From: Candidatus Binatia bacterium
Lineage (GTDB): Bacteria > Desulfobacterota > Binatia > HRBIN30
Assembly: GCA_026415395.1 (NCBI GenBank)
Contig: JAOAHD010000001.1
Coordinates: 1-64,000, forward strand
Direction of reading: 5' to 3'
Length of the DNA stretch: 64,000 nucleotides
This document shows positions 1 to 64,000 of this stretch, one piece after another (positions within the stretch are counted from its first letter, which is position 1; each line of letters starts with the position of its first letter). The translations under genes were made by a program, and so were the position numbers. The notes beneath the pieces are model-generated. The model was not told where the DNA came from. It saw only the letters and a program-made list of their open reading frames with translations, and ran no database searches.

Positions 1-298
1 GAAGCGGCCGGCATGGTGATCGGCGCATCCTCCGCGAGCCGGGTGTTCCGCAGCGATTCGCTGCGGCCCAATTGAAGCACGAATACAAAGATAATATTGT
101 CTGCGACCTGGCTGTGTTCCGCAGCGATTCGCTGCGGCCCAATTGAAGCTAAGGTAGAATTACGTGTACGCAATTTAGATGAAGTTGTGTTCCGCAGCGA
201 TTCGCTGCGGCCCAATTGAAGCTCAATGTCTCAGGATTTGGCGGCTCGCGGTCTCCACGCCCGGTGTTCCGCAGCGATTCGCTGCGGCCCAATTGAAG
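1..298 (+). CRISPR. CRISPR array, distal end (4 full repeats plus the tail of a fifth)
   Basis: Four 35-nt direct repeats, identical as read, lie at 43-77, 114-148, 187-221 and 264-298. Bases 1-4 (GAAG) match the end of a further repeat, so the array continues off the left edge. The repeat opens GTGTTCCGCAGCG and ends GGCCCAATTGAAG. Its core CCGCAGCGA-T-TCGCTGCGG is a near-perfect palindrome that would fold in a crRNA. Spacers are 38 (5-42), 36, 38 and 42 nt, all different. Base 36 is C after every repeat except the last, where it is G, so the unit may be 36 nt with a degenerate terminal copy. The ATTGAAG end is usually the 3' end in type I repeats, which would put the leader to the left. There is no cas gene in the window, so the subtype cannot be assigned. 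Confidence 0.95.
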
Positions 299-952
299 GC
301 TTGCAATGGTTGGTCGGTTACGCAAAGAGGGAGGGCGCAACGGCTCCCTAGCCGCTGACCTGCCACGCCCCTTTTAAAAAAAGCTCGATTTCTTCGAGAA
401 TTTCATGGTAACGCGCTGAGCACGTTGGCAGGGCCTCTTCTAGTGGCAATCGCACTCCGGTGGGACAACGATTTGAGGTGGCTCACCGTGGTTCGTGCTG
501 CGTGCCGAAGCTCCGTTTAGCAATTCCACTTCTTACCCTGGGCGCTTGTGGAAACGAGTCCCCAGAACTTCCGATGTTCGTGAGAAGCGACGCCATCGCT
601 CCGAGGGCAGTAGGGAAAAACCTACTCCGATCCCACCGCATTCCAACTCCTCGCTCGGGAGCTGCGAGCGGAGCGGGTTCTTGGAGATAGCTCGCCGACA
701 ACTGTGAATGACAATCATCTGGCGGCGCAATCGCAAGGCTTCGTCGGCCACACGTCGCCGAGCCACCCGCACGAGATTCACTCAGGCGATGTCTTCCCAC
801 CAAAGGCAATCCAGCTAACACGTCACCCTAGTCAACGCCAACCAAGGCCATGGCTCCGCTCTCTGGCGACCTCCCAGCCCCGGAAGCAGCAACTGCTTCG
901 CGGCCGCGCACGCCTGGCTCGGCCACCTTTGCTTGCGCTATAGGGCAACCGC
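299..952. other. Intergenic region after the CRISPR array, no gene recognised
   Basis: The small ORFs here overlap one another on both strands and show no recognisable protein. I looked for an FMN riboswitch because a riboflavin gene follows, and saw none of its conserved boxes. A short inverted repeat (CTCGA...TCGAG) lies near 383-397. Nothing else can be supported. Confidence 0.6.
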
Positions 953-2173
953 ATGTTCACTGCGGTTCGTTTGCCGTCGAAACGCCCCGGGCGAGTCCAT
1001 TCCATCGAGGAGTGTCTGGCCGATTTGCGGGCCGGGAAGATGGTCATCCTGGTGGACGATGAGAACCGGGAAAACGAAGGCGACCTGTGTTTAGCCGCAG
1101 AAAAGGTGACGCCCGAAGCTATCAATTTCATGACGAAGTACGGGCGAGGGCTAATCTGCTTGGCGCTCACCGAAGAGCGGGTACGCGAGCTCGGGTTACC
1201 GATGATGGTGGCGGAAAACCGCGCACCGCTCGGCACTGCGTTCACGGTGTCCATCGATGCGCGCCACGGCATAACCACAGGGGTCAGCGCCGCCGACCGG
1301 GCGCACACCATTCGGGTCGCGATCCGCGAGGGCACGCGTCCACACGACCTTGTGACCCCCGGTCACGTTTTCCCTTTGATGGCGCGTCGTGGCGGGGTGT
1401 TGGTGCGCACCGGGCAAACGGAAGGCTCGGTGGACCTCGCCCGTCTTGCTGGCCTCAGGCCGGCAGCGGTGATTTGCGAAATCATGAAAGAGGATGGCAC
1501 GATGGCGCGCCTTCCCGACCTGGAACGCTTTGCTGCAACCCACAATCTGAAAATCTGCACGATTGCCGACCTGGTGCAGTACCGCCTTCGGCACGACTCG
1601 CTCGTGCATCGTGTGGCCGAGGCCAGGCTCGACAGCCGCTATGGCGGCGAGTTCAAGATTTACGTCTACCACACCGATGTGGACGACGGAGAGCACGTGG
1701 CGTTGGTGAAGGGGAAGATTTCACCGGACGAACCGGTGCTGGTGCGGGCCCACGCCGAATTTCTCCCTGGCGACGTGTTCAACATGGCGGAGCAAAACAC
1801 CGCCGCGTTACTGCAAGAGTCCATGAGGATGATCGGCGAGGCGGGCAAGGGCGTGATCGTCTACCTGCGCCGGCAAGGCCGGGGGGCCGAACTCGCACAC
1901 TTGCAGCGGCAAATGGCTCGCAACCCGAGCACGGATCCCGAAACCCGGCAACGGGCGTTCCGAGACTACGGGATTGGCGCACAGATTTTGCGCGACGTCG
2001 GGGTGCGGAAAATTCGCTTGCTCAGCAATTTCCCGCGGCGGCTGGTGAGCTTGCCGGGGTACGGCCTAGAGATCGTCGAATGCGTGCCCATTGCTCTCCC
2101 CAAGGACAACGGAGGTAAAAGCTCGCCGCGCCCCCGGGCCACTAAGGCGAAGGCACCACGGGCGCGGAGTTGA
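953..2173 (+). CDS. ribB: 3,4-dihydroxy-2-butanone 4-phosphate synthase with degenerate GTP cyclohydrolase II domain (RibBX-like)
   Basis: A 406-residue cytosolic riboflavin-pathway enzyme in the RibB-RibA two-domain layout. The N-terminal half has the intact RibB acidic motif DDENRENEGDL (residues 35-45) and should convert ribulose 5-phosphate to 3,4-dihydroxy-2-butanone 4-phosphate. The C-terminal half aligns with GTP cyclohydrolase II, but the three zinc-binding cysteines of the family motif are F270, Q281 and T283 (segment beginning HAEFLPGDVF). The usual RQEGR motif is RRQGR. The RibA half therefore probably cannot hydrolyse GTP, as described for RibBX-type proteins. The tail (about 386-406) is basic and low in complexity. 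There is no other rib gene in the window. The ATG at 953 gives a normal RibB N-terminus. Confidence 0.92.
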   Translation: MFTAVRLPSKRPGRVHSIEECLADLRAGKMVILVDDENRENEGDLCLAAEKVTPEAINFMTKYGRGLICLALTEERVRELGLPMMVAENRAPLGTAFTVSIDARHGITTGVSAADRAHTIRVAIREGTRPHDLVTPGHVFPLMARRGGVLVRTGQTEGSVDLARLAGLRPAAVICEIMKEDGTMARLPDLERFAATHNLKICTIADLVQYRLRHDSLVHRVAEARLDSRYGGEFKIYVYHTDVDDGEHVALVKGKISPDEPVLVRAHAEFLPGDVFNMAEQNTAALLQESMRMIGEAGKGVIVYLRRQGRGAELAHLQRQMARNPSTDPETRQRAFRDYGIGAQILRDVGVRKIRLLSNFPRRLVSLPGYGLEIVECVPIALPKDNGGKSSPRPRATKAKAPRARS

Positions 2174-2233
2174 CCGCGGCGACGGTCCGGCGCCTGCCAC
2201 GTTGCCACGCTCGTGTTCCTGCCGGCGGGCTGT

Positions 2234-3106
2234 TCACTGAATTTTTTCCACCCAAGCGCCCAGGTCCCAACTGTAACTCATTCCAAAACGCAGGCCGAAA
2301 TTTTCGCTGGCTGTATCGAGCCCAGCCGTCGCACCGAAAAAGAACGCCATCGGGCCGTGAACCACCCGCATGCCGGCAGCGGCGCGTGTACGGTCGTTAC
2401 CGAACCTCGAACCGGCCAGCCCAGAAAGCTCTGCCAGAAGCTGGAATTGGCTCGCGCCAGATTGCTCGCGCCCCCACAAGGGACCTTCAACGGCGAGCGC
2501 GTACACGAACAAATCGTCCTGTCCTCCGGGGCCAAACCTCCGGCCGAGCAATTCCCCCGGGTTCCCCAGGAGCAAGATGCCCAAATTGGTGTGCAGCCGT
2601 AGTGGGCCCGCCTCTTTGGAGACCAATGCAAGCAGGTCGAAATCCGTCTCATCCGTGCCTAAGCGATCGTCCTTGTTCGCGTTCGGCAATTTAGTTCCAA
2701 AACGCACCGCGAGAGCCGGCCAGGTCGCGTCCTCCGCGCGCACACGGACTTTGGTGTGCAAGCGGGCATCACCGGAGCCATACTGCCAGTTCGTCTGCCC
2801 GCGGGTGGTTTGCTCGTCGAGGTAAATCGCCTCGTACTGTGCCTCGATTTCGACCCAGTCGGCAGCCCCGGCGCGGAACCCGAGTTGGGGGACTGCCCAG
2901 CGGTCTTGCCGCCGCAACGCCCCTGGCGCGGTGAAAAATGGGAAGCGCTCATCCCTGGCGTACGCAGCGGAAACTGTGAGCTCGGCGCGACCATCCGGCA
3001 AAATTGCCGCATCGTAGGCATTAAGCGGGGCCAACGAAGCTTGCTGGGCAACAGCCACAGCCGGCAACCAAGCAGCCAGCACGCACCACCACCGCAAGCT
3101 CCGCAT
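2234..3106 (-). CDS. Putative outer-membrane beta-barrel protein
   Basis: A 290-residue protein. The start at 3106 is chosen because GGAGG sits 4 nt upstream and the first 22 residues (MRSLRWWCVLAAWLPAVAVAQQ) form a Sec signal peptide. The longer open frame upstream has no such support. The mature part is rich in alternating hydrophobic and polar strands with aromatic belts, as in small porin-like barrels that are often annotated as outer-membrane transport or phenol-degradation proteins. The last residue is Q rather than the classical F. It lies divergently from dsbD. The function is unknown and the barrel is inferred from composition only. Confidence 0.6.
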   Translation of the reverse strand: MRSLRWWCVLAAWLPAVAVAQQASLAPLNAYDAAILPDGRAELTVSAAYARDERFPFFTAPGALRRQDRWAVPQLGFRAGAADWVEIEAQYEAIYLDEQTTRGQTNWQYGSGDARLHTKVRVRAEDATWPALAVRFGTKLPNANKDDRLGTDETDFDLLALVSKEAGPLRLHTNLGILLLGNPGELLGRRFGPGGQDDLFVYALAVEGPLWGREQSGASQFQLLAELSGLAGSRFGNDRTRAAAGMRVVHGPMAFFFGATAGLDTASENFGLRFGMSYSWDLGAWVEKIQ

Positions 3107-3205
3107 GTCACCTCCTTCGCCGCGCCGACCGAAGCAACGCGGCCGCAGTATTCGTGACGAGCGCCACAATTGCAAGACTACGCATGCTGTGCTTGCACGA
3201 ATTTC

Positions 3206-4954
3206 GTGCGTGCTCTTCGCCAGGTCCTCCTCGCTGTGGCCCTGCCGCTGATTGCCGTTGCCGCAGACATCGTTGAGCTTTCTGTGCGCTCGGTCGCCCC
3301 GAACGCGATTCGCGGCGGGAGCGTACCGCTCGAGGTTCAAGTCCGGATCGCACCCGGATGGCACATCCACGGCCATGAAGCCGACGAACCGTTTCTGATC
3401 CCGACCGAACTTTCCTTCGAGCTCCCGGAGGGAGCCCATGTTGGGCCAATCCGTTACCCCCTAGCCGAGAGCCGCAGTTTTGCCTTTGCACCGACCAAAG
3501 TCCTCAAAGTCTATCAAGGAACTGTTCGCATTGGCTCGACCCTGACGGTGGACAAGGAATTCGCTGGATCAGAAGTGCCGGTGTCGGCTCGACTGCGCTA
3601 CCAAGCCTGCACCGACACCACGTGCGCCCCGCCGAAAACGGTGACGGCACAACTCGTTTTGCCAGTCGCCGATCGCCAAGAGGCAGGCGTAGGTGGGGCA
3701 ACATTTTCATCCGCAGCGACTCCCGGCCCTGATTTTTCGACTTGGTTCAGTGAGCGCGGGCGCCTGACCACGCTCTTGCTCACGCTCCTCCTCGGTCTGG
3801 GCCTCAACCTCACGCCCTGCGTGTATCCATTGATCTCGATTACAGTAGCGTTTTTCGGGCGCCAGGCGGCGAGCAACGCCTATCGGCGCGCGCTGCTCGC
3901 CGCGGCGTATGTCTCGGGCATCGTTGCCAGCTTTGTCGCGCTCGGCGTCGCCGTCGCACTCTCCGGCGGGATGTTTGGTGCCTGGCTGCAGCGTCCGCCA
4001 GTGCTCATCGGCTTCGCCGCGCTCATGATGTTGCTCGCGGGCAGCTCCTTTGGGCTGTACCAGTTCCGGCTTCCTTCTGTGCTCACGCGCCGGGCAGGCG
4101 GCGCGATGCCGGGGCTCCTTGGTGCGCTCGCTATGGGAGCAAGCATGGGGTTGGTGGCAGCGCCTTGCGTGGGGCCCGTGGTGGTGGGCTTGCTGTTGTT
4201 CGTTGGGCAGAAAGGCGATCCCTGGCTCGGCGTCCAATTGTTCGCAGCGTTAGGCACCGGCCTGGGCCTACCGTACCTGCTGCTCGCGTTCCTGGCGAGC
4301 TCGTTACACGCGTTGCCACGCTCTGGAGATTGGTTGGTTTGGATGGAGCGGCTCTTCGGTTTCGTACTGGTTGCGGCGGCGGTTTACTTCGTCGCCCCGT
4401 TGTTGCCACGGCGCGCCGTACACTTAACCTATGCCGCAGTTGCCCTCGGTGCTGCTGTGGTGCTCGGGGTTGTTCCCCTTGCGCACGCCCATCGTTGGTT
4501 TCGCTGGTTTCAACGGGTGGTAGGTGCGAGCTTACTCGGAGTCGCCCTGTGGCTGGCACTTCCCTCGGATGCTGGCAGCATGATCGAGTGGGAAGAGTAC
4601 TCCGAGCTCGCATTGGAGCAGGCAGTACGCGATGGCAAACCTGTGTTGATCGATTTTGTGGCGGATTGGTGCATCCCCTGCCACGAAATGGAGGCCACGA
4701 CATTTGCCGATCGCCGTGTTGCCGAGCTGGCGGAACGCTTCGTCATGCTGCGCGCAGACGTGACGCTCGATACCGAAAAAACCAAAGCCATGACCGAGCG
4801 TTTCCGCGTCCTCGGAGTGCCGACCATCGTTTTGCTCGATCCGGAGGGCCGAGAGGTACAGCGGCTGGTGGGGTACGTGACGGCGGAGGAGTTGGCGTTG
4901 GCGATGGGAAAGCTCGCTCCGCGAGCAGCCGGAGCCGAGCCGAGTGCAAGCTAA
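3206..4954 (+). CDS. dsbD: Thiol:disulfide interchange protein DsbD
   Basis: It passes electrons from cytosolic thioredoxin across the inner membrane to periplasmic thiols, for example for cytochrome c maturation. All three modules are present: an N-terminal periplasmic domain with the Cys pair CTDTTC, a multi-helix membrane domain with Cys in NLTPCVYP and AAPCVGP, and a C-terminal thioredoxin domain with WCIPC. GTG at 3206 is preferred because it gives a clean signal peptide (MRALRQVLLAVALPLIAVAA). A TTG at 3170 would add 12 residues including three cysteines. Neither has a clear Shine-Dalgarno site. The stop overlaps the stop of the convergent lipoprotein by 4 bp. The many c-type cytochromes in this window fit its role. 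Confidence 0.93.
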   Translation: MRALRQVLLAVALPLIAVAADIVELSVRSVAPNAIRGGSVPLEVQVRIAPGWHIHGHEADEPFLIPTELSFELPEGAHVGPIRYPLAESRSFAFAPTKVLKVYQGTVRIGSTLTVDKEFAGSEVPVSARLRYQACTDTTCAPPKTVTAQLVLPVADRQEAGVGGATFSSAATPGPDFSTWFSERGRLTTLLLTLLLGLGLNLTPCVYPLISITVAFFGRQAASNAYRRALLAAAYVSGIVASFVALGVAVALSGGMFGAWLQRPPVLIGFAALMMLLAGSSFGLYQFRLPSVLTRRAGGAMPGLLGALAMGASMGLVAAPCVGPVVVGLLLFVGQKGDPWLGVQLFAALGTGLGLPYLLLAFLASSLHALPRSGDWLVWMERLFGFVLVAAAVYFVAPLLPRRAVHLTYAAVALGAAVVLGVVPLAHAHRWFRWFQRVVGASLLGVALWLALPSDAGSMIEWEEYSELALEQAVRDGKPVLIDFVADWCIPCHEMEATTFADRRVAELAERFVMLRADVTLDTEKTKAMTERFRVLGVPTIVLLDPEGREVQRLVGYVTAEELALAMGKLAPRAAGAEPSAS

Positions 4955-5730
4955 AACTCGATGGTAAAACCTTCGCTTTCTCGGTTCTCCACGTCCTCGA
5001 GTGTCACGCGCGCCCGCACGTAGCTTTGGAAGGGCGCGAAAACATAGCCGTCCACGGTTTCCCCGGGAGCAATCGTCCGGTCATGAAGAACCCTCGGCTC
5101 CACGCGTGCCCGGTCCTCTGGTGGTAGCTTGGCGAGCACTTCTCGAGCGGCAACAGGCTGGACGCGGCGCCCGTCGCCGGTTTGCAGCGTCACTGCGGCA
5201 ACTTCGAAGCGGTATGGGCGCGAAGTGTGGTTCGCAACCCGAACGTGCACCGGGGCCACTCCTTGCTCGGCCAAATTGACCTCGAGCCCTGACGCACTCG
5301 GCCGCTCGACCACCACGGCAACATCCACACCGGACCCAGCCAATGGCCGCGGCGTCGGCCGGGCTGCCGCCATCGCGGCAAACGTCTTCTCGAATTGGCC
5401 AGCGAAGTCCAAGGACGCCAAACCCTGCCCTTCAGCTTTCGCCTCGATTTCCGCCCCCATCGTCGTGCAAAACACTTGGACCAAGACACGCGCGGTGCGT
5501 CCCGGATCTTCTTTCCTGCCGACGACAACGCCCGGGGAGCCTGGCTCCGCCCGGGTCACCTCGGCAATCTGGTAGCCTAAGCGCTGGACGGCAGAGATCG
5601 CGAGCTGCTGGGCCTCCCCGCAGGTCATCCCTTTTTCTTCGATGCGCACATAGCGTCCCGCGCAACTGGCAAGCAACAAACCCAGCAGCACGAGTTTGCT
5701 TTTGCGGAGGGCAACGCTGACTACAAACAT
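4951..5730 (-). CDS. Hypothetical lipoprotein
   Basis: A 259-residue protein with an N-terminal signal and lipobox (LLLASC, Cys at about residue 23), so it should be lipid-anchored in the periplasm or outer membrane. The N-terminal third is a small alpha/beta domain with two Cys (MTCGEAQQLA and QVFCTTMG). After an Ala/Pro-rich linker the C-terminal half looks like an Ig-like beta-sandwich (VHVRVANHTSRPYRFEV onward). I do not recognise a named family. It converges on dsbD with a 4-bp overlap. Confidence 0.7.
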   Translation of the reverse strand: MFVVSVALRKSKLVLLGLLLASCAGRYVRIEEKGMTCGEAQQLAISAVQRLGYQIAEVTRAEPGSPGVVVGRKEDPGRTARVLVQVFCTTMGAEIEAKAEGQGLASLDFAGQFEKTFAAMAAARPTPRPLAGSGVDVAVVVERPSASGLEVNLAEQGVAPVHVRVANHTSRPYRFEVAAVTLQTGDGRRVQPVAAREVLAKLPPEDRARVEPRVLHDRTIAPGETVDGYVFAPFQSYVRARVTLEDVENRESEGFTIEF

Positions 5731-5916
5731 CCTTGTGCATTAAGCCTAAATGCCTGGCCCATGCAAAGGCAGCTGCGTCGGTTCGTCTGAGTTCGCTTGC
5801 CGAACGGCTGTGCGCGCAGCGCGAATCGCTCACCGAATTTCTGCTTGCGCGCGCGGGCAAATTCATGCCATCAAGAGCTATTTACGATGGAAGGGAGGCC
5901 GCTCAGTGGAGGCTCC

Positions 5917-8103
5917 GTGACCAAGAACGGAACCAGGGGCTTCGTTCCTTTACTCGCCCGAGCTCGAGCGGCAGGGTGGTTATTACTTATCGCTTTGGCT
6001 GGTTTTGCGATCGCCGAGGTGGTCGCTCGCCCTCTTGAGAACCCCGGAGTCACCGCGGTCCACCTTGTAGGACTAGGCGTCCTCGCTATGCTCATGGTGC
6101 CGCTGTACCGGGGATCGTCGGAGCGCACGCTGATCACCGCCGCTGTGTTTGCTGTGCTGACAGCGGCGTTCGTAAGCGTTGCTGTCGCAGCCCTCACCGG
6201 CGATGCGAATAGTGCGTCGTTCATTTTTGTGTCGCTCGCCATGGGGAGTGCAGCCTTAGTCCCGTGGGGAGCGCGAGCCCAGACGCTCGTGGCAACCATT
6301 CTGGCCCTGTTGTTCCCGATCGCCGTGTACTCGGCGGAAGGCGCCTTCAGTCCGTTCCGCCTGCGAGAGTACCTCGGACTAATTGTGGTCCTCGGCGCCT
6401 CCGTTTACATCGCAGCGGAGCTCGAGCGCAATCGCCGACGAGCCGCTGCTGAGCTCCAGCGGAGACTGGAACGCGAACGGGAACTTGATGCGCAGAGGCG
6501 TTTTCTGCGAGCGGTCATCGACATCAACCCCCACCTCATCTTCGCGAAAGACCGACAGGGCCGCTTCACCTTGGTCAATCAAGCAGTTGCCGAGGTCTAT
6601 GGGACAACGGTCGATTATTTGCTCGGCAAAACCGATGCTGACTTCAATCCTCACGAAGAAGAAGTCGCGTTTTTTCGCAAGATTGACTTAGAAGTTCTGG
6701 ATACCGGAGAAGAAAGAATCGTTCCTGAAGAACGCATCACCGACGCCCAGGGGAACGTCCGTTGGTTGCGCACGATCAAGCGGCCCCTCTTCTCGCAGGA
6801 CGGGAGACCCGAGCAAGTGCTGGGCGTGGCCATGGACATTACGGAGCAGCGGACCTTTCAGGAAGAGCTCCGCGAAGAGGCCCTCATCGCCTCCACGTTG
6901 TCCCGCGCGGCGGAGGACATTATCGCTGCGCTCAACAGCCCTCAGCTTCCCGCGGTGCTCTGTGGTGTTGCTACTTGGGCGCTCGGGGGTAGGTGGGCGC
7001 AACTTTGGACCGTGGACGAAGAGAGCGGCCGTGTGCGACCCGAAGCACAGCACGCAGCGTCCCCGGAAGTGTGGCAGGCGCTGCAAGTGGTGGAAGTTCA
7101 CAAATCGATGGTGATTGATTTGTGGCGCCGGGTCGAGACCAGAGAGATCGTTACCATTTCGCCGCAAAAAGCAAGCCAGTGGATTCCGCAAACCCTACTG
7201 GGCTTGGCCAAAGCATTCTCTGGCGCCGCGGTCATTCCCCTCTGGCGCGGAAACCAAATTTCGGGTGCGCTCGTGGTGGGCGTGCAGGAAGAGGCTCTGC
7301 CATTGGCGCGGCCACTGGAGCGCATCGCTAATGGTTTGTCGCAGCTCGCCTCGCTGACCTTGGAAAACGCCCGCCTCGTGCATGAAGTGGAGCGGGCGAG
7401 TCGTCTGAAGTCGGAGTTCATGGCCACCATGTCGCACGAGTTGCGCACGCCGTTGAATGTCATCATCGGCTACAGCGGTCTGCTGCTCGAAGGCGCACTC
7501 GGGGAGCTCAGCAAAGATCAGGTGGAAGCCGTGGAGCGTTTGCGCGCGAATGCGTTGCAACTCCTCGACCTTGTGAATGCGACCCTCGATGTCACGCGAC
7601 TGGAAACCGGGAGAGTTCCGCTCGAGTTGCGGCCGACATCCGTTCCCGAAGTCGTAGCGCAGACGGTGCGAGAAACCGTGGATCAACTTCGCCCGACGGG
7701 GTTGGACATTTGGCGCGCCGTACCCCCGACTCTGCCGCGGGTGACGACGGATCCGGTCAAGCTGAAAGTCATCCTGAAAAACCTTCTCGCGAACGCCATG
7801 AAGTTTACTCCTTCGGGTTGGGTCCTCATCGACAGTCAAGTGTACAAGGACGAGCTCGTGATCCGCGTGGCAGACACTGGAATCGGCATTCCACCGACGG
7901 AGATCGAGCGCATCTTTGAGCCTTTTCAGCAGGTGGGTGCTCCGGTGGACCATCGTCACGGTGGGGTCGGCCTTGGCCTCTATATCGTGCGGCGACTGGT
8001 CGATGCCTTTGGCGGGGAAATCACCGTCGAAAGCCAAGTCGGCTACGGCACGGCGTTCACTGTACGGCTGCCAGTGGAGCCGCACGGCGCAAGCGCCCTG
8101 TAG
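5917..8103 (+). CDS. Membrane PAS-GAF sensor histidine kinase
   Basis: A hybrid-free sensor kinase of about 728 residues. In order: roughly six membrane helices (about 18-175), a short coiled coil, a PAS domain (begins DINPHLIFAKDRQGRF), a GAF-like domain (about 330-480), HisKA with phospho-acceptor H507 in SHELRTPLN, and HATPase with N-box NLLANAMKFT, G1 DTGIGIP and G2 GGVGLGLYI. GTG at 5917 is chosen because GGAGG lies at 5908-5912. ATG 5887 is the alternative, and upstream starts give an implausible N-terminus. No response regulator is adjacent. Its membrane domain resembles that of the kinase at 57.1 kb. Confidence 0.9.
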   Translation: MTKNGTRGFVPLLARARAAGWLLLIALAGFAIAEVVARPLENPGVTAVHLVGLGVLAMLMVPLYRGSSERTLITAAVFAVLTAAFVSVAVAALTGDANSASFIFVSLAMGSAALVPWGARAQTLVATILALLFPIAVYSAEGAFSPFRLREYLGLIVVLGASVYIAAELERNRRRAAAELQRRLERERELDAQRRFLRAVIDINPHLIFAKDRQGRFTLVNQAVAEVYGTTVDYLLGKTDADFNPHEEEVAFFRKIDLEVLDTGEERIVPEERITDAQGNVRWLRTIKRPLFSQDGRPEQVLGVAMDITEQRTFQEELREEALIASTLSRAAEDIIAALNSPQLPAVLCGVATWALGGRWAQLWTVDEESGRVRPEAQHAASPEVWQALQVVEVHKSMVIDLWRRVETREIVTISPQKASQWIPQTLLGLAKAFSGAAVIPLWRGNQISGALVVGVQEEALPLARPLERIANGLSQLASLTLENARLVHEVERASRLKSEFMATMSHELRTPLNVIIGYSGLLLEGALGELSKDQVEAVERLRANALQLLDLVNATLDVTRLETGRVPLELRPTSVPEVVAQTVRETVDQLRPTGLDIWRAVPPTLPRVTTDPVKLKVILKNLLANAMKFTPSGWVLIDSQVYKDELVIRVADTGIGIPPTEIERIFEPFQQVGAPVDHRHGGVGLGLYIVRRLVDAFGGEITVESQVGYGTAFTVRLPVEPHGASAL

Positions 8104-8139
8104 TCTGCTGAGCACGCCGTAAAGTGAACCGAGCTGGGG

Positions 8140-10167
8140 TTAGAGGTCGTTGTCGTCGCGCAAGTCGATGACCAGCGGCTGCGCGTTGTTGGTCGGGTTT
8201 CCGTCGGGATTTTGCCCTGTCACCCGCACCTCTGCGGTGCAGCGTGCCGGAGAGCCGGGGAAGATCGACGTGACAGTGTCTAGCTGAAAGACCAGGGGAA
8301 TTTGGGCGCTCACTCGGGCATTGCTGCCCATCGCAACTCCGGCAAAGGTGCGACTCAACTTCGGGATGAGAGCCGGTTGGACGAGACCGCCGGGGCAGGT
8401 CCCAGGATTCACATGAACGGACACGTTGTCCGGCGCCGGTCCCGTGCGGATTTTAACCGTCACCAGCTTCCTGAGTTCTGTTTTCCCTCTTGGAAGGCGG
8501 AGCGTAACCGGTTTGATTTGTTCAAGCACGAGTCTCGCATCTTGGTCTCGGCTGACGAAATCGTTCTCATCGACAACATCGAGGGGAACACGCACGCTTT
8601 CGTTGCCCGGAACCGGGTCGATGTTATCCGTAGCCACAGGCTCGGCGGTGAACACAAGTTCGCAGCGAGCGGGATCTCCTCCGTCTGCCGTGATGAACTC
8701 CGCGGAGCGAACACTGAGCCACACAGTGGCCTTGGCTTGTGCGGCGGGCGCGAGTTCGACTTGGTCGGGGGTGTTCGTAAACTGCCCGAAATTCGCACCA
8801 CCCACGGTGCCTGTTGGGCACGTGCCGTCCTGCGCCACTAAACGGAAGCGTGCCTTGTCTCCCCACGTGTCCCCGTGTCGCAGGGTCACAGTCAGGGGCA
8901 CATATACCTCGCTCTTCCCGCGGCGTATTCGGACTTTCGCCCCCGGGGGCGGGACAACCACCGCATCGTGCAAGCTGGATGATGCGGGATAAATAAAGCT
9001 GAGGCCTGCCAGGTCGTCGGCTCGGATGCCCGCGCATCGACCGTCAAAGTGGGCAAAGGCAAACATGGTGGCGTGGTGATCGCCCGAGTGTCCTAAGCCG
9101 ATCGTGTGGCCAAGTTCGTGGGTGACCACCTCAGCCAAGTTGCACGTGTTCCAAAACGGGCACTGGTCCCAGCCATTGTTGAAGAGAATCTTCGCCGAGG
9201 TGATTCGTTGGAAGGTGACGCCGTTGACTTCGGTCGTGTCGGACTTTTCCGCACAGTATCCCCCAACCGCCAAAATCCCCGAGCAGAACCAAGGGTCGGA
9301 AAGCAGATTGTTCGGGTCGTTGAACATAATTTGGGTTGCGGGGCTACAGTCCAACTTCCCCGGTGCCATGTCCCCGCCTCGCTGTAGGAACAGCGTGGCA
9401 ATCGCTGGTGAGGTCCAGGCTTCCATGGCGGCATCGATTGCCACGTTCGTTTGTTCGGCGCCCAGGGCCGCGTCGCCGGCTGGATCGACAAGGTATGTGA
9501 CCGGCTCTCCGCGATCGGCCTGGAACCAACGAGCAGCGGTAGACATGAGGGCGAAGGGAGCTCCGTACGTGTCGAGCGCCGCGTCGATGTCGCCGCTCAG
9601 CGGTGCCGCTTTGGGCACCGCTCGTCCGGTCAGCGTGGCACGGACGGAGCTCCGCAATGCTTGCCAGTCGTACACTGCTTGAGTCTGGGCGGGGCGAAGA
9701 GATCTGCCATCCCATTCGATTGCTGTACTGCCGGGCCCGAGATCGCGCAACGCGAGCGAGCCTCCAGCCCCTTGAAGAATTGTGTACTTGCCGAGTGCCA
9801 GGCTCGTAGTGCCCCACGCACCGTCGGCCCGTCGACTAGCAAATACCAACACTTTTTCTCCGGGTCGGTACACCGGCACACCGAAGAACCGTGCGGTGAC
9901 TTCCGGGGTTTCTCCCCCGAGTTCAGTGAGTTCCAAGACTGAAGCGGCTTGGCCCTTCAGCGTTTCCGCAACGCGCAGGCGGACAGTCGTCGACACCAAC
10001 TGCGACGCTGCGTCGTACTGTGGGGCGACCTCCTCCACCTCCCCGACCACGACCGCATCCGCTTGCTGCGCGAGCTGTTGTTCGTTGGCGATGATGAGCG
10101 TGGTCGGCCACGCCGACCAAGGAACTAGTCCACAGGCAATGACGATTATGACATGTCGGGTGCGCAT
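8140..10167 (-). CDS. Secreted matrixin-like zinc metalloprotease
   Basis: A 675-residue exported protein. The start at 10167 has GGAGG 9 nt upstream and yields a signal peptide (MRTRHVIIVIACGLVPWSAW). The metzincin zinc site HELGHTIGLGH spans residues 350-360, and a Met (HATMF) follows as in the Met-turn. The region before it (about 28-190) resembles the propeptide-like N-terminus seen in bacterial matrixin-like proteins. The C-terminal 280 residues look like beta-sandwich modules. Many Cys pairs (CSPATQ, CAEKS, CPFWNTC) suggest disulfides outside the cytosol. The substrate is unknown. It lies 185 bp downstream of the phospholipase-like gene on the same strand. Confidence 0.85.
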   Translation of the reverse strand: MRTRHVIIVIACGLVPWSAWPTTLIIANEQQLAQQADAVVVGEVEEVAPQYDAASQLVSTTVRLRVAETLKGQAASVLELTELGGETPEVTARFFGVPVYRPGEKVLVFASRRADGAWGTTSLALGKYTILQGAGGSLALRDLGPGSTAIEWDGRSLRPAQTQAVYDWQALRSSVRATLTGRAVPKAAPLSGDIDAALDTYGAPFALMSTAARWFQADRGEPVTYLVDPAGDAALGAEQTNVAIDAAMEAWTSPAIATLFLQRGGDMAPGKLDCSPATQIMFNDPNNLLSDPWFCSGILAVGGYCAEKSDTTEVNGVTFQRITSAKILFNNGWDQCPFWNTCNLAEVVTHELGHTIGLGHSGDHHATMFAFAHFDGRCAGIRADDLAGLSFIYPASSSLHDAVVVPPPGAKVRIRRGKSEVYVPLTVTLRHGDTWGDKARFRLVAQDGTCPTGTVGGANFGQFTNTPDQVELAPAAQAKATVWLSVRSAEFITADGGDPARCELVFTAEPVATDNIDPVPGNESVRVPLDVVDENDFVSRDQDARLVLEQIKPVTLRLPRGKTELRKLVTVKIRTGPAPDNVSVHVNPGTCPGGLVQPALIPKLSRTFAGVAMGSNARVSAQIPLVFQLDTVTSIFPGSPARCTAEVRVTGQNPDGNPTNNAQPLVIDLRDDNDL

Positions 10168-10352
10168 TGAGTTTGTCCTCCGGGAGGACAACCAATGCGC
10201 TTGCCGTGCCAGCTAATCGTAAACACTACGTCACGTTTTCGATGTGTGGCCCGTACCGGCAGCCAATTGACGTTTTGGGCAAAACGCCAATTCCGGTTCC
10301 CTCGCGAACTCGTGAACTTCCCATCCCGCAAGAAACTCGCGGCAGCAAGTGC

Positions 10353-11816
10353 TTAACGCCAGCGAGCACCGCCTAAGCGCACGAGTTCCGCATGGATGTC
10401 ATAGAGAGTTCGAGCAACTTCCCTGCGCCGGTCGAGAGCGCGGGGAATTCCTCCGGCGTTTGCAAAGCGTTCGATGTCCTGCAGGCCAGGTACATCGCGC
10501 GCCGTTGCTCCCAAGGCCACACACTCCGAAGGAGCCTCAGGATCCACTTGGATCACTGGAAGTTGCGGGAACGGCCGAGGATTGTCGGTCGCCAGACGTG
10601 TGCGATCGAATGCGTCGAGGAAGATGTTGGCATTGCGGTCGCGCAGCGTGAGTGGCTCAAGACCGAACAAGAACTCGATAAACGCTGGGTACGAGCTGTG
10701 CTCGTACAACGTCGAGGACACGAAGCCACGTTTTGCCCATGGCGACGCGATGAACGCCGGCACGCGGGGCCCGAGCTTACCAAAGCCTTGGTCCGAGCGT
10801 TCGTCGGGTACGGTCGGCGGCGGGACGTGGTCGAAAAAGCCGCCGTGCTCGTCGTAGGTTAGGATGAACAAACTCCGGCGCCACTGAGGACTTGCGCCCA
10901 GGGCCCGCAGCACCGCGGCAACAAATGCTTGGCCGAGTTGAACGTCGTGCGGTGGGTGATCATCATTGACACCAAATCCTGGCTCCACCACGCAAACCGG
11001 CGGCAAAGTACCGGCACGAGCATCCTCGAAGAACGCCTGGATGGGAAGCAGGCGCGAGAGTTGTGTCCTCAAGCTCGCCCACAGCGCCAAAAAAGGAAGA
11101 TCCGTGTAGTAGTACTTCCAGTCGATGCCCGCCTCGTTCAGTGCATCGTAAATCGTGCGGAAGCGAAAGCCTGGCGGGGTGGGGAAGTCGTTATTCTTCC
11201 GCCCGTCCGATTGGGCCGCGTGCAGGTACATCCGGTTCGGCCATGTGGGACCACGCACCGAACAAAACCAGCGCTGGCAGAGCACGAATTCGTCGGCCAG
11301 CGCATAGTAAATCGGCAGTTGGTGGCGCTGGTAGTAACCCATCACTTGGTCGCCATGGGTAGGCCCCACCGCTTGCCAGTGTTCGCGGACGAAGCCATCC
11401 ATCCGGCCGTCATTCACCTGGCGAAAGCTTGCATCCCACCCGTGCGGTGGATCCTCAACACAACGATCGGACATGGGGAAAACCCGCACCAGCGACCCAT
11501 CCGGGCGCGGGTTCGCGAATGAGGCCTGCAAACCATCGACCGCTCGCCCCTCGTGCAATGACAGAGAGCCCAAGAAATGGTCGAAGGTCCGGTTCTCCAT
11601 CATCACCAAAACAACGGTGTCGACCTTGAGATCCGCGGGAGAGAGCGGCGGCAGCTCAGAGCCCTCGCCGTCGTCGCCACAACTGCTGATCAACGGCCCC
11701 AACGCTACGGCCCCCGCCACCGCACTGATTTGCTTCAGGGCTTGACGGCGTGTGATGGAGCCCACGGGCCGAGCGACCGCTGCACGCTTCCCTCTTTTTC
11801 CGCCACCTCGTTTCAC
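10353..11816 (-). CDS. Phospholipase C / acid phosphatase family phosphoesterase, Tat-exported lipoprotein
   Basis: A 487-residue member of the phosphoesterase family (Pfam PF04185 type) that includes non-haemolytic phospholipase C. Family motifs seen are ENRTFDHFLG near the start, VVEPGFGVNDDHPP and TYDEHGGFFDHVPPP. GTG at 11816 is preferred over TTG 11879 because GAGG lies 9 nt upstream. The protein then begins with a basic stretch, the twin-arginine-like ITRRQALK, a hydrophobic segment and a lipobox-like LISSC, which suggests Tat export and lipid anchoring. It should hydrolyse phosphodiesters or phosphomonoesters in the periplasm. The substrate cannot be told from sequence. Confidence 0.88.
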   Translation of the reverse strand: MKRGGGKRGKRAAVARPVGSITRRQALKQISAVAGAVALGPLISSCGDDGEGSELPPLSPADLKVDTVVLVMMENRTFDHFLGSLSLHEGRAVDGLQASFANPRPDGSLVRVFPMSDRCVEDPPHGWDASFRQVNDGRMDGFVREHWQAVGPTHGDQVMGYYQRHQLPIYYALADEFVLCQRWFCSVRGPTWPNRMYLHAAQSDGRKNNDFPTPPGFRFRTIYDALNEAGIDWKYYYTDLPFLALWASLRTQLSRLLPIQAFFEDARAGTLPPVCVVEPGFGVNDDHPPHDVQLGQAFVAAVLRALGASPQWRRSLFILTYDEHGGFFDHVPPPTVPDERSDQGFGKLGPRVPAFIASPWAKRGFVSSTLYEHSSYPAFIEFLFGLEPLTLRDRNANIFLDAFDRTRLATDNPRPFPQLPVIQVDPEAPSECVALGATARDVPGLQDIERFANAGGIPRALDRRREVARTLYDIHAELVRLGGARWR

Positions 11817-11998
11817 GGCTATGCACCTCGCGCGGCGGGCATTGGTGGCGCAAAAACGCGTGCCCTGCAATAGGCTCAATGGGGCGGGTTACAAAATTTC
11901 TCTGTACTTTAACGTTTTCCACCGCGCCCAGGACCACGAGCGGCGAGCAGTGTCCGCTACCTCATCCTGCGTGCGCGGGAAAGCTCACGCGCTGCGGA

Positions 11999-12388
11999 TC
12001 AAGGCCGGCGGTGCTCTTGCAGCACGCGCCAGCGCGCTCGCTGCTCGCGGTCGAGCACGGCCAAGGCATCCCGATCGGCGAGCACGCGCAGGCGCCCCCG
12101 TTCTTGAGCGAGGTTCGTCCAATCGCTGTGTGTTCCCGCACTTGCATTGCGCTCGGCTTCTCGCAGTCGACGGGTGAGTTCGTTCCACGTGGCTTGCGCA
12201 CGATGCACCAGGAACTGCAAACGGGTGCGCTGCTCCGCCGAGAGCTCCAAGGCATCCGCTTGCCGGAGCAAGGCCCCCGCGAGCCAATGCGGCTCCTCCG
12301 GATCCCCCGCCCCAGCCGGCCGCACGCCGTACGCTGCGACGAAGCCTAGCATCGTCAACGGCACGACAATACGGAACGTGCGGCCCAC
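11999..12388 (-). CDS. Small exported helical protein, Spy/CpxP-like
   Basis: A 129-residue protein with an N-terminal signal-like segment (FRIVVPLTMLGFVAAYGV) and a mature part of two or three amphipathic helices. The line LELSAEQRTRLQFL resembles the LTxxQ motif of periplasmic Spy/CpxP and heavy-metal-sensor proteins. GTG at 12388 is chosen because GAGG lies 9-10 nt upstream, inside the end of the preceding cytochrome gene, which suggests translational coupling. A longer ATG start at 12427 would overlap that gene. It is the last member of the ECF-sigma operon, where a periplasmic stress or chaperone role would fit. Family assignment is tentative. Confidence 0.6.
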   Translation of the reverse strand: MGRTFRIVVPLTMLGFVAAYGVRPAGAGDPEEPHWLAGALLRQADALELSAEQRTRLQFLVHRAQATWNELTRRLREAERNASAGTHSDWTNLAQERGRLRVLADRDALAVLDREQRARWRVLQEHRRP

Positions 12389-12398
12389 AGGCTGATCC

Positions 12399-13007
12399 TC
12401 AGTGCTTGCCGGGAGCCAAGGGCACACCCTTACGGGTCGAGATGATGTAGGCTTCCAAGGCCTTCATCTTTTCGTCGTCGTCGGCAAGGCGCGGACCTTC
12501 CATCGGGTTTTCAATGCACCAGTTGATCATATCCCGGAGCAAGGCGATCCGTTTCAGTTGGGTTTGGAATTTGGGATACGTCTCCGGATGAGTGTTGCTG
12601 GCATCTGGGTGACACATATCGCAGGAGATTCCGTTGGTTCCGAGTTCGGGCGAGTGAAAGAGCTTGTAGCCCTCGTCGATCGTCCGTTTCAGTTCGGCTT
12701 CCCAAACCCGCATCTCTCGCTCCGTGTGGGCCGCACCGCCGTGAGCCAACTGTGTCTTCTCCTCATACTTGCGCATGAGTTGATTTGCGACGTCGCGTGC
12801 TTGCTCACCGGACATACGCTCGCCGGGAGCGACACCAGGCACGACGACGCTGGTTTGCCCATCGCACAAGCCCACGACCTTGCTCTTGCCGTCGGGCGCA
12901 GGCGGGAGTTCATGCTTCGGCATTTCTCCCGCGCTCACGTGCAGGGCAGCGGCCCCAGCAACAACCCCGACGATGGCCAATGCCAGATAACGAATTTTTC
13001 TCACCAT
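12399..13007 (-). CDS. SoxA/TsdA-like mono-haem cytochrome c
   Basis: A 202-residue periplasmic cytochrome. The start at 13007 has GGAGG about 8 nt upstream and gives a signal peptide (VRKIRYLALAIVGVVAGAAA). There is one haem site, CDMCH (129-133). The segment around MINWCIENPMEG (about 160-171), followed by DDEKMKALEAYI, resembles the conserved C-terminal part of SoxA and thiosulfate dehydrogenase TsdA domains. There the extra Cys (C164 here) sits near the haem. Only one haem is present, unlike the di-haem TsdA. It follows the phosphoesterase by 39 bp and is followed by the Spy-like gene after 10 bp. It is a likely electron carrier, and its substrate is unknown. Confidence 0.8.
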   Translation of the reverse strand: MVRKIRYLALAIVGVVAGAAALHVSAGEMPKHELPPAPDGKSKVVGLCDGQTSVVVPGVAPGERMSGEQARDVANQLMRKYEEKTQLAHGGAAHTEREMRVWEAELKRTIDEGYKLFHSPELGTNGISCDMCHPDASNTHPETYPKFQTQLKRIALLRDMINWCIENPMEGPRLADDDEKMKALEAYIISTRKGVPLAPGKH

Positions 13008-13046
13008 GGTCCCTACCTCCCTAGTCTCGCCCACCGACACGCCCGT

Positions 13047-14195
13047 TCAGTAGGACGGCCAATCCACGCGCCCTTGAAACTCTTTGGCCAGCTCGGCCAT
13101 TCCCGCCTTACCGCGGCGAACCGTATCGAAGGTCACAGTCATCGGATTCCGATCCCACAAGACGTAATGTTTGTCCGCTTGGCCATCAGCACGCAGAGCC
13201 ACCGTACCCCAACCGCAGCCATCGAACTGGTTGAACGGATCGGCACGGACCATTTGGACTGTGAGCGGGGGAATGCCCTGCGGCGCGTACGGCCACGGCC
13301 ACGCGGTCGACAACACCCCATGGAAGGTGATGTTGCCGATCCGGTTGGTGAGCACTTGGTGGGTATGAGCGTGGATTACGGTGACCGACTGGAACGGTGC
13401 AAGCAGTTTTTGGACTTCTTCGGCGTCTTCCGTCCAGAAATTCCAGGGCCGGTAGTACTTGTACAGCGGCGAGTGAGAGAACACGACGATCGGGGTCTTT
13501 TTGTCGACTTTCGCCAAGTCCTTCTTTAGCCAATCGCGCTGTTCCTCACCGACCATGAACGGGCGGCCGTTAGGGTTGTCGAGCTGAGCCATAGCGAGCA
13601 TCCGTTCCATCGGGGTCATCTTCGGTTCTGTCCAGTAATCCTCGACAATCACCGAATTCAGAACGATGAAGTGCACTCCCTTGTGGTCGAAGGAGTAGGT
13701 CGGCTCACCGAACATTTCCCGCCACTTCTCGCCCATATCCAAGTACCAGTCATGCTCGCCGACCATCATGCGCACCGGCGCTTTCAGTTGATCGAGAATT
13801 TGCTTCCCGATTGACAGCTCCTCAGCCTTACCGAGTTGCGCCAAATCACCGCCGAAGAGAACGAAATCCGGCTGGGGGTCGAGGGCGTTCACATCATCCA
13901 CCGCTTTCTGGCATGCTTTCACGAAGCGGTGATTCAGCCCCTTGTCCAAGATGTGGGTGTCAGAGATGTAGGCAAAGGTAAATTTGGGCTGCGTCTCTTT
14001 TGCCTCTGCCACACGGATGAGCTGGAAGGAATGCGGCGGGAATCCCTTCCAGAAAGCCGTCGCGACTGCGGCTGCTTTTGCCGCTGTCTTAAAAAAGTCG
14101 CGCCGGCTCAGCCGCGGCAGCTCGGCAAAAAACCGCTCGCGCTCCGCCAGGTACTCCTGTTTCTTCCTCTCCAATGGAAGTACGTACTTTGCCAT
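13047..14195 (-). CDS. Tat-exported calcineurin-like metallophosphoesterase
   Basis: A 382-residue protein. The start at 14195 has a GGAGGG site 6 nt upstream. A twin-arginine motif LSRRDFFK (R31-R32) precedes a hydrophobic Ala-rich segment, so the folded metalloenzyme is probably exported by Tat. Calcineurin-type metal motifs appear in order: SDTH, FGGDLAQ, GEHD (GNHD in most relatives), FSHSPLY and HAHTHQ. It should hydrolyse a phosphoester in the periplasm. It lies between two cytochrome genes in the sigma-factor operon (29 bp after the peroxidase), so it may act in the same stress response. The substrate is unknown. Confidence 0.88.
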   Translation of the reverse strand: MAKYVLPLERKKQEYLAERERFFAELPRLSRRDFFKTAAKAAAVATAFWKGFPPHSFQLIRVAEAKETQPKFTFAYISDTHILDKGLNHRFVKACQKAVDDVNALDPQPDFVLFGGDLAQLGKAEELSIGKQILDQLKAPVRMMVGEHDWYLDMGEKWREMFGEPTYSFDHKGVHFIVLNSVIVEDYWTEPKMTPMERMLAMAQLDNPNGRPFMVGEEQRDWLKKDLAKVDKKTPIVVFSHSPLYKYYRPWNFWTEDAEEVQKLLAPFQSVTVIHAHTHQVLTNRIGNITFHGVLSTAWPWPYAPQGIPPLTVQMVRADPFNQFDGCGWGTVALRADGQADKHYVLWDRNPMTVTFDTVRRGKAGMAELAKEFQGRVDWPSY

Positions 14196-14224
14196 TTCGA
14201 TCCCTCCTTTGCCGCACGATGTGC

Positions 14225-15367
14225 TCACGGGGCTGGCGCGGCCACCAATTCCCCGGCGCGCGTTTTGCGCGATAACTCCTTCAACTCCTCCCAGTCGAAG
14301 TTCTTCCCTCCGCTCTCATCGGTGAGCGACTTCATAAATTCGATGATATCGGCAATCTCTTCGCGGGTGAGGTTGAGCGGCCGCATCCCGCCATCCAGAT
14401 TCGGGTTCGGCTCCCCACCGCGGTTGTAAAAGTCCATGACTTCTTCGAGCGTCTTCAAGCTGCCGTCGTGCATGTACGGGGCCGTGAGCGCCACATTGCG
14501 CAGGCCTGGCGTTTTAAACGCACCTATGTCTTTGGGCTCGCGGGTGACGATCCAGCGCCCCAGGGCTTCCACTCCCGGCTTATGGGCTAACGACGACTCC
14601 GCTTCCTTATCGCGCCGCGTTTGAATCGCCTGCGCTTCGCGCGCCAGTTGCTCGAAGTTGCCCTTCATTGCGACACCGATGTTGTGGAACTTATTGTCGG
14701 TAAAGTACGGGAAAGACGTATTGAATTCGTGGCACGTGACACACCGCCCCTTGCCTTGAAACAATTGGAAGCCGCGTTTCGCGGCATCACTCAAGGCGTT
14801 CTTGTCGCCCGCTAGAAAACGATCGAACGGTGAGGCGAAGGGAGCCAGTGTGCGCTCGAACGAAGCGATTGCTTGCACGATGCGCTCGATGGTCACTTGC
14901 GGAGAACCAAACGCCTGCTGGAACAAAGGCGGATACTCGGGCACGCTGGCCACAGCCTTGACCACCGCTTCGTGCGACGGCTGCCCCATTTCCACCGGGT
15001 TAATCAGCGGTTGCTTGGCCTGCTCCTCCAACGTTGGAGCGCGGCCGTCCCAAAACTGAACCTCGCTGAAACCAGTGTACAGCACCGTGGGAGAGTTGCG
15101 CGCACCGGCCTGCCCACGGATCCCCGTCGCCACAGGTTTCCCGTCTGCAAAACCCCGCAGGGGGTCATGGCAGGACGCGCAAGAGACTGTTCCATCCGCC
15201 GAGAGACGCTTGTCAAAGTAGAGCTTTTTCCCGAGTTCCACCTTCTCTTTCGTTAAGGGATTTCCTTCGGGAATCACCGGCTCCAGCACTCCCTTCGGCA
15301 AGTAAAGGGCAAAGGCCCCCATCATGGAAACCATCAGCTTCCGTACCCCGCGCTGCACTTCCATCAT
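14225..15367 (-). CDS. Di-haem cytochrome c peroxidase / MauG family protein
   Basis: A 380-residue protein with two c-type haem sites, CASCH (63-67) and CVTCH (208-212), in the spacing of bacterial cytochrome c peroxidases and MauG. Family landmarks are LGKKLYFDKRLS, ARNSPTVLYTGF, FWDGRAPTLEEQA and LRNVALTAPYMHDGS. It should reduce hydrogen peroxide using small cytochromes in the periplasm, or perform MauG-like oxidation. The N-terminus is short but hydrophobic enough for export. The start has a GGAGGGGAG site. It lies 11 bp after the anti-sigma gene, so it is probably a direct target of the ECF sigma factor. Confidence 0.93.
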   Translation of the reverse strand: MMEVQRGVRKLMVSMMGAFALYLPKGVLEPVIPEGNPLTKEKVELGKKLYFDKRLSADGTVSCASCHDPLRGFADGKPVATGIRGQAGARNSPTVLYTGFSEVQFWDGRAPTLEEQAKQPLINPVEMGQPSHEAVVKAVASVPEYPPLFQQAFGSPQVTIERIVQAIASFERTLAPFASPFDRFLAGDKNALSDAAKRGFQLFQGKGRCVTCHEFNTSFPYFTDNKFHNIGVAMKGNFEQLAREAQAIQTRRDKEAESSLAHKPGVEALGRWIVTREPKDIGAFKTPGLRNVALTAPYMHDGSLKTLEEVMDFYNRGGEPNPNLDGGMRPLNLTREEIADIIEFMKSLTDESGGKNFDWEELKELSRKTRAGELVAAPAP

Positions 15368-15378
15368 CTCCCCTCCGT

Positions 15379-16194
15379 TTACAGTTCGCGACCCACAGAC
15401 CGACCAAAATCCTTCAGGCCATCACTTGCCACGCCTGCGTGGCAGCTCGCGCAGGCACGCGCCCCGTCCTGCTCGCCTTCGCTGACCAACACGTACGACA
15501 CTTCCCCGTGGTTCCACGCAATGAACTTTCGGCCATTGTGCGCAAAGGTGCGAAACTCGCTCCGGCCAAGCCGGACTCGTGCACCTTGTGCCGGTAAATC
15601 TCGCTTTGCTGCCACGACCAACACTGCCGGACCATTGCCCGAGCGATACACCACCACTCCGACATCCTCGCCTTCGGCCCGCAAAACATTGGCACCTTCC
15701 GGAACCATCCCATCGGGCAAGCGTAAGGTGCCCGGGTGGTAGAACACCAAACGTTCTGCCAGCCAGCGATCCAGCACGGCGGCGTCCGCACTGCGCGTCA
15801 AAAGCGGCATCTCCCCACTCCGGACCGCTTCATACACCCGGTCCGCCAGCGCCACCCTTGGGGAAACTAGAGCGTTGCTGCCTCCACCGTGAAGAGCAAG
15901 CCATGCCACCACGACGGCCGCCAACAAGGCTGTAACGGCAGCACTCGGAACAATCCACCGCCACGAAGCTTCCCTCTCCACTAAGAGTGCTCGGACTTTC
16001 TGCTCCAGTGCGGGTGGGCAATCGTCTAACACGTAGTGGCGACGCACCGACTCCGCGATCCATTGCTCCACCTGCAGGCGCCGCGCGCATGCTTGGCACC
16101 CCTCGAGGTGCTCCTCGAGCTCGACCGCTCGATCTACCCCGAGCTCGTGATCCACGTAAGCAGAAAGGAATTTGGAAAACTCGTTACAGTTCAT
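15379..16194 (-). CDS. Transmembrane anti-sigma factor with zinc-finger N-terminus and C-terminal CXXCH motif
   Basis: A 271-residue protein. The N-terminal cytosolic part is a ZAS-type zinc-binding anti-sigma domain (C3, then H29-xxx-C33-xx-C36). A single membrane helix (about 81-101) leads to a periplasmic domain of about 165 residues. That domain ends with CASCH (248-252), the canonical haem c attachment motif, 19 residues from the C-terminus. The gene overlaps the ECF sigma gene by 11 bp, as usual for a sigma/anti-sigma pair, and the peroxidase gene follows 11 bp later. The sigma-binding role is well supported. Haem attachment is an inference from the motif and its periplasmic side. Confidence 0.88.
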   Translation of the reverse strand: MNCNEFSKFLSAYVDHELGVDRAVELEEHLEGCQACARRLQVEQWIAESVRRHYVLDDCPPALEQKVRALLVEREASWRWIVPSAAVTALLAAVVVAWLALHGGGSNALVSPRVALADRVYEAVRSGEMPLLTRSADAAVLDRWLAERLVFYHPGTLRLPDGMVPEGANVLRAEGEDVGVVVYRSGNGPAVLVVAAKRDLPAQGARVRLGRSEFRTFAHNGRKFIAWNHGEVSYVLVSEGEQDGARACASCHAGVASDGLKDFGRSVGREL

Positions 16195-16774
16195 GGCCTT
16201 CGGTTCCTGTCTTGCGGTTACGGCCCCAGCCGCGATCCTCGAGCTGCCCTAAAAGCTGCGCTCGCAAAAGCGCGCGGCCGCGCGCCAGCCGCGACATAAC
16301 TGTGCCTATGGGGCAGCCGAGAATTTCGGCAATTTCTTTGTACGACAACCCCTCGACGTCCCGCAGGTACACGGGAAACCGATACACCTCCGGCAAATTT
16401 TCCACCGCCCGCCGGATCTCGAGCGCCCACTGCTGCTCGACCGCAAGCTCCTCTGGCCCCCTGGCCGGCTCCGGTTCGGTACACGTTCGATCACGTCCAG
16501 CGGCTGCGACGCGGCGCGACTGCTCCCGTTGGGCGTCGATCCATGCATTGCGCAACACGATGAACAGCCAAGCGCGAATGTTCTGCCGAGGGGTAAGCTC
16601 TGCCCAATGCTCGATCGCTTTGAGCACGGTTGCCTGCACCAAATCCTCCGCCTCGCCCCGCCCGGCCAACTGAACAGCAAAATTGTACAGCGAGCGCAGA
16701 TGGGGCAACAGTTTTGCCGCAACCTCGTTCGTCTGTTGTCGCCGGAGCACAACGGGACCTCGACGTTTACTCAC
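16184..16774 (-). CDS. ECF-type RNA polymerase sigma factor
   Basis: A 196-residue protein with sigma region 2 ([15 protein letters not shown] to [19 protein letters not shown]) and region 4 ([37 protein letters not shown]), which is the ECF architecture. It should direct RNA polymerase to its own operon and perhaps the divergent surface gene. The GTG start at 16774 is given. GTG 16750 has a better GAGG site and is a real alternative. Overlap with the downstream anti-sigma gene implies coupled translation. The operon continues with peroxidase, phosphoesterase, cytochrome and Spy-like genes, so the regulon probably deals with envelope redox stress. Confidence 0.93.
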
Positions 16775-17099
16775 CCGCTACTACGAGGAGCCTTGGCGGT
16801 TTATTCCCATCCCATCCAGAAATCGTGGGTCATCCGCCGCCAGGGGCGACATCAACGCATTTTCGCCCGCAGGACGACTCATCATCGTTGACCTTTCTTC
16901 GCGATTGCCGCTTCCTCCCCTTGCCCGTATTGCGCAGAGAACCCGAGCTGGCGGGAGACCAGGTTGTGGGGTTCTTTTGAAACTGGCTCTCCTCGCAAAC
17001 CTGGGCAGGACAGCAGGCAGAGCCCTTTTGTCTGGTTGGTTTGCTGTTGTCAAACAGTCCAATTTCGTTGTAGACACCGCGGGCGAGGGAGGGATATCG
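16775..17099. promoter_or_regulatory. Divergent regulatory region between ECF sigma operon and cytochrome surface protein
   Basis: About 325 bp with no supportable gene separates the ECF sigma operon (minus strand) from the propeller/cytochrome gene (plus strand), so promoters for both must lie here. I could not pick an ECF-type -35/-10 pair with confidence. The long plus-strand frame reading across this stretch is rejected as coding, because a strong ribosome site and signal peptide lie at its 3' end. Confidence 0.5.
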
Positions 17100-20000
17100 G
17101 TGAAAAGGGTCGTAGCGTGGACGGCGCTTCTGGTGTGGGTCTTTGTCGCGCCGTGGAGCAGAACGTCAAAGTGTTGGGCAGGTTCTTATACGCTTTTTGA
17201 GAGTGGACCTGTACGCCCGTTAGCGCTTTCCCCTGATGGAACGAAGCTATTCGCGGCCAACATTCCCGACGGCCGCTTAGAGGTGTTTTCGATCGGCGTC
17301 AACGGCACGCTGACGCATTTGGAGTCAGTGCCGGTGGGACTCGAGCCGGTAGCGGTAGCAGCGCGCACGAACACCGAAGTTTGGGTGGTGAACCACCTGT
17401 CGGACAGTGTGAGCATCGTCGACCTTTCCAGTTCACCCGGGCGTGTCGTTCGCACATTGCTCGTGGGCGATGAGCCGCGCGATATCGTTTTTGCCGGTCC
17501 AGGGAAGAATCGAGCATTCATCACTTGTGCGCGTCGGGGTCAGAACAACCCCAACGATCCACAACTGACAACCCCAGGCGTCGGCCGCGCGGATGTCTGG
17601 GTATTTGACGCGAACAATTTAGGGAACACACTCGGCGGCACGCCGCTCACGATCCTCACGCTTTTCGGCGACACGCCGCGCGCCCTCGCCGCGACGCCGG
17701 ACGGTAGTCGAGTTTACGCCGCAGTGTTTCACAGTGGCAACCAAACGACGGTGATCAACGAAGGGCTGATTTGCAACGACTCCAATAAAACCGACACCGT
17801 TGTTCCTGGTCCATGCACGATTTCTGGGACCACGGTGCCCGGCGGTCTCCCGCTCCCCACCGCCGATCATACTGGGGCTGCCGGACCTGACGTGGGCCTC
17901 ATCGTGAAATGGAACGGCTCGTACTGGGCGGACAAAGCGTGCGCTGGCGGATCAAAGTATGGATGGAGCTGTAAGACCGATGCTGATTGCCCTGGAAGCG
18001 TGTGCGGTCGGAACTGGAACAATGCGGTCAAGTTCAACCTGCCGGACAAGGACGTGTTCGTTATCGACGCGATGGCCAACCCGCCCGTGCAGCTTGCGGG
18101 CAGTGCGGGTTTTTACACCGGGGTGGGGACGATCTTGTTCAACATGGCCGTTAATCCCGCCAACGGGAAAGTGTACGTGACCAATTTCGAATCCCGGAAC
18201 GAGTTTCGCTTCGAGGGGCCCGGGATTTATGCCGCACAGTTCGGTGGCACCACCGTACAAGGCCACTTGGCGGAGTCCCGCGTCACGGTGCTCTCCGGAA
18301 GCAGCGTGCTGCCCCGGCACCTCAACAAACACATTAACTACGACCAACGACCGGCACCTGCGGGAGTCAAGGACCATAGCCTGGCTACACCTTTGGATAT
18401 GGCCATCACGAGCGACGGGCAAACTCTCTACGTCGCCGCTTTCGGGTCGAGCAAGGTCGGCGTGTTCAATACCAGCGCCCTAGAAAACGACACCTTTGTT
18501 CCGAACAACGCGAACTACATCAGTGTGAGCGGTGGTGGACCTGCGGGTTTGGCCCTGCACGAAGGTTGGCAGCGACTTTATGTGCTCACTCGATTCGACA
18601 ACGGTATCGCCATCGTCGACACGAGCACGAAAACGGAGATCGACCATGTGTCTCTCTACAACCCGGAACCACCCAGCGTAGTGAACGGCAGGCGCTTTTT
18701 GTACGACGCTTTTTATACGTCGAGCAACGGCGAGGCTGCCTGCGCCAGTTGCCACATCTTCGCCGACCTCGATAGCCTGGCGTGGGACCTGGGAAATCCC
18801 GACGACGAAACGCAAACCAATCCCTTACCGGTCAAGCTTGCCTTTGCCATCGGTTCCGGAACATTCAGGGACTTTCACCCCATGAAGGGCCCGATGACCA
18901 CTCAAACCCTGCGCGGACTGGTCAATCACGGCGCGATGCACTGGCGGGGTGACCGCAACGGGGGATCGCAGTGGAACAACCCCGACCTGGCCTTCAAGGC
19001 CTTCAATGTAGCTTTTCCTGGACTGCTGGGGCGGACTGCCGAACTCACGGCCGCCGAAATGCAGGCGTTCACAGATTTCATTCTACAGGTGAAACTTCCA
19101 CCCAATCCAATTCGGAACTTGGACAATTCGCTCACCGCGTCGCAGCAAAACGGGCGGAATTTCTTTTTCGGCCCTCGCCGAGCGGACGGGCTAAACTTCG
19201 GTACCGATGGTGCAGACAATGCGCTCGGACATACGTGCAACGGGTGCCACGTGACGAACAGGGCGCAAGGATTTTTTGGTACCGACGGCAAAGCCAGCTT
19301 CGAAAACGAACCGCAAGTGATCAAAATCGCCCACTTGCGGAACCTTTACCAAAAGGTCGGCATGTTCGGCATGGCAGCCGTTTCCTTCTTCAACGCCGGT
19401 GACAACGGGCACAAAGGGGATCAAATCCGGGGTTTCGGTTTCCTGCACGATGGCAGCGTGGATACTCTTTTCCGGTTTCTTAACGCTACTGTGTTCAACG
19501 ACCAGAATGGCGTGGGGTTCAATGGCGGAGGCCAGCAGCGACGGGACGTCGAGCAGTTCCTGTTAGCGTTCGATACGGATCTCTTTCCAATCGTCGGCCA
19601 ACAAGTGACCCTCACCAACACGAATGCGGCCCAGGTGAACCCGCGAATCGACTTGTTGATCCAGCGCGCCGCGGCAGGTGAAACGGACCTGATCGTGAAG
19701 GGCCGATACAATGGGCACTTGCGCGGCTGGTATCGCACTGCGGCCGGGACGTTCCAGCCGGACCGAGCTAGTGAGGCGCCCTGGACGGATGCCGCGCTTC
19801 GCGCCGTTGCCGCGGTGTCGGGGCAAGAACTCACGTACACGGCGGTGCCTCTTGGCTCGGCAATCCGCCTGGGTGTGGACCGTGACGAGGACACTTTCTT
19901 CGACCGCGATGAACTCGATGCCGGCTCGGACCCTGCGGACCCGAACAGCACCCCTCCTGCGGCAACACCGACGGCAACTCGCACGGCGACCTACACCCCC

Positions 20001-20921
20001 TCGGCAACACCGACCAATACACCTCTTCCCCCGACGAGCACATTCACACCCCTGCCGCCGACGCCGACGTTTTCTCCCACCTCCACTCGGACGGCGACGC
20101 GCACCCCATCGCCAACACCAACCCCCACTTTCACGCCCACGCCGACTGCGACAGCGTCTCTCACTTCGACACCCACGATGACCATCACACCCGGAGGGCC
20201 GACCCTCACGCCGACAAACACGCCGTCACCAACTCTAACGTTCACGAACTCACCCACGCTGACGCCGACACGAACTTCCTCTCCGACTCAAACTCCCACG
20301 GAGAGTCCTACCCCCACGCTGACTTGGACCCCCACTTGGACTCCAGAACCCACCGTCACACCGACGCCGATGCCGGACGTGTTCTGCGACGGGAGCAGCC
20401 AACTGAGTTCGCCGCGCCTGAAAATTACCAAACTCTCCACGCCGGCCGGTGATGACAATCTGACTCTGACCGGATCCTGGCTGTTGTCGCCGGCGACTCC
20501 GGCACCGAACCCGGTGACCGAAGGGCTCCGCTTTGCCATTTACGATTCTTCAGGGGCATTGGTTTTCCAAAGAATCATACCCGGAGGCGTTGCCCTGTCG
20601 CGTTCCCAACCGGGGTGGTCGCTGAGTGTCGACGGCCATGTCGCCAAGTACAGCGACACCTATGCTTTGCAGGGAGACATCAAAAAGGCCGTCGTCAGAA
20701 GCTCTCGCCTTACACCGGGACTCTTCACGGTGAGCATCACAGGGAAGCTGGGCAACTTCGCCGTTGCGCCGAGTCAGCTTCCGCTTCGGGTCACCATTGT
20801 TCTGGGCAATCAGACGCGAGCACTGCTCGGCCAGTGTGCGAGCTACGCGTTCAATGGTCCGGACGGGCTGCGGCCACGCTGCAGCATCTCTAGCACCGGC
20901 AGCACAGCCATGTGTCGCTAG
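17100..20921 (+). CDS. Secreted beta-propeller / di-haem cytochrome c surface protein with Thr/Pro linker
   Basis: A protein of about 1273 residues. GTG 17100 is chosen because GGGAGGG lies 6 nt upstream and a signal peptide ([18 protein letters not shown]) follows. Residues about 35-480 form YVTN-like beta-propeller repeats ([34 protein letters not shown]). Next comes a cytochrome region with two haem sites, CASCH (548-552) and CNGCH (713-717), and peroxidase-like landmarks ([30 protein letters not shown]). A calcium-binding Asp-rich loop ([17 protein letters not shown]) precedes a Thr/Pro linker of about 140 residues. The C-terminus (about 1093-1273) is a Cys-containing beta-sandwich that resembles the end of the RCC1 protein at 23.8 kb. 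It is probably exported and displayed at the surface. The electron acceptor and substrate are unknown. Confidence 0.85.
19950..20380 (+). repeat. Low-complexity Thr/Pro-coding repeat (TPTxTPT linker)
   Basis: Degenerate repeats of ACN-CCN codons encode about 140 residues of TPT/TPS/TFTP type within the cytochrome surface protein. The tract links the haem region to the C-terminal domain and probably forms an extended spacer. Such tracts are prone to slippage and to misassembly. The Val/Gly-rich ORF on the opposite strand is a shadow. Confidence 0.85.
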
Positions 20922-20929
20922 CCGGAACG

Positions 20930-20964
20930 CAGGCTGGGTAGTCTTGAACGCACTACCCAGCCTG
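20930..20964 (+). terminator. Hairpin terminator after the cytochrome surface gene
   Basis: A perfect 13-bp stem (CAGGCTGGGTAGT at 20930-20942 with its complement at 20952-20964) and a 9-nt loop start 9 nt after the stop codon. The following bases are AT-rich but there is no long T-run. The P450 gene converges from the other side, so the hairpin may act in both directions. Confidence 0.75.
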
Positions 20965-21004
20965 GATTATTCGACCCTACTCCGACCGTCGACCCGACCG
21001 CGAA

Positions 21005-22273
21005 CTACGCAACCTTAAAGCGCATTCGCACGGGCATCCGTTTCGGGCCACCCACGAAGGAAGCCTGCAAGCGCTCGACCGGCCCCGCAAGCTCGACCGC
21101 ATCGATGCGCTTGGCGAACTCGCGGAAGAACACCTTGATGTCGAGGCGCGCCAAGTGGGCCCCGAGGCAAAAGTGCTCGCCGACGCCGAACCCCAAGTGA
21201 GGATTCGGCTCGCGATCCAATCGGAAAACAAAAGGATCCGGAAAAACTTCCTCGTCGCGATTGGCCGAGGGATAGAAGAGAGCCACGGAATCACCCTTGC
21301 GAATCTTCTGGCCGCGCAACTCATAATCGACGGTTGCCGTGCGCGAGAAGTGGATGACTGGCGTGGTCCAGCGCACGATTTCGTCGGCACCCGTCTCGAT
21401 GAGATTCGGGTTTTCCCGCAACTTGGCGAACTGATCTCGGTGTTCCAAGAGTGCGAGCAAGCCACCCGAAATGGAGTTCCGCGTGGTGTCGTGTCCCGCC
21501 ACCATGATTAGAAAGTACAAGGAGAAAAGCTCAAACTGCGGTACCGGTTTGCCATCGATCGTGGCTAGCGCGAGCACGGTGGAAAGGTCTTCCCGTGGGT
21601 TCTTTCGTCTGTCCTGCGTGATTTCCTCTAGGTAAGAGAACGCCTCGTAAAGAAAACCAAGGCGATCCTCTCGCGTTTCCCCCGGGCGCTGGAATTCCGG
21701 GTCCTCGATTCCAAAGTTCTCGTTGGTCACGCGCAAAACAAATTGTTCCCGCTCCCGTGGAATACCGAGGATTTCCGTGATCATGCGCAGCGGCTGCAGG
21801 GCGGCCACGTCGCGCACAAAGTCGCACTCCACCCATTCTCCCGGCGGGGCTAGCGAGCTGAAAATCTCATTGGTCAGCTCGACCAAGCGGTTCTCGAGCC
21901 GTGCAATCGCGCGCGGTGTGAACCAGCCGCTCACAAGTTTGCGGTACACGCGATGCTCCGGAGGATCCATGTTCACGAGCATCCGCAGGGGCGGGTCCTC
22001 TTCCAACTTTGGGCCCTGCATGTCTGCATCCGGGAACAAGATAAAACGCCCCGCGCTTTTGAACTTATCGGGTTGCGTGGACACTTCAATGATGTCCGCA
22101 TGTTTGGTCACGGCCCAAAACGGGCGGTAACCGGGCGGTTGCATGTAGCAAACCGGCGCTTCACGGCGGAGCCGGGTCCAAGCGGCATGCGGGTAGCCAT
22201 GCTCTCCGTACGTGCGCGCACTGATGATGTCTAGTTGCTCCAGCGGAATCGACTCTACGTGCGGATCCATCAT
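21005..22273 (-). CDS. Cytochrome P450
   Basis: A 422-residue soluble bacterial P450. Hallmarks are the I-helix oxygen-activation motif AGHDTTR, the ExxR pair in DEIVRW / FSRTA, and the haem-thiolate loop FGVGEHFCLGAHLAR with C369. The meander NRDEEVFPDPFVF precedes it. The overall sequence recalls actinobacterial and proteobacterial CYP125/CYP142/linalool-hydroxylase-like P450s that act on sterols or terpenoids, but the substrate is not predictable. No ferredoxin or reductase gene is adjacent. The upstream neighbour on the same strand is a UbiA-type prenyltransferase, 21 bp away, so the two are probably co-transcribed. Confidence 0.95.
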   Translation of the reverse strand: MMDPHVESIPLEQLDIISARTYGEHGYPHAAWTRLRREAPVCYMQPPGYRPFWAVTKHADIIEVSTQPDKFKSAGRFILFPDADMQGPKLEEDPPLRMLVNMDPPEHRVYRKLVSGWFTPRAIARLENRLVELTNEIFSSLAPPGEWVECDFVRDVAALQPLRMITEILGIPREREQFVLRVTNENFGIEDPEFQRPGETREDRLGFLYEAFSYLEEITQDRRKNPREDLSTVLALATIDGKPVPQFELFSLYFLIMVAGHDTTRNSISGGLLALLEHRDQFAKLRENPNLIETGADEIVRWTTPVIHFSRTATVDYELRGQKIRKGDSVALFYPSANRDEEVFPDPFVFRLDREPNPHLGFGVGEHFCLGAHLARLDIKVFFREFAKRIDAVELAGPVERLQASFVGGPKRMPVRMRFKVA

Positions 22274-22294
22274 GGGCGCTTCTCTCCGATAGTG

Positions 22295-23299
22295 TCAGCT
22301 CAACCAACGCTGGACGATGCCATCGATCAGTACTCCTGCCAAGTAGAGGCCACCGAACCGCCGCGCATGTTGAAAGGCAAATGCCGAGTACCAGAGCGGC
22401 CAGACGTTGGGAGGAAATCCGTCCGGTGGAGCGCTCGGTCGCGCCTGACGCAAGACGCCGCTCAGCAACCGATACCAAGAAGCTGCTCCGAAGACCAACA
22501 GTACGGGCCAGCCCAGGCCCCCAGAGACGACCAGAGCGACCGTGACCACATACGCCGCAGTGCAGAGCAGCCAAGTTGTGCGACGCGCGCGTTGCTCGCC
22601 GAGGATCACGGGTAGGGTGCGAATCCGCTTCGTGCGGTCTGCCTCGATCTTGTCGATATGCTTACCGAACAAAACGGTGGTGGCTGTAAGGGCCACGGGC
22701 AAACTTGCCAACATCACGGTGTCATCAAATCGGCCCGTGATCACATAGTAGCCGCCGCCAACCATGAGAGGTCCCCACACAATCAGGACGGCCACTTCCC
22801 CGAGCCCGATGTATTTGAGCGGCCACGTGTAGAACAAGACAAAGAATGCCCCAGCCAGCAGCAACCAAAGCACGGGCTCGCCGCGCCAAAAGAGCAACGT
22901 TAGCCCGGCAAGCAAAGCCAAGAGGCCACTCACAGCAATGTATGCCAGCATTTGGCCCGTGGTCAACAACCCGTGCTCCAGCGGCTGCGGTCCGTATTGG
23001 GCACGGAAGTAGTTGTCTCGATCCACACCCTTCCAGTGGTCGGTGAGGTCATTCACCAAGTTGTTCGTCGCATGAGCTAGCAACAGCCCGGCTGTCAGTA
23101 CGAGCCAGCCGCCGAAATCGAACGCACCGTTGCGCCAGGCAAGCAGTCCTGCCAGCGCAGCCGACACGAAGGTCATCACCAACACGGCTGAGCGGGTGGC
23201 GATTAGCCAGCGCGAGACCACATCGAGCTCTTGCCACTCCTCGCGCGAGATGCGGGGAATGACCCGCACTGCTTTCGCCCACATGGCAACGTTCACCAT
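22295..23299 (-). CDS. UbiA-family prenyltransferase (MenA-like)
   Basis: A 334-residue integral membrane protein with about eight or nine helices. The first Asp-rich motif is NNLVNDLTDHWKGVDRDN and the second is DKIEADRTKRIRTLPV, which together bind the Mg-prenyl diphosphate in UbiA-family enzymes. ATG 23299 is chosen because GGAG lies 7 nt upstream. The longer open frame has an unlikely N-terminus. The closest type by eye is 1,4-dihydroxy-2-naphthoate prenyltransferase (menaquinone synthesis), but the family also modifies haem, chlorophyll and sugars. Linkage to a P450 leaves room for a terpenoid-quinone or secondary-metabolite role. Confidence 0.85.
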   Translation of the reverse strand: MVNVAMWAKAVRVIPRISREEWQELDVVSRWLIATRSAVLVMTFVSAALAGLLAWRNGAFDFGGWLVLTAGLLLAHATNNLVNDLTDHWKGVDRDNYFRAQYGPQPLEHGLLTTGQMLAYIAVSGLLALLAGLTLLFWRGEPVLWLLLAGAFFVLFYTWPLKYIGLGEVAVLIVWGPLMVGGGYYVITGRFDDTVMLASLPVALTATTVLFGKHIDKIEADRTKRIRTLPVILGEQRARRTTWLLCTAAYVVTVALVVSGGLGWPVLLVFGAASWYRLLSGVLRQARPSAPPDGFPPNVWPLWYSAFAFQHARRFGGLYLAGVLIDGIVQRWLS

Positions 23300-23644
23300 A
23301 AGCCTTCTCCTGTGGCCGTAGGGTACCCGATTCGCCGCCTCGGGCAAGGGTTCGCCGCAAAGCCGGGGTGAAAGGACAGAGCCCATGCGAATTCCTGAAC
23401 TATGCACGACAGCGCCTTTGCCATCGAGCGCGAATAACGGGACACCGTGCCGCAAAGTTTCTCCCTCATAGTCCTACCGGCAACTCGAAGCAGCACCACG
23501 CCGACTCGGACGTCACGCGCAGAGGACACAGCCGCCCCAGCTCCGGTACAGGTTGGCAGCCGAACGCGGCGCGCTCGCAAGTATACCGAGGACGCAGCGC
23601 TTGCAGCTTCTGAGGCAGTGTGTTAGCGGCGCAGCCTTGCGCTT
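23300..23644. other. Intergenic region upstream of tRNA-Val
   Basis: About 345 bp between the start of the prenyltransferase gene and the tRNA. It should hold promoters for both. No gene, repeat or clear promoter box could be supported. Confidence 0.5.
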
Positions 23645-23718
23645 GGTCGCATAGCTCAGCTGGTTAGAGCGCCTGCCTCACATGCAGGAGGTCCGTGGTT
23701 CGAGTCCACGTGCGACCA
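23645..23718 (+). tRNA. tRNA-Val (CAC anticodon)
   Basis: A full cloverleaf is readable. The acceptor arm is GGTCGCA pairing with TGCGACC, followed by discriminator A. The D arm is GCTCAGCTGGTTAGAGC. The anticodon stem CCTGC/GCAGG encloses loop CTCACAT with anticodon CAC, and the T arm is CGTGGTTCGAGTCCACG. The CCA end is not encoded. A T-rich run (TTTTGACTCAATTTTTT) follows and may help termination. There is no sign of an integrated element at its 3' end. Confidence 0.96.
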
Positions 23719-23845
23719 TTTTGACTCAATTTTTTCCCACAAGCCACTCGCGCTTCCACCCTTGGCGTGAGCCCTTGCCATCCCCAGGTACCCACACCAA
23801 GGGTGGCGGTCTGGCTGCTCCGACGCGTTCACTTGCGCAGCCGGC

Positions 23846-24646
23846 TTACCGCTCGCTCAAGCGGCGCACATTGTTCGGTGCAAACGGACTCTCATAACAC
23901 GCACCATCTGACTGGTGCAGTTGCACCACTACGGCTTCGCGCGCCCCCCAAAGCGCCTGGTCGACGATTGCTTTCGGAAGCTGAGCTAACGCGCCTCCGA
24001 GGGACACCTTAATGCTGGAGCGCCCAGCCGCACCGGCTCGCAAGACCGCGCGTTGGAAGCCGTCGTTGGAGCCCCAGGGATCACGATACCGGTACGCGGT
24101 CCTCGTCGCTGTCCACAGAGACGCACTTGGCTCCACCCACGCAGCAACTTTGAGCTCCCGGTCGTCGTAGAGGCAGAGCGCGTACGAGGTGGACCCAGAC
24201 ACGGGGTCACCGAAATCACTGAAGGTGCGTGCGGGCCCCCGAGTAAACGACCACGTCAGCGAAGAACGATTCACGTTTGTTGAATCCGCCAGGCTCAGTT
24301 CGCTCGCCCCGCTCGTCAGACAATTCGTCGCAGGAGTCTTGGGACAAACCGTGGTCGAGGACGCGCAGCTTGTAAGTCTGAGGATACCCCAACACTCCAC
24401 TTCGCCATTCGACCTTTGCCCCCACGTCGATCCACCCCCAGCCCCGATCGTAGTGAAGTTCACCCCACGCGGGGGCAGACTCTGCCCATACGTGTTCGAG
24501 CCCCAGCAGAGCACGCGACCATCCGGCCTAAGTCCACAAGCGTGTTCATCGCCTGCGGCCAACTTTGTGAACACCACACGGGCTGGGGGCGACGCCTGCC
24601 CTCGCTGATTTCGCCCCCAGCAACGGACGCTGCCGTCAAGCAACAA
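23846..24646 (-). CDS. RCC1-repeat protein, C-terminal part (separated by a frameshift)
   Basis: This frame continues the RCC1-type repeats of the gene to its right. The first in-frame residues before its nominal TTG start read TSCGLLLDGSVRCWG, exactly what the truncated N-terminal part lacks. About 85 residues of repeat are followed by a domain of about 180 residues with several Cys (VCPKTPATNC, ALCLYDDRE, GACYESPF). That domain resembles the C-terminus of the cytochrome surface protein at 20.4-20.9 kb. It probably forms one exported protein with the upstream part if the shift at about 24656 is repaired or an artefact. Confidence 0.75.
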   Translation of the reverse strand: MLLDGSVRCWGRNQRGQASPPARVVFTKLAAGDEHACGLRPDGRVLCWGSNTYGQSLPPRGVNFTTIGAGGGSTWGQRSNGEVECWGILRLTSCASSTTVCPKTPATNCLTSGASELSLADSTNVNRSSLTWSFTRGPARTFSDFGDPVSGSTSYALCLYDDRELKVAAWVEPSASLWTATRTAYRYRDPWGSNDGFQRAVLRAGAAGRSSIKVSLGGALAQLPKAIVDQALWGAREAVVVQLHQSDGACYESPFAPNNVRRLSER

Positions 24647-26093
24647 CCCACAACTGGTGTTCCGCCCCAGTTACCACTTGTTGAACCACCAACCCCAATG
24701 GAGCGGCAGCTTGTCCGTAGTTGTTCGCGCCCCAGCAGGTCACGGAGCCATTTTCTCTCCGGGCGTAATTGTGACGATGACCCGCGCTCACCTCCACCAA
24801 CCCACCGCCGCTCGGGGGAGACGCCTGCCCGTAATCGTTATTGCCCCAACACACAAGACTCTTGTCGTTCTTCAACGCGCAGGCGTGGTCTTGCCCCGCC
24901 GCGACGGACTGGTGGTCACTGCCGACTGGTGGGGACGTTTGCCCGTTGGATCCAGATCCCCAGCACACAAGCTGGCCACCGACTGCGACACCACATACAA
25001 AGCTGAACCCCTGAGACACTTGTTGCAGCGGCGGCAAACCGGGTGGGGGGACTAGCGAGAGGCAGCCCACCGTGCCCGTGCTGCCCAACTCGCAGAGCCA
25101 TTCATCGCGGACGCTAAAGCTCGCTGGCGCCAGCGACCCCGGTGCCACCGTTGTGGCGCCGTTGAAGTCGCCCCAACACACCGGCTCCCCAGCACTGTTC
25201 AGCACACAGGAATGTGCGAAGCCCGCTGCCAATGATTGGTAACCGCCGCCCGGAGGAACCCCTAGCTCGCCGCTAGAGCTTCGGCCCCAACACAAAATCG
25301 AGCCATCTGCCCGACGCCCACAGGAGTGGAGCGCCCCGAGCGCCAACTCCTCAAAGGTCTCGTTCGTTGGTGCTTGCGACTGACCAAAGCCATTATGACC
25401 CCAGCAAATCGCCTTCCCATCCCCAGCTCGAATACCACTAGTGTGCAGGCCCCCTGCGGCTATGAACTGAAACGCGATCCCTTGGGGAGGAGTTGTTCGC
25501 CCGTCATCAGGCTTGCCCCAGCACGCCGCAGAACCGTCTGCCCGCAAACCACACGTGTGATCTGCCCCGCAGGCGATTTGTTGGAATAGCTCGCCCACTG
25601 GGGCATCTGCTTGCCCCCAGTAGTTCGCTTCCCAGCACGACACGACCCCGTCGGAACGCAATGCACATGAATGCTCGGCCCCAGAGCAAACGGACGTCCA
25701 TCCTGCACCAGCGGGAGCATCAAGCTGTCCGGCGAAATTTGCCCCCCAGCAACGAAGCGCACCGTTGGTTTCGAGCCCGCAGTCGTGGTAATCACCGGTA
25801 CTCACCTCGGACCACGACACGCCGGATGGCACGATCAACTCGCCCCGTGTCTGTCTACCCCAACAAAGGGCAGTTCCATCGGCGAGTAAACCGTAGGTGT
25901 GGTGGCCACCGGCCGCAAGCCGTGTAAAGGCACAGATCGCCCCTGCGCGCGATGCAATCTGCGGCAAGCACCAGCCGAGCAGGATCACAGCGTCCAGGGC
26001 AACTTTGAGCCACACTGACTTCAAACGACGTGCCTGCACGTGACCCGGTGAAGGCGAGGATTGCTGTACGCTCTTCGATGGTCTCTCGCACAT
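24636..26093 (-). CDS. RCC1-repeat surface protein, N-terminal part (frameshifted)
   Basis: A fragment of about 485 residues with a hydrophobic export segment (WLKVALDAVILLGWCLPQIA). Some eleven RCC1-like repeats follow, with the pattern HxCGLxxDGxxxCWGxNxxGQxxxPxG, predicted to fold as a beta-propeller. ATG 26093 is chosen because AGGAGG lies just upstream, and the nominal frame to 26351 runs into the divergent promoter region. The frame ends abnormally at GAEHQLWVVA-stop, where the repeat should read GAEHSCGL. One extra C on the coding strand at about 24656-24657 explains this, and the rest continues in the adjacent frame. The full protein would be about 749 residues. The Cys-rich repeats suggest disulfides outside the cytosol. 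Confidence 0.75.
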   Translation of the reverse strand: MCERPSKSVQQSSPSPGHVQARRLKSVWLKVALDAVILLGWCLPQIASRAGAICAFTRLAAGGHHTYGLLADGTALCWGRQTRGELIVPSGVSWSEVSTGDYHDCGLETNGALRCWGANFAGQLDAPAGAGWTSVCSGAEHSCALRSDGVVSCWEANYWGQADAPVGELFQQIACGADHTCGLRADGSAACWGKPDDGRTTPPQGIAFQFIAAGGLHTSGIRAGDGKAICWGHNGFGQSQAPTNETFEELALGALHSCGRRADGSILCWGRSSSGELGVPPGGGYQSLAAGFAHSCVLNSAGEPVCWGDFNGATTVAPGSLAPASFSVRDEWLCELGSTGTVGCLSLVPPPGLPPLQQVSQGFSFVCGVAVGGQLVCWGSGSNGQTSPPVGSDHQSVAAGQDHACALKNDKSLVCWGNNDYGQASPPSGGGLVEVSAGHRHNYARRENGSVTCWGANNYGQAAAPLGLVVQQVVTGAEHQLWVVA

Positions 26094-26662
26094 AAACCTC
26101 CTGCCGAAACCATCCCCGAGCAAATTACCGCAAGTCTCAACCAAGGCTATCTTGTGCAAGTATCCGACCATGCATGCAAGCGAAATTCGAAAGCCCTCCG
26201 TGCACCCCAATCTGCCGGAACAGCTGGAGCTCAGATGCCGCAAGTTCACGACCAGCCTCGGCCCGAAAGGCTGGTGCACCCATCGCAGGCTTGGTGTTCG
26301 GTCACCCGCGCGATGACACTGGCGTCGCCACCATTTCATTGCTCGGATCAACGCCGTACAGGTGGAGATGCATGTGTCCCGTCACCCGCGCTACCTCCGT
26401 GGGTGATTCGACACTCCTCCAGTCCAGTCCGAGCTGGCCAAGCGCAGCTCTGGGTCCTCTGCAGCCGTTGCTGACAGATTGCGTTCCCAGCGATCTGTCC
26501 GGGCCGTGCCACAACCAGGCAGCGTTTCCTCGGACGCCCCGCTCCCGCACACGTATCAGCGGCGCTTCTGGACGAGTAAGCAAATTCTCCTTGTGTAGAG
26601 GTTGGAGGGCCCTTAGACTGTGTCACAAGCTTTCAAAACGGCCACGTATCGCGGAGCGAATT
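26094..26662. promoter_or_regulatory. Divergent intergenic region between two large surface-protein genes
   Basis: About 570 bp. The long open frames of both neighbours read into it, but ribosome sites and signal peptides place both starts at its borders. It must contain promoters for the RCC1 protein (minus) and the DUF11 giant (plus), so common regulation is possible. I identify no specific operator. Confidence 0.5.
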
Positions 26663-29600
26663 ATGTACGAAATCAAACAAATGTGGGCTTTTCCGGCCCG
26701 ACTCCTATTGTCATGCGCGCTGGTCGCACTCGGAACCGCCACTGCGGCCGTGGCAGCGCCCGTTCCTACTGCCTCGCTGTCCGTTCCAGGCAATGTGCTC
26801 ATTGGCGAGTCCTTCACCTTCACCATCAGCTTTGACAACACTTCACCGTCGGACGTCGGCTATGGCCCCTACATCGACCTCGAGCTCCCAACGATCGGTG
26901 CCGACGGTGCCGGGCCAGCAACGGACGACGGCATCACCTTCGTGTCAGCCACGTACCTCACGTTCCCCGTCACGGTTCAGGTTCTCACGTGCCCGGTCGC
27001 AAGCCATCCCTATACTGGGTTGCCGGTTACCTGTACCGCCGGTAACCAGCTTGTGGTCATGGAACTCCCGTTTGGGAGCTTTACCAACGACCAGCCTCCG
27101 GCGGACATCACGGTAAATGCAACGCTGAGCAATTTAGCTGATCTCGGAGTTCCGCTTCCGATCCGAGCTACCGGCGGCTTCCGCTTCGGGGCAGATCCGC
27201 TCGACAATCCAACCACCGACCCACCGATCCTCGGCGCGACGCAAAGTGCCAATGTGACGCCCACGCTGTTGACGCTCGCGAAGTCGTACAACGGGCCGGA
27301 GGATGAAACGGCTACGGGGCCCAACTTCCCGCGACGGTATACGATCACCGTCGATGTGGCCAATGGGCAGACGCTGTCCAACTTGGACGTTGCCGATTTT
27401 CTTCCCAACAATCTCGCGTTCTTATCGGTAATCTCTTTCACGCCGGGCACTGGCTCGGTGCTCGTCACGCCTCCAATTGGGGTTGCTGCAAACCCGCCCA
27501 ATAACCGCCTCACTGTGCGATTCCCTGCTATCGTCGGAGGAGCGGGCCCCGATGCGACTGTGGTGTTTGAGTTTTTCGTGCCCCAGTTTGATGCCAACGG
27601 CAATCCGGTGATCGACCCGAACTCCGGCGACGACGTGGTGTCAGTGAATCAGGCTCGAGCCGAGGCCGACTGGGTACCCATCGACAGCCGCGACCCGACC
27701 ACGCACATGGTGGAGGATCCAGCCGGTCCGGAGCACATTCTCAACGATCGGTCCGTCGCCATCCAGAAGTCGGTGGCTTTCGTAACCGATATGCCGCCGG
27801 CTGGGCTGTCTCCCGGAGATGTCCTGGAATACACGCTCGAATTTCAGATTTCGGACTTCTTCGCGTTCACCAACCTGCGGGTAGAGTACGACACATTGTC
27901 TGACGGGCAGCGGTTCGACACGACCTTCACCCCAACCCTGTCGGTAACGGAAAACGGAGCGACGAGCTCGGGCCCCTTCGACTCTGCCAATTATTCGGTC
28001 ACGTTGAACAGCCCAGGTACGGGAACCTCGGACGTGTGGTTCAACATTTCCGGAGAATTGATCACACGGGGCTTCTCCGGGCGACTTCTCGGGGGCCTCG
28101 TGCCCGACGGTGGAGCTCCGAACGATGGACCGACCGTGGGGACGATCCGCTATCGGGCGTACGTTCTCGACCAGTACTCGGACAACTTCCCCTCTGGTGA
28201 CCCGAGCCTCAACAGCCGCGACAGCATTTCGAACGCCGTGCGCATCGTCGGCGACGTGCTCAACAACGCTACGTTGACGCCCACGGGTTTCGACGAGGAT
28301 GACGGTAGTAGCGCAGGACTCACTGTGCCTATTGGGACGCTCACGAAGAGCATCTACGCACGCAATGGCGTTATCGGCTCGTTCACGCAGATCGCGCCGG
28401 GAGATACGGTAACGTTCCGCTTGCACTATGTCATTCCGACCGGAGACGTTGAAGCCTTACGGCTAGTCGACTGGCTCCCTTTACCAGTGCTGCTGGCGAC
28501 AGAGGTCAGCACATTCAACGACGTGGTGTCGAGCACGCCGCCGGCGGCGGGTACGGCCCATTTCGGGCCAGCGGATACCTTCCGGGCACTATCCGGGATT
28601 GTCCCAACGGTTTCTGTGGACTCCACTGCAAATTCCGTAGAGTTCACCTACGGAACCTTCGCCAATCCCGCCAATACCCCCGCGACGGTCGACATCCTCT
28701 TCACCGTGACGGTCTCCGCGGCTCCATTTGCGGACCGCCTCTTCCTCACTAATCAAGTGCGCGCCTACGAGCAAAATACTGTAATTGAGCGTGCCAGTGC
28801 CGACGCGATTGTCCAGTTTCAACTGACCGAGCCGGTGATCAATTGGTCGAACATCAAAGGCGCAGTGGCGAGCTCGAACCCGCTAGCTACATTTTCGCCC
28901 CCCGTGGTGGGTCCCGTATCCTTCACGCCACCCGGGAGCGGTTGTCCCCGATTTTCTGGGACCATTCACTCGAACGGGCTGAGCACGAACCCGATTCGTA
29001 GCGACGTGGCGAATGTGGATGCCGGAGATCTCGTGACCTTTGCCATCGTTGTCGAAAACACCGGCACGGGATTGCACGGGGCGTTCGATGTCCGGTTGCG
29101 CGACACTTTGCCTCCCGGTTTTTCCATTCCTCCTGGTGGTCCCAATCTTTGTGTGACAGACGGAACCGGCGCGCCAGTCACTTATGTTCCCCTAGGTGCA
29201 GGTTTGTTCGACCCGGCTGGCGGGATCGAGCTGGTAGACCCAGGGCCGACATCCACACCAGCAGGAGCGCTCGATCCCTACGATCCCGCAAACGGGCGCA
29301 ACGTCGTCGTGATCACATTCGACCTGCGTCTCGACGGTCCTGGCGACGCAAGTCCGGTTACACCCCGAAAAACTCTGACCAACACGGCCACGCTCTTCAA
29401 TTACGCGGGCGCCGAAGGCGGGCCCGACCACACCATCAATGACGGGACGGACACAGCTACGGCGACCACGGCGTCGCCCGCAGTGCAAAAGCTCATCCAG
29501 TCCATCGTGCCGAACGGAACTGGCGGCTCGAGTGTAACGGCTGGTGACGTGATCACCTATGCAATTAACGTTACGTTGCCAGAGGGACGAACCCCGGGAC

Positions 29601-32600
29601 TCACCCTCACCGATCGCCTGCCCGCTGGGTTCGAGTATGTCACGGGATCCGTTACCGTGATTCCTGGCACGTTTAACGGCTCGGTCACCGGCACCCCCTC
29701 TGTGGCTATTTCCGGGAGCATCGCCACGGGACAAATTGTGACCATCAGCTTTGGCGACGTCACGGTGAACGCCGACAACGATCCGACCACAAATACGTTC
29801 CAAGTCACACTTGCCGCGCTCGTGCGCAACGTCGCTCAAAATTCCGGAGCATCGAGTCCGCAGACAAAGACCAACCGCGTAGACTTGAACTTCACAGGGA
29901 ATCCGGGAGGCATTCTCACGTCAACGGTCAGCACAACTTTCCGCGAGCCGAGACTGACCCTGTCGAAGAGCATGAGTCCTGCAAATCCAGATGCAGGTGA
30001 CCTTGTGACGATCACGCTCACGGTGACGAACACTGGGACCTCGCAAGCGCACGACATTGTCCTCACGGATACCCTGCCTACAGACCTGTTTGACCCCACG
30101 CCTCTTCTATCGGTGAACGAGGGCACGACACCGACCGGATTCGTGTATGCGTACGCTCCTCCCACGGTTGCGTATACTGGTGGGCCGATTCCGGCGGGAG
30201 CCACGCGAACCTTCACATTCACCGCACGGGTTCGCAACGACGTTGTCACGGGGTCGACGTACGTGAACGGTGCGAACGTCGTCGGCGACTCGCAAGCCGG
30301 CAGCGTACCGGAACAACGTTCGACGACTGCAAGCGCAACAGCGAGCGCCACCGTACCAGCCACAACGGCGAGCAAAGCGGTGCAGGCCACGTCGGAGCCA
30401 AGCACCGACCCGGGGGATGCGAATGTGAACAGCAACCCGCCAGTAGCAATTGGCGAAGTTGTGACCTTCCGTCTCCATTTTACGATTCCAGAAGGGATTA
30501 CCCGCTCCGTCACCCTCGCGGACGCTCTGCCCTCAGGCCTGCAGCACATTCCTGGCACTGCCTACCTGTCGCGCAGCAGCACGGCGCTCACGAGCGCCGC
30601 CAATCCTGGGAACATCAACAGTGCTGCTCCTGGAGTGCCCGTACCGGTAACTCTAAGCGGCACGACCGGTGAAGTCACTCTTGCTTTGGGCGACGTGACC
30701 AACGCTGACAACAACAACACCACGAGCGAACAGTATACCCTGACGCTCAATGTGGTGGTCGAGAACTCGGCGACCAACAATGCGGGCACGAATCTCACCA
30801 ATGTCGCGCGGATCCGCTTCTTGAACTTCAACAACGTTCTTCAGCAAGTGAACACGAACACCCGCACCGTGCATGTGGCTGAGCCGATCCTCCAAGTAGA
30901 CAAATCGGCCGCCCCGCTTTCGGTGGAAGGTGGAGACACCGTAACGTTCACGCTGGTGATTGCGAATGCGGCCACGGGAACGAACGCCGCCAGTGCATTC
31001 AATTGGACGGTTTCTGACCCCTTGCCGTCATTCTACACCTCGCCAGCAGTGAGTTCAGTCAACCCCGGAAGCTCAGGGGCTACCGTGGCAGCCGGGTTCG
31101 TTGGGAACACGCTGACTGTAACGATCGATCAGCTGGACCCGGGTGAATCGGTCACCGTTGTGTACACAGCCGTGGTTGTTTCAGGAGTCCCGTTCAACCT
31201 CGTCATCACCAACACAGCGACCGCGGCGGCAACAAGTTTGCCGGGCACCAACGGCACCGGTGGCGTGACGCCGGGCGCCCCGGGCTCTGCGACGGGAGAG
31301 CGCACAGGCAGCGGTGGCGTGAACGACCTGACAACTGCGGATTCCGCGCAAGTGACTGCGCAAGGGCCCGCGCTGTCAAAGAATACGGTCAATCCACAGC
31401 CGTACGTGCCCGTGGAAGGCACCGCCACGTTTCGGATTGTCGCGAGCGCACCAATCGGCACAACAACGAACTTCGTGGTGTCGGATACCTTAGCCACCGG
31501 CTTGTCCTATGTTCTTGGCTCCCTGACAGTCACACTACCGCCTGGCGCAACAGCATCGAATGCGCCCCTTGTCGACTCGAACGCCAGCTTCTTCACGCAG
31601 TCCGGTAACAACTTGCAGTTTAACTTCGGCAACCTGACGGTTCCGGCCTCAGGGAACATCGAGATTGTCTACGACGTCCAGGTGCAGAACGTGCTCAGCA
31701 ATCAGGATGGGGTTCTGCTCGGCAATTCTGCCTCGATGTCCTACTTTGATCCGAACACGAGCGGGACCGTCAGTCTTGGCCCCGTTTCCACTCCAGACCC
31801 AGTGCGGGTAGGTGAGCCCAACCTCAACATGACAAAGGTGGTTGTCTCCGGCGGAGTTGGCGCGGACGCTGGAGATACGGTTCGCTGGCGCGTGCGGATC
31901 GAAAACACCGGACATACCACTGCGTATCAATTGGATTGGCGTGATGTTTTGCCGGACGGGCTCTACCAGATTAGCAATGTCGCGGTAACCCCAGCGGGGG
32001 GTAACGTGTTCCTGAACGGCACCAGCACAACCGTCACTGCGGCACACGCGGTGGTGAGTACGACCACGAACAGCAACGACACGATTTCCGTCCCGCTCCT
32101 CCAAATGGAACCAGGAGCCTCATTGGAGGTGGAGTTCGATTCCGTCCTGATGAACACTGTGACCCCTGGGCAAGTGCTCAACAACGCTACCCGGGCTAGC
32201 TACACGAGCCTCGTCGGTGGCGGACGCGATAACTCCAGCAACCCTGGCGGCGTCGACGACGACGATAACTCTCAACTGAACAACTACGAAGAGTCGGCGA
32301 GCCAATCGATCACAGTCGCCTCTCAAGTGGCGGTGGACAAAACCGTTGGCGCCCCCTCGTACACCATTGGCGAGGAGGTCGTTTATACGATCCGGATTTC
32401 TCTCATCGAAGGCACAACTCCCAGCCTGGTGCTAACCGACATTCTGCCCGTGGGTCTCACGTACACTGGCCACACGATCTCCTTCGGCCACATGGGCATG
32501 GTGGCAACAAACCCAACCTACAACACTCGTCTGGGCAGCGGGCAGACCGTGCAGTTCCAATTTGGTGACGTCGTCAACCCTGCCACCGGCAGTGCGACCG

Positions 32601-35600
32601 ATGACTTTGTCGACGTTCAAATTCGCGCACGTGTCGATAACGCCGGAAGCAACCAAAATGGCACTGTGCTGCGTAACGGCGAGCAGTCCGAGGGTTCATT
32701 GGTCACGGTGGACTATGGGACTGGCACGCCAACGACCGTGACGTTTGACCACGATGCGGGCACTCCGGGCGTGCAGGGTGTGCCGGTGACCGTCGTCGAA
32801 CCAGAGCTTGAAGTCGAGAAAACCGTGAGTCCACCTGCGCAATCCCTTGGCGACGAGGTTCAATACACCATCACTGTTCGCCACTTGGCGACGAGTACGT
32901 CCACAGCATACGACATCGTCATTCAAGACACGTTGCCCTCGGGGCTATCGTACATCGCGGGTTCTGCAACTCTGCCTCCCGGGGACGTGACAGTGTCTGG
33001 CCAGAACCTCACCTTCCGCATCGCTGCCCTTACGGTGACCGCCGGATCCACGTCATTTACCTACCGTGCGCGCGTGGAGACGTACGCCGTCGTGGGCGAC
33101 CAGCTCACGAACAATTTGGCCATGACGTGGACAAGCCTACCCGGCGCCTCCGGGGCACCGGACAGCGGGCGCGACGGTAGCGGCGGAGTCAACGACTACG
33201 TCGCGGGCGACTCCGCATCGGTGACCGTCGGTGGAACGGCTTTTATCGATGCCATCAAGACGGTCGTTGACCTCAATGGCGTCGAGGTATTACCGAACGA
33301 TGTCCTCGAATACACAGTCCAGCTCGTGAACGGTAGCGAGTCGGTGGACAACGTCGTGTTCACTGACGTTCTCCCTCCCTACGTTACCTATGTTCCTGGA
33401 ACGCTGACATCGAGCGTCGGTACGGCGACGTTCAGCGGTGGTACGATCACAGCGACGATTCCGAACCTACTTCCGGCACAGGTGGTCACGATTACCTTCC
33501 GGGTCACGGTCGATCCTGGCACCCCGAAGGGGACCGTGATTTCGAACCAGGGACTGGTGGATTCTGATCAAACCAGTCCCGAGCCGACGGATTGGGACGG
33601 CAACGAGGGAAACGGCGATCAGCCGACCGTCGTGATCGTTAAAAACAGCGCGCGGGGTCGCTTAAGAGCCACGAAAACCGTCGGCTTGCTGTTCGACACC
33701 GTTGCGCCTTCGGGAACGATCAACGCCGGAGACACGGTGCAGTACCAAATCACACTCTTTAACGATGGCCCCGTCACCGTCGAACAAGTCAGTTTTACCG
33801 ACGTGGTTCCACTTGGCCCGCCGGGTGTCGTCGTGACAGCGATCAGTACGACGCAGGGAACCGCACCACCTCCATCGAACAATGTGGTCATTTCCGATAT
33901 CGGGTCGATTCCACCTGGAGGCACGGTGCGCATCTTTATTACCGGCGTCGTGAACGGCGATGGTCTGTTTTGCAATCAAGGGCTGGTGCAGGCACGGCAG
34001 CCTAGCTCGACGACTACAGATGAGAACGGCAATCCGAATGACGGAGCTCAGCCGACTTGCCTCAACGCAGCACCAGCCGGGATGATCGGTGAGCCCGAGC
34101 TTACGGTAGATAAATCGTTCCGTATCGTGTCCGACTCGAACCTAAGTGGCGGGGTGAATCCAGGCGAGGTTCTGGAGTACACGCTCACCATCGTGAACCG
34201 CGGAAGCAGTAGCGCCACGGATGTTCGCGTCGATGATACATTCTCACCGCAACTGGTATTGATTCCCGGCAGTGTGGTCACCTCCCAGGGAGCGGTGGTC
34301 AGCGAAAATCCGCTGCTGGTCAACATCGGAATTTTGGAGCCGGGAGATGTTGCGGTCGTCCGCTACCTGATGACACTAGGCGCGGCGTCTCCTGGAACGC
34401 TGGTACAAAACACCGCCACGGCCCGCGACGCAGAAGGGGACAACGCCTCGGATTCTGCAAGCTTTAGCGTGCAAACTCCGTTCATCGACCTCAGCATCGA
34501 GAAATCGCATACAGGCACCTTCCGCGTAGGCGAGACGGCTACCTACACCTTGGTTGTTCGCAACGTCGGTATGTTGCCGACCTCGGGCACCGTAACCGTG
34601 ACCGATTCCCTGCCCAACGGATTGACCTACGTGTCCGCAACGGGAGCGGGCTGGTCGTGTAATGCGAGTGGCCCACTCGTTACGTGCACGCACGCAGGGG
34701 TGCTCTCACCAGGAGAGTCGCGGACAATCGTGTTGCAGGTGTCTGTGCGCAGCGCGGCCTACCCGACCGTCACCAACACCGCCACGGTCAACACTCCTGG
34801 CGATGCGAACAGCGCCAACAACACGGATTCGGATGCGACGCTCATTCGGCTCGCTCCGGGAGGCAACCCGCCGCCTTGTGGCATCGACCTGCGCAAGAGC
34901 CACACGGGCACGATCGAGCCCAACGCGGAGGTCGTGTACACGTTGTCCTGGACAACCGATTGCGCAGAGCCGCTAGTCGACTTGATCCTAACGGATGTGG
35001 TCCCAGGAGAGTTAGAGATCGTCAGTGTGACCAGCACCTCGGGCACCGTGAGCGTGGATGGGCAAACGGTTACGATCCGGATCCCGAACCTGTCTTCCGG
35101 CCCGGCACAAATGGCCACCATCCGCGTACAGGTGCGACCGAGCGTACCCAGTGGAACCTTGGTCGAGAACACAGCAGTGATCGAAGACGTGTACGGACGG
35201 AGGTTCTCCGCGCAGGACTCCTCCCGCGTGCGCGGCCTCCTGACGACCCGCAAGCGCTGCTTCCTCCGAGCACAAAGATACGCGGCACCGGGACGATACA
35301 TTACATACACCACCCGTTACTGGAGCTTTGATCCGGGACAGCGGCGCGTTTCCCTCGAACTCCCCGACTGGCTCGAAGTCCAGTCCATCTTCCCAGCGCC
35401 GAGCGCAATCGACCGCAATCTCTACATTTGGGACAACCTGCCCCCCACGGCTGGAAAGGTGCGCATAACGACCAAAGTGTCGCCTGACGCTCCAGATGGC
35501 CTGCTCCTTCCTGCGCTTGCTGAAGTGACAGACAGCGGTGGAGCCGCCGAGGTGGGCCGATGCACGCACGAGAGCGTGGTCCGCCGGCCGCAAAAATTGT

Positions 35601-35932
35601 TCGGATCCTTGAAGGCGAACAGCAAGATCTTCCCAAATGCTGCCATGACCTACGCTGCACGCTACCGAAACGGGGTGGAGCCGCTTCACATGAGCGTGGT
35701 CCTACCCTCGGAGGTTCAGCTCTTGAGTTCTTCACCCGAACCGGTACGAACCGACGGAAACGTCCTCTTCTTCGAAAACCTGCCTCCGCCAGCGGGCATC
35801 GTCAAAATCAAAGTTCAAGTCGGTGCGTTACCGGCCGGAGCGGCTCTCGCCGGGCGACTGACATTGACGGATGGCACAGGAACGGTAGTGGAGTCGCAGC
35901 ATACGACCGAGGTGCGCGCTGGTAACCGGTAA
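26663..35932 (+). CDS. Giant DUF11-repeat extracellular protein (3089 residues)
   Basis: The ATG at 26663 has GGAG about 7 nt upstream and yields an export signal (PARLLLSCALVALGTATAAVAAP). The rest is about 19 tandem domains of 110-170 residues of the DUF11 / isopeptide-forming type. Each opens with a conserved Lys line such as LSKSMSPANPDAGDLVTI, LEVEKTVSPPAQSLGDEV or LSIEKSHTGTFRVGETATYT. Each then has VTNTG and TDTLPxGLxYV segments and a Thr/Asn-rich end. The last two or three repeats are degenerate (RCFLRAQRYAAPGRYITY and KLFGSLKANSKIF). No LPXTG, autotransporter barrel or membrane anchor is visible at the C-terminus, which ends EVRAGNR. It is probably a stalk or adhesin. The secretion route is unclear. 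Confidence 0.9.
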   Translation: MYEIKQMWAFPARLLLSCALVALGTATAAVAAPVPTASLSVPGNVLIGESFTFTISFDNTSPSDVGYGPYIDLELPTIGADGAGPATDDGITFVSATYLTFPVTVQVLTCPVASHPYTGLPVTCTAGNQLVVMELPFGSFTNDQPPADITVNATLSNLADLGVPLPIRATGGFRFGADPLDNPTTDPPILGATQSANVTPTLLTLAKSYNGPEDETATGPNFPRRYTITVDVANGQTLSNLDVADFLPNNLAFLSVISFTPGTGSVLVTPPIGVAANPPNNRLTVRFPAIVGGAGPDATVVFEFFVPQFDANGNPVIDPNSGDDVVSVNQARAEADWVPIDSRDPTTHMVEDPAGPEHILNDRSVAIQKSVAFVTDMPPAGLSPGDVLEYTLEFQISDFFAFTNLRVEYDTLSDGQRFDTTFTPTLSVTENGATSSGPFDSANYSVTLNSPGTGTSDVWFNISGELITRGFSGRLLGGLVPDGGAPNDGPTVGTIRYRAYVLDQYSDNFPSGDPSLNSRDSISNAVRIVGDVLNNATLTPTGFDEDDGSSAGLTVPIGTLTKSIYARNGVIGSFTQIAPGDTVTFRLHYVIPTGDVEALRLVDWLPLPVLLATEVSTFNDVVSSTPPAAGTAHFGPADTFRALSGIVPTVSVDSTANSVEFTYGTFANPANTPATVDILFTVTVSAAPFADRLFLTNQVRAYEQNTVIERASADAIVQFQLTEPVINWSNIKGAVASSNPLATFSPPVVGPVSFTPPGSGCPRFSGTIHSNGLSTNPIRSDVANVDAGDLVTFAIVVENTGTGLHGAFDVRLRDTLPPGFSIPPGGPNLCVTDGTGAPVTYVPLGAGLFDPAGGIELVDPGPTSTPAGALDPYDPANGRNVVVITFDLRLDGPGDASPVTPRKTLTNTATLFNYAGAEGGPDHTINDGTDTATATTASPAVQKLIQSIVPNGTGGSSVTAGDVITYAINVTLPEGRTPGLTLTDRLPAGFEYVTGSVTVIPGTFNGSVTGTPSVAISGSIATGQIVTISFGDVTVNADNDPTTNTFQVTLAALVRNVAQNSGASSPQTKTNRVDLNFTGNPGGILTSTVSTTFREPRLTLSKSMSPANPDAGDLVTITLTVTNTGTSQAHDIVLTDTLPTDLFDPTPLLSVNEGTTPTGFVYAYAPPTVAYTGGPIPAGATRTFTFTARVRNDVVTGSTYVNGANVVGDSQAGSVPEQRSTTASATASATVPATTASKAVQATSEPSTDPGDANVNSNPPVAIGEVVTFRLHFTIPEGITRSVTLADALPSGLQHIPGTAYLSRSSTALTSAANPGNINSAAPGVPVPVTLSGTTGEVTLALGDVTNADNNNTTSEQYTLTLNVVVENSATNNAGTNLTNVARIRFLNFNNVLQQVNTNTRTVHVAEPILQVDKSAAPLSVEGGDTVTFTLVIANAATGTNAASAFNWTVSDPLPSFYTSPAVSSVNPGSSGATVAAGFVGNTLTVTIDQLDPGESVTVVYTAVVVSGVPFNLVITNTATAAATSLPGTNGTGGVTPGAPGSATGERTGSGGVNDLTTADSAQVTAQGPALSKNTVNPQPYVPVEGTATFRIVASAPIGTTTNFVVSDTLATGLSYVLGSLTVTLPPGATASNAPLVDSNASFFTQSGNNLQFNFGNLTVPASGNIEIVYDVQVQNVLSNQDGVLLGNSASMSYFDPNTSGTVSLGPVSTPDPVRVGEPNLNMTKVVVSGGVGADAGDTVRWRVRIENTGHTTAYQLDWRDVLPDGLYQISNVAVTPAGGNVFLNGTSTTVTAAHAVVSTTTNSNDTISVPLLQMEPGASLEVEFDSVLMNTVTPGQVLNNATRASYTSLVGGGRDNSSNPGGVDDDDNSQLNNYEESASQSITVASQVAVDKTVGAPSYTIGEEVVYTIRISLIEGTTPSLVLTDILPVGLTYTGHTISFGHMGMVATNPTYNTRLGSGQTVQFQFGDVVNPATGSATDDFVDVQIRARVDNAGSNQNGTVLRNGEQSEGSLVTVDYGTGTPTTVTFDHDAGTPGVQGVPVTVVEPELEVEKTVSPPAQSLGDEVQYTITVRHLATSTSTAYDIVIQDTLPSGLSYIAGSATLPPGDVTVSGQNLTFRIAALTVTAGSTSFTYRARVETYAVVGDQLTNNLAMTWTSLPGASGAPDSGRDGSGGVNDYVAGDSASVTVGGTAFIDAIKTVVDLNGVEVLPNDVLEYTVQLVNGSESVDNVVFTDVLPPYVTYVPGTLTSSVGTATFSGGTITATIPNLLPAQVVTITFRVTVDPGTPKGTVISNQGLVDSDQTSPEPTDWDGNEGNGDQPTVVIVKNSARGRLRATKTVGLLFDTVAPSGTINAGDTVQYQITLFNDGPVTVEQVSFTDVVPLGPPGVVVTAISTTQGTAPPPSNNVVISDIGSIPPGGTVRIFITGVVNGDGLFCNQGLVQARQPSSTTTDENGNPNDGAQPTCLNAAPAGMIGEPELTVDKSFRIVSDSNLSGGVNPGEVLEYTLTIVNRGSSSATDVRVDDTFSPQLVLIPGSVVTSQGAVVSENPLLVNIGILEPGDVAVVRYLMTLGAASPGTLVQNTATARDAEGDNASDSASFSVQTPFIDLSIEKSHTGTFRVGETATYTLVVRNVGMLPTSGTVTVTDSLPNGLTYVSATGAGWSCNASGPLVTCTHAGVLSPGESRTIVLQVSVRSAAYPTVTNTATVNTPGDANSANNTDSDATLIRLAPGGNPPPCGIDLRKSHTGTIEPNAEVVYTLSWTTDCAEPLVDLILTDVVPGELEIVSVTSTSGTVSVDGQTVTIRIPNLSSGPAQMATIRVQVRPSVPSGTLVENTAVIEDVYGRRFSAQDSSRVRGLLTTRKRCFLRAQRYAAPGRYITYTTRYWSFDPGQRRVSLELPDWLEVQSIFPAPSAIDRNLYIWDNLPPTAGKVRITTKVSPDAPDGLLLPALAEVTDSGGAAEVGRCTHESVVRRPQKLFGSLKANSKIFPNAAMTYAARYRNGVEPLHMSVVLPSEVQLLSSSPEPVRTDGNVLFFENLPPPAGIVKIKVQVGALPAGAALAGRLTLTDGTGTVVESQHTTEVRAGNR

Positions 35933-35963
35933 GTTCGGCGGCCCAAGCCACGGTCTCAGTGAC

Positions 35964-35999
35964 GGGGATGGAAACGGTATCCGACCCGTTTCCATCCCC
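35964..35999 (+). terminator. Strong hairpin terminator after the DUF11 gene
   Basis: A perfect 14-bp stem, GGGGATGGAAACGG at 35964-35977 and its complement at 35986-35999, with an 8-nt loop and a short T-run (TTT). It lies about 30 nt after the stop codon, as expected of an intrinsic terminator. Confidence 0.85.
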
Positions 36000-36475
36000 T
36001 TTGAGCGGCCTCAGTTTGAGCCTCCAGGGTTAGATCCCAGCCCTGCAAGTCCTCGCAACCTGGGCCGATGGCACATCAGCCTGTCCTGAAGTCCTTTCCC
36101 CCAGTTGCGCCCCGGGGAGGGCCTTGACACTCCGAACATCTCCGGGGGGCCCGCCGGAACCGCCGAAATTTCCACCACGGCCTGGCGCACTCGGGCTCAC
36201 CGGCCGGCGGACGAAGCAACGAACAACGTACCGCGCGGCCTTGCACGCGATTTCCAGACAATTTCCAACCCTATCAGCATTACCGCATCGCCTGCCACTC
36301 GGTGGATGTAGCGATCTATGCGGCCACGGCGTCTCCCCCGGGAGATTGCGGGACATTGGCCAGCCATGCTGCCACAGGGCGTACAAAGATATGGGTCCGT
36401 ACGTTCCCGGCGAATAAACCCTCGCGGCAACAAGGTTTGCAACTGGAGACCCTGCCTCTCCTCTTGTTCGCGGCT
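36000..36475. other. Intergenic, nothing supportable
   Basis: About 475 bp between the terminator and the end of the SGNH hydrolase gene. Short ORFs on both strands are compositionally random (Pro/Arg/Gly-rich) and lack ribosome sites. No RNA or repeat was recognised. Confidence 0.5.
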
Positions 36476-37594
36476 TCAGCCATTCAGACCGCCCTTTTTC
36501 GCTGTCGAACCCGAGGCAACCAGTTGATCCAGCAGGAGGCCTGCTTCGATTTGGTGGCCCAGAAGTAAGGGGTGAACCACGTCGGAATCGTCGAAGAGCT
36601 CCTTCGGGTTGTAACCCTGATACGCCAGCGCGGCGTCAATCAAGAGCACCCCGAGCTCCTTTGCCACGCGGCGCGTAGCCTCCCTGTACATTTCGTGAAC
36701 CTCCAAAAGTTCTTGAAAGGACTTGTGTCCGTTAAAGAACAACGCTCTGCGGGCCGGTGCCCCAGGGGGTAGAGACTCGAAACGCGCGAGTTGCCCCGGG
36801 AGACTCAGCGCATCCGGCGCAGTGATAAACCAGACTTGTGCGCCCCGTGAGCGAGCAACTTGTGCCAGGCGACGAAGATAATGCTCGTACTCCGGCAAAG
36901 GCACTGACGGTTGCCACGAGGTCGGCGGCCGCGGTGGGGCTGTCTCAGAGCTGTTGCGATACGTCAACTCCATGCCGAGTCGACGAGCAAAAGCGTAGAG
37001 CTCGGTGGTTAGCAACCAATCCTCAGCTAGCAGGAGAACAGGGCTTACAGGCTCGCGGTAACTCAGCTGGGCCAACCTCCCGCCGGCGAAATGATCGTTC
37101 CAACCAAAGCGCACGGTGACCAAGTCTGGACGAAGCGAGCGTAGTTTTGACCGCAGGAGCAACAGTGCCTGAAGTGTCGAATATCCTGGCACCCCAGCAT
37201 TAATCACTTGCAACCTGCCTTCGCCCCATCGTTCCGCTCCGCGGCGCGCAAGCAGCTCCGGATACGGCGCAGACAATACGGTCTTGGGATCCGGCAGGAT
37301 TCCGAAGGTACAAGAGTCACCCAGAGCTAACACCTGGACTTCTCCCCGCTTCTCCCGCGTAGGATCGGGCCCCCGCAAGCCCAAGCGGTTTAGCTTTACA
37401 CCAAGCTGCTCAAAGTATGGACTCGCGCGAAAACCGAGCACTGGGTCACAAACCCAGAACACCGAGTTCAACGGTACGTTGCAGCGCTCTCCCCAACCGC
37501 CCCAGCGCAAAATCCCCTCCACCACAAGGACGAGGAATAATGCCGGCAGACTTCCGACGAATGCTTTGGCACAGATCGACAGAAAGGACCGCAT
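36476..37594 (-). CDS. SGNH/GDSL-family hydrolase, membrane-anchored
   Basis: A 372-residue protein with an N-terminal membrane segment (AFVGSLPALFLVLVVEGIL). SGNH blocks are visible: block I LALGDSCTFG with the nucleophile Ser, block II NAGVPGYST, block III GWNDHF with Asn, and block V SDVVHPLLLGH with the Asp/His pair. It probably removes or adds acyl groups on envelope polysaccharides or lipids on the periplasmic side. There is no co-directional neighbour that would name the substrate. The start has an AAGGATAGGG stretch just upstream but no textbook site. Confidence 0.82.
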   Translation of the reverse strand: MRSFLSICAKAFVGSLPALFLVLVVEGILRWGGWGERCNVPLNSVFWVCDPVLGFRASPYFEQLGVKLNRLGLRGPDPTREKRGEVQVLALGDSCTFGILPDPKTVLSAPYPELLARRGAERWGEGRLQVINAGVPGYSTLQALLLLRSKLRSLRPDLVTVRFGWNDHFAGGRLAQLSYREPVSPVLLLAEDWLLTTELYAFARRLGMELTYRNSSETAPPRPPTSWQPSVPLPEYEHYLRRLAQVARSRGAQVWFITAPDALSLPGQLARFESLPPGAPARRALFFNGHKSFQELLEVHEMYREATRRVAKELGVLLIDAALAYQGYNPKELFDDSDVVHPLLLGHQIEAGLLLDQLVASGSTAKKGGLNG

Positions 37595-37910
37595 ACACCC
37601 TATCCTTTCATTTCATTAAAAGCTTGCGTCGCTTGTGTACCACCGAGCAGCAGCCTCCCTACGGGCCGCCCCTAGTCACTGGGGTCGCGCTCTTCTTCAC
37701 CCATAGAGCGCAAACCCGGCGCGCTGCGCACATACCACGCACCACGCCCCGAAACAATTGCTGCGTCCAAACCGTCACGGCTGGCTACCCCAGCAAATTT
37801 GCCCCATCACCTGCCGTTGAGCACCAGGCGCCGGATCGTCGAGAGATTCATGACGCAGTGCATTGACATTTGTGACGCGTGGCGTTATGAAGGTGCCGGA
37901 GGTGACGGAC
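37595..37910. other. Divergent intergenic region
   Basis: About 315 bp upstream of both the SGNH hydrolase (minus) and the phasin-like gene (plus). Promoters are expected for both. No gene or RNA structure is supported. Confidence 0.4.
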
Positions 37911-38411
37911 ATGGCGGCCAAAGCGGCTACAAAGCGGGTACTCCAAAAGGAAGAGAGGAATTGGTTCGCGCAAGCCGCATCGACGCTGCGACGGGTGCGC
38001 TCGCCCGAAGAGCTGAACAACGAGGTCGCTCATCTATGGAAGGTGCTGCAACAGCGCTGGGTGCGCCTGGCACGGGAGGTTCGGCGCGAGGGCGCTCAGC
38101 TCCTGTTGACAGCGGAGAAACAGGTTCGCAGAGAATTGCAGCGAGTGCGCGCTCAGGCAGAACGTCTCGTCGAGCCGCTGGAAAACAACGTAAAAGGGGC
38201 GCTGCGGCGTATGCGCAAGCAGGTAACACGGCTGGAGGCAATCGCGCGCCAGAGTGGCAACCGGCTCCTGGTGCAGCAGTTCGAGGTGGCCCCTCGCAAA
38301 GACGTCGAACGACTCCGCGAGCGTGTTGCCGCGCTGGAGAAGCAACTGGCACGGCTGGCAAAGTCGAAACGAGAAGCGCAAGCGCCGCCGGTGCAAGCAA
38401 CAACCGCGTAA
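37911..38411 (+). CDS. Coiled-coil, phasin-like protein
   Basis: A 166-residue, strongly basic, almost all-helical protein. The ATG at 37911 is preferred to earlier starts because GGAGG lies 8 nt upstream. The C-terminal segment APRKDVERLRERVAALEKQLARL closely resembles the heptad region that ends polyhydroxyalkanoate granule-associated proteins (PhaF/PhaI type, 'TRKEVEEL...' in relatives). The middle (about 60-110) is a long amphipathic helix. This suggests a granule or nucleoid-associated phasin. No PHA synthase gene is in the window, so the call stays tentative, and any helical structural protein is the alternative. Confidence 0.55.
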   Translation: MAAKAATKRVLQKEERNWFAQAASTLRRVRSPEELNNEVAHLWKVLQQRWVRLAREVRREGAQLLLTAEKQVRRELQRVRAQAERLVEPLENNVKGALRRMRKQVTRLEAIARQSGNRLLVQQFEVAPRKDVERLRERVAALEKQLARLAKSKREAQAPPVQATTA

Positions 38412-38478
38412 AGCTTCCCTGACCCTCCCTTCCCTCCCGACCCCGCACGAGGGGGGTAGTTCCGTACGACCCCTCGGG

Positions 38479-40104
38479 CTATCTCCCTCGTGCCCCCTTC
38501 CTTCCACCCCATCCGCCGCCTCCCGGGGTTTCTAAGCGCAAGCGGTCGTTTGGTTCCAAGGTTACCGTGACCTTCGATGGGAGCCGTTGCTTGCGCAAGG
38601 CTCCTCCGTGGCCGGTGCGAATCAGCCAATTGCGGCCCGGCCTTCCGGGCCTCCCTCCGCGTAGTCCCCACGGGGCATAACGCCGGCGCTCCGTCAATAA
38701 GCTTGCACGCAGGCGCACGAGCGCCTCGATCTCGCGCACGACTCCGCACCCACCGGGATGTAACCCGGCTCCACCTGAGGCCTTACGCAAGGAGTAACGC
38801 GTCACCCTCACAGGGAAGTGCGTTTCCAGCGCTTCGATCGGGGTGTTCCAGGTATTGGTCATGTGCGTGTGTACGCCTGAGGCGCCTGCGCGCTGAGGTC
38901 CACCGCCAGCACCCCCGGCAACGGTTTCATAGTAAGTAAAGCGATCCCCATCTGTAGAGAAGCTTCCCCCGAGCGCCAGGTTATTCATCGATCCACAGCT
39001 GGCCGCTGGAACCACCTCCGGCGCAGCCTGTGCCAAGGCGCGCAAAATCGCGTCAACGATGCGCTGCGAGGTTTCGACGTTGCCACCGGCAACCGCTGCA
39101 GGAAAACGTGCGTTCACAATCGAGCCCTCGGGAGCGACCACACGCACCGGGCGTGCAAATCCAGCGTTGGCGGGGATTGCACCTCGGGCGAGCAATTGCA
39201 GGCAGTATAGTACGGCAGCCCAAGTAATGGCCAAGTTGGCGTTCACCCCACCTTGCACCTGCGCAGCGCTGCCCGAAAAGTCGAACGTGATGTCCTCGCC
39301 ATCGACAGTGACCGCAACAGCAATGGGAATCTTCGTCTTGTCCATCCCGTCATCGTCGAGATGGTCACGTGCACGGTACACACCGTCAGGTAGTCGCTGA
39401 ATCAGCACGCGCAGAAGTCGCTCGGAATACGCTTGCAAAGCTGACATCGCTGCGGCCAGCCGTCGTTCACCGACGGTAGCGATAAGCTCGGTGATCCGCC
39501 GGCTCCCGACGCGCAAAGCCGCAAGCTGCGCAAGCAAATCGCCTCGCCGCTCCTGCGCCGCACGCGTATTTGCCGCGAAAAGGGTGAACACGTCATCGCA
39601 CCGTTCACCAGCGCGCACCAAGTGAACCGGCGGTAGACGCAACCCCTCTTGATAAATCTCCTCGGCCAGGCCCATCGAGCCAGGGAAGGATCCGCCAATG
39701 TCGGAGTGGTGCGCTCGCGCAGCCACAAAAGCCACAGCGGTGGGGCGCTCTTCCACGTAAACGGGAGCGACCAATGTCACGTCGGGCAAATGGGTCCCTC
39801 CGGAGAACGGATCGTTCAGGATCACCACGTCACCCGGAGCCAGTTTGCACTGCTCCAATGCAGCGTTAACCGCCAACTGCATCGAGCCCAGGTGCACCGG
39901 AATGTGTGCGGCTTGGGCGGTGAGGGCGCCTTGCGCATCAAACACCGCGCACGAGTAGTCGCGTCGCTCTTTAATATTGGGGGAAAACGCCGCCCGACGG
40001 AGCACCAGGCCCATCTCTTCCGCAATGGCAGCGAGTCGGTGCCGGTAAACCTCCACGGCGATCGCGTCGATCTTCGTTGCAATACCTGCGTGCTCACTTG
40101 CCAT
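38479..40104 (-). CDS. hyuB: Hydantoinase B / 5-oxoprolinase B-subunit family protein
   Basis: A 541-residue protein of the HyuB family. ATG 40104 is chosen because AAGGAAAGG lies just upstream. Family landmarks are [15 protein letters not shown] at the start, [68 protein letters not shown], and the typical end [10 protein letters not shown]. The B subunit normally works with HyuA in ATP-dependent opening of hydantoins, oxoproline or acetone-like substrates. No hyuA gene is adjacent. The divergent neighbour is a nucleoside phosphorylase 80 bp away. The substrate is unknown. Confidence 0.92.
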
Positions 40105-40184
40105 GCCTTTCCTTCTATCTGCGCTCTCGCGCCGCTGCAAAACGCCTTGCGACGGTGTATGCTCTGCACGCTTCCGGGTAAGCA

Positions 40185-41690
40185 ATGTTCAAACTGCGCC
40201 GCGTGGGTATCGATACACTCAGTGAACATGTGGTCTTCATCCACGAAGAGGCCGTGATTGCCGGCAACCTCGGGTTTCGGCCTCTGGATCGAGTCCGGAT
40301 CTGGGGTGACACGGGGCTGTCCGGCGCTGAACGGGAGATCACCGGGATTCTCAACTTTTGCACCGACCGGCTCGTGAAGCCCGACGAGATTGGCCTTTCC
40401 GAGGTCGCCTTTCGGGATCTTGGTTTACAGGAAGGCGCCGTAGTGCACGCGGCCCACGCCCCAGCACCGAAGAGCGTCGACTTGGTGCGTAGCAAACTTT
40501 GGGGGCAGGTGTTGAATGAAGATGCCTTTACCCAGATTCTGCGGGACGTGGTGGCGCATCGTTACTCGAAAGTGGAGCTTTCGATGTTTGTGCTGGCCTG
40601 TGCCCTGCGGCCCATGGAGCTCGAAGAGCTGGTCTCCCTCACAAAAGCGATGATTTGCACTGGCACCACGTTGCGCTTCTCGCACACACCCATTGCCGAC
40701 AAGCATTGTATTGGGGGCATCCCTGGTAACCGTACAACAATGGTGGTGGTTCCGATCTTGGCCGCATTAGGGCTTACCGTACCGAAGACCTCCTCACGCG
40801 CGATCACCAGCCCCGCAGGCACGGCCGATACTATGGGTGTGCTTGCCAATGTCGCGCTCGATCCGCCTGCACTTTATCGGGTGATCGAACGAGCCGGGGC
40901 TTGCATCGCCTGGGGCGGTGCACTCGGACTCGCGCCCGCTGATGATATCCTGATTACCGTGGAACGACCGATGGAGATCGACACCGAGGCGCAAATGGTT
41001 GCCTCAATCCTGTCAAAGAAGAAGACTGCGGGAGCCACGCATGCACTCTTGGACATTCCCGTTGGCCCCAGCGCAAAGGTGCGCAACTTGGAACATGCCC
41101 AGCGACTGGGCACGTTGTTCCAATCCGTCGCCCGTCACCTAGACCTTCATCTCGAGGTCACGATTACGGATGCCCACGGGCCGATTGGTTGGGGGATCGG
41201 CCCCCGTCTTGAGGCGTTGGACGTGCTCGCGGTACTACAGCGCGAACCGCAGGCACCGACGGACCTCAGAGAAAAGTCCCTATACCTGGCAGCACGGATT
41301 TTAGAGCTGACAGGCAAGGTGCCTGGGGGACACGGATACCGCGCCGCCGTGAGTGTACTGGATTCGGGCAAGGCGTGGGAAGCGTTTCAGAAAATTGTTG
41401 AGGCACAAGGAGCGCGGCCGCTGCCTCCTGAGGCAAGATTTCGGGTCGAGTTTCCCTCTCCCGCCGACGGCAGGATTCGCGCGATCCACTGCTGGCATAT
41501 GGCGCGCGTGGCGAAACACGCGGGCGCACCAGCCCATGCAAGCGCTGGAGTCCGCCTCCTCCGGACGGTGGGCGACGTCGTGCAGCGAGGTGAGCCGTTA
41601 TTCGAAATTCACGCCCAAAGCGAAGCGCAGCTCAACTTCGCCCTCGAATACGCCCGCAGTCGTGACGACCTTATCAGCTTTGGCTTCTGA
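40185..41690 (+). CDS. Archaeal-type thymidine / AMP phosphorylase
   Basis: A 501-residue nucleoside phosphorylase. The usual glycosyl-transferase family core is present (KHCIGGIPGNRTTMVVVPI and SSRAITSPAGTADTMG), together with the C-terminal PYNP-type domain (FPSPADGRIRAIHCW to GEPLFEIHA). The extra N-terminal domain of about 85 residues and the total length of about 500 match the archaeal AMP phosphorylase / putative thymidine phosphorylase group, not E. coli DeoA (about 440). It should split a nucleoside or nucleotide with phosphate and release ribose 1-phosphate or ribose 1,5-bisphosphate. Which substrate is used cannot be read from the sequence. It is convergent with a small cytochrome gene. 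Confidence 0.88.
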   Translation: MFKLRRVGIDTLSEHVVFIHEEAVIAGNLGFRPLDRVRIWGDTGLSGAEREITGILNFCTDRLVKPDEIGLSEVAFRDLGLQEGAVVHAAHAPAPKSVDLVRSKLWGQVLNEDAFTQILRDVVAHRYSKVELSMFVLACALRPMELEELVSLTKAMICTGTTLRFSHTPIADKHCIGGIPGNRTTMVVVPILAALGLTVPKTSSRAITSPAGTADTMGVLANVALDPPALYRVIERAGACIAWGGALGLAPADDILITVERPMEIDTEAQMVASILSKKKTAGATHALLDIPVGPSAKVRNLEHAQRLGTLFQSVARHLDLHLEVTITDAHGPIGWGIGPRLEALDVLAVLQREPQAPTDLREKSLYLAARILELTGKVPGGHGYRAAVSVLDSGKAWEAFQKIVEAQGARPLPPEARFRVEFPSPADGRIRAIHCWHMARVAKHAGAPAHASAGVRLLRTVGDVVQRGEPLFEIHAQSEAQLNFALEYARSRDDLISFGF

Positions 41691-41727
41691 TTCTTTGAAT
41701 TCCCGGAACCAAGCGCCGGCACCCAGC

Positions 41728-42141
41728 TCACTTCTCCTGAATCGAGGCAAGGTACTCGGTAATCAAGAGCACTTTCCCACGAATGTTGGCCTCCTTGTTC
41801 ATCGCCCCCGGCACCTCTGAGGCAAAGATCTCACCCCACACTGGCATGTCCGGATCCCCGTGAGCGCGCATGGTTTCGCGCCCGTCGATGATGCGAATCA
41901 CCCGCATGAAAGGGAATTCTCCGTTATTTTTCTTTGCCAGTTGCGTCAGGTCTGCTGGCCGCGGGTTCATCAAGTGAGAAACTACCCCGTCACCCTTGCC
42001 GCTCTCCCCATGACAAGCGGAGCAATAACGCAAATACGCCTGCTTTGCCGGCGGGATGGGCTCCTTTGCTGACACCACACTCGCCCCTGAGACGAGTCCG
42101 GCCGACGTCGCAAACCCCACCAACACCCTAAACCAATTCAT
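41728..42141 (-). CDS. Small mono-haem cytochrome c
   Basis: A 137-residue periplasmic protein with a signal peptide (FRVLVGFATSAGLVSGASVVSA), the haem site CSACH in YLRYCSACHGESGKGDG, and a probable Met ligand in DPDMPVWGE. This is class I cytochrome c layout, similar to small electron carriers or subunits fused to oxidases. It stands alone, convergent with the phosphorylase gene, so its partner is unknown. A possible acceptor or donor is one of the di-haem proteins elsewhere in the window. Confidence 0.9.
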   Translation of the reverse strand: MNWFRVLVGFATSAGLVSGASVVSAKEPIPPAKQAYLRYCSACHGESGKGDGVVSHLMNPRPADLTQLAKKNNGEFPFMRVIRIIDGRETMRAHGDPDMPVWGEIFASEVPGAMNKEANIRGKVLLITEYLASIQEK

Positions 42142-42540
42142 CGTGCACCTCCTTCAGTCATTACGCCGCAATCGACGGCTGCGCAGCCGACAGTGGTGGG
42201 CGATACTCCAACGAGCGCCAGTTGCCAAGAGGGACAAAACGAAGTCTCTCTTCAAGCCCCGGAGGGTCGTCTGCTCGGCCCCGAGCAACGATTGTCACCC
42301 GTCAGGATACCACCGAACCGCCACCCACCGAAAATCGCGCCGAGGCCAACAGTCGGATCGCGAAACCACGTAAGTATTCTCGCTTCCTTCTCGAAGCTTT
42401 GCGAGCGTGTCCGCCACGAGCCGCGGCCTAACGCACGATTTGCGCCCGTCGGACTCGTGATACTCCGGGGGGCTGAATTAGCCGGCACAGCCTCAGAGCG
42501 CCAGAGGCGACCGGCTTACCGCCGAGCCTCAGTGCGTCCC
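42142..42540. other. Intergenic, nothing supportable
   Basis: About 400 bp on the 5' side of the small cytochrome gene and beyond the end of the isoaspartate methyltransferase gene. Several overlapping ORFs read through it but none has a ribosome site or recognisable product. A promoter for the cytochrome is expected. Confidence 0.45.
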
Positions 42541-43302
42541 CTAGTGTCGGGTTTCCTTGCTCCGAATTGCCCCGCGCATGGGCACAAACGCCACAGCCCC
42601 GAAGCGTTCCACTTTGGTACTTCCGTCCTCGAGTTTGCGGACACGCACCAGCGTCTCGCCCCACCCTTCTTCCAAGGGCATAACGATCACACCGTTCGGC
42701 TTGAGCTGAGCGAGCAGCGGCTCAGGAACTCGAGGTGCAACGGCGGTAATTATGGTGGCATCGAAGGGCGCCGCTTCAGGCCAACCAAAAAATCCATCCC
42801 CAGCTCGGACATACACGTTGTTGTAACCCAAGCGCGCTAGACGTTGCCGCGCTCCTTCAGCCAGTTCGGGGTCGATCTCGATTGAGTACACCTCCTGGCA
42901 GAGCTGGCTCAACACTGCGGCTTGGTATCCTGAACCCGTCCCCACTTCCAGCACTCGCTCCTTGCCGGTGAGGCCCAACAACTGTGTCATGAGGCCGACA
43001 ATCAGCGGCTGGGAGATGGTTTGCCCCTTGCCAATGGGGAGCGCGCGGTTGTCGTAGGCAGCGTCACGATCATGCGGGCGAACGAACTCTTCCCGTGGTA
43101 CCTTGCGCAGGGCGTCGATCACCCGCGGATCGGTTACCCCTTCGGCACGGAGCTCTTCGAGCAAGCCGTTCTTGGCCTGTTCCAAAAAATCGTTCGAATT
43201 CTCCTGTGGCATTGCGTTGCAAGCGCCAGTCAAACAGATTGCCAGCAGCACGAGAAGCCCCTCGGCACACTTTTGGTGTCGGAGGGAGACTGTGCAGTCC
43301 AT
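42541..43302 (-). CDS. pcm: Protein-L-isoaspartate O-methyltransferase, predicted periplasmic lipoprotein form
   Basis: The enzyme methylates L-isoaspartyl residues of damaged proteins with S-adenosylmethionine. Family motifs are present: VPREEFV, ALPIGKGQTISQPLIVG, the AdoMet loop VLEVGTGSGYQAAVLSQL and VIVMPLEEG. Unusually, about 30 extra N-terminal residues form a signal segment ending in a lipobox (LLVLLAICLTGAC, C28 from ATG 43302), so the protein may act outside the cytosol. ATG 43311 is an alternative start. Either start overlaps the divergent regulator gene. There is no strong ribosome site for either, so the N-terminus is the least certain part. Confidence 0.9.
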   Translation of the reverse strand: MDCTVSLRHQKCAEGLLVLLAICLTGACNAMPQENSNDFLEQAKNGLLEELRAEGVTDPRVIDALRKVPREEFVRPHDRDAAYDNRALPIGKGQTISQPLIVGLMTQLLGLTGKERVLEVGTGSGYQAAVLSQLCQEVYSIEIDPELAEGARQRLARLGYNNVYVRAGDGFFGWPEAAPFDATIITAVAPRVPEPLLAQLKPNGVIVMPLEEGWGETLVRVRKLEDGSTKVERFGAVAFVPMRGAIRSKETRH

Positions 43303-43603
43303 CAAGCCCATGGCGGAGACGATTCGACAAGGTTTGCTTCGACTGTTGCGCGGGGAGCCCAAGAGCGCAAGGGAGCTCTCCCAAGCGCTCGGTATACCGG
43401 AGAAAGAGGTCGTCCATCACCTCCGTCACGTCCCACGCTCGCTAGCCCACGGAGGCGAACAACTCTCGGTGGAACCGGCCGAGTGTCTGGCCTGTGGCTT
43501 TCGTTTCCAATCGCGAGAACGCTTGTCGCGTCCGACCCGCTGCCCCCGTTGCCATGGAAGCCATCTGAAGGCACCACGTTATTCCATCACGGGTCGCAGC
43601 TAA
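43292..43603 (+). CDS. Winged-helix / zinc-ribbon transcriptional regulator
   Basis: A 103-residue protein. GTG 43292 is chosen because GGAGG lies 6 nt upstream. ATG 43310 has no site. The N-terminal part (ETIRQGLLRLLRGEPKSARELSQALGIPEKEVVHHLRHV) is a winged-helix fold of ArsR type. The C-terminal part has a zinc ribbon with CLACGF and CPRCHG knuckles 16 residues apart. Such short HTH plus Zn-ribbon proteins occur as predicted transcription factors in many bacteria and archaea. Its 5' end overlaps the divergent methyltransferase gene. Confidence 0.85.
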   Translation: MQSIKPMAETIRQGLLRLLRGEPKSARELSQALGIPEKEVVHHLRHVPRSLAHGGEQLSVEPAECLACGFRFQSRERLSRPTRCPRCHGSHLKAPRYSITGRS

Positions 43604-43607
43604 AAAC

Positions 43608-43645
43608 ACCACGGCGGCAGAGCCGCTGGGGCCAGCCGCCGTGGT
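43608..43645. terminator. Bidirectional hairpin terminator
   Basis: An 11-bp stem, ACCACGGCGGC at 43608-43618 and its complement at 43635-43645, encloses a 16-nt loop. An A-run lies to the left and TTT to the right, as expected for a terminator serving both the regulator gene (plus) and the convergent sigma gene (minus). Confidence 0.8.
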
Positions 43646-43668
43646 TTCCCTGGCCGCCTCGTCGGTGA

Positions 43669-44841
43669 TTACTCCAGGTAATCCTGCAAGCCCTGCTCCG
43701 CGCAGATCTGCCGGAGCATTTTGAGACCGCGAGCCTCGAGCTGACGAATCCGCTCGCGGCTTACCCCAAACTCCTTGCCCAGTTGTTCCAGCGTCTCCGT
43801 TTCATCGTCGTCTAGGCCAAACCGCCGCCGCAGAATCTTGCTCTCCCGAGGCGGCAGCCGCTTTAAGGCCTCCTCTAGCCGTTCTCGCAGCGAAACGTGC
43901 TCCGCAACTTCATCTGGTTCGGGAGTCTCCGCAGCCAACGTGCTTTCGAGCGTCCGGTCATCCTCGTCCCCAATGGGTGCATCCGTGGACAAGAACTGAA
44001 AGCTTTGTGCCATGGCTTCGAACCGCTCCGGATCGAGGCCATGCGAAGCGGCGATTTCCTCACGCGAGACCGGCCCCTCGTTTTCCATTGCCAGCTCGCG
44101 GGCGTCTCGCCCGATTCGCCGGCGGAACTGGTTCCAATGCACCGGCAAGCGGATCAACGAGCCTTGCATGTCCGCCGCTCGGCTCAGTTGCTGCCAGATC
44201 CACCAGGTAGCGTAAGTGCTGAACTTGATATTTCGCTGCGGATCGTACTTCTCGATCGCTCGCAACAGGCCGATGGTGCCCTCCTGGAACAGGTCCAGCG
44301 AGGTGAGCACAGGGTGCCGATACCTACGCGCGAAGAGGTTCACAAGCCTTAAGTTGGCCCGCATCATCTCATCGCGCAATACGCGATAGTCCTCGAGCGC
44401 GCGCTTGAGGTCGCGAACGAACGCCCGCAGCCGAGAGACCTTTCTGAATCCGGTCCGCCCGAACAACTTCCGATCCCGCAGCGCTTCCTCGGCGAAACGG
44501 AGGATGGTCACCGTCTCCCTTTCCCGAAAGTCCTCCTCCGGTAGGATCACCCCGCGACCGGCATCCTCCAGCGCGATCCGGCTCAGCTTCTTCGCCTGTG
44601 CCAGGACCCGCAAAATGCGGGAGCGCGCCTTGGCGATCTTGCGGGCGAGCGCCTCTTCCTCGGCACGTGTCAACACCGAAGTTGTTGCCAAATCAGCGGA
44701 AAACAGGGACTCTACGTCGCGCGCTTCCAACTCGCTGAGGTCCTCCGTCAAGCTTTCGCTCAATTCCGGGGGCTCCTCAGCGCGAAGCTCGTCGTCCCTT
44801 TCCAGAACGTTGTTCTCGTTAGTGTACTCCGTGTCAAACAT
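43669..44841 (-). CDS. Sigma-70 family RNA polymerase sigma factor (RpoD/RpoS-related)
   Basis: A 390-residue sigma factor. Region 1.2-like segment LTRAEEEALARKI, region 2 LRLVNLFARRYRH...DLFQEGTIGLLRAIEKYDPQRNIKFSTYATWW, region 3 LIRLPVHWNQFRRRIGRDA and region 4 LPPRESKILRRRFGL...GVSRERIRQLEARGLKMLR are all present. The acidic N-terminus (about 1-50) replaces region 1.1. Region 2.4 reads TWWIWQQLSRA instead of the usual TWWIRQ, and the following segment lacks the standard ADQxRxIRIP line, so promoter choice may differ from the housekeeping factor. It is probably a group 2 (stress or stationary) sigma. Confidence 0.9.
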   Translation of the reverse strand: MFDTEYTNENNVLERDDELRAEEPPELSESLTEDLSELEARDVESLFSADLATTSVLTRAEEEALARKIAKARSRILRVLAQAKKLSRIALEDAGRGVILPEEDFRERETVTILRFAEEALRDRKLFGRTGFRKVSRLRAFVRDLKRALEDYRVLRDEMMRANLRLVNLFARRYRHPVLTSLDLFQEGTIGLLRAIEKYDPQRNIKFSTYATWWIWQQLSRAADMQGSLIRLPVHWNQFRRRIGRDARELAMENEGPVSREEIAASHGLDPERFEAMAQSFQFLSTDAPIGDEDDRTLESTLAAETPEPDEVAEHVSLRERLEEALKRLPPRESKILRRRFGLDDDETETLEQLGKEFGVSRERIRQLEARGLKMLRQICAEQGLQDYLE

Positions 44842-45110
44842 GGCTTTTTCCGACGGATATCATCGGCGAAAATTCACCGAAGGTCTAGTGCATTTTTGCA
44901 ATTTCGTTTCCACTCTCGTGGAACCTTCCATGCCCCCACTTCCGGCAAGCCGTCCACGACAGTGAGCCTGAATTTGCATCGGTTCCTGGGGCTAGTCAAG
45001 GACCTAAAAGGTCTACTCTCATCCCCTGCCCAGAAGAGAGCTAAGGCGCGCGGTAAATTGACTGCCCCCACCCGCTCGAATAGGCTACGGCTCGTCCGGG
45101 GTAACGAGCG

Positions 45111-45932
45111 ATGGCACAAGCGCGCGTTTGCCTGTCCCTTTGCCTGTTTTGCTGCGCCGTAATCCTTACCAGCTGCTCTGGCTGGCCGGGGGCGACGAGC
45201 CCACTAGACGCGATCAGTGCGGAGCACGTCGTCGATCTCACCCACTCCTTTGGGCCAAGCACAATTTATTGGCCCACGGGCGAGTCGTTTCAGCTAGAGC
45301 GGCTCGCCTATGGCAAGACGGATCGAGGGTACTGGTATGCGGCAAACAAGATTTGCCTTCCCGAGCACGGCGGCACCCACATGGACGCGCCCATTCATTT
45401 TGCCGAGGGGCAACTGACCGCCGATGCCGTGCCTCTGCGCTCACTCATCGGGCCGGCTGCCGTGATCGATGTGCGGGGCGCTGCAGATAACAATCGCGAT
45501 TACGAGGTGACCGTGGATGACATCCTTCAGTGGGAACGCCGCCACGGTCGTTTGCCAGAGGGCGCCATCGTCGTCTTTTTTACCGGGTGGAGCCGCTTTT
45601 GGGGAGACAAGCGCGCATACCTTGGGAGCGACAAGCCAGGGGACGTGTACAACCTGCACTTTCCAGGGCTGTCCGCCGCGGCAGCCGAGTTCCTCACCAA
45701 AGAGCGCACGATCGCGGCGGTAGCCATTGACACAGCCAGCATCGATCCCGGCCCGTCCTTAGATTTTCTAGCACACCAAATCTTGAACGGGGCAAATAAG
45801 CCCGCCTTCGAAAATCTCACGAATCTACACTTGCTGCCCCCTACCGGGGCCATTCTGATTGCGTTGCCGATGAAAATCCAGGGCGGGAGTGGCGGCCCCG
45901 CCAGGATCATTGCCGTACTCCCGCATCGATGA
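45111..45932 (+). CDS. Cyclase-family (kynurenine formamidase-like) metal hydrolase, lipoprotein
   Basis: A 273-residue protein with a signal and lipobox (CAVILTSCSGW, Cys at about 22). The catalytic core follows: DLTHSFGPSTIYWP near the start, the metal-binding HGGTHMDAPIHF, and GVRIDT-like AVAIDTASIDPG. The family hydrolyses formyl-kynurenine or small amides and cyclic compounds using Zn or Mn. A lipid-anchored form implies a periplasmic substrate. The stop codon overlaps the start of the DUF1573-like gene (ATGA), so the two are translationally coupled. Confidence 0.88.
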   Translation: MAQARVCLSLCLFCCAVILTSCSGWPGATSPLDAISAEHVVDLTHSFGPSTIYWPTGESFQLERLAYGKTDRGYWYAANKICLPEHGGTHMDAPIHFAEGQLTADAVPLRSLIGPAAVIDVRGAADNNRDYEVTVDDILQWERRHGRLPEGAIVVFFTGWSRFWGDKRAYLGSDKPGDVYNLHFPGLSAAAAEFLTKERTIAAVAIDTASIDPGPSLDFLAHQILNGANKPAFENLTNLHLLPPTGAILIALPMKIQGGSGGPARIIAVLPHR

Positions 45933-46396
45933 CGAGAGCCTCGGGTGAGAAAGGCGGCTCAAGGGTTTCGCGACCCAACACCGCTAAAAAGAGGACGAGG
46001 AAGCTTCCAATCCTTGTTACTTCCTTCGTGATCCTCGCCATAGGTTTTTTCGCCTTCAAATGGACGCCTCCGTTGGCGCCTCCAGAGATCGCTGTCGAAA
46101 CCCTGCCGCCGCCAATCTCGCCGAAGAACGCCACAAACTCATCCAGCGTCTGGTTGCGAGTCGAAAATCGCGGGGTTGCTCCACTCCGCATTTACGAGAT
46201 CCGGAGCGGATGCAATGCCACCTTGTCACTGGGTGGGGCATGCACCGACTGCTCGTTTCCGATCATTCTCCAGAAGCACGCCCATTTGACCGTCCGCGTC
46301 GAGTTCCGCGATCGCCAGAGCTCAGGCATGTCAGAAACTACGGTGACCATTTATTCCAACGACCCAAGAACCCCAGCCCTGACCGTTCAGCTTTGA
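45929..46396 (+). CDS. Membrane-anchored DUF1573-like protein
   Basis: A 155-residue protein. A Lys/Arg-rich start precedes one membrane helix (ILVTSFVILAIGFFAF, about 28-43). The rest is a periplasmic Ig-like domain: VENRGVAPLRIYEIRSGC, a Cys-rich loop (CNATLSLGGACTDCSF) and the end SNDPRTPALTVQL. This matches the DUF1573 pattern of 'RNTGxxPL...SSCGC...TNDPxxP'. The function of the family is unknown. Its four-base overlap with the cyclase gene suggests it partners that enzyme. Confidence 0.75.
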   Translation: MTRASGEKGGSRVSRPNTAKKRTRKLPILVTSFVILAIGFFAFKWTPPLAPPEIAVETLPPPISPKNATNSSSVWLRVENRGVAPLRIYEIRSGCNATLSLGGACTDCSFPIILQKHAHLTVRVEFRDRQSSGMSETTVTIYSNDPRTPALTVQL

Positions 46397-46615
46397 CCGT
46401 CCCTGGGTCCTCACGATTGCTGTCACCATCCCACACGGAAACGCGGAAGGCAGACACTCGCTCGGGCGCGTCTGACCTCTGGCGCAAAAGCACCTCGCCG
46501 CCGGAGTACAGTTTGTAAGGGCGAAGTCCGTCAGAGCGATGCAACTGCGTTTATAGTTGTCGTGACACGCAGCGTTGTGTAGGCGTTGCCAAACGCTCCA
46601 GATGAAGAGAGGACG

Positions 46616-47569
46616 ATGAGCCAGGTCGAGGATCGCGGAACTGTGGGTGGCGACGGGGCAAGGCCGAAGCGGGTAGTCGGTATTGGCACCAGTAGCGTGG
46701 ATCACCTATGCATCGTCGCCCGGCACCCCCGACTGGACAGCAAGCAGCCGCTTGTTCATTACGAAGTGCAGCCAGGAGGCCAGGTGCCCACGGCGCTCGC
46801 AGCTCTGCAACGCTGGGGAATTCCCACCGCGTACGTTGGCGCGTTCGGCGACGACCCCGGAGGTCACCTGGTGCGCGGCGCCCTCGCCCGCGAAGGAGTT
46901 GATATCGTTGCCTCGATCGTCCGCCCCAACACCAACCAACCGGTTTCAGTGATTTTAATTGACGAAGTCACTGGAGAGCGATCTGTCCTTTACCAGCCTG
47001 CAAACACGTTGGCACCCCCGGACCTCCACGAGCCGGCAAGGGATCGCTTACGAGACGCGGCCGCGGTCCTTCTCGATGCCGTTGATTTACACCAGGCAAT
47101 CGAAGCAGCCAAAATCGCCAAGGCCGCGGGGGCACTGGTTGTCTTGGATGTCGATTGCCCGGCACCCGGGATCGAAGAACTGCTGACCGTCACTGATGTG
47201 GTCATTACAGCCGCGGAATTTCCCCTGCGCTTGGCAGCTACCGACAACCTTCGGCGTGCACTGCGGTTTACGGCTAAGAAGGGCCCTTGGTTCGTAGGGG
47301 CTACGTTGGGGCCGGGAGGGGCGATCGCGTACGTCCAGGGTCGAGAGCACTTTGTGCGAGGTTTCCCCGTGCATGCCGTAGACTCCACCGGGGCCGGCGA
47401 TGTGTTTCATGCCGGGTGTATCTTCGGCCTCTTATCAGGCTGGAATGTCACCGACACTCTTCGCTTTGCTGCCGCTGCCTCTGCACTAAAGTGTCGGAAG
47501 GTTGGAGGCCGCCCCGGCATCCCCACTGTCGAAGAGGCTTTGTGTCTTGCCCGGAGGGACGAGCGGTGA
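46616..47569 (+). CDS. PfkB-family carbohydrate kinase
   Basis: A 317-residue ribokinase-like sugar or nucleoside kinase. ATG 46616 has AGAGG 4 nt upstream. Landmarks are GIGTSSVDHL at the start, the substrate loop QPGGQVPTALAALQRWG, and the anion-hole and catalytic base motif DSTGAGDVFHAG near the C-terminus. It should phosphorylate a sugar with ATP. The family alone does not give the sugar, but the next two genes act on a ribose-like polyprenyl sugar in their characterised relatives, so a pentose is plausible. The TGA overlaps the next gene's GTG, the first link of a five-gene operon. Confidence 0.88.
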   Translation: MSQVEDRGTVGGDGARPKRVVGIGTSSVDHLCIVARHPRLDSKQPLVHYEVQPGGQVPTALAALQRWGIPTAYVGAFGDDPGGHLVRGALAREGVDIVASIVRPNTNQPVSVILIDEVTGERSVLYQPANTLAPPDLHEPARDRLRDAAAVLLDAVDLHQAIEAAKIAKAAGALVVLDVDCPAPGIEELLTVTDVVITAAEFPLRLAATDNLRRALRFTAKKGPWFVGATLGPGGAIAYVQGREHFVRGFPVHAVDSTGAGDVFHAGCIFGLLSGWNVTDTLRFAAAASALKCRKVGGRPGIPTVEEALCLARRDER

Positions 47570-48939
47570 CAAAGCCTGGCGACCTCACAGCACCCAAGGC
47601 GCTACCCTCCTGTTCCCCGCTCCTGCCTGTCAGTGGATGGGGCCGTTACCCGGTTCAGGAGGCGAGGCTATGTGGCGATGAGAACCTCGCTGTGGTCGGC
47701 CGCTACACAACATTATCGCGGGGGCTCGGCCGATCGTATGGCGACGCAGCGTTGCCAGCGCGGGCCGGGGGTGCACTCACCTCAACGTTGTTTGCCGATC
47801 GCCTCCTTTCGTTTGACGCGAGCACCGGCATGCTTCGGGCCGAGGCCGGCTGCCCCCTGTGGCGAATCATCGAACTCTTCCTGCCCCGGGGTTGGTTTCC
47901 TCCTGTCACGCCCGGTACGAAGTACGTCACGCTCGGAGGCATGGTCGCCGCCGATGTTCACGGCAAAATGCACCACTCTCAAGGCAGCTTCGGCGACCAC
48001 GTTGTCTCCATCCTCTTGGAGGTCGCCGATGGTCGCGTGATCGAGTGCTCAGCGGAACAAGAACCGGAGCTGTTCAGGGCAACCATTGGCGGCATGGGTC
48101 TTACTGGGCACATTCTGGAAGTCAGCTTTCGGATGCAAAAGGTTCCTTCGCCCTGGATTCACGAAGAGGTCGAAACTGTTTCCGACATCCGTTCGCTCCT
48201 CTCCACCTTGCGTGCGGCAGGGCGGGACTGGCCGTTTACGGTGGCTTGGGCCGACCTTTTGAACACACCGCCTCTGTTCGGCCGTGGCGCAGTGATGAAA
48301 GGCCGGTGGGCCCAACCCGAAGAAGCTCCCCCGCAACCTCCAAAGCCGCGAAAACCCTTACGGGTGCCGCCCGTTTTCCCAGACTGGTTTCTGCAGCCGT
48401 GGATGCTGCGCGCATTCAATCGCCTGTACTTCTATCGGGCCTCCCGAGCCACGGGGCGCCGCATCGTCGACCCGGACACCTTCTTTTATCCCTTAGACGC
48501 GCTGCTGGATTGGAACCGCGTGTATGGCCGGCGCGGATTCACGCAGTACCAGTGTGTGCTGCCGGCTGAGGACGGTTTCGAAGCTCACGAACAGTTTGTG
48601 CTCAAGCTGCGCCAACTGGAAGCCCCGGTATTTCTTGCTGTCATCAAAGACTGCGGGGCTGAGGGACGGGGTGTCCTGTCGTTCCCCCGCCCGGGCGTTT
48701 CCTACGCCTTTGATCTGCCGATGTCTGACCGCACGCAGCACATCGTCGATGCCTTGAACGACTTTGTCATTGCCGCCGGAGGGAGAATCTATCTGGCCAA
48801 AGATGCGCTCACACGACCAGAGCATTTCCGCGCTATGGAACCCCGGCTGGAGCGCTTCTTGGCGATCCGCCGGCAGTGGGACCCGCAGGGCCGCTTTCGC
48901 AGCGCCTTATCGGTTCGCCTTTTCGGAGACCAACCATGA
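47566..48939 (+). CDS. DprE1-like FAD-dependent oxidase (decaprenylphosphoryl-ribose 2'-oxidase family)
   Basis: A 457-residue flavoenzyme. GTG 47566 overlaps the kinase stop and has GGAGG 8 nt upstream. The FAD-binding_4 domain has RGLGRSYGDAAL, PPVTPGTKYVTLGGMVA, DVHGKMHHSQGSFGDHV and ATIGGMGLTGHI. The C-terminal half has DALLDWNRVYGRRGFTQYQCVLP and GGRIYLAKDALTRPEHF. These match mycobacterial DprE1 line by line from memory, including the DxHGKxHH flavin region. The Cys that benzothiazinones attack in DprE1 appears to be Ala here (PGVSYAFDLP). DprE1 oxidises the 2'-OH of polyprenyl-phosphoribose. With the next gene it would epimerise ribose to arabinose. Confidence 0.85.
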   Translation: MTKPGDLTAPKALPSCSPLLPVSGWGRYPVQEARLCGDENLAVVGRYTTLSRGLGRSYGDAALPARAGGALTSTLFADRLLSFDASTGMLRAEAGCPLWRIIELFLPRGWFPPVTPGTKYVTLGGMVAADVHGKMHHSQGSFGDHVVSILLEVADGRVIECSAEQEPELFRATIGGMGLTGHILEVSFRMQKVPSPWIHEEVETVSDIRSLLSTLRAAGRDWPFTVAWADLLNTPPLFGRGAVMKGRWAQPEEAPPQPPKPRKPLRVPPVFPDWFLQPWMLRAFNRLYFYRASRATGRRIVDPDTFFYPLDALLDWNRVYGRRGFTQYQCVLPAEDGFEAHEQFVLKLRQLEAPVFLAVIKDCGAEGRGVLSFPRPGVSYAFDLPMSDRTQHIVDALNDFVIAAGGRIYLAKDALTRPEHFRAMEPRLERFLAIRRQWDPQGRFRSALSVRLFGDQP

Positions 48940-49673
48940 AAGCGGCAATCCTTGGTGCCACCCGAGGGATGGGCCGTGCATTGGCTCGGGAGTTAGCGCG
49001 GCGCGGCCACCAGCTATTCTTGCTTGGACGCAACCAGCGTGAACTCGAGCGGAGCGCTCGTGACCTAGAACTCCACGGTGCACCCCCACCCGTGGCGCAC
49101 ACCGAGTGCGATCTGGCGAACACAAGCACCTTTGAAGATGTGCTGGCGGCTGCGGATCGCGCCCTGGGCGGACTCGACACCGTGATCGTCACGGCAGGGA
49201 TCTTTGCGCCCCAAGAGGAGCTCGAAGCGGATCCTAACCTCACCGCAACGCTCCTGCAGACCAACTTCACCAACACAATCCTTTTCTGCGAAGCCGCACG
49301 CAAACACCTGTTGGCAAGGGGCGGCGGCACACTGTGCGTGTTCAGCTCTGTTGCGGGCGAACGGGGGCGAAAGCCCGTCGTGCTCTACGGTGCGACCAAA
49401 GCGGGCCTCAGCCGCTACCTCGAAGGCTTGGACCACCGGTACCACAGCGCCGGTTTGCGCGTCGTGACGGTGAAGCCTGGATTTGTGCGAACGAGCATGA
49501 CCATCGGTCTGAAGCCGCCTCCGTTCGCTGGAGAAGCTGACCAAGTGGCGAAGACGGTTGCAAATGCCATCGAACGAGGCCGACCGGTCGTGTACGCCCC
49601 CTCGATTTGGGCTTTTATCATGGCCGTGATACGCTGCTTGCCACGCTTCGTGATGAGAAAAGTCAACTTTTGA
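48936..49673 (+). CDS. DprE2-like short-chain dehydrogenase/reductase
   Basis: A 245-residue SDR. ATG 48936 overlaps the oxidase stop (ATGA). The Rossmann motif is ILGATRGMGRALARELARRG, the catalytic Tyr-Lys pair is YGATKAG, and the Ser is in VFSSVAGERGR. The C-terminal end FIMAVIRCLPRFVMRKVNF is hydrophobic and basic, as in DprE2, which works at the membrane. Together with the preceding oxidase it fits the keto-reduction step of polyprenyl-phospho-arabinose formation. The two-gene order, with tiny overlaps, equals the dprE1-dprE2 order of actinobacteria. Confidence 0.85.
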   Translation: MKAAILGATRGMGRALARELARRGHQLFLLGRNQRELERSARDLELHGAPPPVAHTECDLANTSTFEDVLAAADRALGGLDTVIVTAGIFAPQEELEADPNLTATLLQTNFTNTILFCEAARKHLLARGGGTLCVFSSVAGERGRKPVVLYGATKAGLSRYLEGLDHRYHSAGLRVVTVKPGFVRTSMTIGLKPPPFAGEADQVAKTVANAIERGRPVVYAPSIWAFIMAVIRCLPRFVMRKVNF

Positions 49674-49677
49674 GCGG

Positions 49678-50343
49678 ATGGCTGTGAGTAAGGTGATCAC
49701 GCTTGTGCTCCTGCGACACGGCGAAACCGTGGCGGGATCGAGCACGCGGTACTGGGGAGCAACAGACGTGGCCCTAAGCGAATTTGGTCGAGAGCAGATG
49801 AGACGAGCGGCTCCCTTCGTGGCGCAACTTGGGGTCGGTCAGGTTTTCACCAGCTGCCTGTCTCGCACCCGCGATGCCGCAGCGATCGTGGCACCGCAAG
49901 TGCCCGCCATCGCTCTCAAAGAACTCAATGAGGTGAACTTCGGACGGTGGGAAGGGCTCACCCGAGAACAAATCGCTACCGCATACCCCGAGGAGTACGC
50001 CCGCTGGCAACGCCGCGACCAAAACTTCCGTTACCCAGGCGGAGAATCGCTCGTTGAGTTTCAAAGACGAATCGAACTCGCCCTCAACCGAATCCTGGAC
50101 TCGGCTGCGCCCACAACCCTGGTCGTCGCCCACCGTGGCGTCATCGCTCGACTTCTGGCTCAGTTGCTCCATTGGGACACGACACACATGGCTACCCTGC
50201 ACATCCCTCTTGGCTCGCTGCACCTATTGCGCCGCGTGGCGGACCACGTTTGGAAACCGGAACGTCTCGACTACACAGCTCATCTCGATGCTCTTCGCCC
50301 GGTCGCCGCAGAGGAGGAAGCTCAACCCACGACACGCAACTGA
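49678..50343 (+). CDS. Histidine phosphatase family protein
   Basis: A 221-residue phosphoglycerate-mutase-like phosphatase: LRHGET with the phospho-acceptor His, RTRDAAAIVA, the proton donor in ELNEVNFGRWEG, and the second His in VVAHRGVI. It resembles alpha-ribazole or pentose phosphatases of this superfamily. It starts 4 bp after the reductase stop and ends 3 bp before the next gene. In the context of a DprE1/E2 pair, a phosphatase could remove the 5-phosphate from a polyprenyl phosphoribose-phosphate intermediate. This is inference. Confidence 0.85.
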   Translation: MAVSKVITLVLLRHGETVAGSSTRYWGATDVALSEFGREQMRRAAPFVAQLGVGQVFTSCLSRTRDAAAIVAPQVPAIALKELNEVNFGRWEGLTREQIATAYPEEYARWQRRDQNFRYPGGESLVEFQRRIELALNRILDSAAPTTLVVAHRGVIARLLAQLLHWDTTHMATLHIPLGSLHLLRRVADHVWKPERLDYTAHLDALRPVAAEEEAQPTTRN

Positions 50344-50346
50344 GCT

Positions 50347-52353
50347 ATGGCCAGACACTCTTTGAGCGTCACCTACCCATATGCGCTTCCCTCGGAAGAA
50401 TTGCAGCTCTCGCCGATCAAGGCGATCGAGATCGAGGCGGCGCATATTCCCGGTGTCGTGTCCTTGGCGCAGGGAATTCCCAGCTTCGACACCCCAGAGA
50501 TCATCAAGTCCTATGTGAAGCAAAAACTCGACGAGGGTGCGTGCGCCAAGTACAGCTTGTCCCCTGGTCTCCCTGCACTTCGGGAGCTGATCAGCGAGCA
50601 CCTGCGCAGCGAGGGGATGCAGTACGACCCCGAGAGCGAGATCATTGTCACTTGTGGTTCGATCGAAGCGATTACAGCAAGCCTCCTTGCGCTCGTCCCA
50701 TCGGGATCGGAAGTGATCGTCACTTCGCCGACTTATACTTCGTACTCCAGCGCAATCCGACTCGCCGGGGCGGTTCCGCGATTTGTTCCGCTGGTTGAGG
50801 ATCTCGGCTTCGACCTCGACCACGAGATGCTGCTGCGGGCCTTCACGCGGAAAACCCGGGCCGTATTGATCGCTCAACCCAACAATCCTACCGGCACGAT
50901 CTTCCCAAAGTCGACCGTGGAACTCTTGTTGCAGCTCGCAGAGCGACATGGTGCTGTGGTGATCTCGGACGAGGTTTACAAAGAGTTCGTGTATTCGCCA
51001 GAGCCGGTGGTGAGCCCTGCAGCGTTTGCTGCCCATCGACACCACACGGTGCGCGTCTGCTCGTTTTCGAAGGCCTATGCCATGACCGGTTGGCGCGTCG
51101 GCTTTCTTCATACGGACCGCCGCCTGGCGCAACGCATTCTTCGAGTCCATGACACCTTGGTGACGTGCGCCCCGGTAGTTTCCCAATACGCGGCGATGGC
51201 GGCACTCGAACACTCGGACGCAATCGTGGTACCGTTTCGGGAGCAATTCCGCTTGCGGCGCCAGCGTATGATCGAGCACCTCGACAGCCTGTCCGCGGTT
51301 TTTGATTACCAAAAACCAGATGCTTCTTACTTCGTGTTCCCGCGTGTCAAAGACAGCGCCCCCTATGCCCGGGATTCCCATGCGCTCGCCTGTGCCCTTC
51401 TTTACGAAGCCCGCGTGGCCGTCGTGCCCGGCAGCGCCTTCGGACCAAGCGGCGAGGGCCACCTCCGGCTGTGCTTCGCCCGCGACCCAGCAGACATCGA
51501 CCTGGCGTTCGAGCGAATGCGCGACTTCTTCAAACTCCCCCGGCGCTCACCTAGTGCCGCTGCTCACAGAGTTGTTCTCGCTCCGGCCAAATCTTCACCA
51601 GTGAGAGTGAGCTGGCGGCGGCAGTTTGCGGCCGCTGTTTTTTCCCAGCTCGCCCGCCTCAGCCTCCGCATGCACCGACCCATCGTCATCGGGATCGCCG
51701 GTGGACGTGGGAAAACCGTGGCAAAGCGGGTGTTTTTGGAAATCCTATCGCGCCGTTTTCAAGTGCGAGTTAACCCGTTGTCCTACAACACGGAAATCGG
51801 GTTGCCCCTAGCGGTTCTCGGGGTCCAGTTCGAAACACTGCAAACACGCGCGGTCCTCAAGGGCTCTCTTGTCGCATTGTACCGCGCGCTCTCTCCTGAG
51901 CGCAGTGCCGTGCTTGTGCTCGAGTACGGAGTGCGCCAGAGCGGAGATGCGCAGCGACTGCTCGATATCGTCGAGCCGGACATTCTGGTTCTTACTCCGA
52001 CTGCCGGAGCCGGAGCTTACGACGAGCACTCCTCCGCTACCCTGCGAGACGAGCTGGCAACGTTAGTCCGGTGTGTCGCGCAAAAGCCCGCCCCGATCAT
52101 CGCTTGCCAGGACGATCCGTTTTGCCGCAGTCTCGATCTGCCCAAAGGCACCTGGTTTGTGTCGAGTGAAGCGGACACAGCCAGTGGCTGCGCGGTCACG
52201 GCGAGCGTCGAAGGCACCGAAATTCCCTTGGGCCGCGACTTCGTGGGCACGAGCGAACTTTACGCACAGCGTGCCGCACTAGTTGTCGCTCGTGTCCTCG
52301 GTACCCCGCTGCAAGACCTCTACTCGCTGGCGGCAGGGGATCACGATCGATAA
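50347..52353 (+). CDS. Fusion of PLP aminotransferase with MurF/Mur-ligase-like ATPase domain
   Basis: A single open frame of 668 residues. Residues 1 to about 395 are a fold-type I aminotransferase: QGIPSFDTPE, AQPNNPTGTIF, the PLP lysine K242 in SFSKAYAMTGWRVG, and SGEGHLRLCFA at the end. After a linker of about 30 residues, residues 440-668 resemble the central ATPase domain of Mur ligases: P-loop GIAGGRGKT (449-457), NTEIGLPLAVLG (481 onward, like the NNEIGLPL of MurF), LVLEYGVRQSGD and PDILVLTP. The Mur N-terminal and C-terminal domains are absent or very short. I know of no such fusion. It ends the tight operon with DprE1/E2-like enzymes and may make and attach an amino compound. Confidence 0.85.
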   Translation: MARHSLSVTYPYALPSEELQLSPIKAIEIEAAHIPGVVSLAQGIPSFDTPEIIKSYVKQKLDEGACAKYSLSPGLPALRELISEHLRSEGMQYDPESEIIVTCGSIEAITASLLALVPSGSEVIVTSPTYTSYSSAIRLAGAVPRFVPLVEDLGFDLDHEMLLRAFTRKTRAVLIAQPNNPTGTIFPKSTVELLLQLAERHGAVVISDEVYKEFVYSPEPVVSPAAFAAHRHHTVRVCSFSKAYAMTGWRVGFLHTDRRLAQRILRVHDTLVTCAPVVSQYAAMAALEHSDAIVVPFREQFRLRRQRMIEHLDSLSAVFDYQKPDASYFVFPRVKDSAPYARDSHALACALLYEARVAVVPGSAFGPSGEGHLRLCFARDPADIDLAFERMRDFFKLPRRSPSAAAHRVVLAPAKSSPVRVSWRRQFAAAVFSQLARLSLRMHRPIVIGIAGGRGKTVAKRVFLEILSRRFQVRVNPLSYNTEIGLPLAVLGVQFETLQTRAVLKGSLVALYRALSPERSAVLVLEYGVRQSGDAQRLLDIVEPDILVLTPTAGAGAYDEHSSATLRDELATLVRCVAQKPAPIIACQDDPFCRSLDLPKGTWFVSSEADTASGCAVTASVEGTEIPLGRDFVGTSELYAQRAALVVARVLGTPLQDLYSLAAGDHDR

Positions 52354-52422
52354 CACGGACGCCCCACGACTTGGCCCCGGGGGCATTTCGGGACGAACAG
52401 GAGCCGCTTGCAGGATCTACCC

Positions 52423-53280
52423 TCAGGAGGGCACGATCAATGCGGTTCCCACTCGGATGAGGGTTGCATCCGTGTCCGATGGGGTCGTGCCCACGAGCAC
52501 CTGGTTCGGCCCCACGACATCCCAAATCAATTCCTCACGACAATTACATTCCGCAGATGCTCCGATGATGAGCGTCTCGACGGCCTCCTCGCCAACCAGT
52601 TCACCGGGAGCGACCACCTGAACCGCGCTCCCAACCTTCCCAAGGCCTAACAGCAACCCCAGCTGCGCGGGGTTTTTCCACCATGCCTCCAGGGTAGGCA
52701 TAAAGGACACGAGGTCGACGGCGGCGGACCAACAATGCCGCTCGATCATGCTCACGAACGACCAGAACAAGCACCGTTCGATTGGCGAGTTCGGCCCGAC
52801 AAAGCACGGATGTGAAAAGAATTGCGTTTCCTCCGCCAATGCCACCACCGTTGCCGCCGGGCTGCCAAGCTGCGCGCGCATACGAAGCTGCCGCACGAAG
52901 GCACGCGCGGTACGCCAAGCGCTGTCTTCGCCTCGTCCGCAGCGTTTTCCCTCTGCAACCCGCTGAACTCGATCTCTCAACCCGAGCGGGAAGAAGGGTT
53001 TCCCAAACAAGGTCGCACTTCCCACTGCGTCATCCTCATCAGCCAAAGCGGGCAGCGCCCCGAGCAGATGCCGGATCCAAGGATGGATCACAAAGAGCCA
53101 ACGGCCGCGCGCAACAAAGCCCCGTGCACAACGGCTGAGGGCCTCTACCAACGCAGAAGCGGATCCGGAGCTGGCACACACCGCCAGCACGGCACCCGCA
53201 ACGCTGCCCTCGGCCAACAGAGGCGCCAGCGCGTACTCTAACGCACCAGGCGTCCTCCCCGCATAACGGAGAATCTTCAC
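52423..53280 (-). CDS. Hypothetical protein downstream of AddB-like nuclease
   Basis: A 285-residue protein with no family I recognise. It begins MKILRYAGRTPGALEYALAPLL and contains a putative alpha/beta region (AVLAVCASSGSASALVEAL), a helical middle, and a Cys pair CNC in ASAECNCREEL. There is no signal peptide or membrane helix. Its start overlaps the stop of the AddB-like gene (ATGA), so it is translationally coupled to it and may be a partner subunit in DNA processing. No P-loop or nuclease motif is visible. Confidence 0.7.
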   Translation of the reverse strand: MKILRYAGRTPGALEYALAPLLAEGSVAGAVLAVCASSGSASALVEALSRCARGFVARGRWLFVIHPWIRHLLGALPALADEDDAVGSATLFGKPFFPLGLRDRVQRVAEGKRCGRGEDSAWRTARAFVRQLRMRAQLGSPAATVVALAEETQFFSHPCFVGPNSPIERCLFWSFVSMIERHCWSAAVDLVSFMPTLEAWWKNPAQLGLLLGLGKVGSAVQVVAPGELVGEEAVETLIIGASAECNCREELIWDVVGPNQVLVGTTPSDTDATLIRVGTALIVPS

Positions 53281-55328
53281 AACGCCCCCTCAAGGCAACC
53301 GCCGCCCAGCAAGCCGCTCTCGCTGATCGTCGCCCGCCAGTTCACGTACTCAGCAACAGCCGGCGGCAGATGCGCCTCTTTGCTAGCCTGCCGAACCCCC
53401 CCGCTTGCCTCTTCACCGCAGTGCGCAAAGAAAGGGCAGCGCACACAGTCGCCAGCTGCCGGCGTGCGGGGGAAGAAGCCAGTACGCACCAAGCTAAACA
53501 TGACGCCAAGGGCCCTCTCCGTCGTCTCGCGCAAGGATTGCAACGCCGTTGTCGCGATCAGCGTCCGCTGCACCCGGTCGGGGTTCACCGTCAGAATTGT
53601 TGCCTCGTGTACGCTCCCTTTCTCCACCAGCGCTCCCGCCTCGGCCGCTACCACATACAGCCCAAGCTGGAGGCCTTGCCGTAGATCCAGCCCTTGTGCC
53701 TCGCCGAGGGCCTGTCCAACCGTTTTCAGCTCACGTACCGCAAGCCCTTCGGGAAGCCGGATGAGCCAATCAATGGAGCCCCGAACGTAAAACTCGCGCT
53801 GCGATACCTGCAGTCGCACGCCGACAGGCTCTCCGAAACGGAGCTCAGCCGCAACAAATTCGCCTGCCTGCGAGTTCCATTCGTCCAAAATCACCTTCCG
53901 CACGGCGACCTGAAGGCGGGCGAGTTCTCGCGTTCGTGCCTCCATTCCCCACAATGGGTAGGAATCCAGGAAGCTTGCGAACTTATCTTCGACAAGCCCT
54001 CTCGCACACTCCAGCCAATGGAACACGTCCCGCACCCGTCGATAGAACTCCGCACCGGAGCGACGGAGAAAAGCCTCTACGCCACCGTGTACGAGCTCAC
54101 CAAACACATGGGGACTGATCCGCGCCGTGTGCAAATGCGGCGCCGGTGGCTGAAGACGGGCCATGCGCTCCAGGGCAAAGCGATAGGGGCAACTCAAAAA
54201 CAGCGCGAGACCAGTGGCGGATACCGGCCGGCCGGCCCGCGATCCCCAATCCTGCAGCCACGCTGGGTCAATCTCGAGGAACAATAATTTTGCCGGCGCC
54301 AAGGCCTTCCGCTCCCTCGTGCCAGCCCTGCCATTCGCCAATGAGGAGTTCCACTGCCGATTCGTCACCGTCTCCGAAGCGGAAGTCGCGTGTGGAAGAG
54401 CTCCATGCGGACTCTGATCGGGTGTTCGAGCGAACGCTTCTTCGTCGTCACCTCTCGGCATCACGAACAGAGGCTCCGCGCCGCGCTCCGGAAAACCAGT
54501 CATGACCACCACATGTGGATCCAACATTTGGTTCCCTGGAATGACAAGGGCGTTCAACCGCCGAGACAGCCAATGCAGGAATTCCCCGCCAGCCACGCCT
54601 TCTTCGCCCTCCACCGCAGGAGGGCGAAGGGCCTCACGGACCGCGTTTCTTGTCTCCGCGGGCATCGGCATCACAAGCCACTTTCGGGCAAAGCTCCAGT
54701 ATCGATCCAGCAACTCCGTGAGCGTTCCGCCCCGAGTCAAGGCGTCGGCCAACGAGTCGAGCTCGCGCAGCGCGGGCAATATTGGTCGGAGTTCACGGAT
54801 GACCCGCTGCGCCTCTTGTGCGCGAACCATCGCAGATCGCCGTTCACCCGATCGGTCCATTCGCTTCGTTGCGTTTAGGTCGGCACGGGCCCGCGCCAGA
54901 AGCGCCGCCAGTCGATCATGCCACCGATGAGGACCACTGGCATCTAGGTGCGCCCCGGTGGCTTGCAAAAGAAAGAGGGCACGGCGAACCGTGATCCGGG
55001 GTAGCCACGCCTCTGGTGTTGCCAATGCGTCCCCGGATCCACGGCGCACAAATGGCAGCAGGCCTGCAACGGACTCCGCAGAAAGGTCGCTCTCCAATGC
55101 CGCGATGAGTCTTTGCAGGCGGGCATACGCGGAACTCCCAACAAATGGTAGACCTGGAACAGCTGCGACCCTCAACGACGGGGAACACCTCACTGCGACG
55201 TGCTGAAAAAGCAACGGCACATAGGGAACGAGCGCAGGAACAACCACCATCCAAGGCCGCGGTGCATCTTGAGCACGCTGCTGCCGCAGCCAGAGAACCG
55301 CCTCGTTGACGCAATCGAGTACCGTCAT
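53277..55328 (-). CDS. AddB-type PD-(D/E)XK nuclease with Fe-S cluster motif
   Basis: A 683-residue protein. The C-terminal part is a RecB/AddB nuclease: the entry Cys in VSATGLALFLSCPYRFALERM, HVFGELVHGGVEAFL, the catalytic GSIDWLIRLPEGLAVRELKT (D and E-x-K), QGLQLGLYVVAA, and the final Cys triplet CVRCPFFAHC. The four cysteines match the iron-sulfur staple of AddB. The N-terminal 400 residues are helicase-like in length but show no Walker A, as in inactivated helicase halves. No addA-like helicase gene is next to it. It may act in recombination repair or phage defence. It is co-transcribed with plsC upstream and the unknown gene downstream. Confidence 0.82.
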   Translation of the reverse strand: MTVLDCVNEAVLWLRQQRAQDAPRPWMVVVPALVPYVPLLFQHVAVRCSPSLRVAAVPGLPFVGSSAYARLQRLIAALESDLSAESVAGLLPFVRRGSGDALATPEAWLPRITVRRALFLLQATGAHLDASGPHRWHDRLAALLARARADLNATKRMDRSGERRSAMVRAQEAQRVIRELRPILPALRELDSLADALTRGGTLTELLDRYWSFARKWLVMPMPAETRNAVREALRPPAVEGEEGVAGGEFLHWLSRRLNALVIPGNQMLDPHVVVMTGFPERGAEPLFVMPRGDDEEAFARTPDQSPHGALPHATSASETVTNRQWNSSLANGRAGTRERKALAPAKLLFLEIDPAWLQDWGSRAGRPVSATGLALFLSCPYRFALERMARLQPPAPHLHTARISPHVFGELVHGGVEAFLRRSGAEFYRRVRDVFHWLECARGLVEDKFASFLDSYPLWGMEARTRELARLQVAVRKVILDEWNSQAGEFVAAELRFGEPVGVRLQVSQREFYVRGSIDWLIRLPEGLAVRELKTVGQALGEAQGLDLRQGLQLGLYVVAAEAGALVEKGSVHEATILTVNPDRVQRTLIATTALQSLRETTERALGVMFSLVRTGFFPRTPAAGDCVRCPFFAHCGEEASGGVRQASKEAHLPPAVAEYVNWRATISESGLLGGGCLEGAL

Positions 55329-55360
55329 ACGGCCCCGCAGGGTCGCAAAAGCCGCAACCT

Positions 55361-56134
55361 TTACAAATTCGGATCAAAGTTCGCGAGCACGACTTCCCTT
55401 ACACGCTCATTCAGTCTGTCCCGCTCGTCCAAGCTCATGCCGGCAGTCTCAATTGGCTTCGCGAGAACGAGCTTCACCCGCCCTCCTGGACGGATCAGCA
55501 GCGCGTTTTTGGGGAGAAGCTTCCAAGTGCCGCTGATCGCCAGCGGCACAATCGGCAGTCCAGTGCGGAGAGCTAACGTCACCCCTCCCTTCTTGAATGC
55601 ATGAACCCGTCCGTCCGGACTGCGTGTTCCCTCAGCGTAGAACAGAATGCAGAACGGTTTTCCCGCCTTCGCTTGCACCGCCACACGTTCGTTGATGCGA
55701 GCGATTGCCTCGTCCGGTTTCGCCCGATCGATGACGATATGATCACTCATGCGCAGCGCAGTACCGAAAAACGGGATGCGCAAAAGTTCTTCCTTTGCGA
55801 CGAAACGCAAGCGCAGCGGGAGCGCTGCCAGAGTGACCCAAATATCGAAGTTGCTCAGATGATTGGAAATGATCACGTAAGAGCGATTGGGGTCGATATG
55901 TTCGAGCCCTTGAACCTCTACGCGCACGCCACAAACGAACAGGACAATTCGGCTCCAAATCGGCGCCAAGAAATCGATGGCCCACGTGCGCCGTGTCGCT
56001 ATCGTGACGACAATCGCGGGGATCGCGAGGACAATGGTGACGAGTGCTACCACCGCATCGGCTAATACCCCCCAGGCAATACGCCACAGCGGCAACGAGA
56101 GCAAAGAAGTGTCCTTTGTCGCAGCAACCGTCAT
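55361..56134 (-). CDS. plsC: 1-acyl-sn-glycerol-3-phosphate acyltransferase
   Basis: A 257-residue membrane acyltransferase. ATG 56134 is preferred (GAGGTAAGCG upstream) over the longer frame that overlaps the asparaginase gene. A membrane segment (VLADAVVALVTIVLAIPAIVVTI) precedes the family motifs: catalytic ISNHLSNFD, the glycerophosphate-binding FYAEGTRSPDG, and GLPIVPLAISGT. It transfers a fatty acyl group to position 2 of lysophosphatidate in phospholipid synthesis. The gene starts 7 bp after asparaginase and 32 bp before the nuclease gene, so the three form an operon of mixed functions. Confidence 0.92.
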   Translation of the reverse strand: MTVAATKDTSLLSLPLWRIAWGVLADAVVALVTIVLAIPAIVVTIATRRTWAIDFLAPIWSRIVLFVCGVRVEVQGLEHIDPNRSYVIISNHLSNFDIWVTLAALPLRLRFVAKEELLRIPFFGTALRMSDHIVIDRAKPDEAIARINERVAVQAKAGKPFCILFYAEGTRSPDGRVHAFKKGGVTLALRTGLPIVPLAISGTWKLLPKNALLIRPGGRVKLVLAKPIETAGMSLDERDRLNERVREVVLANFDPNL

Positions 56135-56141
56135 CGCTTGC

Positions 56142-57044
56142 TTACCTCGAGCACGTGTGTAGCGCGCTGTCGCAGGCTGACATCCAGGCAACAATGTCCC
56201 CGCTTTGCGATGTCATCAACGCCACTGGCATCGCCGGCGTGTTATGCGCAGTGCCCACGCGGCCGAGAGGATCGACCAAAATGATCCCCGCCTCTCCTCC
56301 AACGCGGCGCTCAAATTCACGCAACGCTTCCGCCGCTGAGATTGTCGGAGAAAGCCCGCGCTCCATCTGCAGCACGGCATAGCGCGCCAGTCCGAAGCGC
56401 AAGATTGCTTCTCCGTCACCTGTGGCAGAAGCCGCTCCTCCGCGGTTATCTGCATACGTGGCAGCGCCCAAAATGGGAGAGTCCCCGACGCGACCACTCC
56501 GTTTGCCCTTTCGCCCTCCAGTGGAGGTAGCCGCGGCCACGTTGCCTTCCCGATCCACAGCCACCGCCCCTACGGTTCCTCCACCCTCGCTCGAACCAAC
56601 TATCCGGCGCTTGGCCGCGGCTACAAGTTCCTCTTGGCCCACCATTTCTAGCCCCAGGCTTTGCGCCAACTGGTCGGCCGCCGCGCCGGCAAGCAGAACC
56701 TCACGGCCGCTCTTCAGTACCTCCACTGCCAGTTTCACCGGGTGCCGCACTGCACGAACCAGAGCAACGGCCCCGCCCTTGAGCTCCTTACCTTCCATAA
56801 CTGAGGCATCCATCTCCACTGTTCCGTCTTCCGTCAGGATAGAGCCTAAGCCGGCATTGAACATGGCCGAGTCCTCTAACACGGCTACCGCGGCGGCAAC
56901 CGCCGCGAGAGCACCCCCGCCATCCACCAGGATCTCCCAAGCATGACGGACGGCTTGGCGGCAGGCCATGAGGACCTCAGGCGCTTCACTTTCTCGCCAG
57001 TGTCCCGCACCACCGTGAACAACACAGGCCAGACGACGCATCAC
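56142..57044 (-). CDS. Isoaspartyl peptidase / type 2 (Ntn) L-asparaginase
   Basis: A 300-residue N-terminal-nucleophile hydrolase. The autocleavage site and nucleophile Thr lie in SEGGGTVGAVAVD. Substrate-binding motifs are ATSTGG, GRVGDSPILGAATYAD and ASATGDGE. The precursor is expected to self-cleave into two subunits. It hydrolyses beta-aspartyl dipeptides and asparagine and so completes turnover of isoaspartate-damaged protein. An isoaspartate methyltransferase lies 13 kb away. It is the first gene of a minus-strand operon with plsC. Its start lies 8 bp from the divergent histidine kinase start. Confidence 0.93.
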   Translation of the reverse strand: MMRRLACVVHGGAGHWRESEAPEVLMACRQAVRHAWEILVDGGGALAAVAAAVAVLEDSAMFNAGLGSILTEDGTVEMDASVMEGKELKGGAVALVRAVRHPVKLAVEVLKSGREVLLAGAAADQLAQSLGLEMVGQEELVAAAKRRIVGSSEGGGTVGAVAVDREGNVAAATSTGGRKGKRSGRVGDSPILGAATYADNRGGAASATGDGEAILRFGLARYAVLQMERGLSPTISAAEALREFERRVGGEAGIILVDPLGRVGTAHNTPAMPVALMTSQSGDIVAWMSACDSALHTCSR

Positions 57045-57052
57045 CCTTCACC

Positions 57053-58420
57053 GTGGAAGAACACGAAGCCGAATACAATTTGTGGCTGCAACTTTTTCGT
57101 TATATACGCAACTTGGTGGCGCAAACTGAGGGCCCAGTCCGAGATTCTTTCGAGGCAGACACCCAGCGACGCATCGCCGAGCGGCTACCCATCGCCGGGA
57201 TTGCATTCGCGCTCGTCATTGGCCTGGCGTGGATTTTTGAACACCGCTCGTTCCCCGAACGCGACTCGGTATACGCAGTGTTCTATAGCCTCGAGCTGAT
57301 CACCATTGCCCTTAGCATTTGGCTCGTGCGCAAGCCGAAGCTGCGGCAACGCGCCCGTGACTTGGCGTCGGTTTGCACCGTAGTTTTGGTTGCTTTGGTT
57401 ACCGCCTACCACATTACGGTTCGTTCCACGGGCGACGTGCTCGCTCTCGCTCTGCTCTACATTCTCGTCGGCACGATGGTGGCAATCCCCTGGGGTTGGC
57501 GAGGTCAGATCCCGGTGTCCGTGGCCGCAACCCTCGGCTTTGTGCTCACCATAGCGGTTGGCGGGCAGCCAGTGGTGCCGGTCTCGATGCACATCCTCGG
57601 GCTTGTGGCCATGGCATCCCTCACAATTTTGGGCGCCGGATTTCTCGACCGACAGCGCTGGGTGCTCTTCCAGCAAGCGGCAGAGCTCCAACGGTCCAAT
57701 GCCGCATTAGCTCGAGCCAACAAAGAACTCGAGCGCGCCAACGTAGTCAAAAATGAGTTCCTGGCCAGTGTTTCGCACGAACTCCGCACACCGTTGAATA
57801 TCATCATGGGCTATGTGGACCTTTTGGCCGAAGGCACTTTTGGCCCGTTGCCTGACGAGGCCGCTGAAATTGTGGAGCGGCTGAGTCGAACTTCACGAAA
57901 CCTCGTGTTTCTCGTCAGCGATCTTTTGGACCTCTCCCGCATCGAAGCAGGCCAGCTCCATATCGAACTGGCTAACGTGGAACTCGAACAAATCTTCGAC
58001 GAACTCCGTGAGTATGTCGCGGGGCGACTTAACCACAGGCCGGTGCAATTCATTATGGATCGGCCGTCAGGTCTAACCGTGTACGCCGACCGAAATCGGC
58101 TGCAGCAGATTCTCCTGAATTTGCTCTCCAATGCCCTCAAGTTCACGGAAAAGGGCTCGATTCATTTGTACGCAACCGCCAGCAACGAGGGCTACGTCGA
58201 AATCCACGTAGAGGATACTGGCATCGGCATCGCCCCTGAAGAGATACCTCTGCTCTTCGAACCGTTCCACCAGAGCAAAGTCGGCCGCCAAGCCGGCGGA
58301 GTGGGAATTGGGCTGGCGCTTTCCAGGCGCCTAGCCACCGCGATGCATGGAGAGATTTTCGCCCACAGCGAGTTGGGCAGGGGCTCCCGGTTCACTTTGC
58401 GGCTGCCACGTGGCAGTTAG
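57053..58420 (+). CDS. Membrane sensor histidine kinase (paralogue of the one at 5.9 kb)
   Basis: A 455-residue kinase starting at GTG. Six membrane helices (about 46-198) with a PWGWRGQ turn are followed by a short coiled coil, HisKA with H242 in SVSHELRTPLN, and HATPase motifs LLSNALKFTEKG, DTGIGIAPEE and GGVGIGLALSRR. There is no PAS or GAF domain and no receiver domain. The membrane part and the start of HisKA align with the kinase at 5.9 kb (PWGARAQ turn, EFMATMSHELRTPLN). No response regulator is adjacent. The signal is unknown. Confidence 0.9.
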   Translation: MEEHEAEYNLWLQLFRYIRNLVAQTEGPVRDSFEADTQRRIAERLPIAGIAFALVIGLAWIFEHRSFPERDSVYAVFYSLELITIALSIWLVRKPKLRQRARDLASVCTVVLVALVTAYHITVRSTGDVLALALLYILVGTMVAIPWGWRGQIPVSVAATLGFVLTIAVGGQPVVPVSMHILGLVAMASLTILGAGFLDRQRWVLFQQAAELQRSNAALARANKELERANVVKNEFLASVSHELRTPLNIIMGYVDLLAEGTFGPLPDEAAEIVERLSRTSRNLVFLVSDLLDLSRIEAGQLHIELANVELEQIFDELREYVAGRLNHRPVQFIMDRPSGLTVYADRNRLQQILLNLLSNALKFTEKGSIHLYATASNEGYVEIHVEDTGIGIAPEEIPLLFEPFHQSKVGRQAGGVGIGLALSRRLATAMHGEIFAHSELGRGSRFTLRLPRGS

Positions 58421-58515
58421 AGAGAATTCAACGCCCAACCCAAGCCGATCTCCACGCCGAGAGCCGGCTGGGAACGGAGGAAGGCTTGGCCCCCTTCCCA
58501 ACAAATCTACGAGGT

Positions 58516-58722
58516 TTACCTCAGCGCTAGAATCGTCTTCTGTCCTTCGCTGCGGATCTGCAACTTATCTTCCCGCGCCAACCAACCCACTGCAGCGTAA
58601 AATACGTCGCTTCCCATCTTAAGCTTGCGTTTTAAGGTGTCCGCAGCCGTCGGCCCGTTGGCATCGAGGTAACGCCACACTTCTCCAGCGGCGGAGCCGA
58701 TATCATTCAACGTACTCGCCAT
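58516..58722 (-). CDS. Winged-helix DUF2582 protein
   Basis: A 68-residue protein. ATG 58722 has GGGAGG 4 nt upstream, and the longer frame is not supported. The sequence IGSAAGEVWRYLDANGPTAADTLKRKLK...AAVGWLAREDKL matches the winged helix-turn-helix family PF10771 (DUF2582), with its characteristic 'GWLAREdK' line. These tiny proteins are thought to bind nucleic acid or protein, but no function is established. It is followed downstream by convergent kinase DNA and lies 85 bp after the CBS gene on the same strand. Confidence 0.85.
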   Translation of the reverse strand: MASTLNDIGSAAGEVWRYLDANGPTAADTLKRKLKMGSDVFYAAVGWLAREDKLQIRSEGQKTILALR

Positions 58723-58807
58723 GTTTCCTCCCTCGTTCGCTTCTCCGATTGCTGCCACCGCAGCTTTTCCGTTGGCGATCCGTTTCGATCGAGCAACGCT
58801 TAGCACT

Positions 58808-59275
58808 TTAGGCGCCAGCCGCGCCGCGGTACAGCTCGGGTTTTCCGCTCGACTTCACAGCTTGACACTCTCCCAAGACTTCCATGAACGCCTTCAGCAG
58901 ATCGGAACGTGTGAGAATTCCCACTAGCCGTGCACCTTCCACCACAGGTAAGCAACCAATTCGCTCGCGACGTAACAAGAGTGCAGCGTATGCAATGGAA
59001 TCGTCGGGCTCGACCGTGAGGACATGGGGAGTCATCGCCGCCTCAACCACGAACTCCCCCGCATCTAGCGCTCGAGGGTTTCGACCGGCTACCTCTCGTG
59101 CGGACTCAAGTGCGTCGTGTATATCTCGCGCGGTCAGCAGCCCGACCAACCTCCCTTCAACCACGACAGGCAATTGATCGATGCGGTGTTCTTCCAGCAA
59201 ACGCTGCGCCCTAGCCAGCGAATCTCGGGGAGACACGGTGACCACGTTACGGGTCATCCATTTTCGAACTTGCAT
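58808..59275 (-). CDS. Two-CBS-domain protein
   Basis: A 155-residue protein made of a CBS pair: WMTRNVVTVSPRDSLARAQRLLEEHRIDQLPVV...LLTARDI and AMTPHVLTVEPDDSIAYAALLLRRERIGCLPVV...ILTRSDLLKAF. ATG 59275 is chosen because GGAGG lies 8 nt upstream. CBS pairs bind adenine nucleotides and act as energy sensors. The protein has no catalytic domain attached. The gene is upstream of the DUF2582 gene on the same strand and divergent from glycogen phosphorylase. Confidence 0.9.
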   Translation of the reverse strand: MQVRKWMTRNVVTVSPRDSLARAQRLLEEHRIDQLPVVVEGRLVGLLTARDIHDALESAREVAGRNPRALDAGEFVVEAAMTPHVLTVEPDDSIAYAALLLRRERIGCLPVVEGARLVGILTRSDLLKAFMEVLGECQAVKSSGKPELYRGAAGA

Positions 59276-59756
59276 GGCTTTGTCCTCCATCTGGTGGCTT
59301 CCGCTTCGTTCCTTCCGCAAGAATTTTGCCAAAAGGGCAGCTCTTAATTGCTGTAAGTCGAGAGACGACCAAAACTTGCACGGCTGCAAAATCAGCAAGC
59401 CACACTGCATCTCGTTCCGGCGTGTTTCCACAGCAGCACGGACGTGTTTCGCGAGTCTAAGAAATGCAGAAACCAACGAATCGCTTTCCAAGTAGCCCAG
59501 TTGCCGCTACGGGCCGCAGAAGAAAACCGCATGTCCAAACTTCCAGAACTCTCTGAGCTCGCATCACTCGATGTTGGAGAACCTACAGCACTCGCACGAG
59601 GACTCGCTCCGGCAAGCCAAAAGCGGGGCGCTGGAAGTTTCCGGGTCATCGTGACTTGCGTTTCTCTCTCCCACTTGCATAGGAAGCAGAAACCACCGCG
59701 ACACGGGTTGGGAACCAACGCTGGGGACTAGTGGCGGCTGAGCGAGGAAGGAAACG
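59276..59756. promoter_or_regulatory. Divergent intergenic region upstream of CBS and phosphorylase genes
   Basis: About 480 bp that must hold promoters for the CBS gene (minus) and the glucan phosphorylase (plus). The ORFs crossing it are extensions of neighbouring frames without ribosome sites. No operator or RNA element is recognised. Confidence 0.45.
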
Positions 59757-61901
59757 ATGGTGGAATCAACCCGATGGGACGGCCAACGCGATGTGCGCGC
59801 TGCGATTGCGGACTTAGAAGAGCGCTTACCAGAGAGTCTTCGCGACTTGGCCTGGCTGGCCATGAACTATCGCTGGTCCTGGCACCCCGATGGGCCCGGG
59901 CTGTTCGCGACGATTGACGCGGAGTTGTGGGAAACGCTCAAGGAAAATCCGCGCGATCTACTTTGCCTTGCTCCCCGCGCCCGCTTGCGCGCCCTAGCGC
60001 AAGACCCCGCCTTTGTACAACGCCTGGCGGCTGTGGCTGAGGCCTGCCGCAAGGACTTTTTACGGCCCTCGTACCCAGGCATCCCGACGGATCAACCGGT
60101 GGCCTACTTCTGCGCCGAGTTCGGCTTCCATCCCTCGGTGCCGATTTACAGTGGTGGACTGGGTGTGCTCGCGGGTGACATCCTCAAAACCGCTTCGGAC
60201 CTCGCTCTGCCAATGGTCGGCGTGGGAATCTTCTACCGCCAAGGCTATTTTCACCAGCGGCTCGACAGTTGGGGTTGGCAACACGAGTACTGGATCGATC
60301 TCAGCTTCCGTCGCCTTCCGACCGTATTGGTTACGGGCCAGGACGAAAAACCCATCCTCGTCTCGGTGCCGATCAACGGTCGGACCGTCTTCGCCCGTAT
60401 CTGGCGCATCGATGTGGGCCGTACGCCGTTGTACTTGCTCGATACCGATCACGACGCCAACGAACCGATCGATCGCTGGATCACATCTCGGCTCTACGTG
60501 GCAGACCGCATGATTCGCTTGGCTCAGTACGCCATCCTCGGCATCGGTGGTGTGCGCGCTCTCGATGCGATGGGCATCACTCCCAGTGTCATTCACTTGA
60601 ACGAAGGGCATGCCGCACTTGCCACATTTGAGCGGTTGCGCCAACGCCTCGAGCGAGGAAAGCCGCTCGATGCCGCACTCGCGGAGGTGCGGAGCCAAGC
60701 CGTTTTTACCACCCACACACCCGTGCCCGCCGGAAACGAGGGCTATCACGAACAAGAGTGGGGAGCGGTACTGGGAAGCTATTTGGATCGCCTGGGAATA
60801 CCCAGACAGACGTTCTTCGATTTCGGTCGAGTGGCGCCGGGGAATCCTCACGAGGCGGTAAACATCACGCCACTTGCGCTGCGGACCACAAAGCTAGCCA
60901 TTGGCGTGTCGCGTAAGCACGGCGGAGTCTCGCGCGCCCTGTGGCACCCCTTGTGGCCCGACCGCACTGTCGAAGAGGTACCGATTCGTCATGTGACCAA
61001 TGGCGTGCACGTCCCAACGTGGATGGGCCCTGAAATGCAAAGTTTGTTTCGACGCCATCTTGGCGAGCAGTGGCTCGAACATCTGCACGAACCGAACTTC
61101 CTCGAGCGGCTCGCCACCATTCCGGACGAGGAACTGTGGAGCGCACGGAACGCCCAGCGCAAGTATCTCGTCGACTACGTGCGCGCGAAATCCGTCCGTG
61201 ACCGCCTGAGTCGCGGCGAACAAGCCGATTACACGCGCGCTGCATGGGAAACCTTTTCTCCCGACTCCCTCACCATCGGATTTGCCCGCCGAGTGGCTGG
61301 GTACAAGCGTTTCTATTTACTCGCTCGGCTCACCGAAAACGGCATCCTGCAAACCTTGGAAAATGCCCACACTCCGTTCCAGCTTGTCCTTGCTGGCAAA
61401 GCTCATCCTGCGGATCACGAAGCCAAGGAAGACTTGCGAAATCGCTTCCAACTCAAGCACTCACCGGAAATCAGCAAGCGCGTGGTTTTTCTCGAAGATT
61501 ACGACCTCGCCATTGCTCGCGTCCTCACGTGGGGCGTCGATCTCTGGCTCAACCTGCCCCGTCCGCCGCTGGAAGCTAGCGGAACGAGCGGAATGAAAGT
61601 GGCGCTGAACGGTGGCCTGAATCTCAGCGTCCTCGACGGGTGGTGGGACGAGGCATTCGACGGCGAGAACGGGTGGGGAATTCGCTCACCAGAGGCTGAC
61701 CCCCACACCCAAGATGAACACGATACCCGGGTTCTGGCAGAGTTGCTCCAGCATGAGGTGATTCCGCTGTTTTACGAGAGAGACGCTACCGGCCTCCCCC
61801 GTCGCTGGCTGGCGAAAGTGAAGCGCTCACTGCGCACATTGGTCGGTCATTTCAGCGCCAACCGGATGCTTCGGGAGTATGTGGCCTTACTCTACACGTA
61901 A
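59757..61901 (+). CDS. glgP: Alpha-glucan (glycogen/maltodextrin) phosphorylase, short form
   Basis: A 714-residue GT35 phosphorylase that releases glucose 1-phosphate from alpha-1,4-glucans using PLP. ATG 59757 has GAGGAAGG upstream. Motifs are AYFCAEFGFHPSVPIYSGGLGVLAGDILK at the N-terminus, HLNEGHAAL, HTPVPAGNE, FARRVAGYKRFYL and the PLP-site EASGTSGMKVALNGGLNLS with its Lys. Length and motifs match the shorter 'other phosphorylase' group found in many bacteria and archaea rather than the roughly 800-residue E. coli form. No other glycogen gene lies in the window. Confidence 0.95.
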   Translation: MVESTRWDGQRDVRAAIADLEERLPESLRDLAWLAMNYRWSWHPDGPGLFATIDAELWETLKENPRDLLCLAPRARLRALAQDPAFVQRLAAVAEACRKDFLRPSYPGIPTDQPVAYFCAEFGFHPSVPIYSGGLGVLAGDILKTASDLALPMVGVGIFYRQGYFHQRLDSWGWQHEYWIDLSFRRLPTVLVTGQDEKPILVSVPINGRTVFARIWRIDVGRTPLYLLDTDHDANEPIDRWITSRLYVADRMIRLAQYAILGIGGVRALDAMGITPSVIHLNEGHAALATFERLRQRLERGKPLDAALAEVRSQAVFTTHTPVPAGNEGYHEQEWGAVLGSYLDRLGIPRQTFFDFGRVAPGNPHEAVNITPLALRTTKLAIGVSRKHGGVSRALWHPLWPDRTVEEVPIRHVTNGVHVPTWMGPEMQSLFRRHLGEQWLEHLHEPNFLERLATIPDEELWSARNAQRKYLVDYVRAKSVRDRLSRGEQADYTRAAWETFSPDSLTIGFARRVAGYKRFYLLARLTENGILQTLENAHTPFQLVLAGKAHPADHEAKEDLRNRFQLKHSPEISKRVVFLEDYDLAIARVLTWGVDLWLNLPRPPLEASGTSGMKVALNGGLNLSVLDGWWDEAFDGENGWGIRSPEADPHTQDEHDTRVLAELLQHEVIPLFYERDATGLPRRWLAKVKRSLRTLVGHFSANRMLREYVALLYT

Positions 61902-61938
61902 GGCTTGCGCCGGAGGAGGCACGTTCCGTTAGCCCCGG

Positions 61939-62553
61939 TTATTGCCTGGCAAGGCGCCCCGCATCACGGCAAAGCTGACGCAACGCATCGCGATCCAAGC
62001 CGTGGTAATAGCCGCGAATCTCTAGGTTACGGCCGACCAGTACGAAGCGTTCGCTGTGCACGATCGGTTCTTCCGCGCGGGCATTATTCTCTTGCACGGC
62101 CAGACGGAAGCCGTTCGTGACTAACCCGTACACGGCATCACGATCTCCCGTCAGAAACGACCAGCGCGGCGTTACGGCTCCCCGCTCCTCTGCATATCGT
62201 TGCAAAACTTCAGGAGTATCATGGCGGGGATCTACGCTAAACGACACGAGCTCCACGGCACGAGCCGCCTCGCAGTTGTCTGCGAACCAACGCAGGTGCT
62301 CGGTCAGCGCCGGGCACACGCCACGGCAGCGAGTGAAAATGAAGTTCGCCACCCACACTCTGTTCCGCAAATCCACCGATCCGAATGGCTTTCCGCGGGC
62401 GTTTACGAGCGAAAATTCCGGCAATTGACCTAGGACCGGCGGCGGTGGCTGCATCCACTCGCGAATGCGTTTCAGGCCAACCACAAGCGGTACGGCGACG
62501 GAGACGAGGAAAAACGCCAACGCCAATAAGCGTTGCCAACGGGAAAGCGTCAT
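61939..62553 (-). CDS. SCO1/SenC copper-binding assembly protein
   Basis: A 204-residue protein with an N-terminal membrane anchor (LLALAFFLVSVAVPLVVGL) and a thioredoxin-like domain. The copper site is visible: CRGVC in FIFTRCRGVCPALTEH and the distal His in IVHSERFVLVG. The family delivers copper to the CuA centre of cytochrome c oxidase or acts as a thiol reductase. It lies 19 bp after the GH10 gene, convergent with glucan phosphorylase, and no oxidase genes are present. With DsbD and the many cytochromes it fits an aerobic respiratory organism. Confidence 0.92.
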   Translation of the reverse strand: MTLSRWQRLLALAFFLVSVAVPLVVGLKRIREWMQPPPPVLGQLPEFSLVNARGKPFGSVDLRNRVWVANFIFTRCRGVCPALTEHLRWFADNCEAARAVELVSFSVDPRHDTPEVLQRYAEERGAVTPRWSFLTGDRDAVYGLVTNGFRLAVQENNARAEEPIVHSERFVLVGRNLEIRGYYHGLDRDALRQLCRDAGRLARQ

Positions 62554-62572
62554 ATCGCCACAACATGGCGAA

Positions 62573-63370
62573 TCAGGACGAGCGCTTCAAAGCAGCGGTG
62601 GCAAGTGCCGCGCGCACACCAAAGTATGCTGGCTTCGGCCTCCAGGATTCATCGAATGGTAGCGGCCAGTCGGTGATCCCGAGGAAATCACGAATCCAAC
62701 TGTAACGGTCGGAAAGCCCCCAAAAGGTCACTCCCGTGCATCGCGACACCCTCGTGCAGGCTTCGACTACCTGCCGGTAATAATCTCCCTGGAACTCCAG
62801 CCGGCCCGGCAAATCCCCGACAGGAAACAAAAGGGTAACGTCGAGCTCCGTCAACTCGACATCGAGGCCCAGGTCCGAAAATCGTCGCAGCGATGCCTCC
62901 ACGGTGCGGCTGTCTGGATACTGACCCATTGGGATCAGACCCAGGTGTGCCTGGAAGCCGACACCGTCGAGCGGAACTCCCGCAGCAAGCAACTCCTGCA
63001 CAAGTGCAAAGAAGCGGTCTTGGCGCGGCCCTGGTGCCTCAATTCCGTTCTCGTTCAAGAATAGCTTCGCCTCGGGATCGGCCGCCCGCGCAAGATGGAA
63101 TGCCTCCGCAATGTATCCGGGACCGAGCAAGCGCCGAAACACGTTGTCGTCCAGTCCGTCCTCGGTCGGCGGCTCCCCCATTGCAGACAGAGGCTCGTTG
63201 AACACGTCCCACTGGGCAATGCGGCCACGCCAGCGGCCCACAACGGCGGCTATGTGACCCGCCAGCAGAGTGCGCAACACGTCAGCCGTCGGCGCATTTT
63301 CGACGTAAGGGGGTAGCTGCATCGCCCCCCCAGACGAGGGTGTGCCCGCGCAGTCTCGCCCCGATGGCAT
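62573..63370 (-). CDS. GH10 endo-1,4-beta-xylanase, C-terminal part (frameshifted)
   Basis: This frame carries the catalytic half of a glycoside hydrolase family 10 TIM barrel: QLPPYVENAP, then WDVFNEPLS with the acid/base Glu, FLNENGIE, GVGFQAHLG, ELTELDVTL with the nucleophile Glu, and GVTFWGLSDRYSWI near the end. The true reading starts in the other frame to the right. A G7 run (C7 at 63324-63330 on the plus strand) sits exactly at the join, and removing one base restores RGHTLVWGAMQLPPYV. The product would cleave xylan or a related beta-1,4-glycan, apparently cytosolic or exported by an unseen N-terminus. Confidence 0.82.
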   Translation of the reverse strand: MPSGRDCAGTPSSGGAMQLPPYVENAPTADVLRTLLAGHIAAVVGRWRGRIAQWDVFNEPLSAMGEPPTEDGLDDNVFRRLLGPGYIAEAFHLARAADPEAKLFLNENGIEAPGPRQDRFFALVQELLAAGVPLDGVGFQAHLGLIPMGQYPDSRTVEASLRRFSDLGLDVELTELDVTLLFPVGDLPGRLEFQGDYYRQVVEACTRVSRCTGVTFWGLSDRYSWIRDFLGITDWPLPFDESWRPKPAYFGVRAALATAALKRSS

Positions 63371-64000
63371 CCGCTAGAGGGACAACTGCGTCCGCGGCAG
63401 CAAAGCTGTACACGCTGGGCAGCGGGTGAATTGGCTCCCACTTCATCGCGTTCTCAGCGGTCAGCGAGTTCAGCTCACGTTGCAGTAACCAAGCATGACT
63501 CGCGTCCGCCGCGACCTCCTCTGGCTCCACCGCCGCACCAATGAACATGCCGATCTCGTCCCCTAAGTTGCGGAGGCTGCGTGATGTGGCCTCGCCAATC
63601 ACTCCCCCCGCAATGCGGAACAAAACTTCAGCAGCCTCCTGAGGAGTTGCTAAGCCCGCGCATTGCAAGGGGAAGGTCCGCGCTAGTCGTAGCTGCGTGC
63701 GGGCTACAACTCTTCTCCGAGCTTCGAGTGCCCCAGCACGCCGGCGCACAAACGCCCGCTCGCTCAACACCGCACGGGCACAATTTCCCGCTAAGGCGGC
63801 AAGCAAACGGCTCCGGCACACGTCGCTCGCCGGCAAGTCACTGGCACCTGCGCTCACGGCGGCTGCTAGCCTCTGCCACAGAGCGTCCAACTCCGCAGTG
63901 GTTGCGGCACAACGGCCGCTACCATCCAGCGCTTCCGCAGCATTCCACGCCCGCTCCAGTCGGCTGAACGCCTCAGCCAGCCGAGTGTCACGTCGCGCGG
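63282..64000 (-). CDS. GH10 xylanase, N-terminal part (frameshifted, runs off the right edge)
   Basis: The open frame extends to the window edge, so the start lies beyond 64000. About 130 or more residues form an Ala/Arg-rich helical extension (LAEAFSRLERAWNAAEALDG onward) that is not part of a GH10 barrel. Next comes the typical first strand of the barrel, LNSLTAENAMKWEPIHP, and RLRGHTLVWGGDA. The frame then leaves homology at the G7 run, at about 63324-63330. Together with the next piece this makes one gene with a single-base shift. The helical extension has no family I know. Confidence 0.72.
   Translation of the reverse strand, partial: ARRDTRLAEAFSRLERAWNAAEALDGSGRCAATTAELDALWQRLAAAVSAGASDLPASDVCRSRLLAALAGNCARAVLSERAFVRRRAGALEARRRVVARTQLRLARTFPLQCAGLATPQEAAEVLFRIAGGVIGEATSRSLRNLGDEIGMFIGAAVEPEEVAADASHAWLLQRELNSLTAENAMKWEPIHPLPSVYSFAAADAVVPLADAIGARLRGHTLVWGGDAATPLRRKCADG

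Follow-up and report, generated by a model that had tools for sequence, protein, structure and literature searches.

A membrane anti-sigma factor with a C-terminal haem c attachment motif, a candidate redox receptor in Binatia, Myxococcota and Acidobacteriota

The window analysed here is a stretch of 64,000 nucleotides from a Candidatus Binatia bacterium, and the genes under study lie on its minus strand. The first encodes an ECF sigma factor of 196 residues (16184..16774; Pfam Sigma70_r2, 3.5e-14; Sigma70_r4_2, 9.4e-19), which is followed by a membrane anti-sigma factor of 271 residues bearing a haem c attachment motif (15379..16194). Downstream come a di-haem enzyme of the MauG/MbnH/CCP family with two CXXCH motifs (380 residues; 14225..15367; CCP_MauG, 6.5e-62), a calcineurin-like phosphoesterase with a Tat-like N-terminus (393 residues; 13047..14228; Metallophos, 6.2e-17), a SoxA/TsdA-type cytochrome c (213 residues; 12399..13040; SoxA-TsdA_cyt-c, 1.3e-12) and a small CpxP/LTXXQ-like protein (142 residues; 11999..12427), whose matches to Metal_resist (0.0075) and LTXXQ (0.013) both fall below cut-off. 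Because the spacings are -11 nt between sigma and anti-sigma genes, +11 nt between the anti-sigma and di-haem enzyme genes, and then -4, +6 and -29 nt, we take the series to form one tight operon, which the CpxP/LTXXQ-like gene probably closes. Farther down the same strand, beyond gaps of 119 and 161 nt, lie a Phosphoesterase-family protein (Pfam PF04185) and a large ORF (8140-10191). On the other side of the sigma gene, and divergent to it, a large lactonase-type beta-propeller protein that bears CXXCH motifs is encoded at 16683-20921 on the plus strand, with its true start probably near 17100; a protein of this type, 79-91% identical, also adjoins the pair in two further genomes (G001 and G002).

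The combination of a CCP_MauG domain with two CXXCH motifs places the di-haem enzyme in the MauG/MbnH/CCP group. Comparison with NCBIfam gives its strongest scores to the MbnH family (4.8e-76) and to MauG (5.7e-75), each below the respective cut-off, and NCBIfam returned no equivalog over cut-off for the window sigma factor, anti-sigma factor or di-haem enzyme. Enzymes of the MauG/MbnH family are not simple detoxifying peroxidases. An earlier note on this DNA, made from the sequence alone, had placed a di-haem enzyme and a cytochrome c in the operon, and the two Pfam assignments bear this out.

The anti-sigma factor consists of a zinc anti-sigma domain (residues 3-37; 16084..16188; zf-HC2, 5.7e-9), a single membrane helix (residues 81-99; 15898..15954), a periplasmic sensor domain of beta fold (residues 112-239; 15478..15861; AF2 pLDDT mostly 74-93) and the haem c attachment motif CASCH (residues 248-252; 15439..15453), after which 19 residues remain to the C-terminus. 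Its HX3CX2C zinc motif, its N-terminal sigma-binding domain and the overlap of its gene with that of an ECF sigma factor are those of a ZAS protein, and in architecture it is like anti-sigma factors of the COG5662 type with a periplasmic C-terminal domain, to which it may belong. Residues 81-99 form the only hydrophobic stretch of the protein, with a Kyte-Doolittle value of 2.30 for the best 19-residue segment and at most 1.35 elsewhere. An AF2 model computed from five sequences (mean pLDDT 76, pTM 0.53) orders the chain as anti-sigma helices, a long helix through the membrane (61-102), the beta domain and a final helix (244-253); the CXXCH sits on this last, low-confidence helix, C-terminal to all strands. 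A periplasmic C-terminus is predicted from the presence of one helix only and from the sigma-binding role of the N-terminal domain. A cytosolic C-terminus was rejected because both the hydropathy profile and the AF2 model show a single helix, which separates the zinc domain from the motif; the CXXCH, present in 30/30 members of the family described below, is thereby placed on the extracytoplasmic side, as in c-type haem proteins. The zinc domain, the one membrane helix, the CASCH at 248-252 and the periplasmic C-terminus proposed in the earlier note are thus all upheld.

The sigma gene is preceded by a putative ECF26-type promoter, GGGAATAAA-N14-CGTA (16782..16808, minus strand), which contains the sole exact GGGAATAAA of the window; the fixed-spacing pattern likewise has one exact match within the 64 kb. 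Among the matches listed for five genomes (G000, G001, G002, G006 and G021), the N14-CGTW form occurs once in each, upstream of the sigma gene. More generally, GGGAATAAA-N14/15-GT(T/A/C) is found between the sigma gene and its upstream neighbour at 9/9 Binatia loci, pointing towards sigma at five of them and, in four genomes grouped here as f5, towards a divergent cytochrome cluster. Since the motif was defined on these nine loci, independent support comes from the loci outside Binatia, where it lies within 450 bp of sigma at 7/21, compared with 17/2204 background windows. At one locus with an adjacent katG gene (L117), the promoter points towards katG. An acidobacterial locus (L123) has four matches to the motif within 8 kb (3329-, 5529-, 6573+ and 10697-), with a DUF3455 protein and a cupin encoded among the neighbours, and this cluster is a possible wider local regulon. 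The presence of an ECF-type promoter before the sigma gene, located by motif search, supports the control of the operon by its own ECF sigma factor, as the earlier note had supposed.

The ECF26 consensus consists of a -35 element GGAATA and a -10 element GT, and the mapped rpoE1 promoter of Sinorhizobium meliloti reads GGGAATAAA...GTC (PMC6180224, Table 1). The promoters found here match this RpoE1 type and have the elements of an ECF26 promoter. The window sigma factor shares 37% identity with the pSymA sigma factor, which we take to be RpoE6, and 37% with a sigma factor of Sulfitobacter pontiacus; other ECF sigma factors are similarly close. The Sulfitobacter sigma/anti-sigma pair is plasmid-borne (L079, 6003-7276) and lies beside genes for a sulfite oxidase and a cytochrome c; a GGGAATAAA-type promoter precedes the sulfite oxidase gene, which agrees with the part that RpoE1/RpoE4 play in the response to sulfite (PMC3511301). 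A profile of 30 haem-type proteins (search space 4000) scored the pSymA anti-sigma factor at E 5.5e-4 and that of Sulfitobacter at E 1.6e-4, with other proteobacterial and myxococcal anti-sigma factors at 1e-16 to 1e-27.

To define how far the haem motif extends, relatives were collected with two profiles. The first, built from six relatives and run over 148 genomes of the class, matched 72 of them at E<=1e-8; nine matches stood at 1e-80 or better, and the next at 1e-25. Among the 30 class loci that were fetched and read (one of them, L058, in part), a C-terminal CXXCH is borne by all nine proteins at 1e-80 or better and by none of the 21 next matches. The second profile, built from the nine Binatia proteins, was run over 195 Myxococcota and 396 Acidobacteriota genomes. 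At 1e-38 it matched 10 of the former and 17 of the latter; CXXCH stands at the same place in four myxococcal and 17/17 acidobacterial proteins, and is missing from six shorter myxococcal ones. The relatives at L070 and L071 turned out to be haem-less, and a profile run over 395 genomes of the window's own phylum gave matches confined to its class. A single-protein scan of genome contigs returned no relative; in plasmid records, queried with two individual members of the family, the window anti-sigma factor found no match.

The resulting haem-type set numbers 30 proteins (9 from Binatia, 4 from Myxococcota and 17 from Acidobacteriota), which are 21-50% identical to the window anti-sigma factor. 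Alignment shows that C248, C251 and H252 are invariant in 30/30, as are the zinc-domain residues H29, C33 and C36. Shuffling the window sequence yields a CXXCH in 0.3% of cases; given its invariance in all 30 clade members, CASCH is not a chance motif, and the presence of members in three phyla rules out an oddity of one genome. Absence of the motif from close orthologues, which the earlier note had named as one outcome that would speak against it, did not materialise, with 30/30 orthologues carrying it. Few further periplasmic residues are fixed across the set, and in the periplasmic half of the 30 aligned proteins no Cys, His or Met beyond C248, C251 and H252 is invariant. Residue 121 is His in 25/30 and Y234 is kept in 30/30; judging from the alignment, either could serve as second haem ligand in many members.

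In a maximum-likelihood tree of 62 proteins (L058 left out; the entries g_Myxo and gM_L083 denote one gene), a branch supported at 100/94 separates the 30 haem proteins from 32 haem-less relatives; CXXCH occurs in 0/32 of these relatives. Because the haem proteins form one clade, a single origin of the haem type fits the tree. The haem-less relatives share the zinc domain, membrane helix and sensor domain of the haem type, and close with a YWAVSDLnxxELxxF-like segment; haem-type proteins have, instead of this C-terminal helix segment, an end that runs from YxLVS into CXXCH. The anti-sigma factors of the four f5 Binatia genomes (L072, L073, L074 and L035) nest within the acidobacterial group of the tree, which indicates that these four were likely acquired by horizontal transfer.

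We next consider whether such a motif would carry haem. CXXCH also occurs in non-haem proteins. The means of haem attachment can be traced in the genomes themselves, as PF01578 proteins score over cut-off in 9/9 Binatia genomes, most of which also have frames of CcmF and CcmC size, and ResB scores over cut-off in 0/9. Since PF01578 is thus general and ResB absent among the nine, the Ccm route (system I), rather than Ccs, is likely present in these genomes. Because CXXCH sites in cells with Ccm are established as haem c sites, a haem c is very likely attached covalently to the anti-sigma CXXCH. The haem c idea of the earlier note thereby gains the attachment genes that it needs.

Inspection of the gene neighbourhoods reveals which functions travel with the haem type. 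A di-haem CCP/MauG enzyme is encoded near the pair at 15/30 loci, another di-haem protein, weakly MauG-like, at two further loci, and a full-length KatG beside it at two more (L116 and L117; 1267 and 1289 bits to the catalase/peroxidase model). The phosphoesterase and the SoxA-type cytochrome adjoin the pair at 19/30 loci (9/9 Binatia, 4/4 Myxococcota and 6/17 Acidobacteriota). At the four f5 Binatia loci a peroxidase is absent, and a cluster encoding CarboxypepD_reg, phosphoesterase, cytochrome c, SoxYZ, a multihaem c554-like protein, a cbb3-like COX1 and a FixO/cytochrome c protein stands in its place. Neighbour searches showed neither peroxidase nor cytochrome at 7/30 loci (L112, L114 and L122-L126), two of which have a subtilase. 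The cassette of MauG/MbnH-like enzyme, Tat-type phosphoesterase and SoxA-type cytochrome c, at 12399-15367 in the window and also at L106-L111, L113, L118, L120 and L121, stays together across three phyla.

A peroxidase-type or cytochrome gene lies within 1.5 kb at 18/30 haem-type loci and at 0/27 haem-less loci, counts that are uncorrected for shared ancestry. The contrast is drawn on peroxidase and cytochrome genes alone because the phosphoesterase occurs at haem-less loci as well: at 5/27 of these (L046, L047, L051, L053 and L055, all haem-less anti-sigma factors of the same class) a calcineurin-like phosphoesterase lies within 1.5 kb, with about 31-36% identity to that of the window, and the phosphoesterase was accordingly dropped as a marker of the haem type. 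Since it is also found near haem-less anti-sigma genes, this type of phosphoesterase may be associated with the sigma group at large.

We propose that a haem c on the sensor domain responds to peroxide, or to a related redox signal, and so frees the sigma factor, a reading to which we assign a probability of about one half. In this mechanism the cytosolic zinc domain would hold the ECF sigma factor, and the Ccm machinery would attach one haem c at the CXXCH in the last segment of the periplasmic sensor domain. Because no second His or Met ligand is conserved, one face of the haem would probably be open to a small oxidant. Reaction of peroxide or a related oxidant with the haem, or alternatively a shift in the redox state of the haem imposed by the periplasmic cytochrome pool, would change the end of the sensor domain; the signal would then cross the single membrane helix to the zinc domain and release the sigma factor. 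The freed sigma factor would start transcription at GGGAATAAA-type promoters, those of its own operon (di-haem enzyme, phosphoesterase and cytochrome c) and, in other lineages, of katG or the oxidase cluster. We infer the haem as sensing element, peroxide as signal and the mode of sigma release, and favour peroxide or another oxidant because peroxide-using enzymes of unrelated forms, di-haem types and KatG, recur beside the pair. Counting against this reading are the seven loci where neither peroxidase nor cytochrome was found, the four f5 loci with an oxidase cluster and no peroxidase, the likeness of the di-haem enzyme to MauG/MbnH, and the sulfite response of characterised ECF26 members. 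Extended to the family, the proposal becomes that these anti-sigma factors, spread over at least three phyla, form a class of covalent haem c receptors for peroxide or redox state, made by grafting a CXXCH segment onto an RseB-like domain, which we hold with slightly less assurance than the reading of the window itself.

The same haem could instead follow sulfur or electron flow, with periplasmic cytochromes, or the oxidation of sulfite or thiosulfate, setting the redox state that governs sigma release. The promoter type matches S. meliloti RpoE1, which belongs to ECF26 and answers sulfite and thiosulfate, and the Sulfitobacter pair, which shares this promoter type, adjoins a sulfite oxidase and a cytochrome c. 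Nearer the haem type itself, the f5 cluster includes SoxYZ, a SoxA-type cytochrome and a cbb3-like oxidase, and SoxA-type cytochromes recur at the 19/30 loci noted above. Against these links stand the lack of a sulfite dehydrogenase beside the haem-type pairs, the KatG at two loci, which is unlinked to sulfur, and the distance of the sulfite-linked ECF26 anti-sigma factors (E 1.6e-4 and 5.5e-4), those read having no haem motif. We consider this account unlikely, though it deserves to be kept in view.

A covalent haem c that binds a gas, most plausibly nitric oxide, is a less probable explanation still. It takes its model from the sCache_heme sensors, in which a preformed extracytoplasmic domain has gained a short CXXCH segment and which sense NO when fused to signalling modules, as set out in PMC12889525. 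The absence of a fixed distal His or Met from the haem-type anti-sigma factors would suit such a function, but NO-handling genes were not found among the annotated neighbours.

It is also conceivable, at rather long odds, that the CXXCH stays haem-free and acts as a periplasmic thiol-disulfide switch or a metal site. Haem attachment is predicted from sequence, a pair of Cys spaced in this way is able to form a disulfide, and the CpxP-like gene of the operon gives a weak hint of envelope or metal stress. A disulfide switch, however, needs no His, and the His is as invariant as both Cys (30/30); Ccm-type genes are present and should recognise a motif of this kind, and the haem-type pair is linked with haem enzymes. 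Least probable, and by our estimate very improbable, is that the motif monitors how much mature haem c is supplied, so that an unoccupied CXXCH would signal failed cytochrome maturation and free (or hold) the sigma factor: c-type cytochromes do make up most of the linked gene products, but KatG is not one of them, and the neighbourhoods that were annotated showed no Ccm gene next to the pair.

If the peroxide or redox reading is true, the protein would be the first known anti-sigma factor that is itself a c-type haemoprotein, and would add a new class of haem sensor to one of the commonest bacterial signal routes. It would repeat, in an unrelated domain, a route proposed recently, by which a short cytochrome fragment confers haem sensing on an existing sensor domain. 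Through the haem-type family, a connection from haem chemistry in the periplasm to transcription can be put to direct test in Binatia, Acidobacteriota and Myxococcota, all of them poorly cultured, and the pair marks its likely targets, a conserved cassette of di-haem enzyme, Tat-type phosphoesterase and SoxA-type cytochrome. Extracytoplasmic haem c sensors occur in chemoreceptors and kinases; to our knowledge, no anti-sigma factor is known as a c-type haemoprotein. The papers searched on anti-sigma factors with CXXCH, with c-type or covalent haem, or with cytochrome c peroxidase describe no covalent-haem anti-sigma factor in the text available, in agreement with the earlier note, which knew of no characterised system of this type.

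Comparison with known systems places the parts of the protein in different company. With ChrR, RsrA and RsiW it shares the zinc anti-sigma domain; that of ChrR superposes with an rmsd of 1.4 over 52 residues, and the RsrA model matches the window protein at E 4e-10, below the model cut-off. The sensing parts of these three proteins are unrelated to the haem domain. The ECF26 pairs of S. meliloti are alike in their N-terminal anti-sigma domain, one membrane segment, periplasmic C-terminal domain and promoter type, and the targets of RpoE1/RpoE4 include a cytochrome c (PMC3511301). These characterised members answer sulfite, not peroxide (PMC3511301); sulfite is the known signal of the system, haem binding by its anti-sigma factors is not reported in the available portions of PMC6180224 and PMC3511301, and the pSymA anti-sigma factor, unlike the haem type, has neither CXXCH nor zinc Cys. 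Among solved folds, the modelled sensor domain comes nearest to RseB, whose C-terminal domain superposes at Z 8.7 (rmsd 2.7 over 91 residues, 9% identity), and to the corresponding domain of MucB (Z 8.0 over about 90 residues), with 9-10% identity to RseB/MucB; at Z near 8, the likeness may reflect a common arrangement only. Unlike the window protein, RseB is a separate, haem-free periplasmic regulator of sigma-E. HasS/HasI likewise pairs an anti-sigma with an ECF sigma factor in a response to haem, but HasS is informed by the outer membrane receptor HasR and, as far as the available text goes, has no haem c of its own (PMC11442138).

The sCache_heme proteins (DUF3365/Tll0287; Geobacter GSU0582 and GSU0935) share with the window anti-sigma factor a periplasmic domain, one covalent haem c and an added CXXCH segment (PMC12889525), the haem being predicted in the anti-sigma factor. 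They differ in fold, family and outputs, and the word "sigma" is absent from that paper (PMC12889525). Membership of DUF3365/sCache_heme was rejected for the window protein: no such Pfam match appears at E up to 1, and its motif lies C-terminal to all strands of the AF2 model rather than between Cache strands 3 and 4. On the reading proposed here, the system is a sigma/anti-sigma pair of known type whose new part would be a covalent haem sensor, with sCache_heme as its closest precedent in kind.

Follow-up and report, generated by a model that had tools for sequence, protein, structure and literature searches.

Do five genes that lie almost end to end in the genome of a Candidatus Binatia bacterium serve one pathway, or has one operon gathered several? 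The window that we analysed, meaning the whole stretch of 64,000 nucleotides (contig JAOAHD010000001.1, positions 1 to 64,000), carries at positions 46616-52353 five genes, all on the + strand and with frames that translate cleanly, which overlap by 4 and 4 bp and are then separated by gaps of 4 and 3 bp, in agreement with the coordinates and spacing (-4, -4, +4, +3 bp) of an earlier sequence-only reading. The five families named there also agree with profile matches (PfkB, FAD-binding oxidase with an ALO-type C-terminus, SDR, branch-1 histidine phosphatase and class-I aminotransferase), except that the Mur part of the last protein is a middle domain only. Promoter and terminator scans gave matches at chance level only. 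The features discussed are the following:

22295-23299, - strand: MenA-like UbiA prenyltransferase, outside this pathway (NCBIfam MenA models best)
45111-45932, + strand: cyclase/formamidase-like protein (Pfam PF04199), directly upstream, a conserved neighbour of PfkB
45929-46396, + strand: DUF1573-like protein (PF07610 match just below the cut-off), a conserved neighbour of PfkB
46616-47569, + strand: PfkB/ribokinase-like sugar kinase (PF00294)
47566-48939, + strand, GTG start: DprE1-type FAD oxidase, polyprenyl-phospho-ribose 2-oxidase (profile, structure match, tree, residues)
48936-49673, + strand: DprE2-type SDR reductase (PDB match, NF053786, NoeO identity, adjacency to DprE1 across families)
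49678-50343, + strand: branch-1 histidine phosphatase (PF00300)
50347-52353, + strand: class-I aminotransferase (residues about 1-400, PF00155) fused to a MurF-like Mur-ligase middle domain (about 430-668), here AT-Mur

Elsewhere, the window contains one very long open frame of about 3089 aa (26663-35932) with repeated, surface-protein-like sequence, and, within 13047-16750, a pair of genes that from reading alone resemble a cytochrome c peroxidase (14225-15367) and a phosphoesterase, beside apparent anti-sigma and sigma factor genes (15379-16750).

The resemblance of the second gene to DprE1, proposed at first reading, holds up in profile scoring, in a structure-database match, in the tree and at the active site. 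With the DprE1 profile NF053785 its product reaches 364 bits, and its best PDB match is M. tuberculosis DprE1 (8e-73), the next oxidases following at about 1e-6. The score lies below the actinobacterial equivalog cut-off of 500 bits, but NoeH from rhizobia (401) also falls short while the Rhodococcus enzyme (808) passes, indicating that the cut-off suits the actinobacterial branch. A grouping with lactone oxidases would have spoken for a different enzyme; in a maximum-likelihood tree rooted on three lactone oxidases (ALO), the window oxidase is instead nested within DprE1 (support for the DprE1 side 100/100), which rules out a lactone or alditol oxidase identity. The nearest clade is the one that contains NoeH (94/91), the mycobacterial and Rhodococcus DprE1 proteins lying in a neighbouring group, and the subfamily, common to families f1, f3, f4, f7 and f10 of the class, sits on a long stem of 0.98 changes per site. 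At ten active-site positions checked, the window oxidase is identical to NoeH (10/10): Tyr60, His132, Trp230, Gln334, Gln336, Lys367 and Lys418 are also the residues of M. tuberculosis DprE1, whereas positions 314, 385 and 387 are Phe, Ser and Ala as in NoeH. Ser and Ala thus stand in place of mycobacterial Asn385 and Cys387, the latter being the benzothiazinone target, and nearly all sampled sequences from outside the actinobacteria have Ala at 387. Judged by these sequence features, the oxidase is a member of the DprE1 family, in a distinct subfamily, and is predicted to oxidise polyprenyl-phospho-ribose. Families f9 and f11 and genome G003 possess a second DprE1-like oxidase, which is divergent (about 29-33% identity) and in most cases has an SDR gene next to it (L063-L066, L069).

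The third gene, likened earlier to DprE2, encodes an SDR with a YxxxK site that adjoins DprE1, and its nearest solved structure is M. tuberculosis DprE2 (1.5e-27). Its NF053786 score of 160 bits, like that of NoeO (192), is under the actinobacterial equivalog cut-off of 250. DprE1 and DprE2 are neighbours in most relatives that have the pair, often with the identical 4-bp overlap. The pair has known counterparts in mycobacteria and rhizobia. Mycobacterial Rv3790-Rv3791 is likewise adjacent and provides the closest solved structures, with His132, Lys367, Lys418 and Gln334/336 common to both, although the window proteins lie below the curated equivalog cut-offs. The rhizobial NoeH and NoeO proteins, at 40% and 34% identity to the window oxidase and reductase, are alike in family and in the active-site residues of the oxidase, and their operon is required for D-arabinosylation of Nod factors, as mutants demonstrated (PMC5080398).

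Such a pair would need a ribosylated lipid, and the sequence-only reading, finding no pentosyl transferase in the operon, had pointed to the UbiA-family gene at 22.3 kb as a distant candidate. That candidate falls away: MenA models fit it best, and no phosphoribosyltransferase model matches it. The contig nevertheless carries a gene for a polyprenyl-phosphate phosphoribosyltransferase, beyond the end of the window (G000:C1 near 125938-126820; 309 bits against a cut-off of 234), about 74 kb further along than the DprE1-DprE2 operon. It lies among genes for a GDP-mannose 4,6-dehydratase, an SDR epimerase-like protein and a cupin (L171:8581-11820; G000:C1, about 123.6-126.8 kb), a cluster also kept in relatives that lack DprE1 (G005, G007), suggesting that the ribosyl lipid may also serve unmodified and that DprE1/E2 would supply an additional epimerisation step. 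Elsewhere in the class, other families have DprE1 beside this synthase type and beside large membrane proteins that resemble GT-C enzymes on reading but are matched by no model of Pfam or NCBIfam. Family f10 (L042-L044) has DprE1-DprE2 followed by a GT-C-like membrane protein, which is unlike NoeP, and a fusion of LPG_synthase_TM with a methyltransferase; these two are candidates for the arabinosyltransferase and the flippase. GT-C-like queries from families f10 and f8 (two) gave no match in the window genome, and its 13 PMT_2-type matches are unspecific, so that no arabinosyltransferase can be assigned from them.

Based on these findings, we propose that the phosphoribosyltransferase would convert PRPP to a ribosyl lipid, that DprE1 would oxidise polyprenyl-phospho-ribofuranose at C2 in an FAD-dependent step to a 2-keto intermediate, and that DprE2 would reduce this intermediate with NAD(P)H to polyprenyl-phospho-D-arabinofuranose; following loss of the 5-phosphate by a phosphatase and export by a flippase, a membrane GT-C enzyme would then transfer arabinofuranose to an envelope glycan as the putative acceptor. 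An epimerase added to a ribosyl-lipid route has been described for three-component pentofuranose systems of Gram-negatives, in which polyprenyl-phospho-pentofuranose is derived from PRPP and epimerases are optional, and those for Araf-containing glycans come with DprE1/E2 homologs (Kelly et al. 2024, PMC11127046); in contrast to these systems, the genes of the window genome are scattered and neither flippase nor GT-C was identified in it. The rhizobial noeCNHOP genomes, like the window genome, encode a UbiA phosphoribosyltransferase, but the window operon differs from noeCNHOP in having no synthase, no NoeP or GtrA partner that could be seen, and other neighbours. In the rhizobial operon, the gene at the noeN position (L261:6600-7022) has both the annotation and the score of a GtrA-family membrane protein, so that a flippase role seems likelier for it than the phosphatase role proposed in the literature.

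Given the long stem of the DprE1 subfamily, the sugar handled could differ. The enzymes might epimerise another lipid-linked sugar, or some ribosylated lipid that is not polyprenyl-phospho-ribose, an option to which the position of the f4 pair downstream of an ABC transporter and an MlaC-like lipid-binding protein would also be suited; because the oxidase has the active-site residues of NoeH and a matching phosphoribosyltransferase is present in the genome, we regard this as distinctly unlikely and retain polyprenyl-phospho-ribose as the predicted substrate.

Whether the remaining genes belong with this pair can be judged from relatives, 57 of 145 of which have a DprE1 homolog. The five-gene order, whose conservation the sequence-only reading had named as a check, holds within one genus (three genomes), and a second genus of the same family (G004) retains four of the five genes (PfkB-DprE1-DprE2-AT/Mur, the phosphatase missing), but the order does not extend beyond the family. 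Across relatives the operon resolves into three modules: cyclase-DUF1573-PfkB, DprE1-DprE2 and phosphatase-AT/Mur. PfkB follows the cyclase and DUF1573 genes, away from DprE1, in five genomes of families f1-f4 (L243, L244, L245, L247, L248), and G005 and G007 among these five have no DprE1; DprE1-DprE2 is found with neither flanking module; and the phosphatase lies directly upstream of AT-Mur in the f1-f4 relatives G003, G007, G008, G010 and G012, at spacings of -4 to +55 bp. No two of the three modules share a contig in G008, G010 and G012.

This distribution bears on the earlier proposal that all five genes form a single new envelope-sugar pathway, with the kinase and phosphatase shaping the pentose and AT-Mur making or attaching an amino group. 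The tight spacing and the four genes kept together in G004 would fit such a pathway, but the modules are separable, each occurring in genomes that lack others: G007 has the kinase and phosphatase-AT/Mur without DprE1, 11 of the 24 genomes with the AT-Mur fusion give no DprE1 match, and the Mur part is, by residues and domains, no ligase. We therefore consider a five-gene pathway very improbable, and since the modules separate in relatives, the operon of this genus is no proof of one; the stacked order common to two genera is a weak hint of some functional link between modules.

A narrower link would tie only the phosphatase to DprE1/E2, leaving PfkB and AT-Mur aside: the enzyme would take the 5-phosphate off polyprenyl-phospho-ribose-5-phosphate. 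The phosphoribosyltransferase of the window genome lacks the HAD phosphatase domain that some relatives have, which would make a separate phosphatase necessary, and the best profile of the histidine phosphatase is alpha-ribazole phosphatase, whose substrate is a ribose-5-phosphate ester. However, the gene accompanies AT-Mur rather than DprE1, is missing from the G004 operon and occurs in unrelated gene sets in family f12, so that this assignment appears unlikely. The best reading is that the flanking modules have functions of their own and were joined to DprE1-DprE2 within one family, and we judge it probable that the operon is composite, combining arabinofuranose-donor synthesis of the known DprE1-DprE2 kind with two separable modules.

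The last gene had been read as an aminotransferase-MurF fusion that could ligate an amino compound. The fusion itself is real: it occurs in 24 genomes of the class, with one weaker match elsewhere in the phylum, and the PLP lysine and other aminotransferase residues are kept in 18 of 18 homologs. The second part shares with MurF a P-loop, an NxEIGLPLxxL-type motif and middle-domain homology, and Gly452, Gly455 and Thr457 of the P-loop and the Glu of an LEMG motif are invariant. Of the three domains of a Mur ligase, however, it matches only the middle one (closest to MurF), and alignment to MurF structures places Glu at the carbamylated-Lys position in 18/18 homologs and reveals that the Mg-binding His is not kept. 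By these residues and domains, AT-Mur is not a MurF and is probably not an ordinary amide ligase, and the suggested ligation loses its basis.

Outside the phylum, aminotransferase genes 45-51% identical to that of the window occur in three candidate-phylum genomes (Portnoybacteria, Wolfebacteria, Parcubacteria group). At L071:5541-7514 and L072:8013-10012 the aminotransferase is directly followed by a separate Mur-like gene (258-275 aa) with a degraded P-loop, and at L073:7983-9526 similarity extends past the aminotransferase into the next stretch, for which the ORF list holds no single intact Mur gene. In a plasmid collection, AT-Mur matched through its aminotransferase part only. A structure model was moderate (mean pLDDT 77), and the fold matches listed were all aminotransferases, carrying little information on the Mur part; the GntC guanitoxin cyclodehydratase model NF041364 scored 299 bits against a cut-off of 415, as one of many aminotransferase models matching. 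Within the literature library searched, no paper on an aminotransferase-Mur fusion in Parcubacteria turned up. We tentatively suggest, with somewhat more doubt than conviction, that AT-Mur represents a new family, in which an active-looking aminotransferase is coupled to a lone Mur middle domain, altered from Lys to invariant Glu and without the Mg-binding His, that may sense ATP or be otherwise repurposed, encoded as one fused gene in this class and as two neighbouring genes in candidate-phylum (Parcubacteria-type) genomes. As a guess, AT-Mur could be an amino-acid aminotransferase regulated through a nucleotide-binding domain.

The locus teaches that a tight operon can mislead: what looks like one transcription unit here is made up of three conserved modules that can be separated. 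A conserved aminotransferase-Mur fusion also emerges, one with no described function that we could find, and it merits its own study. The arabinofuranose-donor epimerase, in the form of a distinct subfamily, is extended to a further, uncultured bacterial class, which would possess a pair of enzymes that turns lipid-linked ribose into lipid-linked arabinose, as tuberculosis and root-nodule bacteria are known to have.
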